A stretch of 64,000 nt of DNA, from positions 6,613,001 through 6,677,000 of the forward strand of contig CM073325.1 of the NCBI GenBank assembly GCA_037043015.1, given 5' to 3'. Within the stretch, counting starts at the first letter, position 1; the number at the start of each line of letters is the position of its first letter. The notes under the pieces are model-generated. The model worked only from the letters and a program-made list of their open reading frames with translations, made no database searches and had not been told where the DNA came from. Of the stretch, positions 1 to 64,000 are shown piece by piece. This DNA comes from Bryum argenteum (lineage: Eukaryota; Streptophyta; Bryopsida; Bryales; Bryaceae). Position numbers and translations under genes: made by a program.

Positions 1-30
1 GCAAGATTTGGATGTGATTGATGCACACCT

Positions 31-856
31 GTGAAGCACATCGAGGACTTACGAACAGAAGGAGAAGCGGATGGCATTGAATACATGGAGGTTGAAGCAA
101 TGTTTGGTGCTTGTACTTTGGGAACACCCGAAGTTATAGTTCGGCCCGTTATGAGCGCCTCTCCTCAAACAAATGTTAGCGTAGAGGATGGGACTCTAGA
201 ATATCCAATGGAAACGATTGAACAAAACGAGAAAGAGAAGGAAATGAAGAAGTAGAGCCGAGAAGGAAGTTCAAGTAGTCTTCAAAGCGAAACGCCCGAA
301 TGAAAACGATGATTCTTGGATGAAGTTGTTGAACAAGGCTTATGAGGATTATGAATATTTGTTTCATGCTTTGTCATACGAACGGGCAAAGTGTGTTGAA
401 CTCCAACATGACATAGAGGTAATCAAGGATGCAAAAAAGAAGATCCAAGAGGAGGCGACGAATGTTCTCCCAGCTCTGGTTGCATCAGATCAGGTCGATT
501 ATGAGGAAGAGCTCATAAAGAAGAAGAAACATTTCGAGGATGTGCATAGGGGATACAAGCGCGTCGACGAATGGTTTGTGGTCAATGATTGGGGTCGCGA
601 GAAGGATTTTATGGTTGAAGGAGCCAAGGACCAAGGTCATTTTGAGAAGGAGCTAAAGGAACTCATTTCGGCATGCGATGCCTTGAGAGCTGAGATCGAA
701 AGGGTGAACCTAGCATCAATAAGATTGAAGGGGAACAAGGAAAAGTTAGTCCTCAATAGAATAGATGGAACCGTGGATATTGCGAAGAGGGGTCAAAGTT
801 CACAACAAGCAATGAAACAACCGAGGAGTTGGTCAAAAAGCTACTTGTGCTCATGA
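31..856 (+). pseudogene. Broken coiled-coil protein fragment
   Basis: Two open stretches in different frames (31-255 and 320-856) look like pieces of one decayed coding region. The second is rich in Glu, Lys and Leu with long charged heptad-like stretches, so a coiled coil is likely. I recognise no domain. The first piece ends in TAG at 253-255 and the second resumes in another frame, so an intact product is not expected unless an unseen intron joins them. The setting among transposon debris suggests an accessory protein of a mobile element, but that is inference. Confidence 0.3.
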
Positions 857-1640
857 GAAGAGGAGAGGTTCTTAAATGCAAGGATCGAAGATCTATGTAT
901 TGCAAATAAGACAAAGGAGAAATGTCGAGTGGTACCATCTAAAAAAAATCTAAAGTACAATGGAAGAAGATTAGAGTAAGCGGAATCAAATTTTAGAAAG
1001 ACGTTGGTGTGTTGGTTATATCCATTTACTTTATTTTATTTGTGAACTGAAAGTTGGGAGATAAGTGCTAGGCTGGATGTTATACAATGTATCTTTTTGA
1101 TTATATGATATGTTTTTACTAGTAAGATACCCGTTGAACGATGTTATGTTTATTATTTGTATATATGCGCACGGTGTTATTTTAATCATCTTGTTTATTC
1201 TTTTAATTTGTTTATTTTTTATTTGAAATGCATGATTTGGAAATATCTAAAAAAAGGTTCTTAGAATGGTATGTAGGTTCGTAATTATTTAAGTTGGTAG
1301 GTTTGTATGTTGGTAGGTTGGTGGATACTTTGGACAAAGGGTCTTTTAGAAAATTATGTCGTGTATACCATTCCATATGTATATATAATGATATTGAGTT
1401 TTGGAAAGCTTTGATTAGTATTAATCCACGATGAAGTAATGATAAATAATTTGTAAAAATTTGGAATAGTAACTAAGTTGTTGAAGTTACGTATAAATAT
1501 ATGGTGGGATTTAGTTGCAAGTATTTAGAGTCAATGAATATTTTTACAAACCCCCCAAAACCTCGAAAGGCAATGATTCGTACATGATTTCAAATATGCA
1601 GAAAAAGATTTGTAGCAAAAGGGGGGAAGCGGATATTCGC
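857..1640. other. AT-rich intergenic DNA
   Basis: AT-rich sequence with no supported gene, RNA or terminal repeat. Confidence 0.5.
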
Positions 1641-2010
1641 GCCCATCACGTAGACCGCCCGGTCGATCGCCACACCACCGTCGTTCGCTCATGAAATGGA
1701 TCGGCGGTCGCCCTAGCGACCGACGTTCGCCCAGCGACCGACGTTACTTGACGACCGACGTTAAGCCTGCGACAGCGACCGACGCGTTACGCCCAAGCGA
1801 CCGACGTTCGCCCAAGCGACCGACGTTCGCCCATCGCCTAGATCGGCGGTCGCCCCAGCAGGAGGGTGCGCAGAGGCTCGCGGACACTTTCTTGGTGCTT
1901 GCCCATCACGTAGACTGCCGGTCGCCCTGTCAGCGTCGTTCGCCCATCAGCTGGATTGGCGGTCGCCCTAGCGACCGACGTTAATCCATCCATTTGTATT
2001 GGCGGTCGCG
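1641..2010. repeat. GC-rich GGCGGTCGCC-type array 1
   Basis: A cluster of short GC-rich motifs such as GATCGGCGGTCGCCC and GCGACCGACGTTCGCCC, spaced irregularly in otherwise AT-rich DNA. The same motifs recur at 3,694-3,935, 5,455-5,650 and 9,260-9,615. Clusters like this are typical of subterminal repeats that bind transposase in hAT, CACTA and related plant DNA transposons; assigning them to the hAT gene nearby is inference. Confidence 0.7.
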
Positions 2011-2807
2011 CGATTTGGAGGTTTTGAATGAAGTTAACACCAAGTATCCTATAGACCTATACCATGCCAAGGTTGAATCAAATTAACACCAAGTATTTCC
2101 TTCCATGTAAATCCAAGTTCCATGTGGCTTCTTTCATGATTTAATATATTTAATACGGTTAGAGAAAATAATAAAACCACCTCCTCCCCCCTTTAGTATA
2201 ACTTCCTCTATTACTTAGCATCCTACAAAGTCAAAGTAAATCATAACATGTAGATACGTTTCTTTTACGGGAAATTTTGTTCTTCCATAATTTTTATAAG
2301 GTCTTTTTTAGTCAACACAAGTTTTAAAATCGTTATCTCTTTCCACAAATCTATTTTCCGTATATCATTCAATATTCTACTCATTCAAATGACTTACAAG
2401 TAAATGATGACCTATAGATGACATATCCCCACGATTTTCTAAATAACACCATCATTTCTATAGGGTCATCATAGGTAGTGTAAGGGTTTAAATTATCCTC
2501 TTACCCCCTTTATCTATTTTTTCTTATTTTTTGAAGTTTTGGTGTTTCTAAGTGCTTGCAACCAAAATCCAACCTATAGATCCTTTACTCCAACGATTCT
2601 TTTTTATAGCTCCATCATGTTCATAAGGTAGTTATTACATAGTCCAATTCTTTTTAAAATATTCTTTCTCTCCATTTAACTATTTTTTATCTTTTATTTA
2701 AAGCTCTACTTACTTCGAAAATTCTATATTAATTTGGGAAAAATAGTACAGGTTGTCCTATAATATTTTTGATGGTTCCATCATTTTTATATGATCCATA
2801 TTACCTA
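2011..2807. other. AT-rich intergenic DNA
   Basis: Very AT-rich, with no coding signal and no clear repeats. Confidence 0.5.
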
Positions 2808-3024
2808 CACTAAATAGGTAGATTAGTGTTAGATACACTAATATACATAAATAGGCTATAAGTTTTTACTATTAGTCAATATTTGTACCCTCTACAAAGG
2901 TGAAGATGGGGATCCTTACATAGTATTGGAATCGATACTCTTGGTAAAATTTTTATCCCAAAAGTAAAAACTTGTAGCATTTTCAAATCTTATAAAAATC
3001 TAACACTAATGTACTTATTTAGTG
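2808..3024. mobile_element. 217-bp MITE with CACTAAATAGG termini
   Basis: The left end reads CACTAAATAGGTAGATTAGT and the right end is its inverted copy with two mismatches over 27 bp. TA lies directly outside both ends (2,806-2,807 and 3,025-3,026), fitting a TA target duplication as in Tc1/mariner-type MITEs. The outer bases CTA/TAG are also symmetrical, so the exact boundary could be 1-3 bp further out. There is no coding capacity. A 1.2-kb relative with the same termini lies at 15,738-16,952. Confidence 0.8.
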
Positions 3025-3571
3025 TAGTCCAAATGTTCAAATTACATTCCCCACTTTGTTTTCGTATGCATGTGCGCACAACGCCTACTTTCACATGACT
3101 ATTTAATTTTTGGAAATTCGGAAAAATACTTTCATTCTCCTTGTGCCCCTAAGATTTATATTATATTTTTTACACAATATGAATCACCTAGGAAAGTTAT
3201 CAACACCCCTTCTACTCCCTTTTTACTTATATATTTACATATTCCCCCGTTCTTCAGACCCCGCAATTCAAATATCCCCATATAAACTCAACCACTTAGT
3301 TGGCATTCTCCCATGGTTTTATGAATTCTTCCATTACATTTATGAGGCCCTTATTACCTAATTCAATTGTTCGTATCACCTCCTGTATGCTTTCATTCTC
3401 TTTTCCCTTATCATTCAAAGTTGTGGTGGGTGCACCTAAATTATGACATATGGATGCGATTTCCCTATGGTTTTTTTTTTTTTTTGATTCTATCATTTTC
3501 ATAGGGTCATTATTAGGAAGTCCAAGTATTAAAATCACATTATTGCCCCACATATATATATATGTTTTTTT

Positions 3572-3603
<32 letters not shown>

Positions 3604-3693
3604 TGGTTCCAAATACTTGCCACCAAAAGTCATTATATACATTCGTTACTACTTTGAAAATTCTGACACACACGCTGGGAGGAAGGTTAGTAC
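3025..3693. other. AT-rich intergenic DNA with poly-T tracts
   Basis: AT-rich. Contains a run of about ten T near 3,473 and a long nearly pure T tract at about 3,564-3,601. No gene supported. Confidence 0.6.
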
Positions 3694-3935
3694 TTGCTCA
3701 CGAGGTGGACCGGCGGTCGCCCAGTGACCTACGGTCGCCCACCAGCTGGATCGGCGGTCGCGCGATCCAAAGGTCGCGCCCCCACGCATACATCGCGCCC
3801 TCCCATTTGGAGGTCGCGCCCTCTGACCGATGGTCGCACACCAGGTGGACCGGCGGTCGCCAATCCGCTGGATCGGCGGTCGCCCTGGCGACCGACGCTC
3901 GCCTTTCAGCTGGATCGGCGGTCGCCCTAGAACCA
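3694..3935. repeat. GC-rich GGCGGTCGCC-type array 2
   Basis: Repeated GGACCGGCGGTCGCC and GGATCGGCGGTCGC units. The dominant orientation is the reverse of array 3 (5,455-5,650), so arrays 2 and 3 form an inverted pair around the gene at 4,213-4,917. That is the layout expected of the two subterminal regions of one DNA transposon. I found no convincing terminal inverted repeat or target duplication outside them. Confidence 0.65.
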
Positions 3936-4212
3936 GGGTTACATATACGCGCGCGGACACCGCCAGTCGCCATTTTTCACCTCCACGTGTCGGGCCTTGC
4001 ACATTGTCTGGTGTCGACCTCTGGTTGCCGCCTGCTTGTTCGAGCGCTAGAGCGTGCGGTGATTGGCACACACGTGCCACACGTGTGCATTTTACACATA
4101 CATGCTGCCGGATTTTCGAGTTTTCTAAATTCTGTGTTAGTCCACGGAATAGATATAACTTTGTTTTGAGTTAGTTTAAAAATTTTCTTCCTTGGTTAGC
4201 ATTTGGGTGACC

Positions 4213-4917
4213 ATGACGCCTAGCCAGGAGCGGAAGATAGCGAGAGACAAGGACCGCAAGAGGAAAGGAAAGAAGCAAAGGAGATTTCACAAGATTCACA
4301 TAGATCCCACACTACAGGCTTTTCCGGGGTGGGCGCAAGTAGAGGAACCGTGGACCCTTAAGACCTGCAAGTGGTACATTGCTTGGTGCCACATCGGCCA
4401 TTTGTTTCCACACTATCGTCACGAGTTTCATCGCCGCCTGAATTGCGCAAATTTGCACTATTGCCATCACGATGAATTTGTGCAACGATGCATTGAAGTG
4501 TGAAAGTTCCTCTACGCCGGTGTGCATGTGGTGAGCAACGAGGTTTCGTACAACATAGCACAAATGGTGTACGCGGAGGTAATTTTGCAGAGGGACGTGG
4601 ATTGGAGGACGTTTAAAAAATCCCCTCAAACAATTAAGTCAACAGAACCCCATATTCCGCGAGCTCCTTATCCAGCTCGGCCAACCCACGAGAAGGGCTT
4701 ACAACACCTAGGGGTTACAAAGGAGGAATCCCTGATGAGGACATAGTTTGGTCAGATTCGGAAGAAGAAGGGACCGAAAGCCGAGAAGTGGATGAAGGGG
4801 AGCCGAACCAAACGATGGAGGAAGGTCAGGCATATTTTGATGAAAGGGGGGCCAAGCCAAGTTTGTACAGAAGGGGGGCCAAGCCAACTTTACAATGAAG
4901 GGGGCCCAAGCGAAGAA
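4213..4917 (+). pseudogene. Unrecognised transposon-associated gene, broken
   Basis: From ATG at 4,213 the frame encodes a very basic start (KDRKRKGKKQRR), then a Trp/His/Cys-rich stretch containing WYIAWCHIGHLFPHY. It meets TGA at 4,501-4,503 and stays open in the same frame to 4,746, consistent with a single Trp-to-stop change. An acidic tail (VWSDSEEEGTE) continues in another frame to about 4,917. I do not recognise the family. It lies between two inverted GC-rich arrays, so it may be the second gene of a two-gene DNA transposon or an older passenger. Non-functional as read. Confidence 0.45.
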
Positions 4918-5454
4918 TGACTGGTAGTTAGTTAATCACGTTTTTTTAGCAATTGTAGAAAAGTAGTGTACTCAATACCAAACACTAAGTGCAATTGCCA
5001 TTTTGTATGCAAAAACGTTGAATGTGAATATGAAGTTTTTGATTTTCTTCAATTTAAATATTCTTGGTGAATGAAATCTCACTATTGCATGTGGTATAAG
5101 CATAAAGGAAAAACCTTCAATGTCCGAGGTACCATCATTGATACATGGCAATTTTTATCATTCTTAATTATTTAGGAAACGTGGATTGAGCAATATTCAT
5201 CCCTTTATTTTTTGGATTTGGAGCAAGAGAAGTTAAAACTCTAGTTTCTAATATGAGTCCTTATTGTTCTCTCTCTTGCCTTCGCATGTTGCCTTTATTA
5301 TTATTAATTTTTTTTCTTTTCAAAAGAAAAGCATTATTGCGAATCAAACATTTTTGAGCCACATGGTCTCCGGGATTCTAGTTAATAATAGCTGTACTAC
5401 GTGGACCATGGATTTTGACTTGGAGAGTAAAGTGCTCTTCGTCCGAACAATCTG
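4918..5454. other. AT-rich intergenic DNA
   Basis: No supported gene or structured repeat. Confidence 0.5.
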
Positions 5455-5650
5455 TCATCGCTATGGCGACCGGCGGTCCAACTCCCAGGTCGGTCGGCTA
5501 GGGCGACCGGCGGTCCAATAAGCGATGAAGTCAAGGCCAGGGCGACCGCCGGTTCACATGGCGCGACAGCATTGTTGTTAGGGCGACCGCCGATCTGGCT
5601 GTGGCGACCGCCGATCTGGCTGTGGCGACCGCCGATCTGGCTGTGGAGTA
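5455..5650. repeat. GC-rich array 3 with a 21-bp tandem triplet
   Basis: Motifs GGCGACCGGCGGTCC and GGGCGACCGCCGATC, ending in three perfect 21-bp units (GGCGACCGCCGATC followed by TGGCTGT) at 5,582-5,644. The main orientation is opposite to arrays 1 and 2. It lies directly upstream of the hAT transposase remnant. Confidence 0.7.
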
Positions 5651-5773
5651 TATAAGGAGTCGTTCACAGGCTCGAAGCCACTTTCCTTTGCGCTTGCTTG
5701 CCGTTTGTCTTGGGTCTCCCCCAGGAAGCCCCCGCTCGGTCTATATGTGCAAAGAGTAACTTGAGCCCTTGTA

Positions 5774-8700
5774 GTGCGTGTTGTCGTCACCGGTTTCATT
5801 GCGGCGCGAAGGTGCGGTTCGAACATGGAGCATTCTTCCCAATCCAACGGGGTACGGATAATAGAAGAGACACTCGCAAATGGGACGAGCGGCTCACGAG
5901 TATCCACGGAACGGAACGACAAGCCAAATACTCGCGTGTGCTTATTCTCGTGGGAAAAGCACGATCTTTGTAAGGCAACGAGCATTTGCTCATTTCGGAT
6001 ATCCTCACAATTCCCCATTACCCGGTGTACGAGGTTGCCCCGTGGAGTTCTCGAGCTATTCCGTGATTGCGGAGGGATAGTTCCAAATAACAACATTTCT
6101 TATGCGGATGTTGTTCCTGACTCACGAGTGGATGCCGGCATACCATATGCGGCAAGGGAAACTACAGAGAACATAGATACCCCTCGCATCAACTCGTACA
6201 AGTGCCATCCCTAACCTAAGGTCTAATCAGTGCCATCCTCTAACAAGGGGAGTCATGGCAAAGAATGGACAAAGGATCTCTACACTCTCTAGTGGACGGC
6301 GACATGGGCAAAGGAGTATGGAGGATAGTTTTGATCTTGCCATTAGGCAAAATTTGGATGCAAAGTGGGCTTCATTTTTCTATGAGGCAAACATTGCATT
6401 CAATGTCGTCGACATCCAAAGATTCATAAGTGCTGTTCAAGAGACAAAGAAAGGCGGTATTGGTGGATATCAACCACCCTCGTATCATGATATTAGGACT
6501 ACGATGCTCGATGCGAAGAAGAAGGCGGCCGCAAAAGGTCGGTAGAGGATCGAACAAAACTTTCTATCGAGAAGTACGGAGGAACAATATGCTCAGATGG
6601 GTGGTCCGATGTCACAAGCAGACCACTCATTAACATGATGCTCGTTTGCCCAGTGGGAGAGGTGTTTTTGGGATCAGTGGATACTACAGGGAAGAAAAAG
6701 GACATTGCTTATGTGGCAAATGAAATGGCGAAGTACATAGAGGAGGTTGGACCACAAAACATCGTGCAGATATGCACCGACAATGCAAGCTCCATGTTAG
6801 GTGCTGTGAAGAAGTTGCAGATAGACTATCCTCACTTGTATGGACAAGGTTGTGCGGCACATATTCTAGACCTCCTTCTGGAAGATTGGGGGAAAGAGGC
6901 GTGGGTTAAGCAATTGGTGGAGCAAGCCAAGAGAGTGTGCACATTTATTAAGGGGTCCCACGTCCCCCTTGCTCTATTCAGGAAGTACTCGCCAAAGTTG
7001 CAGCTCAAGGTACCACCTCAGACTCGATTTGCAACAAACTACTTGATGATAGAGCGGTTGTTAAAGCTACAACAACCTCTGAACAACATGGTGATCAATC
7101 CGGAGTGGCATGTGTTGAACCCTTATTTGACAAATATTGGAGCAATTCAAAACAATGGAGAAGCAAGAAGAGCTTTAAACCGGGTCATAAGGAAGCTTAG
7201 CGCCCCAATGGGAGTGGTCTATGAGGAAGTGGTGCGGGAACTCATACAATATGAGGAGAGGACGGGTCCATTTAACATCAATAACCCCAATTCCGTTAAA
7301 ATGGCATTATTCCGGTAAAATGGCACATCTCAACTTTCTGAACTATAGCTCAAAAACCATGTGATATAACAGAATTTTAAGGTGATATTAGGGAAAATGA
7401 GTGACAATGTATATAAAGAAGTGATATAACAAAAAAAATTGTGATATTACAAAATATATCATTTTATATGAGCACAAATGTAAGATCTAGTGTGACAAAA
7501 TGGCACATGGCATAGTGCCATTATAACGGAATTGGGGTTCAATTCAGAGGCCCCTGATCCAGCTTACTGTGACTTGTTACCACATCAATGGTGGCATCAA
7601 GTCGGGGGGAATGCCTTGCCAAAAATTGCGAAGAGGATTTTGGCATTGACATGTTCAGCTTCATCATGTGAGAGGAATTGGAGCATGTACTCTTTCGTGC
7701 ACAACAAAGTGAGGAATCGGTTGTCAACTTCCAAAGCAGAGGACCTTGTGTACATCTATGCGAACGCCAAACTCGAGCGCCAGAAACGTACCAAATCGCC
7801 GAGAACGTGGTACGAAAATTACTTAGAAGAAGAGGACTCTGACGAAGAAGACTATGTACCGGACAATGAATGGGATGATGGTGTATTCATGGATAACTCG
7901 GAGGCGGATGACGACAATTATGTCAATGACGGTAGCGAACACGACGACCTAGAGAATTGGAACGACAACGAAGGAAACATGACTATTCATGTCAAGGACC
8001 CGTTTGAGTTCGATGACGACCAGGATGTTCCACAACTGCCTCGCCAGTTTGCGGCATTTGCCAGCGACACAGAAGGAGAAGGAGTGGCAAATTTACAACT
8101 CCAAGAGAGTACCTGCCTAGCGAAACAAGACTTGGTAAACCGGATGGATGAAGAGAACATTGGTCCACTTAAAGGCAGCCCACACTCTAACAACGACGAT
8201 AAACTTGAGAGTGTGAAGGGCATGGTTACCACGACAGGAGTTCAAATGGACCAAATTAAAGTGGAACCTGACGATGTATCCAATTCAGGTTGCATGGAAG
8301 TGGGGTCACCTAGAGTTTCAACCATTCGATCAAGGAATTCAACTCTTAACGGAGATGACTCCGATGTACCTCTACAACAATTGTTCCCAAGGGTTACCCA
8401 ACCCAAAGGGGCCCATACAACTCGTATGGTATTGCCGAAGATGGAGGTCAAGATAGAACCAACAAGTCCAACATGCAACCGGGCATTGGCAGTGGCACGA
8501 GACGTCGGGCCATCTACACAACCTCGCAATCGTATTACACGAGGCCAGAAGCGTTTGAGGAAGGCACACGATCGACGATGTCGGAAAGGAGCACGCGTAC
8601 ATGAAGAAGTCCATGCTGGGATTGCTTCATCCAATAATCCGAATACACGTACAATGCGCCATCTACCACTGAACGCAAACGGGATCACTAATGCTTCACG

Positions 8701-8911
8701 GCCCTTGAAGCGCCTCGTTACAGTGAACAAGAAAACAACCACGGACACGGAATTGCGCAATTTGGCGAGTGAGGTTGAGTGTGAAGTACGCAATGAGACA
8801 GAGGATGAAGACGAGGATGGCGACCAAAGCACTGATGACTCTCCAGGTGAAACCGATCCAAACGCAGATGAAGTATCAAGCGACGATACGTATACATTGA
8901 AGGATACCTAA
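5774..8911 (+). pseudogene. hAT-superfamily transposase, interrupted
   Basis: Domains appear in hAT order. A decayed BED-type zinc finger spans about 5,880-6,080, with CLF, RQRAFAHFGY and VRGCP remnants split over two frames. A DUF659-like region begins at 6,255 (FYEANIAFNVVD, YQPPSYHDIRTTML) and continues after a frame change near 6,538 to 7,278, including CSDGWSD and ICTDNASSM. The hAT dimerisation domain is at about 7,600-7,770 (CSASSCERNWS, KVRNRL, DLVYIYANAKL). A long acidic tail follows to the stop at 8,911. The frame is broken by the 6,538 shift and by a MITE at 7,283-7,539; the BED region is also damaged. It is likely dead, although the long tail remains open for over 1.3 kb. Confidence 0.85.
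7283..7539. mobile_element. 257-bp MITE inside the hAT coding region
   Basis: Ends are inverted copies (AACCCCAATTCCGTTA at left, its complement at right, continuing into TGGCA with one mismatch). CAAT is duplicated outside (7,279-7,282 and 7,540-7,543). The body is AT-rich and non-coding, and it supplies the stop ending the 6,635-7,318 frame. Element plus one duplication copy is 261 bp, a multiple of three, and the hAT reading frame matches on both sides, so the insertion site was open coding sequence. Confidence 0.85.
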
Positions 8912-9259
8912 AGACGGGTTATTAGAATTTTGTTATTTTGGATTGGAAGCACGAAGTTCATTGTTAGTACTCGGTACAATACTACAATGTCTTGCAAGTA
9001 GGGCAACTATTAGCTTACAATACTTTGGTATCCTAGTATGTTTCGGAGTATAATACATATAGTTTGGTATATGTAATAGTTACATCATATATATGAATAC
9101 TATGATTATAGACATGCGCAAATTTGTACTATGAAATGCACCATTGACCTTGTTTCCGATAAAAGGTATTCATAAAAATGCTTTGAAGCTCATTTTGTAC
9201 CAATATGGATATATTTTTCTTGTTTCATATACAACCATAGTCTTTGGTCACCACACACA
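8912..9259. other. AT-rich 3' flank of the hAT remnant
   Basis: No gene or repeat seen. Confidence 0.5.
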
Positions 9260-9615
9260 TCGCCACATGGGCGCTACCCCCGGCGACCGCCGATAGCCAT
9301 AAGGGACCGACGATCGCCCGCAGGCGATCGTCGGTCGCTAAGAGACTAGACCGTGATGTCGCTTAATAGCGGTTGCGAGGCGACCGCCCGATCGCTATAA
9401 GCGACCAACGACGCCACTGGCGATCGTCGGTCGCCAAGATCTTCGACCGGGCGGTCGCCTACTAGCGGTTGCCGTGGCGACCGCCGGTCTCCATCTTCGA
9501 CCGCCCGACGCGCTTTCGGCGGCCAGCGTCGGCGGTCGCAGTAGGCGACCGATGTTCGCCCCAGTGCGACCGTCAGTCACCTAGCGAGGTCGCCCACCGG
9601 CGGTCGCCCACTGTA
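9260..9615. repeat. GC-rich array 4
   Basis: Mixed-orientation GCGACCGCCGAT, GGCGATCGTCGGTCGC and GACCGGGCGGTCGCC units 3' of the hAT remnant. Together with array 3 it brackets the transposase, supporting a subterminal-repeat role. Confidence 0.65.
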
Positions 9616-10482
9616 ACGTGTATTTTGATTTTCCACGTCATTATCAACCCTACGCCACGTAGGAAAATAGCTTTTTACCTCAAGGTAAATCTCAGCAAGT
9701 TTTTTACTATGTAATTTTTGGTACGGTCGACATTTTCGTCGACTCGACGTCTAACAGACATGTCCAATACGACAAATCAGACAGACATTCCCAAAATTGT
9801 GTCTAATAAGACAACCCTGATTAGACATGTAGTAGACAATTAGACATGTGAACAACAACAAATGGAAGCGTGAAATTGGTTTGACAAAAATGTGTCCCAC
9901 TTAGTAAATATTTGTTTCTTGAAACAAATTCCATTGGAAACAAATTCCGTTGGAAACAAATTCCATTACCAATCCCGAAAAGGAAACAGAAAGAGAACGA
10001 GAAGCAAAGGAAAGAAGTGAGCAGCGGAAGGAGGAAATAAGAAGACGAAGCACGAAGAAGAAAGAGGTAACAGTCAAGTTGGCTTGCACAGATTTATAGA
10101 AACGATATGGGAGCAGTTCGTGAATGTCATGGGCTTGTCTCCACAGTGCAACAGGTGATTTTGAGACTATTACCCCAAACGATTTGTTCATAATTACTGG
10201 TTTCCAGGTACTAAATAATTAAGCCGGGAGATAATCTCATGCAAGATAAGATTGCAAACAAGTAATGGTAGTGGCGTCGCATCCAGGAAGGGTTTTATTG
10301 AAAAATGAGGAACTCAAAATTTGGGGCAAGCTTCACAATGGCCCAGTAGGAGCGCAAGGATTTCCGACGCGCTCTACGAGCTAGAGGGCTTCAAGAATGG
10401 AAAGAATGTAACTACCTATCGATCCATGCATACAGGCACTAGAGCCGCAGCTAGATCGATCGATCGATCGCGCTCTCAAGCT
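9616..10482. other. Intergenic DNA with short repeats
   Basis: No supported gene. It contains GTCTAATAAGACAACCCTG (about 9,803-9,821), which matches one end of the foldback element at 14,945-15,100 with one mismatch, suggesting a relic of that family. It also holds three 16-bp units of GAAACAAATTCCATTG type at about 9,921-9,968 and a short GATC tandem near 10,455. Confidence 0.5.
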
Positions 10483-12821
10483 CTAAGGTGTGGCCGACGA
10501 GGCGGCGCTGCAGCTGGGCAGAGGGTGCAAAGGCGCCTGCAGAGAGTTGCCCCCGCCGTCGCTGGTGATGAACGCCATCATCATGCCCCACGTTTTGTGC
10601 CTCTCGAAATGACAGTGCATCAGCCACACGCCTGGGTTGTTGGCGTAGAACCGCAGCGCCACCCACCCGCCATTCGGCAGCCCGAAGGTGTTGTACAGCG
10701 GCGGATCCACCAGGTTGAACTTGGCCGGGTCCTTGGCGGGGTTGTAGATGCCGTACCCGCGCCCGACCACGTAAAAGTCGTGCCCGTGGAGGTGGAACGG
10801 GTGGTCCAGGATGCCCGCCGCGAACACGTTCTGCAGCACAACCTGCACCACGTCGCCGTACTGCAGCATCTTCACCCGGGTGCCGCGCGAGCCGTAGAAG
10901 TAGTTCGGGTCCGGCCCGTTGGCGATGCTGATGTTCAGAGTCGGCGGCCGGTCGGGGAAGTCCGCCGTGTACACGCCGTTCACGCCGTTGGCGTACGCCT
11001 CCAGGATGGACGTCGTCGTCGGGTCGTCGAACGTGATGTTCTGCACCGCGCCCATGATCTTGGTGGCGCACGGCTCGTCGGCGTTGCAGAAGATGAACGC
11101 CGTGTTCACCGTGTAGATCAGGTCCTGCGTCACGTTCGTCGGGATGTCGTACGTCCCCTTGTAGTTCTTCAGCTTCTTCACGTAGTTGTCCACGTACTTG
11201 CGCGTGACGTTGTTGGGGAACACGGGCAGCGACGGCGGCGCCGACTGGTTGGCATTCGTGTACTTGAACACGCCCAGCGCCGGAATGGAAGGCGGCGGGG
11301 TCCCGACACTCGGGACAGGCCCCACGCTGAATCCGAAGTAGTAATTCCCTGCCAGAGATCCGACACGGTTGATCGCAACCGGAAACTCCAATCGATCATG
11401 TAGGCGGCATTTGAAACGACATACAAGTATTAACTGCACATGCATGCTCAATCACAAGAAATGCTCACCTCTGGTCCTGCTGGTGATGAGGAGAACGTCG
11501 GTAGTCTGTCCAGGGGTGATGGCCACCACCTCAGTCTTGAACGGCTTCAGATAGTTGCCATCGGCAGCGACGACGATCAGCTTGTGGCTGGCCACACGGA
11601 AGTGGTAGTCGCTGTTCATGGCGGCGTTGATGATGCGGAGCAGGTACGTCTGCTTCGGCTCCACCGAGTACGCCGTGATGTCACCTGCCCAGCCGATCAT
11701 CGCCACCAAATCCGAGGTCAATACGGTGTCACCGGATTAAGAAGCAGTGGCAGTGCCTCCGTAGCGTGCGTAGAATTCACAACACAGTCGGCTCAAATAA
11801 ACAGTCACATGTGTGCAATTGACTGTACGAAAGTTAATTGATGCTGGTTTAATTCAAGGACAAACCGTTGGAGCAGTTGTAGAGCGGTCCTGGCAAGCCA
11901 TTGACAGTGGGCGTGATAGTGGTGACATTCTCTGCAGGAGCAGGCGTGTACAGGAAACCGAGCTCATACTCGTTGGCATTCATGCCGAACCATTCTCCCA
12001 GGATGATTGGGATCTCGGCTTTCACGGGGCCATACGGGGGAGTCAGCTTGGGCCTCACGATCAACGCTCCGTGCACCGTGGCTCGCAACCAGTTGATGTG
12101 GGCGTGGTAGAAGAACGTCCCGCTCTGCTCTGTGACGGTGAACTCGTAGATGTAAGACCCGCCCTGCTGGATGGGGCACTGCGTGATGTATGCGGGCCCG
12201 TCCGCGTAGTTCGTCCCGAACTGTCTGATTCCGTGCCTGCATGTGTCGCACCAACCTCCACAAGTCAGTATGTTGGATTCCGAATCGCATCCTTCGAATC
12301 AGGTAGTGCTTCACACTCGGAACAAGCACAGGGTAATGGCGCACCAGTGCATGGTGACAGGGTAGATCTGATTGTTCGTCACGGTCACCACAAGCGTGTC
12401 ACCCTCGGTGATGGTCACTGTTGGTCCCGGGAACATGCCGTTCACGGTCGCGACGGTCACAGTGGAGCAATCCCTCGTAATCGTCGAGTTTTGAATCTGT
12501 AACATAGACACACGATCCCAGAATGATGCAACGACATTGAATATACTTTGAGCTACTGACTAACACTTCCGACATGTAGTTAGCACCCGAAATTCAGTTG
12601 TATGTCACGGCTTACAGTATTCTGCGCTCAAATGTTCTATGGGAAGTGCTGCTGACAATGGATCAAATTGGCACTCAGATTGTCAAGCAGTCGACCAAGT
12701 GATGTTCAATGGGAGCACTTACACTCCATTCCAGGTAGTGCGTTTCCGCCGCCGCTTGTTGCCCGAGCAGGGCGACGCACATGGTGATCACCGCCAGAGT
12801 CCGAACCATCATCGACGCCAT
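10483..12821 (-). CDS. LAC: Laccase (secreted multicopper oxidase)
   Basis: Five exons, in coding order 12821-12723, 12496-12345, 12236-11866, 11684-11469 and 11348-10483. All introns are GT-AG, and the 1,704 nt encode 567 residues, normal for plant laccases. The start gives a signal peptide (MASMMVRTLAVITMCVALLG). All copper-binding motifs are present: HWHGIRQ (about residue 83), HAHINWLR (about 127), HPFHLHGHDFYVV (about 457) and HCHFERHKTWGM (about 523). The enzyme is expected to oxidise phenolics with reduction of oxygen to water in the apoplast. The residue ten places after the type-1 copper cysteine is Met, not the Leu common in lignin-type laccases. The gene looks intact. Confidence 0.95.
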
Positions 12822-14939
12822 CTTCGAATGTCCTCAGCACTGCTGAATGAATGTGTGTCCACTAAACCATGAGTTTGTGAGCTGATCGAGCCTACTGTCG
12901 CCTGCGTTCCTCTTGCGTTCCGCTTGCGTTCAAAGGCGTTCAGCGAATACAAATCGAAACCTGTATAATTTAATTTTATTTTCTGTTTTTTCCTGAGTGA
13001 AACAAGTATGAAGCTATCAGATTCTGGTAACTGCTCTTCAAGCCTCACTGATTCAGCTCCATCTCAATCCAACGTCTACCTAGCTAGCAGAAGTTGCAAT
13101 CAATCGATCAATGCGAGTAGAAGTAGCAATCAACCGCTGAGTAACGAATGGCAATACCTCTTTACTCGTCAGTCTATAGAATACAGCAGCTACCGGGCAA
13201 GAAACGATCGATCGAACAGATGCTGCAACTGTCTCGCTTGATAATGCTGACCGATGCGAACAGAATCAAAGCCCAGTAACCATGAATGATTGTATCCACA
13301 AGCGCTAAACCCCCACGTGCTCTCAGCAGAAGCAAGTCTGTAGGAACAGCGTCCCCGATCGACAATGGATCGCACTCACTGAATCCGAGCCAAGGGGCTC
13401 GAGGTGGAGTACGAGACACCAGAAAGATGAATCCTGGAGGTGTACTGATTCAGATCTGTCGGGCTCACTTATACCCGGAAGCAGCTCAAGCCGAGGACAT
13501 ATTTTATTCAATCACAAGCCACGAGGCCGAGGATCGAAGTGGATTGAGAAACCGCTGATTACGCTGTCGGTCCCACTTTCTCGGTTGGCGCTAATCAACA
13601 AAGATCGAGATGCTTACAAATATGGGTCCTGTGAAGAATTCTTTGAAATTCAAGTTAGCTGCTCGCGTTATACTAATCTAGATTTAAATTAGCAGGACGT
13701 GAATCAGTAGGTCGCTGTTGCTTCCAGTGCGTGCAGAGTTCAGAATTTCAAAGGCGTTGAATCTGGTCAATGTGCTTTTCGACCCACGTTTAGATAATCG
13801 AGACTGCTCATGGATGGGCTCTCGACCTCGAAGTATATATTTAGAATTCTTTTAAAGCACAATTGTTTCTATTGATTTTTTTCTTCTGGATGCACGGTAT
13901 AATGAGCTGGCATGGCGCTACACATCTAGAGAAATGACTGGCTGATCGATGATCTTCAACTACTATTGATTCTTTAAACCCCTCAAAGTCAAAATCGTCC
14001 CCACTTTGGTCGATGTGCTTATAAAAAATTAAATTTTTGTTACTGTTTTTACCAAAACTAAAACTCTGGCTGAATATAACTCAAGATTCGTATAGTGAAA
14101 TTTGAGTAAAATTGGTGGTCACTTCAATAAGATTGTTTTAAACATATTCCATGATTGGATATTCAAAAGTCGAGTGTAAAAAGATTTGTTCACGATTTTC
14201 AGATATGGCCGTCTTGGAGTTCACCTTAGGGGCAATGGTAAGCTTGGGGTATCACTTTTTGGACACACTAATTAGGTTATTTTTATTGAAAGCCTCCAAA
14301 GTTTGTCTAATTTAGTCATTTTAATCAAGTAAAAAGACCCTAAAATAGAAAATAAAATATCATGCACCTCACTGAAATCAAAGTATATATGCCTATAGAT
14401 TTTCTTTTAGATTTTTTATTTTTTTTGGATCCATTCATAGATGAGGGAAAAAGTGCTGAATTTGGGGATTTGCAGGCAGTATAGTGCACAATGAATTAAT
14501 TTTTTTATTATTAAATAAATTATTTTGTATTCTATACAAGAAGATGTAGGTCATATTCAAAAATTATATTAAAATAAAAATGGTTGATATTCCATTTGCT
14601 TGATTCAATGGATTTTAGATTATTGGGACATGACTTACTTTTTCAACTAAAAAATCAAATAAAATTACTTCAAAATATTTTTTTTAATTTTTAATTTTTT
14701 TTCTTGATACATTATAAGTATAGACAACTAAAACCACATCTAATGAAGTCTAATTGTATTACAGTTTAAAAATGAATATGTTTGTCACACCAGCATAGAG
14801 TGCAATTGTTTATGGGACAACCTTTTTGGGTACCCCAACCAGACTATCACCCTTAGAACTTCTCTTTTAGGGGTTTAACTTGAGAAGACGTTTAAGAAAA
14901 TGAACATTACCTCTTTATTCATATGTTGAGATTTTGGTT
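12822..14939. other. Upstream region of the laccase and intergenic DNA
   Basis: The first few hundred bases should hold the laccase 5' leader and promoter, but I could not pinpoint a TATA box. The rest is AT-rich. Small open frames around 13,000-13,560 lack family features and are not called. Confidence 0.4.
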
Positions 14940-14944
14940 ATTAC

Positions 14945-15100
14945 CAGGAGCGTTGTCTTATCGGACAAAGTTCCTATTCATTTGTTAAACACAAAATAGA
15001 TGAGATGTATATTTGATACAATGATGATCTCTTAGATGTACATCTCATCCAAATTGTATATGACAAATGAATAGGAATTTTGTCTAATAGGACAACCCTG
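14945..15100. mobile_element. 156-bp foldback element
   Basis: The two halves are long imperfect inverted repeats. The left arm includes TTCCTATTCATTTGT and the right arm its exact complement; outer ends are CAGG..TTGTC and GACAACCCTG. ATTAC is duplicated on both sides (14,940-14,944 and 15,101-15,105). The transcript would form one hairpin with arms of about 60 nt. Non-coding. Confidence 0.8.
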
Positions 15101-15105
15101 ATTAC

Positions 15106-15737
15106 AACTGCGGCAGATTTGTTTGTCACATCAGCATCGGGCTCAATTGAAGCGTGCAAAGTTTTATGGTCGAGGGTATAGCATTTGGGATATATTTTGT
15201 CATATGTTGGCAGTCATGAGCATTCAAATGAAACTGATAGACCTTCATAGATCCTTAATTATAGTATGAACAATCTCCAAATAGTACTTGACTGAATTTT
15301 AATAGGAAACAATAATTGTCCTGAAAAACACGCAAAGATTGTAGATTCAAGAGAAGGTTTTGAAGAGAAGTTTGAACAGTTTTGGACTGACTGTGAATCA
15401 GTTTCATGTAGCATCACTTTCCCTTTCGTTTCATTCCTCTGTTCACTCTGAATTGCAAGTGAAATTTCCTTCTTCGTAATCGTCCACGGGTGTATTGAAA
15501 TTTGAGGGAGCATCTCCATCATACTAGTATGGAGTATGATGTGCACTTGGCTTGGCAGGTACGTGCTGCTTCAATGCGTTGACTGTGCTGTTGCGAAAAT
15601 TGGCGCTGTTGGAGCTGTTCCTTCCATTTTCTGATCCCTCGTCTCACAATGGTATTCATTTATTATTCTTTTTAACCGATCATCAATGAATTAATTAGTT
15701 GAGAGAAATACAATTATTAACCAAAGTAGTATAACTA
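15106..15737. other. Intergenic DNA
   Basis: No supported gene or repeat. Confidence 0.4.
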
Positions 15738-16952
15738 CACTAAATAGGTAGATTAGTGTTAGATCCACTATTTACATTCAGCACTAAATGTCACTAGTAG
15801 TTATAATTAGTGTCAATGTAGGGTTTCGAATTGGTTGGCGCCACCTCTCCTTCCTCTTCCTTGCTTTGCCGTACTCCTTCCTTCCTCTTCCTGCTATGGG
15901 CCTGTGGCATACTCTTTGAGTGCTTCCGAGTCTGCTTATGTAAGTTAATTCCTTTCCTCGAACCATGTGTGAATCTTGTTTACAAATTAGAGTAAGACTC
16001 CATCTTTCTCAAGTTTCACACGTTCAATGTTTCTGAAGGTTCACTGCTTTACAAGATTGTTGCTTAGGAGCTACGAAGATCATCCTCTACTGCCGAACTT
16101 ACTACGCTTGAATGTAAGGTTTTGTCGTGGAACTGTGGAGATGCAAAGATCCCAACTCCTGATATGCGTGAAAGCTCCTGCGTTCAGATTCTCGAAGATT
16201 CCCATTTCCTATGTAGAAGATTACATTGTCGATTACAAGGTTGAAACACTTTCTCACTTAGAACGGAGCAAAATCTAAGCGAAGAGAGCGAGGTAAACTT
16301 GATGGAGTCTAGCATCTCTGTACTTCAAACTTGCTCGCTTTTTGAGAAAACATTTGTAAACTAAAAAGGAACAAGATTGTAGGTCTGAACTTTCAAATGA
16401 GAGATGAATTTACATGGGATTTTAACGGATCTTGACTTCGTTTTATTATCACCTTAGTTGCAGAGTTGCAGTTAAACAAACAATTCACGGAACTCTCTAG
16501 GAGTGTTACGTACAAACTCCGCCATGTCTACATGATCAAGTTGCTCACATCCAAAGCAAAACATCTAGAATTCAGTCTTGAAAAAATTTGAAGAATGGCA
16601 TTTACTTGTGACAAAAAGCAGACTAAAGTTTACAAGTTACTAACGTTTTAAACTTTTGTATACACTATATTAAGTTAAGTTCTATGATATTCAATTTTGT
16701 AATACCTCATTTTATACAAATTGTATTTCTTATGAGGTTCTCATACTCTTCCTCCAATCTTTTATTCAAACTTCTACAAAAAATTGCATTCAACACTAAA
16801 TGCACTTATGTAAATTTTCAAAGTTACAAAAAGTAGTACAAATAATGTTGGAGTTGACAATTAGTGTTCTAACACTGAGGAGTCAATTGGTATTTAGTGT
16901 TTCTATCTCCATCGCCTATTACTGTTTCCAACACTAATCTACCTATTTAGTG
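15738..16952. mobile_element. 1.2-kb element with CACTAAATAGG termini
   Basis: It has the same termini as the 217-bp element at 2,808, here identical for 23 bp at both ends and flanked by TA (15,736-15,737 and 16,953-16,954). CACTAA/TTAGTG motifs recur inside both ends, for example GCACTAAATG at about 15,781 and CACTAAATGC at about 16,793. An open frame at 16,027-16,278 (+, 83 residues) has no recognisable domain. It is likely a non-autonomous element, possibly carrying captured sequence. Confidence 0.7.
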
Positions 16953-16954
16953 TA

Positions 16955-19582
16955 GCAATGAAGCAAATGAGAGAGTTCCAGGGGTTAATAAGGTGCCCAC
17001 TTTCCTTGGTGTTGTGGTCATGAAGGTAACAATCATTTCCCCATGAACACTTGCTAGGATCAAAGCCAAGGTCGTTTTATTAATACACATCAGAAAGGTA
17101 TTGTCATCTTAATTGAAGATGCCTAAAAATTCATTGGACCAAAAAGCCCAGCAACCGCCTCTAAAAAGAAGTTGTAGCAATAAGTTGGTATGGAGGCAAT
17201 AAGGCTTCTATAGGCACCTTCTTCTTCATCAAGAAGGTTGAACTTGGTCTTGGCCTTGTCCCAAGAAATGAACCCTTCTAAGTGTCCCTCCACAAATCTC
17301 CAACCAAAGTGAGTTCATTGTTCATGATCTTAGCGACACAATCAATAGCAAAGTCAATAAGGTCGAATGCCCTAAAACCACCAACTTAAGCTTTTTGAGG
17401 TTTTTTTAGAATGGTTATTTTTGGGGTATATTTTTCCCATGTAGGAAAGAATTTTTCTCATATTAGGATGCAATTTTTTTCAAAATTTAACTCCCATTAC
17501 ATAAATAAATATAAATTTTCAAATGCAAAAGTACTTGGTGACCTAAAACTAATTTGTAGACTTTCCCATTGTCACACCTAGCTGGCACAAATTTCCATTC
17601 ATGATTCGACCCAAAACCACCAGCTTTTTTATTGTTTTGATTGGTGAGTTTGAATTGAGTGTTCTGACAATGCTAGTTCAGGCTAGGTGCGGTTATGGGG
17701 AGACCTATAATTTGATACTGGGGGTGCTGGTGGTTTTAGGTACTTCTACCATACTCGAGTCGACAGTATTCAGGTGGACGAATCCCGAGAGAATGTGGAG
17801 TTTATTCATGGAGCTTTGTTACGTACTAAAAGCGTCAGCATGTAACTTTAGCTTCTGCGTCCCTGCACAACCGTACATTTGCAGAGTATTGCAATGGTTA
17901 TGTAGTGCTAATATGGACCATTCAACTACTTTTGATTCTTCAAGAGAAAGCGGTGGAATGCGAAAACAAATCCTGCTCATCGAATTTCAAAAAAAGTAAA
18001 ATAATATTTATTATAAATAATCCTGCTTATTGCAGGTTAACTTAGTGGCTAACTTGCAGGGCGAACGCTTTGTTTATCGAAGAAAAATGAGGAAAGGTAA
18101 GAAGTTTGCAAGGGAATCAATCTGAATCAATCTGAACCTTAAAACCATAATTGTGTTCAATGTGTTGAAATTTGACATTTTGGATGACAATCAGAAACTT
18201 CGAAGAGCCAAAGTCTGGTTTTGGTGAAATTATTTGGTGGACACATCCAAAATTAAGTCTAGATTTTGTAATAAAATGCAAGTCTATTTATGATGATGGC
18301 ATAAATTTATGGCATGCACTTTAGTGAAAGCAACAATACGGGCCATGTTCTATCGCTGCAAGCCAATTTTATGAACAAAATTTGTTTTATTTCATGTTTT
18401 TTTACACAAATATGAAATCAAAGTGAGTTCAAACAACTTTCTAACTAGGATATTTTTTATCCAAATACATTTGGTGTTGAATTTGCAATAATGTTTAACA
18501 ATAAAAAAAAACCAAGAAAATACATTTTAAAAAATCTTTTTGGATACTAATACTCTATCATGTAACCTATAATGGTCTCTCATAAGATTATGCAGTTAAA
18601 ATCTAATTAACTTACCTTCACTTTCATTTACGACATCTTCAAAAAAATCTAGTTTGGACTTGAGTATCTGAACCTATTTTTAACCTTTTTGACAAAAATA
18701 GGCAAGGACGTTCACAAGCGAAAGACCCAAAGTCAAAAGGCTTCAAAATCTTCAAAAATTCTCAATATTGCCTTCTCTTGATGGAAGGAGTTAGAAAATG
18801 AAATCGTAATTAATTTGAATTGTAATTGTATAATCTAGTATCTAACTAGAACAAGCACTCCAGATCTTAGGTTCAAATTCCTCACTATATTTATTATCAT
18901 CATGTTCAAAATTGGAAAAACTCTCTCTCCCTTGTCGTGTAAAGAGAGAGCAATGTTTTAAGGGCCAAAGAAACTATGCTTCTAAGTGAGTTTGACTTGA
19001 TTTTAGGTGAGTTAAGAATCAACGACGCTAGGAAGTGAGCCTAGAAATGCGAGCTTGCGAGCAATGAGCATGACTTTGTGAGCTTGAGGGAAAAAATATG
19101 TTTTTATAATTATATTTATAGTGAATAAAAACGTACATCATGATTAGATAAATTTATTATGTTGACACTAGATAAATTTATTATTTTAAGTAGAAATATA
19201 CCCTAAAACCGTGGGTCATGGTTGTACCTATAACCGTGGAGTAGACAAATTTTGTAGAAATAAAATAAGATAACTGATTGTAATGATTGTAATAATTTGC
19301 TAAATATTTCATTTTACAGATCCACTCACCTCATATGTAGTACCTAAAACCGTGGAAATACAAGGATAATGTAGGAGACAAGTGACATACTTGCTATGTC
19401 AATATTAAAGAGAATATCACATACTCATACTTATAGAAAAAATCAAGGAGTAGATCTCCTCAACATGTAATAATAAAATCTAAGCATTTAGTTGCTAAGT
19501 ATATAAGAGGTAAGGATATGACTCTAAGGCTATAGCTGCAATACAAGAAATAAGGCTACAATTTCAAGCCTATGAAATAAAT
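16955..19582. other. AT-rich intergenic DNA with possible old retroelement debris
   Basis: No intact gene. On the minus strand at about 17,110-17,390 a short frame reads GFISWDKAKTKFNLLDEEEG, vaguely like the end of a plant LINE reverse transcriptase; this is weak. An open frame at 17,601-17,999 (+, 132 residues) has no recognisable feature. About 18,960-19,350 carries a diverged repeat (GTGAGCCTAG, GCGAGCTTGCGAGC, ACCTATAACCGTGG) that recurs inverted at about 41,300-41,440. Confidence 0.35.
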
Positions 19583-21692
19583 CTAAATATTCTCTATGAT
19601 GATTTGGGCGCGTAGAAGGAGTTGCTTCACTTCGTTCAAACTCAAGCTTGGGTAGTGGATGAATGTGTCATCCTCACAATTCATCTTGCAGAAATAGCGA
19701 AAAATGTAATAAATATGTTTACAATTAACATATTGCCCACGTTTTCCAATCGATGACACAGCCATGTTTTGGAAATCTGGACACGTATACTCTGGGAAGT
19801 GGCTGATAGAGATTTGATAAACCTTTCTGTTTGGATCTGATCCAGATTCCAACGAGATTATTGCACCAAGACCTGGAAATGGAAGAAGTGTCACACTTGT
19901 GATGGTACCTTTGATGTTGCGTGCGCTTTCCCACTTGTTCGGTGTTCGGCGCGATTGGAGCGCGTCCGTTGCGGCGAATGGACTTACTATTCCGAGTTGT
20001 TGGAAAAATGTCCGGATTTACCGGGCTTGGATGATTAAAGACATGTGCGTCAAACACGGTTGGCCAATGAGAACATACGTCGAGGTGACATCTCTTTATG
20101 ATCTTGAAGTGTAAACCACACTCTTGTAGAAGAAGAGTTTCATGGCGCGTCAAGTGAGTGCCACTCAAAACAGAGCCATACTTCCGGAACATGAGGCCAA
20201 TCTAGAACCCAAGGTCGTTTGCTACCCCTTTACACAACGCTCAATATCGTGCTGGATGAACCGAAAATCGGTAACAATCTCCTTGTTTCCACCGTCTTCG
20301 AGTTTTTCTACCTCTGTATGTTGGTGCGGGGGTTCCTTTGAGCCATTTGCAATACGAGCACTACACTTAATATTTGTCATTTGCTTGTTGGGCATGACAT
20401 TTACAAACTTGATTTGTGAGAGATCCTAGCTATATGCCACTGTGACACATCACAATCAGACTCTAATGCTGTTGTCACATGAGGATTATCTTCGTGTGTT
20501 GTAAGAAGTGTAGACCCTTCTCTAAATTCTCTATGAGATGCTGCAGACCTAGTTTGTATCCGGGGTTGTGAAAAGTTTACCTTGTCAGGTCTATGTGAGT
20601 CTCCATCATCACCGGGCGGAAGATCTAGTTTCCTTTTTGTGCTACCAAAGATTTCTTCCCCCTCCAGATGAGGAACCCGAGTATTGGCAACCTCAGCACC
20701 CGGAAGTTGGCCAACCAACTTCAAAGATTTTTTTGGTCACTGAACGCGTGTTCTTTGCACGTAACTTTAGTTCCCCGCTGATGGACCCGTACCTGACAGA
20801 TTGCCCTTCTTTTGGTACGCCCTGTAGTTGGTCATTTGCATTACTGCTCGGATCATATCGTCGCAAGTGGCCACATAGAGGTCATTGCCACGATTCCCTG
20901 ACTGTTGCAACCACTTGTTGTGAACAGTTTCTGACAAGTTACAGGAGGGCATGTCTGCCAATTCTTCAAGGCTACGTCCCTGCATCAACACATACACAAA
21001 AATTTAACATAAATATTGCATATCACTGTATATATATGCAATTATGCAACCATATGAATATCTAAACAGAAGATGAAGATTGTACCATTTGCATAAAGCC
21101 TCCCCATTGACGGTAACGAAAGTGCCAGAATGCTAGCCAAAGATTTAAATCTCGGATAGATTCTTCAGATGCAGCTCTTGATGAAAGCCACCACGCCCGA
21201 ATAGCTAGGTACTTTGACTCTGCATCGTCAAGTGTCTTTGAATCCTTATATTGCTTACAAAGGCGGTTGTGTTGCTCCTGCATGTTGGGCTTGATGTACT
21301 TCTGAGTATGCCGAATAAGCGACGTGGTCCAATGCAAAAGGCATGTTCGCTCTCTGCCCTCCATAGGTATCTTTGGATCGCCACTCCCGTAAATAATGCG
21401 GACTGCGTTCCAATTAGCTTGTGCATTGTCCGCCATGAATCCCTTGAAATTGGTTTTCTCCACACCGTGACGTTGCATAACTTCATTGAGCTCCCTCCAC
21501 ATGATACATTGAACCTTAGTGTCTTCCGATTGCATGTCACAAACAGCAATCGTCATAACTTTGCAATATTTTGTGTCATACACATAACACGCCATTGTAG
21601 TCCAGTCCTGAACACGTTTGACATGGTCAAACATGAGCCAAGCGTTCTGAAGATCACCTCCTGGTTGCATGCGTTCAACAAGGTTGACACCA
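19583..21692 (-). pseudogene. MULE-like transposase, 3' part
   Basis: This is the downstream half of a gene whose 5' part lies at 32,624-34,041. After the retrotransposon boundary the frame reads NLVERMQPGGDLQNAW, then a DDE-like core (DMQSEDTKVQ, GFMADNAQANWNAV, CLLHW). The exon ends at 21,086 with a GT donor and the next begins at 20,979 (GRSLEELADMPSCNLSETVH). Several frame breaks follow. Near 19,600-19,890 a SWIM-like zinc-finger relic is visible (YTCPDFQ then NCKHIYYIF), with Tyr where the first Cys is expected. A MULE-type core with a SWIM finger fits a Mutator-like transposase; the precise subfamily is unknown to me. Confidence 0.6.
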
Positions 21693-24114
21693 TGTCGTAA
21701 CGTGCTTTTCCGATTCGTGCCCGGATAACCCTTTTTCGCGGTAAAAGAGGTTTCCCAAACAAGAACCCGAGTATTCGTTCCACGGAGATCCTGTGAAGTG
21801 CAAGGTCAAAAATTTTCACCAGTTAGCAAACCCGGGTTTGTGCTATCCGGGTACTGTCCTATCACCCCTATACCATGTATCATGTCCTGGAAAAAGCTGC
21901 CCGGACAGGAGAAGAGAGGGGGGTTTAGTCTTTGTGGTTTAGTTTAGCCTCTGTATTCACCTCAGAGGGGTTTTCCCGCGTTTAGATAAGTGGGGGGATT
22001 AGACCACTTTTCCCGTTGATTAACGTGACCGGAAAGGTCACCGAGACTCTCTCTCTCCTTACCTGTTAGGAACTTCCCTTATACCTCCCTCTACGCCCGA
22101 ACTCTACACCCACGCGCATGTCACAAAGGTTGGTATCCGGTTCTCCTATGGTCCGGTTATCACAACTCACTACCCGGGTTAGTAGATCCCGGGTTCTTGG
22201 ATCGGGGTGGTGCGACCGCCCGAGTTCACCGCTATCACCTACGGCCAATTCTCGCCTATCCGGACTTGGCGAGATCCAGGGGGACTCAACCGATGGTGTT
22301 CTCGGGAGTCGGTTAAGCGACCGAATCCCTTCCGAGCCGCTGTAATCCCAGACGCTACACGGACAGACCGGACCGCACCATAAGTGGCAAGTGCCGTTCG
22401 CTAGCCGCACTCCTCCCTTGTCAGCTTCTCTACCTCCCGTACTACTCTCCGTTCAAGGACGGAACCGCTCTCTCTCTTGCCCGGATAGCAAGGGTCCTCT
22501 GAACTCTGCAACCACCCCGACCCAGCAGACAAGATAGGAAAAGGAGAAGGACACACAATCAGACACACACGCACTCACACGAGGGAGATGAGAAAGAGGC
22601 GTGCTTGCCACCGGATTATGGTATTGCAAAATCACAAAAGACCCCGAGGAGTATCCTTCCCTCGGCTAAGTAGCGATCCTCCTGGCATCCCGAAGAGGAC
22701 AAAATCTGCGCCAGGGAATCTTTCTAAATCCGGCCTTTGTCAGTCTAACGCCGTCATCCTCCTACTCGCCATAAAGGCACTAAAATCTAACCCTATCCTC
22801 GGCCAGGTGCACCCGCCATTAATCAACTCGGCCCTAGTCCTTCCCCGTCGCTCATCCTACTTCGCAGCCTCGCGATCTCGCGATCTCGGCGGTCTCAACC
22901 TTCTGCGCTCCCAACCCGGGTTGGGAGGTGACCTCCTCCTCCTCGTTCCCCGTCTCCTGGAGCACTGGAGCGGTCTCTTCACTCCCAAGGATCTCAGTGT
23001 CCCTTGAAGGCATCGGGGCTGAGGTGTCCGGGAGTGCCTCCCCGATCTCCGGGACCTCGATCAAGTCCTCGGGGATGAGGGGGACGGCCTCCGCGGTCAG
23101 TGCCTTCTCGGGGAGGACCTCGCTGTCAGAGGGCTCCGGTGGGACGGTTAAACCGGACAAATGAGGTGCCCGCGGCTCCTCTGTTCCCAATCCGGTTGGC
23201 CGGGTATCGGCCTCACCCTCCTGTCCTGGTTGGATTGTGGCCTCTTGGGCAGGAATAGGACTCCTGTCCTCGGGGTCCACAGTCCGGACCGGGGAAATGG
23301 GGGAAGGATTCCTTACCCGGGTATCCTCCTCTGCTATCCGAGAAGCCTCTCCTTCCACCGGGGTTATGCCAGCCTGGATGATCTTACTCCGGGTTCGCGA
23401 AGCTCGCTCTCCGGCCATGGTTCCGTACTCTCATTCCCCGGGCTATGGCGTACAGGACGGCCGCGTGGAGCAGGAGCGTGCGTGCACGAATCGCGGGAGC
23501 AGAAGCGTCTGCGAGGAGCACGAAAAACGAGGAGGAGCAAAAAGGGAGGGCAACGGCCAAAATTGGGCCGCTAAAGACAACGGAGTGGGGAGGTGGATGG
23601 CGGCGCAGCATTAATCACGGGCTTTTGTCAGCCCGGGACTGTCGGCGCCGCCGCCAGGGTTTTCCCCGCCCGACCCGTTCGTGGATCCCGACCCGGCCGC
23701 TGCCTTCCTCGGTCTTCGACACCCGACCGGGCCTCAACCGGTCGAACCATACCCGGCTGACCATACCAGGTTGAGCTATACCCGGTTGGGGCAACCTTTT
23801 CCCGGGTAGGCGTCAACCCGCGAAGAGCCGCTACGCGTTATCCGGGTCTGCAGTGGCCGACGGGATACGACTAGGCAGAACCCTGGCTCGAGAACAGGGG
23901 ATACAAAGCAAAAGAAAATTTAAAAAGGTAGTACTACCCTACCCCGTCCACTAAGCCTAAGGATGCCCCTGGGTGGGCAGGTTCCTGGCCGAGTTAACCT
24001 TACCCGGTCATTACCCGGGTAGGCCAGGATATGGACGTTTATTTCTCCTAATTAGCTATTACTAACCGCTATCCGGACTCACTTTGGCAAAAAACGAAAA
24101 AATGAGGTTTGACA
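21693..24114 (-). repeat. 3' LTR
   Basis: A 2,422-bp LTR, near-identical to the copy at 30,203-32,623 apart from scattered substitutions and many 1-2 nt indels. On the coding strand it begins TGTCAAACC and ends TACGACA. It carries a 188-codon open frame on the element's strand (23,418-22,852). Confidence 0.95.
22852..23418 (-). CDS. Acidic Pro/Glu-rich ORF inside the 3' LTR
   Basis: An open frame of 188 codons starting at ATG 23,418 (MAGERASRTRSKII). The product is rich in Glu, Pro and Thr with no recognisable domain. In the 5' LTR the matching frame begins identically at 31,931 but runs only 117 codons before small indels change it. It may be chance in GC-rich DNA or an LTR-borne accessory protein; expression is unknown. 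Confidence 0.3.
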   Translation of the reverse strand: MAGERASRTRSKIIQAGITPVEGEASRIAEEDTRVRNPSPISPVRTVDPEDRSPIPAQEATIQPGQEGEADTRPTGLGTEEPRAPHLSGLTVPPEPSDSEVLPEKALTAEAVPLIPEDLIEVPEIGEALPDTSAPMPSRDTEILGSEETAPVLQETGNEEEEVTSQPGLGAQKVETAEIARSRGCEVG

Positions 24115-24127
24115 TTACCCCTTTTTC
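24115..24127 (-). other. Polypurine tract
   Basis: On the element's strand the bases directly before the 3' LTR read GAAAAAGGGGTAA, a purine tract of the kind that primes plus-strand DNA synthesis in LTR elements. Confidence 0.8.
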
Positions 24128-24170
24128 ATCTGTGAGCGTCCTCGCGAACACTCCGCCCCTGTAACTCCTG

Positions 24171-27100
24171 TTACTCGGACCCGGACTGTGGGGGTTCGTC
24201 CTCCTCCGAGGGAACCTCCTCATCCGTTAACTCCTCCGGGTGGTACTGTTTCACCCTCGACCCATTCGCACGCGTGTCCATGCGGTTACCCTGTAAATTC
24301 TCCAACTGGAGGGATCCGTTGGGAAACACTTGGGCTACCCGGTAAGGGCCCATCCAGCGGGTGTGTAGCTTACCCGGAAAGTTCTGATGGCGGCTGTCGT
24401 ACAGGAGCACTAGCCCACCATCTCGGATTCCATGGTCCCCTGGAAGTCTCGCATCATACTTCCCCTTCCGTTCTTCCTGCACTGCCCGGTTTCGACTCAT
24501 TCCTTCTGCTCGGCCCTCTTCCAAGGCGTCGATGGCTTGTAATCGCTCAGGCTTGCCGTCTCCCTCCTCTCCGAGCCGCGTAGCCATGACCCTGTGAGTT
24601 TCCACCGCAAGCTCAACTCCGTGAATGGCCTCCTGGCCGAAGACCATGAAGTACGGGGTCTTCCCGGTGGTTGTTTTCTCCGCCGTGTTGTACGCGTGAA
24701 CTGCGGAGGCAAGCTTCCTATCCCAGTCGGTCTTATGGGCGGACACCATCTTGTTTAACATTTTGCCGATGGTGCCATTTGACCGCTCTGTCTGACCGTT
24801 AGCCTTGGGATTGTACGGGGTTGTCTTGCGGTGTCGGATCGCATACTTGGTGGTGATGTCCTCGATGACATCATTGATGAAGTGCGCTCCCCGGTCACTG
24901 ACCAGTTCCAGGGGATGGCCGAACCTCATCATGATCTCCTCGAACAGGAAGGACGCTGCTGTCCTGGCATCGTTCCCCCGAGTTGCCCGGGCTTCTACCC
25001 ACTTCGTGGCGTAATCGGTCGCGAGTATGATGTAGCGCTTCCGGTTTTTGGTAATGGGGGCGATCGGGCCTACAAAGTCGATTCCCCATTTGACAAAAGG
25101 GGCCAGGGGAAAAATCGGGGTAAGGGGCCAGTGGTTCCTGAAACCCGGTTGTCCTGTCCGCTGGCATTGGTCGCAGCGCTGGACATATTGCCGGACATCC
25201 CGGATTACGAAGGGCCACCAATACCCCGCACCCTTAATACGGTTAACCGTACTCATGGCGGCTAGGTGACCTCCGGAATCTCCCGCGTGTAAGGCCTCCA
25301 TCACCTGCCTCCGCTCTCCGGGTTCCAAACACCGGCGCAGCCTGTCATCGGCTCCCATCCGGAATAGGACTCCGTTGATTAAAGTGTATGGAGCCACTCG
25401 GTGTTGGAAGACGCTCTTTTCTTCCCGGTTCATGCCTACGGGGTAGCGCTGGGTCAGGAGGTATTCCCGGATCTCCTGGAATTCGGAGAGTGCCTCGCTT
25501 TCCACTTGCAGCACAGCAACGTCCGGTTTATCCTGGCTATCCGGGAATTCGTCGGGGAACAGGGAGGAAATGTCTTCCAGGGCCGGCTCGCCTCGCATCC
25601 TGGACAGGTAATCGGCATTGGCATTTGCCCTACCCGGTTTAACGACCACCTCGTAGGTAAACTCCTGTAACAGGAGAATCCATCGGGCTATCCGTCCAGA
25701 AAGATCCGGCTTGTTCACCAGATACTTAAGCGAGTCATGATCCGTATGAAAGATCACCCGATAGCCGAGTAGATAGTGCCGAAACTTCTTGCAGGCATAG
25801 ACTACAGCCAGGGCCTCGCGTTCAGTGGTGGTGTAGTTTCTTTCCGCTGAACTCATCTGTCGGCTGGCGTAGTAGATAGGCCTCTCCCGCTTCTGCTCAT
25901 CCGGCTGCCACAGGATGGCTCCTAGGCACCACCCCGAGGCGTCGAGGGTAACATGGAATTCCCGGGTCCAATCCGGAGGTGCCAAGATAGGTGCCCGGGT
26001 TAGCTGCTGCTTCAGGTCCTCAAAGGCGGCCTGCCTCTCCGGTTTCCACAGGAAGGGCTCGTCCTTTTTCAGCAGGGCCGTTAACGGGGCAGCTTTCCTG
26101 GCATATCCATCGATGAAGCGCCTGTAATATCCGACGCAACCCAGGAATCCGCGAACCTCCTTCACCGTCCGCGGTGGTGCTAGTGTCAGGATAGCGCTGA
26201 CCTTGTCCGTGTCCACCTGCAGCCCTCTCCGGCTCACCACGTGCCCGAGCAGTAATCCGGTCTCCATTCCGAAAAAACACTTCCCGGGATGGAGCTTGAG
26301 GCTGGTCTCCCTACATCGCTGGAATGTCTTCCGCAAGTGCTCCAGGTGATTCTCCCGCTTTCCGAACACTGCGAAATCATCAATGAATACTTCTAGGAAA
26401 TGCCGAAGAAAGTCCTTGAAGATATCCATCATGAGCCGCTGGAAGGTGCCCGGGGCGTTACACAACCCGAACGGCATCCGGTTAAAAGCATAGGTCCCCC
26501 ATTCCGTAGTGAAAGTGGTTTTCAGTTGGTTACTTTCCCGGATGGAGACCTGATTGTACCCGGAGAATCCGTCCAGGAAACTATAAAGTTCCTGCCCGGC
26601 CACGTGATCCAGGATAATGTCGGTAAACGGGAGCGGGAAGTAATCCTTCTTAGTGGCGGCGTTGAGCTTACGGAAGTCCTGGCAAACCCGGATCTTCACT
26701 TTCCCGTCCGCCCCGGTCTTCTTTGGTACCACCACAATCGGGGACACCCACTCCGTGTTGTTGACCGGGTAGATGAATCCGGCCTCCAGTAGCCGGTCAA
26801 TCTCCTCCTTCACCATCAGGGAGTATTTCGGGTTAAGCCGGTACTGGCGTTGGCGAATCGGGCTAGCTCCTTCGACTAGGTCGATTTGGTGCTCCCCTAG
26901 CTGCGGAGGAATTCCTCGGAGGTCTGTGGGTGCCCAGGCGAACACATCGGCAAACCCGGTCAGCAGGGAGCTGTACTCGCTCTTTTCCCGGGTATTCAGG
27001 GTCTTCCCCAGGAAGAACTTCTTTCCGGGGCCAACTTCGACCTCCTCAAAGTCCTTGGGCGATACGACGCCTTTAACCCGCTCGGGTTCGGCCTCTTCCG

Positions 27101-28361
27101 GGGTTATTCCCAAGTTTCCCCAGGGGATAACCCCCTCCCCGGTGAGTCGACAGGGTTGTCCAGCGGGGTCGGCGAGCTGATTACGTATCCACTTCTCGGA
27201 TAGGGCTACGCACGATTCTCCAAGGGACCTGTCATCCATCTCCGGTTTTCCCTCGACTTCCTCATCTGCACCCAGTTCCCGTCCTTCCTCCGTCACGGAA
27301 TCCGGGAATTCGAAGTCCTGCTCTACCAACCCGGAGAATTCGCTCACCAGGTAGCTGGCCTGTGTATTGGAACTCTCCGTGTCCGACCACTCCGTGGTGT
27401 AGCCGTCGGATTCGTATGTCTCGCCTTCGTGGGCGGAATGCATCCAGGGGATGATGAGGGTTGGCCTCTTTCCGACCCGGAATTCTTTCTCGCCCCAGTC
27501 CACTATTACCCGGGCCATGTAGAGCCAGGGCCGACCCAGAAGCATCCGGAAAGGTCGCCCGGTTGCTACCCGGATAATGACAAAGTTCAGGGGGTAAATA
27601 ACTCCCCCTATGATGGTGGGAACCATGGAAAGCCTCCCCACCGGGGCTACCCGGGATCGGTCAGCCATGCGAAGGACCAACTGGGTTGTTTCCAGGGTAG
27701 TGTATCCGAGGTCGTGAGCCGCGTCCTCCAACATCAGGTTTACGCCGGATCCACCATCTACTGGGACATCGGGGATGATGCAGCCATCAACTTCCACATG
27801 TAGCTCGGGTGCACCGAAATCCTCCACTTGTGCAAAGTTTACCGCTACCGTAGGAAGCTTGTATCTCTTCTTCCGGCGTTGAATCCAGGCTTCCCGGACA
27901 GTCTTCTGGTAATTGGCGTTATCGTGGAGAAGCTGCCCGATGGTCACATTGGCCTGCGTGTCCTTGATATCTTGCAGGATATCGTACTCGTCGACCCGCA
28001 CTTGGGGTCCGGGTTTGATCACGACAGGGTTGTCCTGGAAATGAACAACCCTGCGGTCAGGATCTGCCCGGGTTGCGGCAAGGTCCGCCCTGACCTCGTC
28101 GCTGATGTCACGATCGAGCTTGGTGGGTTCCACCCCTTTTTCTGCGTCTGCTAGGGGTGGTGCCGGTAGGTCTACCCGGGTAGGCTCTTCGTCTTCCTCT
28201 TCCTGCCCGGGTTCTTCATCTTCTCGGGCTTTCCGGTTGGCCTCCCGGATCGCCTTCTTCTGTCGCCTCGAGCTTGTGTTGCTCCTCCCCTCGGTGGAAC
28301 TACGCGTGGAGACCTTGTTAACTACCGTCTCCTGTCCATCGAGTAGTTCCACGTCGCACCC
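24171..28361 (-). CDS. pol: Retrotransposon pol polyprotein
   Basis: An open frame of about 1,393 codons. Order: acidic linker, aspartic protease (DGGSGVN), reverse transcriptase (RVCQDFRKLN, SFLDGFSGYNQ, then VFIDDFAVF where YxDD is usual), RNase H (LDASGWCLGAILW, FHTDHDSLKYL), integrase zinc finger (HAGDSGGH ... CDQCQRTG) and catalytic core (GIDFVG, LVSDRGAHFI, NGQTERSNG). The frame has no ATG near its start; the first codons read GGG TGC GAC GTG GAA directly after the gag stop. It is in the same frame as the last gag segment, so readthrough of one TGA (28,362-28,364) would give a Gag-Pol fusion. No disabling lesion seen in pol. Confidence 0.9.
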   Translation of the reverse strand, partial: GCDVELLDGQETVVNKVSTRSSTEGRSNTSSRRQKKAIREANRKAREDEEPGQEEEDEEPTRVDLPAPPLADAEKGVEPTKLDRDISDEVRADLAATRADPDRRVVHFQDNPVVIKPGPQVRVDEYDILQDIKDTQANVTIGQLLHDNANYQKTVREAWIQRRKKRYKLPTVAVNFAQVEDFGAPELHVEVDGCIIPDVPVDGGSGVNLMLEDAAHDLGYTTLETTQLVLRMADRSRVAPVGRLSMVPTIIGGVIYPLNFVIIRVATGRPFRMLLGRPWLYMARVIVDWGEKEFRVGKRPTLIIPWMHSAHEGETYESDGYTTEWSDTESSNTQASYLVSEFSGLVEQDFEFPDSVTEEGRELGADEEVEGKPEMDDRSLGESCVALSEKWIRNQLADPAGQPCRLTGEGVIPWGNLGITPEEAEPERVKGVVSPKDFEEVEVGPGKKFFLGKTLNTREKSEYSSLLTGFADVFAWAPTDLRGIPPQLGEHQIDLVEGASPIRQRQYRLNPKYSLMVKEEIDRLLEAGFIYPVNNTEWVSPIVVVPKKTGADGKVKIRVCQDFRKLNAATKKDYFPLPFTDIILDHVAGQELYSFLDGFSGYNQVSIRESNQLKTTFTTEWGTYAFNRMPFGLCNAPGTFQRLMMDIFKDFLRHFLEVFIDDFAVFGKRENHLEHLRKTFQRCRETSLKLHPGKCFFGMETGLLLGHVVSRRGLQVDTDKVSAILTLAPPRTVKEVRGFLGCVGYYRRFIDGYARKAAPLTALLKKDEPFLWKPERQAAFEDLKQQLTRAPILAPPDWTREFHVTLDASGWCLGAILWQPDEQKRERPIYYASRQMSSAERNYTTTEREALAVVYACKKFRHYLLGYRVIFHTDHDSLKYLVNKPDLSGRIARWILLLQEFTYEVVVKPGRANANADYLSRMRGEPALEDISSLFPDEFPDSQDKPDVAVLQVESEALSEFQEIREYLLTQRYPVGMNREEKSVFQHRVAPYTLINGVLFRMGADDRLRRCLEPGERRQVMEALHAGDSGGHLAAMSTVNRIKGAGYWWPFVIRDVRQYVQRCDQCQRTGQPGFRNHWPLTPIFPLAPFVKWGIDFVGPIAPITKNRKRYIILATDYATKWVEARATRGNDARTAASFLFEEIMMRFGHPLELVSDRGAHFINDVIEDITTKYAIRHRKTTPYNPKANGQTERSNGTIGKMLNKMVSAHKTDWDRKLASAVHAYNTAEKTTTGKTPYFMVFGQEAIHGVELAVETHRVMATRLGEEGDGKPERLQAIDALEEGRAEGMSRNRAVQEERKGKYDARLPGDHGIRDGGLVLLYDSRHQNFPGKLHTRWMGPYRVAQVFPNGSLQLENLQGNRMDTRANGSRVKQYHPEELTDEEVPSEEDEPPQSGSE

Positions 28362-30020
28362 TCATTTATCCGGGTTCTCTATGCCGGCAGTGGAACCATA
28401 GTTGAGGCCGGACTGAGAACGGGGAGGGGTTTGCACCGACTTGTAGATGACCTTCGGAGGCGGCTTCTTCGGACAACCCTCGAGGTTATGTCCGTACTCA
28501 TGGCAACCCTGGCAAGGTAGGTTCTTCGGTGCACCGGGCTCGACGTCGGGTACATCACAGCCGCTGGCATAATGCCCTCTCCTCCCGCATCGGTAGCAGA
28601 TGACATAATCCAGGTAAGTGCCAGTGAGGGGCTGCCCGGATGGCTGTTCGGGTAGACTCCTTCCTGGGGCGGCTGGGTACGACCTGCCTCCGGAACGCGG
28701 GGTGACACCTCGGCCGCGCCCATACCCTGCGTGAACCTGGTACAGGGTAACCACCTCCTCCTCTTCCGGTTCCTCCTCCTCGTCAGCCAGCACGTATCTG
28801 ACCCCGGTCTGGGGGTCAGTCCACTTCGAGGACCTCCTGGTGGACGTGTTGGGGCACTCCGTGGGGTTGTGCCCGTACTCCTTGCACTTGGAGCACCACA
28901 CATTAGCTCTTTGCGTCGGAGGATTTTTGCGGCCACTCTGGAGTTCGGCCATGTTCACCTTGATAGCTTCAAGCTCCGCCAGAACCTTCTTGAGACCATC
29001 TTCCTTCTCAACCTTCACCTTGACCGTGGCGGAACTCGACCTTTTGGAACTTTTTGCCTTCTCCGGTTTGGCCTCCTCCTTGCTCTCCGAGCTATCCGGG
29101 TCGTTCGACTCCTGGTCGTCGCTACCCGCGGAACTGTCCGAGTCGGTGTCCTTCTTCTTCTTACCCTTCTCCTTTTTCTTATCCTTCCCCTTCCTACGGC
29201 TGCTACGGAGGGCTTGAGCGGAGTCCTCGTAGTCCAGGGCAGCATCCATGGCTTCCCGGAGCGTCTCCGGTTTGCTCCTCCGGATCTGGAAGGACATATC
29301 CTCCGGTAGCCCGCCCACGTACCACTGGACCGCCACCATCGGAGCGATGTCGAAGGCTACCTTCTTCATGAGGGCTTTCACCCTCCGCCCGTCTCGGGAC
29401 GGACTCGTCTTCGCGCTTCCGAACTTTCCCGAGTTGCATCAGGGCCCGTGCTTCTCCTCCGGCTTCCCGGAAAGCATGAAGGAAGGCTATCCTCAGCTGA
29501 TCCCAGTTGGCCTTCACATCTGCGGGTACATCGTTGTACCACTTCAACGCTTCACCTTTCAAAGAACCCGGAAAAGACACGGAGTCCGGACTCGGATCTT
29601 CCAGTTAGCATCATCGGTGGCCACGAACTCCTCGACCCAATCGTCCACGTCCTTGCCACCATCACCTGCGAAGCGGCTATATTTCAGCCGGGTGAGTGGT
29701 GCGCGACGGAGTGGAAGGACAGGGTTGGGGTCCATGGGATCTGGGTTAACGCGGCCCGGACTGGGCGGCCCTTCGCTTCCCGGAGGGGAACTAGGTGCGT
29801 CGCTCTCGGATGGGGGTGCTGGTACTGGGACCACCCCTACTGTAACCGGGACGACTACCTCCTCAGGAGGGGATGCGTAGTGGATCTCCTCCTCCTCGTA
29901 AGCAAATTCGCGAGCTTGTGCGAGCTGCTCGATCTCGGCTGTAGCCCTTCTCCTGGCTGCCCGGGTAACTCGACTCCCACTTGGCTCACCCGTCTGCCCT
30001 CGAGTCATGAAGCAGTACAC
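28362..30020 (-). pseudogene. gag: Retrotransposon gag, frameshifted
   Basis: Three overlapping open pieces in different frames (30,020-29,559, 29,580-29,203 and 29,381-28,362) make one gag. The first has an acidic Pro-rich N-terminus, the second a capsid-like segment (GSLKGEALKWYNDVP), the third a charged Lys/Ser/Asp linker and three zinc knuckles of CxxCx4HxxxxC type (CSKCKEYGHNPTEC, CYRCGRRGHYASGC, CQGCHEYGHNLEGC). The frame changes near 29,570 and 29,390 mean no full-length Gag as read. They may be true mutations or sequence errors in this GC-rich stretch. gag ends in TGA, in frame with pol. Confidence 0.85.
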
Positions 30021-30172
30021 CGGGTATACCTCCAGTGGCTCCTAGACTGGGGGTTGGCTCGCACTTGCAACTCCTACCCGCAAGACGATGTGAGTGGCTT
30101 CGATCTCGTCACCGGAACCTCCAGTGTGGCTCTCCTTCTCTCCTGGCAGGAATGTCGAACTTGCAGCTTTAG

Positions 30173-30192
30173 GATCCCCGGCAGCGGCGCCA
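30173..30192 (-). other. Primer binding site
   Basis: Ten bases inside the 5' LTR the element strand reads TGGCGCCGCTGCCGGGGATC. It starts with TGG, the complement of a tRNA CCA end, and closely resembles the primer sites of Athila/Tat-type plant elements. Which tRNA is used cannot be fixed without the host tRNA set. Confidence 0.75.
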
Positions 30193-30202
30193 AAAGTAAT
30201 CG

Positions 30203-32623
30203 TGTCGTAACGTGCTTTTCCGATTCGTGCCCGGATAACCCTTTTTCGCGGTAAAAGAGGTTTCCCAAACAAGAACCCGAGTATTCGTTCCACGGAGATC
30301 CTGTGAAGTGCAAGGTCAAAAATTTTCACCAGTTAGCAAACCCGGGTTTGTGCTATCCGGGTACTGTCCTATCACCCCTATACCATGTATCCTGTCCTGG
30401 AAAAAGCTGCCCGGACAGGAGAAGAGAGGGGGGTTTAGTCTTTGTGGTTTAGTTTAGCCTCTGTATTCACCTCAGAGGGGTTTTCCCGCGTTTAGATAAG
30501 TGGGGGGATTAGACCACTTTTCCCGTTGATTAACGTGACCGGAAAGGTCACCGAGACTCTCTCTCTCTCCTTACCCTGTTAGGAACTTCCCTTATACCTC
30601 CCTCTACGCCCGAACTCTACACCCACGCGCATGTCACAAAGGTTGGTATCCGGTTCTCCTATGGTCCGGTTATCACAACTCACTACCCGGGTTAGTAGAT
30701 CCCGGGTTACTGGACTGGGGGTGGTGCGACTGGCCCGGAGTTCACCGCTATCACCTACGGCCAATTCTGCCTATCCGGACTTCAGCAGATCCAGGGGGAC
30801 TCAACCGATGGTGTTCTCGGGAGTCGGTTAAGCGACCGGAATCCCTTCCGAGCCGCTGTAATCCCAGACGCTACACGGACAGACCGGACCGCACCATAAG
30901 TGGCAAGTGCCGTTCGCTAGCCGCACTCCTCCCTTGTCAGCTTCTCTACCTCCCGTACTACTCTCCGTTCAAGGACGGAACCGCTCTCTCTCTTGCCCGG
31001 ATAGCAAGGGTCCTCTGAACTCTGCAACCACCCCGACCCAGCAGACAAGATAGGAAAAGGAGAAGGACACACAATCAGACACACACGCACTCACACGAGG
31101 GAGATGAGAAAGAGGCGTGCTTGCACTGGATTATGGTATTGCAAAATCACAAAAAGACCCCGAGGGAGTATCCTTCCCTCGGCTAAGTAGCAGATCCTCC
31201 CTGGCATCCCAGAAGAGGACAAAATCCTGCGCCAGGGAATCTTTCTAAATCCGGCCTTTGTCAGTCTAACGCCGTCATCCTCCTACTCGCCATAAAGGCA
31301 CTAAAATCTAACCCTATCCTCGGCCAGGTGCACCCGCCATTAATCAACTCGGCCCTAGTCCTTCCTGTCGCGCTCATCCTACTTCGCGACCTCGCGCCTC
31401 GCGATCTCGGCGGTCTCAACCTTCCGCGCTCCCAACCCGGGTTGGGAGGTGACCTCCTCCTCCTCGTTCCCCGTCTCCCCGAGCACTGGGCGGTCTCTCT
31501 TCACTCCCAAGGATCTCGGTGTCCTCAAGGCATCGGGGTGAGGTGTCCGGAGTGCCTCCCGATCTCCGGGACCTCGATCAAGTCCTCGGGGATGAGGGGA
31601 CGGCCTCCGCGGTCGGTGCCTTCTCGGGAGGACCTCGGCTCGTCGAGAGGGCTCCGGTGGGACGGTTAAACCCGGACAGCGAGGTGCCCGCGGCTCCTCT
31701 GTTCCCAATCCGGTTGGCGGGTATCGGCCTCACCCCTCCTGTCTGGTTGGATTGTGGCCTCTTGGGCGGGAATAGGACTCTGTCCTCGGGGTCCCGATCG
31801 GGACCGGGAAATGGGGAAGGATTCCTTACCCGGGTATCCTCCTCTGCTATCCGAGAAGCCTCTCCTTCCACCGGGGTTATGCCAGCCTGGATGATCTTAC
31901 TCCGGGTTCGCGAAGCTCGCTCTCCGGCCATGGTTCCGTACTCTCATTCCCCGGGCTATGGCGTACGGGACGGCCGCGTGGAGCGGGAGCGTGCGTGCAC
32001 GAATCGCGGGAGCGAAGCGTCGCGGGAGCACGAAAAACGAGGAGGAGCAAAAGGGAGGGCAACGGCCAAAATTGGGCCGCTAAAGACAACGGAGTGGGGA
32101 GGTGGATGGCGGCGCAGCATTAATCACGGGCTTTTGTCAGCTCGGGACTGTCGGCGCCGCCGCCAGGGTTTTCCCCGCCCGACCCGTTCGTGGATCCCGA
32201 CCCGGCCGCTGCCTTCCTCGGTCTTCGACACCCGACCGGGCCTCAACCGGTCGAACCATACCCGGCTGACCATACCAGGTTGAGCTATACCCGGTTGGGG
32301 CAACCTTTTCCCGGGTAGGCGTCAACCCGCGAAGAGCCGCTACGCGTTATCCGGGTCTGCAGTGGCCGACGGGATACGACTAGGCAGAACCCTGGCTCGA
32401 GAACAGGGGATACAAAGCAAAAGAAAATTTAAAAAGGTAGTACTACCCTACCCCGTCCACTAAGCCTAAGGATGCCCCTGGGTGGGCAGGTTCCTGGCCG
32501 AGTTAACCTTACCCGGTCATTACCCGGGTAGGCCAGGATATGGACGTTTATTTCTCCTAATTAGCTATTACTAACCGCTATCCGGACTCACTTGGGCAAA
32601 AAACGAAAAAATGAGGTTTGACA
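30203..32623 (-). repeat. 5' LTR
   Basis: A 2,421-bp partner of the 3' LTR. Differences cluster in the GC-rich middle (about 31,330-31,830) and are often single-base losses within G or C runs. Confidence 0.95.
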
Positions 32624-34041
32624 CACCACTGCCAGGACCATCTTCCAACATTTTGAATAAGTAAACCTTGTCCTTCCCTTGGCCCGGAAATACACTACTT
32701 TGTATGTACTCAAGTGTACTGTACCTCTTCATTGCAAGAATGTTATCAAATGCACTGCCCTTGCCCCCGCCTCTATTCAATGAAATCGTGGTTCTCAAAT
32801 TTGGGGAACTGAGGTACTCAAACTTATCCAACACATTCTCCAAGTCTTTCCCTCGAAGCATCTCTTTTGCTCCAGATCCACTGTGAATGAGGTACTTATC
32901 TAAGAACTCTTTACTTGCAGCCATAGCTATCGCTGAATTCTTCGCAGTTGGTGTTTTTGCAACTTCTTTAGCAATTAGACTGGATATTGTGCTCACAATC
33001 TCACGACAAACACCGCTAGACACCGGATGGAGATGCACCCCTAAATGGATGCATGCCCTTGTCATATCGTTTGTACTAAGGACGTAGTATATACGACCGT
33101 CACAGAAACTAAGACATGTTGGAGGAACTTTGCAAACTTTGCAAACTAAAGTAGATGTAAGAGGACGCGTTGACCCAGCTTTAAAAGGAGTGTTGGTTTG
33201 GCCAGACCACTCTGTTTCATTCTTCTTTCCTGCTCTTGATAAGAAATCGCATGCATCATTCTCACAGACCAAATGACCGACACAAGAAGACTTTCTAAAA
33301 GTTAGTCCTTCTTTGTTGTGAATATTAGTTGTTATAGTTCGACACCATGCATGACCATCATATCGCTTATCCATACCATCCATTTGATTCCTTGAACCAG
33401 GTATGGAAGAATGACTCGGAGGCAACTCAAAGATGACATCTCCATTGTATACTGGAGGGAGAAATTGGACTTTATGATACGTAATCTTGTCATAGTCAAT
33501 AGACGCAAGTTCAGTTCTAGAACCTGGAAGAGAAGAGAGGCGTCTCAAGCATTGCATAATACTCGAGGGTTCTCGAGTATTAGGATGACATGGAGGCCGA
33601 GAAATGTTAGAATAACCTGAAGACTGGCCCAGAGTATGAAGAGAATTAGACCGATCACTAATGAGAACGTATAGTTGTAGGTGAAGGGACATCACGAGAA
33701 TGAACTACATTGTTAGGAATTTGACCTTGTGATGAGTCACTTGACAATTCCACTGCGTCACCATGACACTCTTGTTTCACTCTTGATACACTTAGACCAA
33801 ACGCCCTATATCTTCCGCTTGGAAGAAGCCAGTATTGTTCATCTTCGTCATGACAACTCAGTTGCAAAATAGTTCTATCTACAACACCAGATTCAGAGAA
33901 CACCTCTTCTTCAATAAAAATTGAAGAGAGTTGTAATCCGAAGCGCACGTGTAGGATTTGGGCAGACACTCTAGCACGACCTTGTTCTCCAACTTGGAAA
34001 ACAAGGGGGATTGGGTGACCAGATGCTCGAACAAAAGCCAT
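32624..34041 (-). pseudogene. MULE-like transposase, 5' part
   Basis: The upstream half of the gene continued at 21,692. A first open piece (34,041-33,658, starting MAFVRASGHPIP) is followed by a second in another frame (33,695 down to the LTR boundary); a short intron or a frameshift near 33,660-33,700 is needed to join them. The second holds a Cys/His cluster that may bind zinc (SSCVGHLVCENDACDFL, CKVCKVPPTCLSFCDG) and ends FKMLEDGPGSG at the insertion site. With the retrotransposon and one CACCA copy removed, this frame runs straight into the downstream half. The role is inferred from the DDE-like and SWIM-like regions of the other half. Confidence 0.6.
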
Positions 34042-34649
34042 ATTGTAAACCGAACAGATGTTGTAAACAAGAAGCGGAAAGAGAGCATAACATAATCTTA
34101 AGAAATAACTATCAACAATGGAAGTTAAGTAGGAAAAATATCGGAATTATTGCATGCACTTTAAAAAATTGAGTGGTATTTTATTAGATTCTAACAAAAA
34201 TAGAAAGCGGCGCAAACCAAACATTAGGTGAAGTATATGTTATTAATAATGGTTGTTTATGATTAAATAAAGTAAGGAGAATTAGAAGTAGGTATGCGTA
34301 TCTGTGGTAACATGTGAGATGTCAGCAATCATATTATAAACACAATATAACGCCAAAAATATATTTTTGGTAAGACGCCAATACGATTTTAGAGTAGCCG
34401 TCAAGTTACTGACAATATCTAGATATAGAATTAATTTTTTGAAATTCAAATTACGTAGCCGCATGTTGCTCTGCGGAAATTCCGTACTCGTTTTCTGACA
34501 ATTAACGCGGATGACAATATCTTAGTAACGGTGTTCAATTGCAAATGGTAGAATGTATTGGAGCTTGGAGTTTCACTCATTCTCAAATGCTTCGTGCAGG
34601 CACCACTTAGCGCAGCCTTAGCCGTCGTTGTGAAAGCTATTGGGGACAC
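34042..34649. other. AT-rich intergenic DNA
   Basis: No supported gene. It separates the MULE remnant from the divergently oriented gene at 34,650. Confidence 0.4.
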
Positions 34650-35343
34650 ATGAAAGAGGGTAGTCATATTGTTAATCAATCGACGGAAGCAACACGGAAG
34701 CGGAAGAAACGAAGAGGTGGCACTAGTTTTAGTGGTTCTAAGGAGAGGAGGCGTAGGGAGTTTAGGAAGAAGGCAGTTTTGAGTGAGATTTGTGGGAAGA
34801 CTATAAGAACGGTATGTGAGATTGACGACAAGAGACTTAGATCAAGTAGAAATTTTAAGAGTGGTACACTAGATATCGCGGTTGTTGAGGAAAGTGAAGA
34901 GGAGGAGAAGGGAGTGCGATTTAAAAGATTGTCAACAATGTGTTCGGAAATCGAACGTGCGCCACAGAGCTTTGTAGAAGAGAGTGATTCTGATGACGAG
35001 ACGGCAGGCGGGTCCATAGCTACGGTAAATAGTCTTCTTATTCAGAAAATTGCATGTCATATTGACAATGTATTCTTAGATCTTGTGTACATGAAGTGAA
35101 TCATTTAGTGAAGTGATTGTTTTCAAAGAAATGGTAGCTTTATGAAAATTAAAGTTTCTGTGTATTTTGTACTGCACCTTTACTTTTGTAAAGGGAGGTG
35201 GCGGAATTATATGCGCCCAAGAGTACGACATGGAAGAGTCGGATAATGACGAGGTGAATAAGGATGATCAGATCAAGACTAACGAAGCAACAACAACGAA
35301 GTTATTGCCTTCCAAGAAAAGGGCTCATCTGTCACACGCAAAG
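34650..35343 (+). CDS. Basic/acidic low-complexity protein, possible 5' exons of the next gene
   Basis: Two likely exons, 34,650-35,024 and 35,194-35,343, joined by GT-AG and keeping frame (125 + 50 codons). The product starts very basic (TRKRKKRRGG, SKERRRREFRKK) and turns acidic (ESEEEEKG, EESDSDDE, MEESDNDEVNKDD), as in nuclear proteins. The second exon ends with AAG|GTAGAA in phase 0. The exon at 36,854 of the ParB-methyltransferase gene also begins in phase 0, so these exons could be an alternative 5' end of that gene. Otherwise the protein would end at the stop at 35,371-35,373. No domain recognised. Confidence 0.45.
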
Positions 35344-35904
35344 GTAGAAGAGACTTTATTTATTAAGTGTTAAATAAATTATCGAAGTTTTCTAAAAATT
35401 TAAAGCGATGATACTTGAAGTTGGCTTAGAGTATGGAAAAGTATGATACATTTTATTTATGGATTGAGATTTTATTTCATTGAAATGTAATATCACTATT
35501 GTTTAGTTTGTAATTACTGCTTGCATTGGAAAGTCAAAGCAAATTATTATCTCAGTATTATACAAAATGCTCATGTGTTATATTCTTGTATTCTAATGAA
35601 TTAAAAAATAAAATAAAAAGAATTGGCTCAATTAGAAGGTACTCCATTAACGCACTTACGTACTCATCCACTTTCCTAAGCACCTCCCAAACCCCATCCA
35701 CCAACTATACTTTCTCAATAAACCTAATTTTCATATTAGATCTAGGATTGGCGGCTTGGCGGCTTTAGGGTTTAGGAATTTAGGGTTTAGGGATTGAAGG
35801 TGAGGTGAAGCTTGTTCACTTCTTGGTTATCTTGTTTTGAGTTTTGAGTTTTGAGTTTTGAGATTTGAGATTTGAGTGTGTGCTTATTGAAGGAGAGGAA
35901 AGAG
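35344..35904 (+). promoter_or_regulatory. Leader/promoter region with telo-box motifs
   Basis: Upstream of the ATG at 35,905. It carries TTTAGGGTTTAGG and TTTAGGGTTTAGGG at about 35,763-35,793, i.e. telo-box motifs (AAACCCTA on the other strand) frequent near plant transcription starts. A run of TTTTGAG repeats lies at about 35,834-35,872. Confidence 0.45.
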
Positions 35905-38900
35905 ATGGAAGGTGAAGATAGCGTGGTTATGGCAAGCGTAGTTATGACACCGGATGAGACTCAAGAGGAGCATGAAGTGGAGAGAGAAGCTGCAACACCC
36001 AAGGTTAGTAGTCATGAACAAATTTCTAGTACAAGATGTGAGCTTTTTAAGAATTGTGAATCTCGAATCTGGAGCCTTTCATTGACGAAAGCCTCCTTCA
36101 ATGTGTGCTGGGCGGGGCGGGACATTGTGTGCTGATCGGGGCGGGACACTGCCAGCCGGCGGGGCCGGGCGTGGGCCGTGGGGGGGTGCTAGCTAGGCGT
36201 GGGTCGGGAGGGGGCTAGCTGGGCATGTGTCACGAGGGGGGCTGGCTTGGCGTAGGCCGGGGGCCCCTGGCATGGCTGGATCTGAGGGAGGCAATTGGAT
36301 GGCCAAGTGCACGCCAAGTGCATGTCCACTGTGCATGTGCACTAAAAGCTTGGACCGTCACTGCGCATGTCCACTGTGCATGTGCACTAAAAGCTTCCGT
36401 CACTGCGCATGTTTACTGTGCATGTGCACTAAAAGCTTCCGTCACTGCGCCCGTAGGATCTCAGTCCAAGTCTCGATCGAAGTTAGGCTACAGTAAGAGC
36501 ATGAGCCAGGGTGTCAATTGAACAGGTTGAATTACATGTCGTAGAGCCTTTCGTTGACGAAAGGCTATCTATGTGAGGTTTGTTTGAAGTTGGTTTTTGA
36601 TGAGTTATTATTTTATGGGATTTGTGCCAATTTTATTTTACATGTCATAGAGCCTTTCGTTGACGAAAGGCTATCTATGTGAGGTTTGTTTGAAGTTGGT
36701 TTTTGATGAGTTATTATTTTATGGGATTTGTGCCAATTTTATTTTACATGTCGTAGAGCCTTTCGTTGACGAAAGCCTCTTCTCATGATTTGATCATTCT
36801 AATTTTTAGTACTAATTATCCTTATGTTATGGTGTTTTGTTATGTTTTGTTAGGATGGAGGTCCAATTCTTCATATACCCGAGTGCCCAGACACAGAAAA
36901 TGACCTTGATGTGAGTGAGATTGCCCTCCGCAATATACAGAAGGTGGATTCGATCAATGTAATCAATCGGTTGCGAATCAAGCCTTCATCTAAATCACGG
37001 TTTGTTATTCCATTATGTCGTTTGCGGTGTCTTCCTCTTGTACGTCCTATTAGCGAAGTTAACGTGCAGTGCTTGGAGAACGATTTCGTTATGGGATATC
37101 GAGATGGAGATCGAGTCCTCTATGTATCCATATACAATGGTGGAGATGCCGAGTTGACGGTTACAGAAGAAATTCGTGCATCTTGGAGTGCTCATTGGAA
37201 AGCAGCAAACGATGCATTCGAAAACTTTTTAGCTGCAGATGAAGATCTCAAGGTTTTCAGCAACAAAATGTTTTTTGTGTATGAGGGAAACCATCGACTG
37301 TCTGCATGGTTTCGCCACATCAACAAACATCATGGGGGCGATCCTGCATGGCATATAAGTGTTGATTGCATCGTTCTAGATGCACGGAAACAAAGTGGCA
37401 TTCTTCTCAACGCCATGAGCGATATTAATTGGTATGATTTTGTACTTGTTTATGTATTATAAATCTAATTGAATTATTATTCACGTGGTTATTGTTTAAT
37501 AATTTTTTGTATTGTTTGTGAAGGTCTACCGAAAACGATCATGTGAAGGCCGAATTAACATCCAGATTACAACGTATTCGTACGTTTGGTAATTTGAAGC
37601 TTGAGGAGTTTAAAGACCTTATTTCAAAGGAAGAGTACGCCATTTGTAAAAAAGAAAAAGAAAAAAACCCAACATGGTATCCATTGACAATTGATATTTT
37701 TGTTGCATTTCTTTACAAGGTACAATTTTTCCATTCGTTTCCTCTTTCTTTCATGACTATAATTGTATTTTTTCATTTATTGATACTATAAGTCATGTAC
37801 TACTGTTGCAGAGAGAGATTTCTGCAGCTGCTGATGAAGCTGCTGCAAAGTATCGGGAGAATACACCTGTGAATGAAAGAACAACCCCTGGAGTTTGGAC
37901 AGCAATGACAGATGCTTCTAAGTTAAAGGTGAAAAATCTGCGATCAAAAGCTTTTGACAAATACCTAGCGGTGGCTAACAAAGACAACGGAGACGCCTTC
38001 TTTGATGAGGTATTTGTTTTCTCATTTGCAATTCTCTGATTTATATGTACTTGGTTATATATATATATAGTTCTAACTCAGTGTTTTCTAAATGTGTTAT
38101 TTGTGTAGATTAATTATCATTTTGCACACATGACCAATCCGGAAATGACTATTGAGAAGTTACAGAAGATAGTAACCACTCGAGTTGAACCAAAATATAA
38201 GACACGATGGTTGAAGTGGTGGAATTCTTTTAAGGATGCTCGAAGAAGTTTCAAATTTCCTCATACAAAATCTCTTAAGGATACAACTCTTGATACATGG
38301 CTTATCAAAGCATCCTTTTGGGCACAAGTGAGTTTTTATTTAATTTTTATGTTCGATTATTTTGTTACTTATAATACTTTGGTTTTTGATAAAGTTTTGA
38401 TTTATTGCAATTGGAAGAGGCGATTGTAACTGGGTTTGTCGAGAAGGAAAAAAGTTGTGTTTGTCCCATTCAGAATGACGTTTCTGGAGGTCTTTTTAGC
38501 CCTGCTGAATTTGTTGATCGGTGGCGTATTATTCTGTGGGACAAAGCTTTTTTGCCATTGATTGCAAAGTTTGCAAAGTCTACAGTTCTTACGACATTTA
38601 AGGGTGGAGACATGGCTATCAATCGTGTGATGTACCGGTATGATATAGCATCACCTTAAGAAACAATTAATTTTTCTTTTTCTTTTCTGTTAAAATTCTA
38701 AGTGTTTCATGTCAATATTAATTCAGGTATTTTTATCGTGAAATCGTGACGAAGAATGCTCTTTCAGCAGAATTTGTCCCACCCATTCTTCAAACTTTCT
38801 TGGATTCTACATCCGATGAATTCATGTATACACCTTTTCAATCTCGGAAATTTCCTGTTTCTCATCTACGAGCAGGAGGGTGGTATCTTGATTGTGTGGA

Positions 38901-40624
38901 CGGATTTATTCCTCCTGGCGAGGAAAGCCTTGTTCAATCTCTTGACGAAATTCCGGATCTTCATTTGGAGAATCTGAACACTATTCTATGTGATGTGGAG
39001 AATGAAGATTTGGAGGAGCAACCTAAACGAAAACGGTCCAAGAAGACAACCAACACATCTCCTGCCGTTGCAACTCGCTCTACAACGAAGGCAACCTCAC
39101 GAGATTCTCCAGCAAGTGCTCATCAGAGGATGCTCAACAAATGGTCGATTAGCCATTGTTTGATGCCTTTACTGACCTAACTTGACGATTCCTACTTTAG
39201 GCTCTGAGGTATCCAAGCGCAAAGTGACTGTACCCACTACAACCATTACTTCTTCTAGTACAATTCGTTCTTCCACTCTTCTTGAAAATGCAGACTTGGA
39301 GGAACTTATTGAGTTCAAGCAAATGAACGGTGTTCATGATCCTATTTATGAGCGCATCCAGAAATTTATATCGGATGTAAGTTACTTATCACCTCTTCCT
39401 ACTTTATGTATTGCAATCTACATTATTTAGAAATTGTGGCTAATAATTGTTGTCTTTTTAGGTTCGTACATCGCGACCTCATGGTACATCAAACATGATC
39501 GCAAATCATTCCGGACTTGACCTCATTATAGCGGATGTACCAGAAAACCTGCCAGTGCCACTTGTCTCAAGCACTACGGTACCTGAATGGAACAAGCGCT
39601 CAGAAGGTTACTTTGAGTACTTATTTTCATTTGCTGCTGCAAACTTGCATGACGATGCAATTTTGCTTGTAGTTCATCCAAATGATCCTGCTTTGTTACT
39701 TGATTTGCGAAATTGGGCTTATACTTTTGAATTTGAGCTGCTACGCGATTGGTGGGGTCTAAATAACCTCCATCTTTTTTCTTCGGTTGACCGTTCACAA
39801 AAGGTGCAAAATTCATTCCATAAACTTCTATTATTCTTATGTCATTTTACTTCAATATTTGTATTTCTAATACTTACAATTTTTTGTTTTGTAGACTTTG
39901 CGATTTTTCATCAAGGTTTATACTCGCATTGGTTCCAAAGCCTCTATTCAAGAAGCAAGTTCTTGGTCGGACTTGGGATTTTCTCTCGAAAATGATGGCT
40001 ACCTTCAGAACTTCACAAACTCAAAGTGTCAACTTATGAATGATACAATTCCGTGGAGAGGGGCCCGCGAGAAGCATCCTAAGTTCATGCAGATTCTTAT
40101 TGAGTCTCTTACAAAAGAAGGAGACATTGTTCTTGGTAGCAAACCAATACAGTCTTGTTTTTTTTTCCAACTAATAATTTTTTATATGTTGATTTTCTTG
40201 TTTTTGTTTTAACACTTTAATTTATATCTTGATGTTCATTTTATACAGGTGCCTCAGTTTTAGCGTGTCGTGACACTGGTCGTCATATCATCGCTCTGGA
40301 GAAAGACATTAAAATCTTCAACGGCCTTCTCAAGAGATTTGAAAAACAAGAAATCCTCCCATCTGTTTCTATGCCAACACGCCCTTCTTTTTTTTCGGAA
40401 CCTCCTCCACAAAAGAAGCGAGAGCGTATTGCTCTTTGTGCGTAAGTTTGATAATCAATGTTAATGATGTTAACTTATTATTTATTTGATACATTTCTAT
40501 TCTTAAATATTAAACTTACATAATATCTTGTATTTTTTGCAGAGGTTCATCTTCAAGAAAGAAACGGATACTTACAAAGGACATGTTTATTAGTCCTCCA
40601 AAAGATTTTTACCTACCTACTTAA
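35905..40624 (+). CDS. ParB-like / DNA methyltransferase-like fusion protein
   Basis: Twelve exons: 35905-36003, 36854-37431, 37524-37719, 37812-38009, 38109-38327, 38420-38637, 38727-39115, 39201-39376, 39462-39803, 39895-40135, 40249-40441, 40543-40624. All junctions are GT-AG; the 2,931 nt encode 976 residues. The exon 7 donor (39,115) is the least certain. Residues about 70-185 look ParB-like, ending in FFVYEGNHRLSAWF. The middle is unrecognised, followed by a basic linker (KRKRSKKTTN). Residues about 700-905 follow class-beta DNA methyltransferase order: motif IV (LIIADVPEN), YLFSFAAANLHDDAILLVV, then HPKFMQILIESLTKEGDIVL and ACRDTGRHIIALEKD. Motif IV has DVPE instead of (D/N/S)PP(Y/F/W), and the glycine-rich FxGxG of motif I is shortened to LGAS, so activity is doubtful. 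The reading ends at TAA 40,622, but the frame stays open to 40,783. Confidence 0.75.
36113..36290 (+). repeat. G-rich imperfect repeats in intron 1
   Basis: Repeated GGGCGGGGCGGGAC and GCTAGCTGGGC/GGCGTGGGCC-like blocks with many runs of three or more G on the plus strand. Such DNA or RNA could form G-quadruplexes. It stands out from the AT-rich surroundings. Confidence 0.6.
36326..36450 (+). repeat. 42-45 bp minisatellite in intron 1
   Basis: Three units beginning CACTGTGCATGTGCACTAAA and ending CCGTCACTGCGC, starting at 36,326, 36,371 and 36,413. Each contains the palindrome GTGCATGTGCAC with one central mismatch. Confidence 0.85.
36532..36777 (+). repeat. 106-bp tandem repeat carrying a palindrome
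   Basis: Two full units and a third partial one, nearly identical, with period 106 bp. Each contains a palindrome with 10-bp arms AGCCTTTCGT and ACGAAAGGCT around a central TG, at 36,545-36,566 and 36,651-36,672. The third copy (36,757-36,777) lacks one base in the right arm. A weaker copy lies at about 36,070. Confidence 0.9.
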
Positions 40625-40783
40625 GCTGAGATTCTTGCACAGGAATTTGTAAACGCACCTTCTCCAGTTCTTTCCTATCGTAAACGTTTCAATCCTATTG
40701 TTGAGACGTTTATTGATTTAGAGGTGGAAGAAGATAATAGGAGGTTTTCAGGAAGTGAAGGTAGTTCTAGTCCAAGTATTTGA

Positions 40784-42220
40784 AATGTTTTGGATTTGAT
40801 TTTGTGATTAGAGAAGCAGGCTACATTCTCAATCACTCTCATGTTTAGTTTGGATTTTTGGTATTTAATATTAATTATTCATACTATTAGGTTGATTTGT
40901 TATTTTCTTCTGAGTTTAGTAGATCCAAATCAAATGTTTTTCTCTTTGTATTGGTCTTATTTTTATGAAATATTTTCTTTAACATTGTCATTCACTTGTT
41001 AGTTCACAAATTGATTTGCACTTAAATATTTCTGTTTTTCTTGCATAGAGTGATGTCAGCCCTAATTTAATTTGCCTTGTCTAATACAGCAAAGAAATTT
41101 TATAATCTTTTTTGAAACTATAATACATAACTTAATCATATGGTTGTATTATTTGTTATTGTAATACATGAGTACTAAGTAGTAACCAAAGCACGGTCTT
41201 AGGACACTTTTTTTCTTTCATGCACAAAATTTCTAACATGATTTCCACGGATTTAGGGTACCCATATAAAAATATTCAACTTGTATTTCAAAAAAATTAG
41301 TTACAACTTATAAACTTTGTGATTTGCCACCCACGGTTATAGGTCCAATCCACCTTTTATTTCCTAGTAAATATTTGGGTTCATATGCTCGCAAGCTCAC
41401 AAGCTCACACTCCTAGGCTCACCTACTAGCAACCCTGAGTTAAGAATATGCCTACACAAATTTTTAGAGAAAGTTTCATATAAGATCACACAATCATTTG
41501 TAACACATTTCTACATTTGGGAACAATTGCAAAATAATTCATGACCATTCCCTTCTCTAGAATTCTTTTACAAATATGCACGTGCTCTACATGAAAATTC
41601 TTCAAGTTAGTAATACTTCTCTCAATGATCAAATTAGTGAATGTTTATTATTTTCTATACTCAACAAATTTAAAGACATAATTTCATGACCAAACTATAA
41701 AATATTCAATATTTCAATATTCTAGAAGTTGTTAGAAATTTGGAGAGGAGTTCTGTATAACATTGTCCTAGTTTTTATTCATATTTTTTATATGTGTATT
41801 TTTTATTTTTTATTTTTTTAAAATTTAAAATTCTTTTTACTCCTTGTAAAAATATGTGTTTAATATACAATATGAGTGCCAGAATCTAATCAACAATGAT
41901 AGAAATCATAATATGTCAAGAAAAGTTTTAAAAAAAACAACTTCGAAGTTGAAGCTTGCCCATAGCAAGCTATAGTTCCCCAAAGTACCTATAAGATTTC
42001 CTAAAACTTCCTCAAAATACCCATGAAGTTTCTTAAATCCCCTTCAAGTACCTACAAAGTTCCATAAAACTCCCATATGCCCACAATCTTTGCTCCCCAT
42101 GGCTAATCTTTGGTGAATTGTCCTGTTTAATTAATTTTGGAACTCAAAACGAACACAAACTCCCCATGACTTAAAAACTACCTCAATTATTATTTATTAT
42201 TGAAAATAAATAAATTGCAA
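40784..42220. other. AT-rich intergenic DNA
   Basis: No supported gene. About 41,300-41,440 carries an inverted, diverged copy of the repeat at about 18,960-19,350 (CCACGGTTATAGGT; GCTCGCAAGCTCACAAGCTC). Confidence 0.5.
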
Positions 42221-42330
42221 GCGGACCGACCCAAGAGGACCGACCCAGGAGGACCGACCCAAGCGGACCGACCCAAGAGGACCGACCCAAGAGGACCGAC
42301 CCAAGGGGACCGACCCAAGCACAGACCTGA
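42221..42330 (+). repeat. 16-bp tandem repeat
   Basis: About seven units of GGACCGACCCAAGAGG type (CGGACCGACCCAAGAG and close variants), upstream of the VIT/VWA gene. 42,331-42,794 shows nothing further apart from the presumed leader of that gene. Confidence 0.85.
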
Positions 42331-42794
42331 GACTACACCGACGACGGACTCGAACCACCGACACGACTTCGACGGACGGCCGACACAGTCGGGCGTTACT
42401 ACCGGCTCTTGCCATTCGGCAACTTTGATCCATAATGATTTCCGATCATTAATATACAGATATCCAATTACTGATCTCCTGAACTAGAACCGTTTACTGA
42501 ACATTACAGACATAACATAAGCATGTTCACAGTTGAGTGACCAGAACACGGATCGCATGGCATTACCATCGTTACGTCTTCCACATGCGCAGCTCGATTT
42601 ACATAATATTTATAAGGCTCCATGCTCGTTCATCTTGTCACAGTTTCTTGTTCTTGAACCTGCAACTGAGAAGCTATTCAGTCGCCTTAGCAGAATCATC
42701 TGCAAGAAAACTACCAAGACCCTCATTCACTAAGACCTCGAATGTGCGAATTGATATTTAGTACAACTACTGGTATTTGCTCTCTCCAGTCAAA

Positions 42795-45500
42795 ATGGCT
42801 TCGTTGAGATGGGTTAAAGTGCCAGGTGCCTGTAAAGTGCACCAGTCCGCTCCTCTGCGGCATGTGTCGGTGCGAGGCGTCTTGCGCGATACAGTAGCGG
42901 AATACACCATAGAGCAGACGTATGTCAACCCGCTCCAGAACGCCACCATCGCCGCGGCTTACACGTTCCCATTGTACGAGGGCGTGGCCGTCTCCGGATT
43001 CGAAGCAGAAGTGGATGGCCGTAGAGTCGTCGGCAGAGTGCAGGAGAGAGACGCTGCCAGGAGGGAGTTTGACGAGGCTGTGAAAGCAGGCAATGTAGCC
43101 AGTTTGTTGGAGCAGGAACGACCTGATGTGTTCCAGGCCTCAATTGGCAACATCCCTCCCGCCAAAACCATCGTCATTCGTATCACTCTCGTCTCTGAAA
43201 CCAAACACGACGCGGACCAGAATCAGGTAAGACTCGTATTGCCAACTACCATCGCGCCTCGTTACGGCGGCGGTGTTGGTGTGTTTAGCACCCCTCAATC
43301 CTCGAACTCGAAGCTGTCGGTGGAAATCTCTTGCGCTATGGCGACACCGATCACCTCCATCCAATCCCCTTCTCACACCATTCAAGTCCACCTCGGCTTG
43401 ACAAGGGTGAGCCTGACAGCGGACTCGTTCCTCGACCGTGACCTTGTGATCATCGTCCAAGCGCTGGGGTTAGATTCACCTCGTGCAGTGGTGGAGCGCC
43501 ATCCTAGAGATAGAACCCACGCTATGTCGTTGACATTCTCCCCCCGGTTCGCGCTTAACCCTCTCAAGTCCTCCGAGTTCATCTTTGTCGTGGATCGCTC
43601 GGGCTCCATGGGAGGCTCCAAGATTACGCAGGCTGGCGAGGCGCTGGAGCTATTCCTCCGTTCCATCCCGTCTGACGACCACTATATCAACATCATCGGA
43701 TTCGGTGACACTCACAGAGCGCTTTTTCCAAAGTCAGTCGCCTACTCTGTAGAATCGTTGAAGCTGAGCACCAAGTATGCGAGTGCACTTACGGCGGACA
43801 TGGGTGGCACGGAGATTACGAGCGCTGTCCAGGAAGTGTTTAAACGCCGTCGCCGCGATGTTCCAACCCAGGTGTTCTTGCTTACAGATGGGGAGGTATG
43901 GGATGTCGACACCCTAGTCCAGTGCATCAAAGAGGCCGTGGCGGAAGGCGAGAAGTCGAATGCCTTCGTAAGAATTTTCTCTTTGGGTATTGGTGCTTCG
44001 GTGTCCCATCACCTGGTTGAATCTGTAGCGAGAGCTGGGGGTGGATATGCCCAACTCGTTATGGAAGGCGAGGGCATGGAGAAGAAGGTAGTGAATATGC
44101 TGAAAGCAGCCTTGATGCCGCCCGTTACCAATGTGGGCATCCAATGGACCGCAGAGGATGCTCATGTCGAGGACGACTTCGAAATGGTCGAAGCTGCTGA
44201 AGAATCTTCTCAGCCTGCCAAGGGCACCATCATGGAGCCCAGCAAGGACCCCATCAGTCTTTTCTCTACTGTTCCTGAGCTTCCCCTGCCGACTCCACCT
44301 GCACCTGCGTCCGTGCTTCCTGACGTAGTAATTCCCATCCAGCAGGCGCCGTTCACGGTGCCAGCCTTATTCAGCGGCGCTCGCTTCACCATCTACGCCA
44401 TCCTCTCAGCGGAGACAACAGTTCCCAAGGAACTCGTACTACGAGGTTCGTCGGCGGACGGACCGGTAGAGCTCAAGGCGGAGGTGGTATCTACTGAAGA
44501 GGGGAAGACGATGTTGCACACATTGGCGGCTCGTGCATTGGTGCGCGACTTGGAAGAAGGAGCCTCCTTCATTCATGCTTTAGCGGAAGGCAGCTCCAAG
44601 CAGATGCTAACGAACCTTGGAATACATACGTTAAAAGAGGGAATAAAGTACAAAATCCATCCAGTGAGCGACAAGATAGTCTCGCAGCTCGCCAAGCAGA
44701 AAATTGTGGACCTTGCTTTGTCTTATCGGCTCTCCAGCAAGTACACTAGCTGGGTAGCAATTGACACGGAATGCAATCGAAGCATCATCCATGATAAGGT
44801 GCGGACGGACACATATGATGAATCGGCGGTATTAGACACAGTAGGGCGTCGTATGAGGCCATGTAAACGCTCCGTGAGGAAGCACTCAATCGTCCCAAGT
44901 CTCGGTGGACAGTATCAGTCCTCGCGGCACTGCAAGACGGAGCCCATACATTCAGCAGGTCCTATTAGGATGCGGATATCAGAGTCAGTAGGTCGTGGCT
45001 TCTGTAGTAGTTATAGAGGGAGAGAAGCATCAGAAATTCTTCCTTCATTACACTGCAGACTCAGACTAAGCAAGGTTATCGATGATGGTGAACTTGAGGA
45101 ACCAGCAGATGCACACACACGATTTTCCTCCCTCCTGCGCCATCAACAGTTCGATGGTTTGTTTCCTCTGGTCCCAGAGATTGCGGCCCTGTTCTCCACC
45201 ACCGTAAAAGAGCTGAAATGCAAGCTGGCCCAGGAGGTTTATAAGCTGGATGATGGAGTCCAACTTTCGGAGGCGGAGTGGGACAGCGTGTGGGCGACAT
45301 GTTTGGTGGTGGAGTTTCTGAAGCAACACTTACCCGATCTGCAAGAGGAGTGGGAGCTTGTTGTGGAGAAAGCACAGAAGCGACTGACGGCCATGGTGAA
45401 GAGTGCGGAGGGTTTTGAATCAATTCAACGGGGTGCAAGGGAGTGTATGAAAACACTAACACAGGTCGATCCAAGTGCGATACCGACTACGACTTCATAG
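42795..45500 (+). CDS. VIT and VWA domain protein
   Basis: A single uninterrupted frame of 901 residues from the first ATG (MASLRWVKVPGACKV). Residues about 5-135 form a VIT domain (VAEYTIEQTYVNP, AAYTFPLYEGVAVSGFEAEVDGR, NIPPAKTIVIRITLV). Residues about 258-430 form a VWA domain with a complete metal site (FVVDRSGSMGG, then MGGTEI and LLTDGEVWD). A linker rich in Pro, Ala and Glu and a C-terminal helical region follow, ending near EGFESIQRGARECMKTL. This is the layout of inter-alpha-trypsin inhibitor heavy chain and VWA5-like proteins; the plant members have no settled function known to me. There is no clear signal peptide, so a cytosolic location is likely. The lack of introns contrasts with its neighbours. 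Confidence 0.9.
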   Translation: MASLRWVKVPGACKVHQSAPLRHVSVRGVLRDTVAEYTIEQTYVNPLQNATIAAAYTFPLYEGVAVSGFEAEVDGRRVVGRVQERDAARREFDEAVKAGNVASLLEQERPDVFQASIGNIPPAKTIVIRITLVSETKHDADQNQVRLVLPTTIAPRYGGGVGVFSTPQSSNSKLSVEISCAMATPITSIQSPSHTIQVHLGLTRVSLTADSFLDRDLVIIVQALGLDSPRAVVERHPRDRTHAMSLTFSPRFALNPLKSSEFIFVVDRSGSMGGSKITQAGEALELFLRSIPSDDHYINIIGFGDTHRALFPKSVAYSVESLKLSTKYASALTADMGGTEITSAVQEVFKRRRRDVPTQVFLLTDGEVWDVDTLVQCIKEAVAEGEKSNAFVRIFSLGIGASVSHHLVESVARAGGGYAQLVMEGEGMEKKVVNMLKAALMPPVTNVGIQWTAEDAHVEDDFEMVEAAEESSQPAKGTIMEPSKDPISLFSTVPELPLPTPPAPASVLPDVVIPIQQAPFTVPALFSGARFTIYAILSAETTVPKELVLRGSSADGPVELKAEVVSTEEGKTMLHTLAARALVRDLEEGASFIHALAEGSSKQMLTNLGIHTLKEGIKYKIHPVSDKIVSQLAKQKIVDLALSYRLSSKYTSWVAIDTECNRSIIHDKVRTDTYDESAVLDTVGRRMRPCKRSVRKHSIVPSLGGQYQSSRHCKTEPIHSAGPIRMRISESVGRGFCSSYRGREASEILPSLHCRLRLSKVIDDGELEEPADAHTRFSSLLRHQQFDGLFPLVPEIAALFSTTVKELKCKLAQEVYKLDDGVQLSEAEWDSVWATCLVVEFLKQHLPDLQEEWELVVEKAQKRLTAMVKSAEGFESIQRGARECMKTLTQVDPSAIPTTTS

Positions 45501-46017
45501 CTTTCCGCACGTTCAAATGAAATCATTAGAGTGCAGTGGCTTCATTAGGCACCTTCATCACCGAATTCGCAACTCTATTGCTAATGGATCAAATGTAATA
45601 ATCATCATGACGAAACCTAAATAAATGAATGCTGAGCGACCAACAATTGCAACAATTGCATGTGGTCGACTACGGAATAGTACCCCAAGATTCATTGGAA
45701 TCAAAATATAATGTCAAAAGAGTTAAAACTTCATCATAATCTTGAAATAATAAAACTTCGATTGGGTGCATGCCAAGGTCAAGGAAACATCGATCAACTT
45801 GCAAAAAGAATGACCACCTTTGCTGTCTTGGGTTTTACGGATATAAAATTAAGAAAGTCGAAAATACTCATAGCATGTTACACCCTAAGTAACTGCTTGA
45901 AACATTGATACAGAAATGATCATACCAGCTAACTAGCTCGCTAAGCTTGAAGTCTGTCGACCATGTGGGTCATTCCGAGAATGCTTGCAGTAACGGGACT
46001 GTACCAGGAAATTCAAT
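45501..46017. other. Convergent 3' intergenic region
   Basis: Lies between the convergent stops of the VIT/VWA gene and murD and probably holds both 3' UTRs. No gene seen. Confidence 0.5.
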
Positions 46018-49000
46018 TCAGGTTGATACCACTCTGGCAAGCTCGGCGAAGACTTCGCCACGGTGCTCAAAATTTTTAAACTCGTCGAAACTGGCACACC
46101 CAGGACTCAGCATCACAGCGTCTCCTGCACCATCATTTCCAGCACAATTATTAGCTTCATATAGAAATTCGCCGACCTATAATAATGAAGTGCGGCTCTT
46201 CTTTCTTTGTCCCTAATACAAATAACATCACAAGCAGTTCTTGCACAAAATCAGAACCTTACATGAAGCTCAATGACTTTCAGTTATATTATATCGCTTC
46301 TGAGGAACGTATGGACAAGAATCTTTCTCATGATGCATAGAAGTCTCTAGGGTAGGTGCACAGAGGTAAAATTCCCAATAAATACCCTTGTTGTATTCTC
46401 TTTAGAATAAAAATTTATGTTTTCTCTTTACTTGATTGAATTTACGGCTACAGGATGTAAAATGATCCGGATCAAACAAGAACTGATTAGCAGGTTGAAG
46501 AGCTCTACCAGGTTCTGCAAGAGAGCGAGCAAGGTGAACTGCATCTGCTAGATGTTCAGTGTATTTGCATGGAATATCCAGGCCTGCGCTCCGCAATTCC
46601 TCCTCTATAGCAAGACCAGATGCTCCAAACTACAAAGGAAACACAGGTAAATGAGAGTAAAACACACAGCCAAAATCGCCCTTAACTTAACCAGTGATCA
46701 TATTCAAGGCTGCTTGAAATCGAACATGGTTTCTTCGTCCTCAAAGGATTAAGTCTGAGCAGCCAAATCAGTCATATGCACTAGCATTTATGCAACTCAC
46801 AAGTACAACAGCTCGATGCGATAGTAGATGTTCTACTAGGAGGCCGAATCCAAGTCCCTTGCCTTTTGCTCCAGCCTGCTCATGCATTAGATGGTACTCT
46901 CAAAGATCTGCCACATTGAAATTCATCGATCCATGTGGCATGGCACTCGAAACACCACACTTGGACTTGGTTCTAGCAATCTGGACATCAATGAAGTCTG
47001 CTCAAGAAACTCTAGCATCGAATGCAAAAGGGTAAGATAACAACCTTTGCTAAGCCTCCGAGCAAGACCACTGCTTTCTTGCCTACAAGCCCTCGAAGAC
47101 CAACCAAGGTAGCATCCACATTGGTGGCCTTACTGTCGTTCAACCACAACACGTCCCGATCGTCTTTACACACTGGCCAAGCCGATAAATAACAAGTCAT
47201 TGAATTGCGCCAACAAAATCTTAAGGGAGCACTTCAGGAGATACTTTTTAACAGAGAGCTTACCGATTTCCATGCGATGTGCAGGGGTCTTCAGGAGAGG
47301 AATAGCTGCTTGAATGTCGTCTGATTGAAGACCAACGTCTAGAGATAAAGCAAGAAGAGCAGCTGTTCCCGCATTATGAGCATTGTGCGCACCGATAGCC
47401 TGTAGACCACTTAAGTACAAGCGTGCCTCTATGCCTGTCGTTGGCACCACAACTATTGCCCTTCGAGCATCCCTATCCAACTTCGAAAGCAACAACATCG
47501 TTAGAATCCAATAAGGAATCACTCAAGAAACCTTAAGGATATTCCCCTACATCGATATCCCTTTTTGTATTACAGCACTGTAACATTGGTACATACTTTA
47601 TGGTGATGGCGTTACCATATGAGCTCATTATGAAGGCTATAACATGAAAATGCTTATCAAAAACAAAGACAACCATACTCGAAGATGAAGAGTATATTTT
47701 CTGTACAGTCGTTAAGAACAATTATCAACAACAAAAAGAAGAAAGAAGTTATGGCATTAATGTAGGTGACACTTGATAGTACAAGATCTGTAGGTTTTGG
47801 AATAGAGAAGTGCGCAAGCTTGAACAATAAGTGCTCTTTAATTTAGAACACATGTTGCAAAAGATACTCACTTGAACACCAGGAAGGCCTCCCATCCATG
47901 CCCTCGTTGCTTGCGATCCAGACATGGCAGCCAGCCGCCTCAAAAAAGCATCAGCTGTGAAATCAAAGAGAGGGTTATTCAATGCTCACGTTCCACTGTC
48001 AAATACAGAAAAGAAAAGGGATAATCTGTGGCTCTCACACTGAGGTATGATTGCAACGTCAGAAGCCTCCATGCGCGAAAATATTCGGCATTTCGTCGTT
48101 CCATAAGCCTCCATGGTTTTATGCCTCTCCAAGTGATCGGGTGTCAAATTGAGAATGGCCGCCACCTGACAAGACATTACTGTCACTTTCCCATATCGAA
48201 ATGACAAATGTGAACCTCAAAGTTATCCAGTAAGGTAAAAACTTCAACGACAAATTGGAGATGTCAATATGATGGACAATACCTTCGGATGGAAAGACCC
48301 TGGGAGCTCCAGTTGGTAACTGCTCACCTCCACTACTGCTACCTGGCAAACTATATCCTCATAAGTGCTCCTCAAACGAAAGTCCGTATCCTCAACAGTA
48401 ACATGTTAATTCGTAAAGACATAATTTCGACTTAATGATACAATTTGAATTGTTCTTTGGAGATTCATTTTAACTCCACTGCCTGTTGAGGGGAGGTCTT
48501 ATAAAGCTTTGAGTAGGTAGTGCAAGTGAGCGCTACGAATAGAGCTTCACTGGCATGAATATGTGCAGTAAGATTCTCATGAGCTCATGAAAGGGTTGAA
48601 GGGGACTTGCATTGAAAGGAGGGTCCTCTGCAGGGAACGCAAGGCATTGCAAAACACCCTCTGACAGTGGAGTGCCGAGGTTACCGCCCACAAATGTCCG
48701 CACTCCTGCGTTCTTCAAGAACTGGAGAAGCAACCATATGCAACAATAAGCAAACATTGATGCTGCTACCGAACCTAGAAACCAAGTACCCAGCTAAGGT
48801 TGTTAATAAGAAGCTTCATCAACCTGGCCTGTGAACGTCGTGACGGTAGACTTGCCATTGGTTCCTGTCACCGCCGCTACCTTCACACTCTGTGGGAGAG
48901 CTGCCGCTGCAAATCCTAGTTCTGAAAACGCTGGCACCCCCTGAAAACTCCATACCCACACTTCATTGAGCGCCATCGGCACCCCACAAATCAAGACTAT

Positions 49001-50512
49001 AATCAGAACATATTATTATTGCTATTCATTCAAAGTGTCTTGGTCCATACTTCGGTGTGGTCCATGAAAAATGTAAATGTACATGGACATCACGAGTTCA
49101 AAGAGCTCATAGAAATATGAGCATACTCACAGATTGAATGGCGGCAGCAATGTCAGTCTGTGTAAACGGAATGCCGGGAGAGATGACTAACTGTGATGCT
49201 GTCAGAAAAGTCTCGCGATTATGTGGTCCAAGCTCTGTGTGAACTCGAGTTAAGTCACACCCTTCGAAAGTAGCGTCTTCCTGCCACATCGTCACGTCTC
49301 TGCTTTAGTACATGCACTAAGAATAAGTCGAGTGGGAAATCCATCATATTGGCCTTCTTCATGCATTTCAAAAACTTTTTAAAACCAAAGCTAAGATTAA
49401 ATTGAAAATTCAAGACACTAAACTTCGTTGCATGTATCGTATAAGATCAAATTATGGAAAGAAGAAACTATAATCTCAACAAAAAGGCCAAACCTCCAGC
49501 GGCAGACAGGAGGGGTTGGAATCCAAGGCCACCACATCTGCACCACGAGCCAAGGCCAACTTCACAGCTGCCCGCCCAGATGCTCCTAACCCTACCACCT
49601 GTAGCCCTCAAAGGTCAAATATCAACTGCTCGGCGGCCAAATTTGAATCTGTGAAGAATATTGCATTTCTCCATCATGTAATATTTAAACATTGGAGGTA
49701 AGAAAGTCCTCATATAATCTAAGTATTGATAGCTTCCAAAATGAGAGCTTCCAGGGGCTATTGCATGAACAATTCTTGAACGGAATCATGGCCAAATCTT
49801 TACGGATTTGTGGTCATAGAACAACCAATTTGCTTGATCATATTGTACCACCACAATCAAACAGTAACAATTCATGCAGTGCACCAAAAGCAGATACGGT
49901 TTAAACAAAAGAATGTCCCCCCAAAACTGCCGAAGATAATCGCAATTTTAGCGATGGAGAAGCCTTTTTGAGATTTGAGAACTTCTCAAGGGTTTGTGTG
50001 GCAATCGATACTTTTTCGAGGATTTCAGGTGACACGTGCAATGCTCAATGATAAACAAGATGATTTTGGGATCCCAAAACATGTTCAATGGTCATTTCAA
50101 GAGCAAGAATACTTTGACCGCGTCCAGCAAAATCTGTTACTCGAATTATGGCTTTACTTACAGCGACTGTCTTCCCATTCAAATCCTGGCGAGCTTGACA
50201 TGTAATCCCAGTTGATCTCCTCCTGCTTGGCGTTATCCTCCCAATTGAAATTGAATTCTCACATTGTAAACCTAAATGCAAGAAGAATTCAACAACGATA
50301 CGGACATCACATGATATCAAACAACAAAACAACATGCTTATAATCCTCACCATCAAAGGCTCATTGCCACATCCAATTCAAATACCTCTAACATCAGTCA
50401 CATTTTTCTCAGAAGTGAGAGTTGGATGCGTGATTGCAGAGATGGGATTGAGCACACCTGACGAGGACATGGGGAGGCGTCGCGCGGCCATGAGCTGCAG
50501 CGACGACGCCAT
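46018..50512 (-). CDS. murD: UDP-N-acetylmuramoyl-L-alanine:D-glutamate ligase, plastid
   Basis: Fourteen exons in coding order: 50512-50386, 50271-50162, 49598-49494, 49280-49131, 48940-48824, 48721-48611, 48342-48283, 48165-48039, 47954-47872, 47480-47264, 47172-47045, 46875-46801, 46629-46509, 46124-46018. The 1,638 nt encode 545 residues, about a bacterial MurD plus a transit peptide ([18 protein letters not shown]). Landmarks: [12 protein letters not shown] at the N-terminal domain, [11 protein letters not shown] loop (about 190), [27 protein letters not shown] (about 415), and the C-terminal [20 protein letters not shown]. The enzyme adds D-Glu to UDP-MurNAc-L-Ala for peptidoglycan, here presumably the plastid envelope wall. 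Exon 6 uses a GC donor (AAT|GCAAGT). All key motifs are intact. Confidence 0.95.
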
Positions 50513-50913
50513 AGCCACAAGAGCACAGACAATTGGAGCTTCAGGGGTACTAGAAAGGGTTTTAGTCAAGGATGAACAAAACCCCCACGGATGAAATCTG
50601 TCCTTATATTCACGGCGCTTATATAACCACCTTCAACCTTTCAGGGGGATGCTGCAATTCCTGTAAAGGACTCGGTCGGAATGCGGAGATAGTGTCAGGT
50701 TCGTGCATTCGTAATTTGCACTAGCTTTTCGAGAGCTCTACTTGCGAGGCTGGTTTTTCTTTTTTCGTTTTGCTGCTGCGGAGAAGACTACAAGTACTGA
50801 TTTCACCCAAATTACGTATCGTAGCAAGTGAAGCCTTGTTCTTGTTCTTGAGTGAATTTTCCTTTGCTTGTTTTGGTAGCAGGGGTTTGTGGGTTTAGCG
50901 AGCGAGCTCGAAA
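50513..50913. promoter_or_regulatory. Shared murD/ISPF intergenic promoter region
   Basis: 401 bp separates the two divergent start codons. It must hold both leaders and probably a bidirectional promoter. I see no clear TATA box on either side. Both genes encode plastid enzymes. Confidence 0.55.
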
Positions 50914-52873
<1,960 letters not shown>

Positions 52874-53667
52874 CTACACCACAACTGCCTGGCTATGTAG
52901 AAATTCTTTGAATGTGTTTTTTTGGAGTCTCAGCTCCTGTGGATTTAGATACTCTTCAATGTACTGTACCTCCATTAGACTGACATTTACACCTGAATTA
53001 AAGATGTTGAGAACCATCGAAGTCGATGTGTGCGTAGACTTTTGCAAGCATGTATTGTGACTGGACGGTTTGAAAGTATTTTACACTAAAGTTGCAACTA
53101 TGAATTTTTTTCCTTCAGCATTCTTAACAACTTCTTTCAACTTTAAATCGTTAAAGAATGTCGATTTCAATTTTTCTGTGTAAAGATTTACAATCTAATG
53201 CTATCAGTACAATCTCATCAAGCATGCTCCTATACATCCTACTACGAACCCTACCAAAAAAAACTGCTAGTATTTATCTTGGTATACATGCCTTGTTGTA
53301 TTTTATAAATACAAGAAAATAATTGCAAAGTTATTTTGTGGATCCAAGCTTGCACAACTTACATTTAGTAAAAAAAATGGAGATTTTAAAAACAAGATAC
53401 TAAAAGGTGAAGGATAGAATGTTTCATGTCCTTAAAAGTGGAAAAAGACAACATGCTTTCACGTGGATGATCTCTGCAAACTGATTTCTACTGACACCAA
53501 TCTTCAAATTGTGCAGTGAAATGCCAAGCATTGCTACTCGACAATGGAAAAACAAATCATGCAATAACAAGGTAGAATTATTTTATTGAAGCTCTGAAGG
53601 CAATTCATGAACTTTCAAACACTTATTGTAAGAAACTGAAAATTGGAAATACATTTCACTCTCAATA
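52874..53667. other. 3' flank of ISPF and intergenic DNA
   Basis: Contains the ISPF 3' UTR and AT-rich DNA. No gene seen. Confidence 0.5.
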
Positions 53668-54047
53668 GAGAAATCCGCTAAGTACAACGGACTGGGGACG
53701 AGAACACCCAGTTTTGGTCGGACTGGGGACGAAACGTCGAACTGGGCACCAACTTTTTACACTACGATCGAACTGGGGGCTAAACTCAAGAATGCACCGA
53801 TTGTGATGGTATTCCGAGTTTGGTCCCTAGTTCGACTTGGTGCCCAGTCCGCAGCACACCGAGAAGCTAGAGTGAAGAGTTCGGAGGGGCAGCGCCGAGC
53901 GCCGAACATCTGGTCCCCAATTTCGTGCATTTGGTCCCCAGTTTGCTCTACTTAGCGGATAACCGAAAACTGGGCACGAAACGACGGACTGGGGACCAAC
54001 TGGGGATCAACTAAGGTCCAAACTGGGGACTACTTAGCGGATTTCTC
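53668..54047. mobile_element. 380-bp MITE with ACTGGGGAC repeats
   Basis: Perfect 17-bp inverted termini GAGAAATCCGCTAAGTA, flanked by TA on both sides (53,666-53,667 and 54,048-54,049). The inside is packed with ACTGGGGAC/GTCCCCAGT and ACTGGGCAC motifs in both orientations. A second internal copy of CTACTTAGCGGAT lies at about 53,948. The TA duplication suggests the Tc1/mariner group. Non-coding. Confidence 0.85.
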
Positions 54048-54275
54048 TAATGTATACAAATTTTTTTGTTGTTCACTATACAAATGAATGAAACTTGGAT
54101 TTCTCAAATTGATACTTCAGTGAGATAACATAGCTTTTAAAGCATTAGATTATAGTACATGATCAGGTACTAAAAGTGAGTCGAAGTAGTACTCCTACAG
54201 TTTTAGGATTGTCGAATAAAAACTGGTACAACGTTAAGTAATTGGTAACTTGATATCTTGAGTTATCAATTCATT

Positions 54276-54701
54276 ATGGGCCCAAAAAAGGATGGAGTAG
54301 ACGCAGATATAACCAAAGCTGCAGCCTCATACGTAAAAGAAGCTGGAGCTGCGGCAGATAAATTCATAAAAAGTGCACCAGCATCAAGATCTGGATCTCC
54401 TACTCCTGATGGTGATCATTCAGAGTATGAACAAGTTAAATCAACGTTCATGAAAAGTGCAAACGATGGTAAAGACAAATTATTGGAAGCAATGGACAAG
54501 ATTGAATATGGTTCACCACAAACTAGAGCTAAAGAAAACCTAAAGGAAGCTAAAGCAAAACAAGAATCCATGGAAAAAGGTCGATCGCAAAACTTGAAAG
54601 TAGAATTAGATGGTCGGATCTTAAAACCTGATGAATACACAGTTGAAGTTCAGGGTCCAAAAACTATTGTGAAGATCACAAGACCCAAATTAAATGAGTA
54701 G
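54276..54701 (+). CDS. Small orphan protein
   Basis: An intronless frame of 141 residues from ATG at 54,276 (MGPKKDGVDADITKAAASYV). The N-terminal half is Ala/Lys/Ser-rich with a short SRSGSPTPDGD turn. The centre is helical and charged (ENLKEAKAKQESMEKG), and the end looks beta-rich (LKVELDGRILKPDEYTVEV). No family recognised. Codon use is A/T-ending, unlike the G/C-rich codons of the neighbouring VIT/VWA gene. It could be a young gene, a captured fragment or a chance ORF; the ordered composition favours real coding. Confidence 0.4.
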   Translation: MGPKKDGVDADITKAAASYVKEAGAAADKFIKSAPASRSGSPTPDGDHSEYEQVKSTFMKSANDGKDKLLEAMDKIEYGSPQTRAKENLKEAKAKQESMEKGRSQNLKVELDGRILKPDEYTVEVQGPKTIVKITRPKLNE

Positions 54702-55302
54702 CTGCATGCAGTTGGACAACGAAAGTGTAAAATAATTTGGCCTTTCAGTATTCAGCATTTGAAGATCATGTGATTGTTTCAAGGCCGTGACCTCTTCATC
54801 TTGGAATATTCAAAGTAGATAAGTCAAAAATCTTTGCACTAGGCAACCAGAAACGAACTTTTCAAATGAGATGACGAGCTATGATATCTACTCCAAAAGT
54901 ACGCCAAGCAAATGTCGTCAAATCATGTATGATTTTAACATACTACGACTTTTTAGTTGCATTCACTTTCAACTACTGGTACACTTTGATTGGAGTAGAA
55001 ATGACACAATAAAATTCACTGATGAACCAAAGAGTGACTCCATTTTAAGCAAGCTGTGACTTTTGTAAGTTGCAGAGATCTTTCTTGATCAACTCTGCAT
55101 TACAACTCTCAATTTTGATCACTCATGAGCAAGATTGTTTTTCTCTTTTTGCTTTCGTTATCAAATAAAAATGCAAGAAACACTAAGCAGGTCAAAACTT
55201 CTACATGTTTTAAGTGGCGCCCCTCTTTGAAGGAGCATTCTCAATCTACACTACATGCCGCTTTGTTAACAAACAGCAATACCTTCATTGCTGCTGCTGC
55301 TG
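54702..55302. other. Intergenic DNA
   Basis: AT-rich; includes the presumed NOL10 3' UTR at the right end. No gene seen. Confidence 0.5.
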
Positions 55303-58300
55303 CTATGAACGACCTCTGCCTCTGCCTCCTCCTCGGCCTCCGCCTCCGCCTCTTCCACGGAAGCCTCCTCTACCTCCACGGCCGCCACGACCTCCACTAT
55401 CACTCTTGAGCCCCAATGCTCCGATTCCTCGTTTCTTAAAGTCCCGGCTGCCATCACTACTTCCTCCTCTGCCTCCTCCTCGTCCCCTTGAGGAGCCGCC
55501 AGAGCCGCCGCTGCGAGGAATGAATGATACTTGCCTGCAGTGTGCACACATGCTTCAGCAAAATGACGTCGAAAGATGCATCAAACTGGCTTTTAAAAGT
55601 TGTGGGTAGCTGATCTTGGATGAACATAAACAACACCAGTGCTTGTCTTCAATGTGTACAAGCTTCAGCAAAATGACTCGAAGAACAGAAAGATTTGGAA
55701 TGAAGATGTCAAAACTGCCTTTTGGAATGACAGAAAGAAGAGAGATGCTTGCCTGCTTCCTCCGTGGCCTCGTACAGCTCCTTCGTCCTCGAAAAATGAA
55801 TCTCTTCGTCCCTTTGGTTCGAACCCTCTTGCTGATGCCAGCCGCTCCTCCAGAGGTTTACTTCTCTCAGCTTTAAGAGATACCTTGTTCTTGAATGCTT
55901 GGGCGTGAGCTTCATCTTTTACCTCGTAAAGCCTTCACAAATTGCACAGGAAAAATCAGCACATTACTGCATCCTGGTCTCAACATAACACTAAGGTAGA
56001 AAATATTCGAAAGAATCAAGATGTTCATCTTTTCATTGGTGGTGTATTGAATGGGGTAGTTCGTGTCTACAAATTTGAATACATGATATAATCACGAAGT
56101 TCTTGATTGAATCTGGTGGAGAAATATGGTCCATCTGTGTCAATGAGCTCGGTCATGCTCAAACCACGAACACTTGATATTTTACAAACAAGGATTCCGA
56201 GCAAACATTACATACATTTAGAGCTTTAGTTGGAGGAATTGCTGTGGAAAGGAAGAAACCCACCTTGGAGCTGAACTCTTCTGCTTCTTTTCAGCCACAG
56301 CAGCCTTCTCACCAACGCGCTGACGTTTGTTCTTCGAAGATTTTCTTTCACCTTCGTCTGCAGAGGAGCTGCTAGCATCGGAGTCATCGTCTCCACTTTC
56401 AGAGTCTCTTTCGTTTTCATCGTCTGACACGGGGTCAAAATGCTCGGCGACCAAGTTTTTACTTGGTTTTTTCTGCTTGTTAGGATGTAGAGCACGATAC
56501 TCTGGAGCATCTTCATCCACTTCAAAAGCCTGCCAATCGAAGCTCAAGATGAGAAAACCAACTACACCAAGCTAAAAAAAGAGCACACATAGAAACGGTG
56601 TAAAGCTTTACCTCGTCTTTGAAGATAGCTCCAAACCGATCATCCTTGAGTAGTGCAGTGTTAACTTTCTTTCGTCGAGCATCCTTCTTGGTCCCAGCTT
56701 CTTCATCGTCCGAAGCAGCTTCAGTGGTAGCTTCACCGGCAAGGAGACGAGCAGCGAGCTCCTTGTTAACCTTAGGCAACTTCTTCTTCACAGAGATACG
56801 AGCCGCTCGCTCAGCATCCAGCTTCTCCCGGATAGTCTTCTGCCGATACTCCTCGTAAGCGAATGGGTTCGTCATGGCCTTAGCCTTCGCATACAGACGA
56901 TGGTCGATGAAGAAACCATGCATGTAAGCTCGCAGCAAGTTGGTGCCCAATAAGTTGGTCAGATTCAAGCGCTCTAAATCTTCTCGTGTCACGAACTTGT
57001 AGTCCTCGTAAATAGTCGTTTCGTTCCCTTCCTCCAGCTCTTCTGTGAGTCCCTCCAGTGACGAACACCAGCTCGGGGCAGGACCCAGCGATGGAACGAA
57101 AAACGACGAGATTCGAGGTGAGTCTAGAGCCATGAAGATTAGGCCGCTGTTCTTTACCACACAGACGTCGTTGATCTCACCTGTCGGTGCTTCTATTGTT
57201 GTCACAACGTCACCCTGCTCCCACCACAACAATGCCCTTCAAAAGCTTATCACCGAATTTTAATAGAAAACATACACTCATCCGCTTGTCCAAACGAAAC
57301 AGAGATAAATGAGCATGCAACTTACCGTTCGTGGGTTCCATATACGCACGATATGGCTGTCTGACGTAATTAAGTTCTTGGCAGCCGTGCTCACACTTTC
57401 ATGCCACTTGATATCCATGATTGGACTACCATACCTGACAGACGAAAAGTTTCAAGTAGAATAAAACACAGGAGCCTGGTAACATACTAAACACTATGCA
57501 TCAAGACTTTAAAGGTCTGAATAACGAACAGTTGCATAGAAACCAAGTGTGTTGTTGCCAAGGACCCCCCACATTCGAAGAAAATGGAGCTAGCTTGCAA
57601 AGAAGCATCCATCAATTACTATGGCAGAAAAGATAGAGACAAGGCAGGGAAGGGGATGAGAGGAATTACATGTGATCTTTCGTCAAAATTGGATTTGATG
57701 ATCGCAAGTCATACAGTAACACCTGTAAAAACAACATCAACTCACATTAAATGTAGATTCACTAAGACAATATCATGCTTAATAGCAATGAGGCACTCGC
57801 AGTCAGATCGAAATACATTCATACCTGGCCACCACTGGTACCGACTGCAATTTCCATACCCTCGCTCTCATCAAACCTTAAGGCCGTCACCTCCTGGTAT
57901 CAACAATGCAGACTCACATAAGTTATTCCTCATCGCCATATCCATAGTTCTAACTCTACCTGAAGTTGACTTGTTCAAAAAGGCCACAACGACGTGTTCA
58001 TGTAGTAGCTCTTATTCTTCTGCCTGTAGACTTCTAGATTGTCTAGGCAAAGCTTTCACTTCACCAACTACGGACCTTGACCTTGAGCAATGTGAACATT
58101 CCAGCCACCTCACCCCATGGGATATGAACTCATTTCTTACCTGGCCTTCATTGCCAGCACCTACGGCAAACAACCGCCCCGCGGAAGCCTTTTGTCTCAA
58201 GTCAAAACACTCTAAAAATCCATCCTCTCCTCCGCACCCAATCAAACCATGCACTGGGCTTTTATGCACAAGCACGACACTCGTTTCAGTTTTAGCGCTC

Positions 58301-59952
58301 ATAAGAGGAATCACGTCCAAAAAAGAAACGGATGATAGAATACACCAGATTTTTAAAAATGGATGGGAACACCCACCTTCGACCAAGCACATTGATCCCA
58401 GGTGACTTTGTAGTAAGAGGAGCAAGAAATCGACCCTGCACAATGTGAAAAGATTCAGCACTTAAATCACTTTGTCAGCAAAAATTCGTCACTATGAGAA
58501 TCAAATAACGAAACACAGACCAGCATGAAGTTCAAAAATTTGAAATTTTATTGCTTAAAAAAAATCATTTTACGCTTACGCTATTTGAGGTGGTATCTAA
58601 CTTAGACATACCTGCTCCAAGTTTAATCTGTATACTTCAGGGGACGAAGCACCGAGAAGCAGATCGCAGGACCATTTATCATAGCACAAATCTCTTCCCA
58701 TTCTGGTAGCCATTACAACGTTAGGCCTTCTGAAGTTTGCATTGACAGAAACAGGAACTAGCTAAATTAAGATCACTACCATTGCTTACCTCGGAATGCG
58801 TGTGCTAAAGTAACTACCAAATTTAGCATGCAACCATACTGAACGATCTGCACATAGAAACGCCAGTTTTGAATAGTCCTCTCCTAATACCTGCAACAAA
58901 CAAGCCACAAAGTTTCAGTGGACCATAAACCATAAACCCTGAGCCATACATTACAACTCTGATTGTTTTTGAGTAGCACAAACAGTACCTGAAAATCGAC
59001 TATCTCGGACGTCAAGTGCCGCTCAAACTTCAACGATAGTTCACTGACTTCGAAGACCCGAACCTGCGGTGGGTATATTCCTACATACAATGCCAGAGGA
59101 TGGTTCAGTTCGTTTATGTAAAATATCTCAGAGCAGGATTAGGGTACAGGGTTTAAGGTTTGGGAGCTATCAAGCAGCTCAATCCACCGCTGCTTCAACG
59201 AATCCACAACGATAAAAGCTTTTTTTCAAGTCAAAGACTAATAAACCCTACATCTGTTGATAAACGCCTCCATCACAGTTTTATGCCCATCGTCGCGAAA
59301 GTATCTTATCAATTTTGATCGCAATTCTGTGAATAATTGAGAAGCACTCCTGCTTCTGTTTTAAGAAAAATCTTCATGAACACGGAGAGAGAGCTCCAGT
59401 GCTATATAATTGTCAAACACGAGTGACAATCTTCACTCAAAGTAGCTTCGGCTAACCTTATTCATTCCTGTGAAGTCTACTCTTTGAACACAGACACCCG
59501 TATTGATTCGTGCGGATGCTCAAACTAAACTGGGCCGTCCAAAGGCACCAACTAGGGTTCAGGGTTTAAGGTTTAGGATTGACTAGACAGGGTTTTAGGA
59601 CTTGCTGGAAACTTCAAAACATGGCAGTAGAAATCGCACCAGAAGCAATGATGTATTGGCCGTCAGGGGTAGTCTTCATCCGGGTAGCGGCAGTATTAAA
59701 TTCCAAGTCTTGCACTAAATCAATTCGTCGTAGATAGTCTGCAGGAAAGCGATAGCAGCGATTTCAGAACCAAAAAGTCACGTTGCTTGCTCATAACAGT
59801 ATCACGTTTCGACAAGGCAGCTAACCTTGATCCTTGCGAAGTGCCTTTTTCTTGTTAGGCGGTAGCCAGGATGCAAACTGGCGGTGGCCGGAAACGGTGT
59901 ACACCTTGACACCGTTCATGGCCGTCAACTTCATGCCTGCCGGCCCAGCCAT
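55303..59952 (-). CDS. NOL10: Nucleolar protein 10 (Enp2) WD40 protein
   Basis: Fourteen exons in coding order: 59952-59826, 59738-59640, 59080-58989, 58890-58790, 58702-58612, 58435-58377, 58258-58141, 57893-57825, 57722-57670, 57434-57326, 57214-56612, 56529-56264, 55932-55753, 55534-55303. 2,199 nt encode 732 residues (human NOL10 has 688). The N-terminal WD40 region is clear (NGVKVYTVSG, DLVQDLEFNTAATRMK, SLKFERHLTSEIVDF, HGLIGCGGEDGFLECFD, QVLLYDLRSS). The family signature follows in exon 11: AYMHGFFIDHRLYAKAKAM, NPFAYEEYRQKTIREKL, KLPKVNKELAARLL. An acidic stretch and a C-terminal Arg/Gly (RGG) tail end the protein. Enp2/NOL10 acts in 40S ribosome assembly in the nucleolus. The exon 13 donor is GC (AG|GCAAGC). 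Confidence 0.95.
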
Positions 59953-60723
59953 GGCGGCGGCGAAAGAAAAACCTCTCGCTCAACAAACGCTGGATAGATG
60001 GCAGAGAATCCAGCACTAAACTCTAAACCCTAAACCCTAGCTTCTAACCTAAAACAAGCCTTCTTCTTGAATGATGCCAATTCCAAGACATGAGTATGAA
60101 GCAGAGAGCACTAAACCCTAAACCCTGATTCTTGAACCTACTGCCAATTCCAAGAGATGAGTATGAAGCAGAGCACTGAACCCTAAACCCTGTCTCTTGA
60201 ACCTACTGCAAATTCCAATTGCGATGACCACTTTGCTTTTCTTCAGAATCAGGCTTCATATTCCAGCTCGCCCAGGAACTGATACCGAGGCAGCTGCCGT
60301 TTCGTGACGAGACAATCGATACCCAATTTTGTACAGCGTGGAAAAGGAGCAACGAAAGGAAAAGCGAGGCACTGTGTGGAGGAAAGAAAAGAAAAAGTAT
60401 GGAATCCGCCAAACCAAGTCAAGGATAACGCGGTCATAGAACCTCCCTCGGGAGTAGGTTCTACCGATTGGCCACCCGTCGCCCCCACCGAGCAGCTCGA
60501 CTCCCCGGAAGCAGCTCCGATCGCCACAACTTCGTTGCTGTCCATCCTACACCTCATCACCGACCTGACTCATGCATCCGATAACACGCTCACAACTGAA
60601 TCGAACTATTGCCATAATTGCCTGTACTCTTCTTGCGACCCTCTCACCGCGTCAACCATTTGGCTCATAAGACAATACGCAGGGGCCTTTGTCTCGTAAT
60701 CGATCGTAAGGTAGCTTGGTGCG
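59953..60723. promoter_or_regulatory. NOL10 / membrane-protein intergenic region with telo boxes
   Basis: Divergent promoters of NOL10 (minus) and the gene at 60,724 (plus). Telo-box pairs CTAAACCCTAAACCCT occur at 60,023-60,040 and 60,111-60,126, with a variant at 60,178-60,191. Telo boxes mark promoters of plant ribosome-biogenesis and translation genes, which fits NOL10. The open frame at 60,304-60,699 shows no protein features and is treated as leader. Confidence 0.6.
60075..60218. repeat. 65-67 bp tandem duplication with telo boxes
   Basis: Units beginning TGCCAATTCCAAGA at 60,075 and 60,142, with a third partial start at 60,207. Each full unit ends in CTAAACCCT-type telo boxes and CTTGAACCTAC, so the duplication multiplied the telo boxes. 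Confidence 0.8.
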
Positions 60724-62370
60724 ATGTCGGGTGCTACGTTGGCGGCAGGGCCGCGACTGAAAGGGAAAGAAGGGAGATCTGGGGGAGTGCACGAAAATGT
60801 GAGCGACTTCGGGGGTTTGGGCGGCGTGATGGGCTCGTTCCGAGTGATCGAGCTTCAGTTGATGGGGTTCATCGTGGTGTTCTCCGCATCAGGCTTAGTG
60901 CCCTTGATCGACATCTTGTTTCCCATTGTGATCAGCGTCTACTCCGTGTTTTTGTCCAAGCTGGTATTTCCGCGGTACAAAAACGCGGAGCTTCAGGTGT
61001 TCACGGGTAACCGCGCCTTTCAGATTTATGTGGTGTCTGGTACCATCATGGGCTTGTTCTTGCCCCTGGCGTACGTGCTTGGCGGATTTGCCCGCAACGA
61101 CCAGGAATCTGTCCGCGCTGCTACCCCCCATCTGTTTCTGCTCTCGTGCCAGGTTCTCAGTGAGAACCTTGTCTCCGGCCTTGAGATCTTCTCCTTGCCC
61201 GTGCGAGCCTTGATGCCCATCCTTTACAACATGCGTCGTTTGTTCTCGCTTGCGGATTGGGCTGAGGAGATGTTCATGAACCGACACTTGCCCAAAAACC
61301 CTACCGTCAATGTAAGCCCTCTTCCCTAACTTGCATCTCCATGAGCAGCAGACGATTTAACCATCATAAACAGGGTTCTAGCTCACATTCACACCCTCAT
61401 ATTTACTCTCTGCCATGTCCGTTGATGTTTCATTCGCTCCAACATAGTTTGAATTTGGTAGAAGCAGTTTAGGATGATAGTAGAGAAGACCTTCTCGAAC
61501 AGCTGCTGAGATGCTAGACCACCTTCAGATGTGAAAATTGATCAAGAACACGGTTAATTGCTCTCGCATCTGAAGGTGTAGCTGACTCTCAATCCCTCCC
61601 AATCACTTTCTGCCATGTCGCAAGATGTTCCACTGTCCAATTACACTTACAAAGTTTAATTTTGTCAGAGACAGTCATAATTTCATAGAGTGTTGGTTGG
61701 GAACAGCACATTAACTACTTACAGAAGATGGCAAACTATATTCTTGATATGTAGTACCCTTCAACATGCCATGCAACACTATCGCTTCTCATTGCAGTAA
61801 GGTAATGACATGAAGCGGTCGGTGCACTTCATTCTCGAACATTTAGAACTCTCAAACATGACGAAGCTATCCATGAGCTTTGCAGTCATTCTGATACCAG
61901 TATAGGTCTATTTCTCATCTAGTTCGAAGCTTTAAAATCGGTGGGTGCACTTTCATTTGCAATATGTGGGTTTGCAAAGGTTCTAAACAGGAACCAAGTC
62001 TTCCATTTTGCGGAAGCTATGCATGAGCTTTGCAGTCATTTAATCTAGTTTTACGCGTCGAAGTCAGATGGTTCACTCTTTTAATCGAATGCTTTGTGAC
62101 ATGTGACAGGAAGAAGCGTGGATGTGGTTCGGCAAGACCTTAGCAGCAGTGAACACGGTCTACTATACAATCAACCTGTTCGTATTCTTGATCCCGATGT
62201 TTCTGCCGCGCGCTTTTGAGAAGTACTTCGCATCCCGTGATGCGTACTTGGAAGAGAAGGCGAGGGAGGAGGAGAGGAAGCAGAAGGAGGAGATCGAGAG
62301 GAAGTCTAAGCTTCCCGCTCCTTCTCGCCCTCCAGGTATGGAAGACTACGATCCCAAGAAGGGCCAGTAG
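60724..62370 (+). CDS. Conserved plant multi-pass membrane protein
   Basis: Two exons, 60724-61311 and 62110-62370, GT-AG in phase 0, giving 282 residues. After a Gly-rich N-terminus come hydrophobic segments at about residues 45-80 (VIELQLMGFIVVFSASGLVP, IVISVYSVFL), 100-122 (IYVVSGTIMGLFLPLAYVLG) and 132-165. One more follows after the intron (NTVYYTINLFVFLIPMFLPR). The tail is a highly charged helix (EEKAREEERKQKEEIERK) ending GMEDYDPKKGQ. It resembles an uncharacterised plant transmembrane family (I think DUF7733); function unknown. The intron of 798 bp contains a 12-bp inverted repeat (CACCTTCAGATG / CATCTGAAGGTG) near 61,520-61,582. Confidence 0.75.
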
Positions 62371-63889
62371 AGACGAGAAGAGACACAGTAGCTCTGTTGT
62401 GGTTTCATGTACAGCCTGTTTAACTGTACAGTTAATACTAATTTTCTTGTACGCCATCAAATCACAATTTTGTTTCTGGAGTACCATATGAGCATGAGCA
62501 TGTTTACTTATTGTTCTTCAAAGCATGAGTAGTGTTGGAACGACATTGTCGCAGCATAAATACCGACACTGGTTTTGGCATATTGATCTTTGCATCAATC
62601 TGTACAGAGAACAATTTTGGTTGTGTGGATATAGTTCTGACACTATTCTTTGCATTGATAAGAAATTAGCTATTTATCTAGTCTGCTTGTGTATCGTTGA
62701 GTGCATGTTTGCTGGTGACGCTCTCTTCTCAGATGCTTGCTTAGAATGGATTGTGTGGAACTCGTGATTATCCCCTACCATTGAGTGTTTTTCTGAGGTC
62801 ATTGTAGTTCTGCATAGAATGAAGAGCATGCGCAATCGAATCTTTACTGAAAAATTTGCAAGTTTGACATACAATTCATGTACCGGTAGTTTATTTGGGG
62901 CATGAGCATTCTATGAACGCACCAATGACTTGCACTCACAATACAGGGTGAGAATCTTACCACATAAAACGAGATTCTTACCATTTAGAACATATTATAA
63001 CATATCTGAAGGAATTGATCTAAGTTAATGTAATTTAATCTAAAATTTGAGTCACTAATTTAGCATATTGTACCTACCTACAGTGATCAATTATCATATT
63101 TGTGTTATTGTATACTGATCCATGATATTCATTATCCTGTTGTCAGTAGAATTTAATGTCTCGAAGAAAGATTCTGTGAATGCTATAATATGGATGCTGA
63201 ATTCCAAAGAATCAATCTTGTATTAGGTAAGTGTGAATTCACCAATATTGGTAACAAGAATTGATGAAAGGACAGAGCATCGATCAAGGTAAAGCATTCG
63301 CATAGTTGACGAGTTTGGAAATAAATTGATCATTCACAAGGGTTAGAACATTGGTTACTGTAGTCAGAATGTCGCCCTTCACCATGAGCTCTGCAGATTG
63401 TACTGTAGATAGATTCAAAATTATCACATCCCCCAAAGAGCCATGCACTTCTTCAACTATCTGTCACTGAATAGTGACTCACATGGGACACATCAGACTT
63501 CTCGTATGGGGATCTGGGGCCTTTTGTCACAAATAAGATGGCTTACATATATCTGCTGCTTGTGTGTCAATCTACAGTTCGCTGATCGCAGTACTTTAAA
63601 GTTGTTGAAAGATGGTAGCTAGGCGCTTCACGAGGACCTTTTCAGGATGGGCATGCAAAAGCATCTGTCAATACACTTGAAGTGGAACGACCCTGCCGAG
63701 GACAATACAGTATACCACTCACCCTTTCCAGCACTGAACTCAATCAAATAACAAGCAAGAGTGATGCTACAGAACCCAAATTTCATCAGCAAAGTGATTG
63801 TGAAGATGACAAACTTGATGCATGGGATGTCGATTGATATTTGATGCTATCAGGCCCCCAAGAGGCCGAAAAAGAGGCCGGAGTTCACC
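62371..63889. other. Intergenic DNA
   Basis: The first few hundred bases should be 3' UTR of the membrane-protein gene. Otherwise AT-rich, no supported gene. Confidence 0.5.
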
Positions 63890-64000
63890 ATGGGGTTGTT
63901 CGCTTTTGGCAAATCGTCCAACTCGGATACTCTATCTGTGCTTGCTGGTCGCACTTTTTTCCCAGTTGTGCCAGGAGTACCTGGTGAACCTGGCGTGCGC
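63890..64000 (+). CDS. Possible 5' end of a gene cut by the window edge
   Basis: The ATG at 63,890 in a good context (ACCATGG) opens a frame that is still open at the edge (MGLFAFGKSSNSDTLSVLAG, then a Pro/Gly/Val-rich stretch). The frame is also open upstream to about 63,853 (APKRPKKRPEFT), so this could be an internal exon. Too short to identify. Confidence 0.3.
   Translation, partial: MGLFAFGKSSNSDTLSVLAGRTFFPVVPGVPGEPGVR

Follow-up and report, generated by a model that had tools for sequence, protein, structure and literature searches.

A disrupted ParB-like/methyltransferase-fold gene, probably an accessory of a Mutator-like DNA transposon with many copies, in the moss Bryum argenteum

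Transposon-borne proteins that join a ParB-like domain to a DNA methyltransferase are a kind already known and little studied. In the brown alga Ectocarpus, the transposon Sola1-1_Ec32 encodes a 1104-aa accessory protein with ParB-like and N4/N6 methyltransferase domains, and the same source, in the sections drawn on here, cites green and red algal cases from Iyer 2011 and Petroll 2025 (PMC12477816). The initial annotation of the locus described here knew of no eukaryotic ParB fusion; the brown-algal transposon protein is one already in print. The 4mC methyltransferase of Marchantia is said, in the sections consulted of a study of a rotifer enzyme, to have no extra domains (PMC8885841). Among phages, ParB-N6_N4 fusions of about 420 aa (L048, from Streptococcus phage Javan316, and L053, from a Desulfofustis phage) give a clear ParB profile match, and L048 has the motif DPPY. 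A literature search that covered few subscription journals found no land-plant case of a ParB-methyltransferase transposon. What the present locus adds is a land plant as host, an element of the Mutator-like type, a very large number of copies and a change in the catalytic motif.

We analysed a window of 64,000 nucleotides of the B. argenteum genome, and consider the ParB-like/methyltransferase-fold gene on its forward strand to be, in all likelihood, a decayed copy of an accessory gene carried by a Mutator-like DNA transposon that is present in many copies. From an ATG at 35905, 12 exons and 11 GT-AG introns give a frame of 976 residues that ends at 40624, and this model, proposed initially, was reproduced from the window sequence. 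The entire ParB-like domain (residues 34-225) with its GNHR box is encoded by exon 2 (36854-37431), where the reported VYEGNHRLSAW was indeed found. Methyltransferase motif IV, reading DLIIADVPENLPVP, is in exon 9 (39462-39803), and motif X and a degenerate motif I are in exons 10-11 (39895-40441). Judged against its relatives, intron 7 and the final stop of the gene are lesions. The proposed intron 7 (39116-39200) skips over a frameshift and stop codons of the window copy; relatives L045 and L046 have no intron there, and exons 7 and 8 form a single exon in both (ORFs 2917-3729 and 2856-3806, respectively), while by eye the region is open in sister L044 and sister L043 has its own deletion. 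Where the window copy has its TAA (40622-40624), both close sisters have a sense codon and the family frame continues to 40783; the disrupted copy is placed at 35905-40783. In addition, the donor of intron 10 excludes part of motif I, which in relatives reads D-[WL]-[ST]-[AP]-S-T-G and from which the window differs, by eye, through a one-base frame change. Together these three features indicate that the window copy is disrupted, and the 976-aa protein is therefore a conceptual product.

The gene lies within a transposon of about 22.4 kb (19020-41437, including a nested retroelement of 10.9 kb) with short imperfect inverted ends, 19027-19062 matching 41395-41430. It is flanked by a 10-bp target-site duplication, AGTTAAGAAT, at 19010-19019 and 41438-41447, the identity being 11-12 bp depending on end placement. 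The right junction at 41437/41438 is common to two sister copies, whose flanks beyond it differ. Both ends are rich in TGAGC, with three in the first 150 bp (cluster at 19020-19090, forward strand) and three in the last 150 bp (41367-41437, inverted orientation, reverse strand), compared with an interior density near 0.1 per 150 bp. A transposase gene is divergent from the ParB-like gene, on the reverse strand; its 5' part (32624-33704) has 43% identity over 319 columns to the relative in copy C7, and its next part (21062-21692; 60% identity over 67 residues) follows past a Ty3/gypsy-type LTR retroelement nested within the gene. This retroelement (21693-32623, reverse strand) is flanked by CACCA and has LTRs at 21693-24114 and 30203-32623 (97% identity) and a pol ORF at 24171-28361. 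The homologue search gave 13 transposase relatives, and the transposase of the window element looks IS256/Mutator-like. Target duplications of 10 bp in the window element and 9 bp in copy C7, with the inverted ends, agree with the 8-11 bp of the Mutator type; in copy C4 a target duplication was looked for and none was seen. Neither Rfam families nor tRNAs turned up when the window was scanned.

Far from being the single odd gene it was first taken for, the window gene has hundreds of dispersed relatives in its host genome. The ParB box has 464 exact genome sites and motif IV has 338, with none for either pattern in reversed-pattern controls. Among the matches listed, 52 of 56 linked pairs of methyltransferase and ParB exons keep one order and a spacing of 2.4-3.1 kb, and transposase and ParB exons are divergent in 20 of 21 pairs, a count that includes the 63 main transposase rows and leaves out 20 weak N-terminal ones. 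Counts of copies, taken from the best 150 of 1139, the best 150 of 945 and the best 63 of 1534 matches, are lower bounds, and the copies are spread over at least 12 contigs. Outside this genome, a full-length homologue search (7992 scored) gave one protein, from a fern, which aligned to 31% of the query at 26% identity, and an alignment-based homologue search gave no relatives.

By profile comparison, the C-terminal domain is of the beta-class N6/N4 DNA methyltransferase type. The family profile matches DpnA (1.3e-7, motif X/I part only) and CcrM (2.8e-5, from motif IV to I), and the CcrM alignment has motif IV first and X and I after, which is the beta-class order that had been proposed from the window alone. 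Three of four members gave a match at E <= 1 (best 1.5e-7). PF01555 was slightly above its cut-off in copies C4 and C7 (27.6 bits against 26.7 for the C4 exon), and the window copy alone had no PF01555 match. Motif IV is D-x-P-E rather than DPPY at 304 of the 338 sites; in the window it is DVPE, which does not fit the catalytic [DNS]PP[YFW] and does not look catalytic. The domain thus appears to share ancestry with methyltransferases, though its motif is not that of an enzyme.

Could the protein nevertheless be an active amino-methyltransferase that marks its own element with 4mC or 6mA? Besides the motif order and the profile matches, copies C4 and C7 combine DTPF with a motif I of D-L-T-A-S-T-G, and activity has been suggested for the Ectocarpus relative in the sections of the source used here (PMC12477816). 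Against this stand the prevalence of D-x-P-E and the scarcity of alternatives: a wider, aromatic-ending pattern has 30 sites (control 8), of which three are DTPF and none has P-P. Moreover, the change of SPPY to APPA abolished the activity of rotifer N4CMT, as given in the sections consulted (PMC8885841). We therefore regard an active enzyme as improbable. In view of the conserved D-x-P-E at motif IV, the fold of the abundant clade has probably ceased to be a methyltransferase and would have been retained for DNA or cofactor binding. Methylation may persist in the rare DTPF-type element.

The initial claim of a ParB domain and a methyltransferase fold in one gene is borne out by profile for the methyltransferase; the ParB half has no curated-profile match, and its assignment is plausible, not proven. 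No ParB family was among the profile matches of the ParB exon, and PF02195 (ParB_N) had no match above cut-off in the moss's own genome, the one seen being at 16.6 bits (E 1.49); we therefore name the domain ParB-like and do not file it under PF02195. An unlikely alternative is that the domain has another fold and resembles ParB only in the GNHR motif. The missing curated match would fit this, as would an AlphaFold model of exon 2 with a pLDDT of 34 (built from two sequences) and a weak profile-profile comparison with ParB that is confined to 14-22 columns around the box. In that comparison, however, the box is in register, and column shuffles did as well in one of 150 trials for the whole domain and in none of 150 once the insert had been removed, a cut chosen afterwards. 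One of 20 members matches a ParB-like PHROG (E 0.0035). The GNHR, a GxxR-type box after a strand, is invariant in all 20 chosen rows (17 of 30 loci, mostly free of stops and truncation, with the window, L003 and the fern protein), and the domain order is that of phage proteins L048 and L053. A tblastn search of phages with the ParB consensus reached only E 8 at best. Stray matches were also seen: four ParB-exon members to an unnamed PHROG (best 0.013), others to MoaC, a beta-propeller (0.0086) and further families, the window protein to DUF3391 and Cas_CT1975, and one to eL24 in PDB at 0.66.

The initial annotation had suggested that the gene may be domesticated or transposon-borne; the element structure and the copies support the latter, and nothing points to the former. 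A host gene recruited from a transposon would account for the low dN/dS between copies of the ParB exon (given for 9 of 22 exons, with 30 of 36 pairs saturated for dS), yet low dN/dS may also come from selection during amplification. With hundreds of dispersed copies, an adjoining transposase, a target duplication, and lesions in the window copy and both nearest sisters, we reject domestication as very unlikely. Bacterial contamination or chance open frames, suggested by domains whose best-known carriers are otherwise bacteria and phages, can be dismissed given the introns, the dispersal over contigs, the empty motif controls and viral and prokaryote contig scans without relatives at the sensitivity used. 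The gene is nuclear, as first proposed, in a land-plant-like genome of 259 Mb. NAC genes are not known outside plants; the control genomes for NAC were prokaryotes, a comparison that does not set plants apart from other eukaryotes.

The transposon reading would have one element carrying two divergent genes, one for the transposase and one, multi-exon, for the protein, which is ParB-like at its N terminus and has a beta-class N6/N4 methyltransferase fold at its C terminus. Tentatively, the accessory protein could act in a VANC-like manner, binding its own element and helping it to move or to escape silencing; its putative DNA targets might include the TGAGC clusters at the element ends. With greater doubt, one may speculate on a new kind of protein, in which a ParB-type clamp is joined to a methyltransferase fold whose DPPY has given way, through selection, to D-[VAI]-P-E. 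Such a protein would coat element ends, controlling transposition or blocking host silencing, maybe with a non-methyl chemistry, and would have aided expansion to hundreds of copies. The locus would add land plants to the algae as hosts of ParB-methyltransferase transposon proteins; in land plants, methylation-based silencing is well understood and open to genetic tests. A methyltransferase fold whose altered motif IV persists across old divergences and among hundreds of mobile copies allows a direct test between mark-writing, DNA-reading and a block on silencing. The locus also carries a warning for annotation: genes of this type are spliced and look conserved, yet they belong to transposons.

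Sola elements make a 4 bp target duplication. The moss element resembles Sola1-1_Ec32, likened by description and not by sequence, in that a ParB-like (here only plausible) and methyltransferase protein is encoded on the strand opposite the transposase within a large DNA transposon; as far as the sections used describe the latter, it differs in its land-plant host, its 9-10 bp duplication, its apparently IS256/Mutator-like transposase, its hundreds of copies and its mostly D-x-P-E motif IV (PMC12477816). Rotifer N4CMT, again likened by description from the sections consulted, is also a bacterial-type amino-methyltransferase in a eukaryote, with its catalytic part preceding the SAM-binding part, but unlike the plant protein it carries SPPY and a chromodomain, and its activity has been demonstrated (PMC8885841). 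The phage fusions share both domains and their order, with PF02195 followed by PF01555. They differ from the plant protein, whose gene is split by introns and which has about 460 residues in a middle region and gives no PF02195 match. VANDAL elements are Mutator-like. VANC of Arabidopsis VANDAL, taken from the sections used as a model of function and not compared by sequence, is encoded, as is the moss protein, by an accessory gene that a DNA transposon of a plant carries (PMC10398659).

The ParB-like/methyltransferase-fold gene is part of a transposon. The inverted ends of the window element, at ~19.0 kb and ~41.4 kb of the window, match each other and are both flanked by identical AGTTAAGAAT, an identity that reaches 11-12 bp depending on end placement. 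The closest sister copies, L043 and L044, are the same as the window as far as GCAACCCTG and differ from it in flank beyond (three further letters in L044 are shared by chance), indicating that this end is real. Within the element, a transposase gene runs opposite to the ParB-like gene (identity 43% across 319 columns and then 60% across 67). An LTR retroelement whose LTRs are 97% identical interrupts this gene at 21693-32623, with CACCA at both flanks and pol in Ty3/gypsy order. Related elements on contigs C4 and C7 are ~98% alike across 18 kb; by eye, the C7 element has a 9-bp target duplication and none was seen for the C4 element. About 2.4 kb past the C4 element lies part of a further copy of it, in inverted orientation (G000:C4:20512500-20524700, 35534-47635 of the joined C4 stretch), and a 0.4-kb piece at window 53663-54060 is 96-99% identical to two sites in the C7 element region. 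Elsewhere, the window holds hAT transposase remains at 6497-8911 (DUF659, E 5e-36; Dimer_Tnp_hAT, E 2e-6), an uninterrupted 912-aa frame encoding VIT and VWA domains immediately beyond the element (42762-45500), and host-type NOL10-like (56522-57238, minus strand) and DUF7733 (60715-61329, plus strand) genes. The genome has 28 exon matches to PF02365, the domain of NAC genes; as such genes are not known outside plants, this indicates that the host is a land plant or another streptophyte.

In this genome of 259 Mb and 25 contigs, where the window occupies C5:6613001-6677000, the exact patterns V-[WYC]-E-G-N-H-[RS] and D-[LF]-I-[FY]-A-D-x-P occur at 464 and 338 sites, against 0 for either reversed pattern; these are full genome counts, independent of how many candidates were scored. 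The best 150 of 1139 ParB-exon candidates, on at least 12 contigs, and the best 150 of 945 motif-IV-exon candidates all match, and scoring the best 63 of 1534 transposase candidates gave at least 83 matching stretches. Among the matches listed, and as lower bounds, 56 of the 150 motif-IV places have a same-strand ParB exon within 8 kb upstream, with a spacing of 2.4-3.1 kb in 52 of these pairs; no listed ParB/motif-IV pair shows the reverse order, and a single one has its exons on opposite strands. In the same lists, transposase and ParB matches up to 16 kb apart form 21 pairs, of which 20 are divergent. Contig C1 (44 of the 259 Mb) accounts for 82 of the 150 motif-IV places listed and for 47 of the 150 ParB places listed, and is possibly a repeat-rich or sex chromosome.

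The gene model of the initial annotation (35905-40624; 976 residues, 12 exons, 11 GT-AG introns) was reproduced. Its split between exons 7 and 8 was not borne out, a single exon occupying that place in the family copies L045 and L046, and the stop at which it ended the frame proved premature. The exon 7/8 region of the window copy carries a frameshift and stops, and a frame change precedes motif I. L043 and L044 are likewise broken, partly at other places; all pieces of L045 are open when read by eye, and L046 has one frame change. Intron 1 (36004-36853), higher in G+C than the other introns, contains 106-bp tandem units with the near-palindrome GAGCCTTTCGTTGACGAAAGGC, probably a nested insertion. 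Two copies (L045 240-632, L046 339-719) share a short conserved frame (SDADSDLS...RRSPRLAAK) upstream of the ParB exon, and the 162-aa frame at window 34611-35099 has no Pfam match. For the ParB exon, dN/dS was computable for 6 of 36 pairs: 0.05 (L040/L046), 0.08 (window/L014 and L025/L026), 0.09 (L022/L025), 0.15 (L034/L040, with dS near saturation) and 0.22 (L022/L026). In the motif-IV exon, L045 and L046 differ with a dN of 0.26 and 80% of synonymous sites changed.

A profile from four family members matched the solved methyltransferase structures of DpnA (1.3e-7, motif X/I part) and CcrM (2.8e-5), the latter alignment extending from motif IV to motif I, with D-x-P-E-N-L facing D-P-P-Y-N-L. 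PF01555 matches the C4 and C7 copies at cut-off and hits three of the four sequences behind the family profile at E <= 1 (best 1.5e-7); the window copy by itself gave no match. The motif I sequences of L045 (DWSASTG) and L003 (DLTASTG) are close to the usual form, D-P-F-x-G-S-G, which is DPFMGSG in DpnA. Of the 338 genome sites, 304 have D-x-P-E as motif IV. A wider pattern with a terminal aromatic found 30 sites versus 8 in the control, 3 of them the DTPF of the C4/C7 type and none with P-P; a second motif-like site repeated among the 30, DFIHDDCPY, probably belongs to another repeat family. Variants are kept between copies (ADVPEN in the window, ADAPEN in L045, ADVPES in L046, ADIPEN in L047), and synonymous sites are saturated in the tested pairs among the window, L045, L046 and L003. 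Since the motif persists in copies so diverged, the D-x-P-E change is old and probably selected. Methylation through this motif is doubtful, because replacing SPPY by APPA abolished the activity of a rotifer enzyme (PMC8885841).

For the N-terminal half, statistical support for the ParB assignment is thin. GNHR is invariant in all 20 rows of chosen sequences; one of 20 members matched a ParB-like PHROG (0.0035), Pfam scans found no ParB family, and PF02195 against the genome gave one, sub-threshold, match. Comparison with nine ParB domains placed the box in register (E 0.037, 14 columns), versus E 0.34 for the methyltransferase profile set against the same nine as a control; 1 of 150 column shuffles equalled the real comparison, and 0 of 150 with the insert cut out, a cut chosen afterwards. 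An AlphaFold model of exon 2, built from 2 sequences, reached a pLDDT of 34. Architecture argues for a ParB domain, because the phage proteins L048 and L053 carry PF02195 followed by PF01555 and N6_N4 methyltransferases are among frequent phage fusions in a survey (PMC12704722).

Our best guess is a putative accessory protein that would bind DNA and act on the element carrying it. Candidate targets, for this protein or for the transposase, are the clusters of TGAGC found at the two termini of the window, C4 and C7 elements. A working precedent is offered by the VANC proteins of VANDAL elements, which bind short-motif-rich regions and cause silencing marks to be lost (PMC10398659).

An Adiantum fern protein, P0001, is alignable across both the ParB-like and methyltransferase-like regions, with CHLPTN as motif IV; it has an extra C-terminal NIF phosphatase domain, the only domain named by Pfam over the whole protein, which may reflect a gene-model fusion. 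Transposon ParB-methyltransferase proteins are already known as a kind, since Dinatale et al. describe a 1104-aa ParB and methyltransferase protein in an Ectocarpus Sola1 element and cite green and red algal cases (PMC12477816). The Ectocarpus gene lies opposite the transposase, as does the ParB gene in the window element. What is new here is the land-plant host, the Mutator-like carrier, a copy number in the hundreds and the recurrence of D-x-P-E as motif IV.
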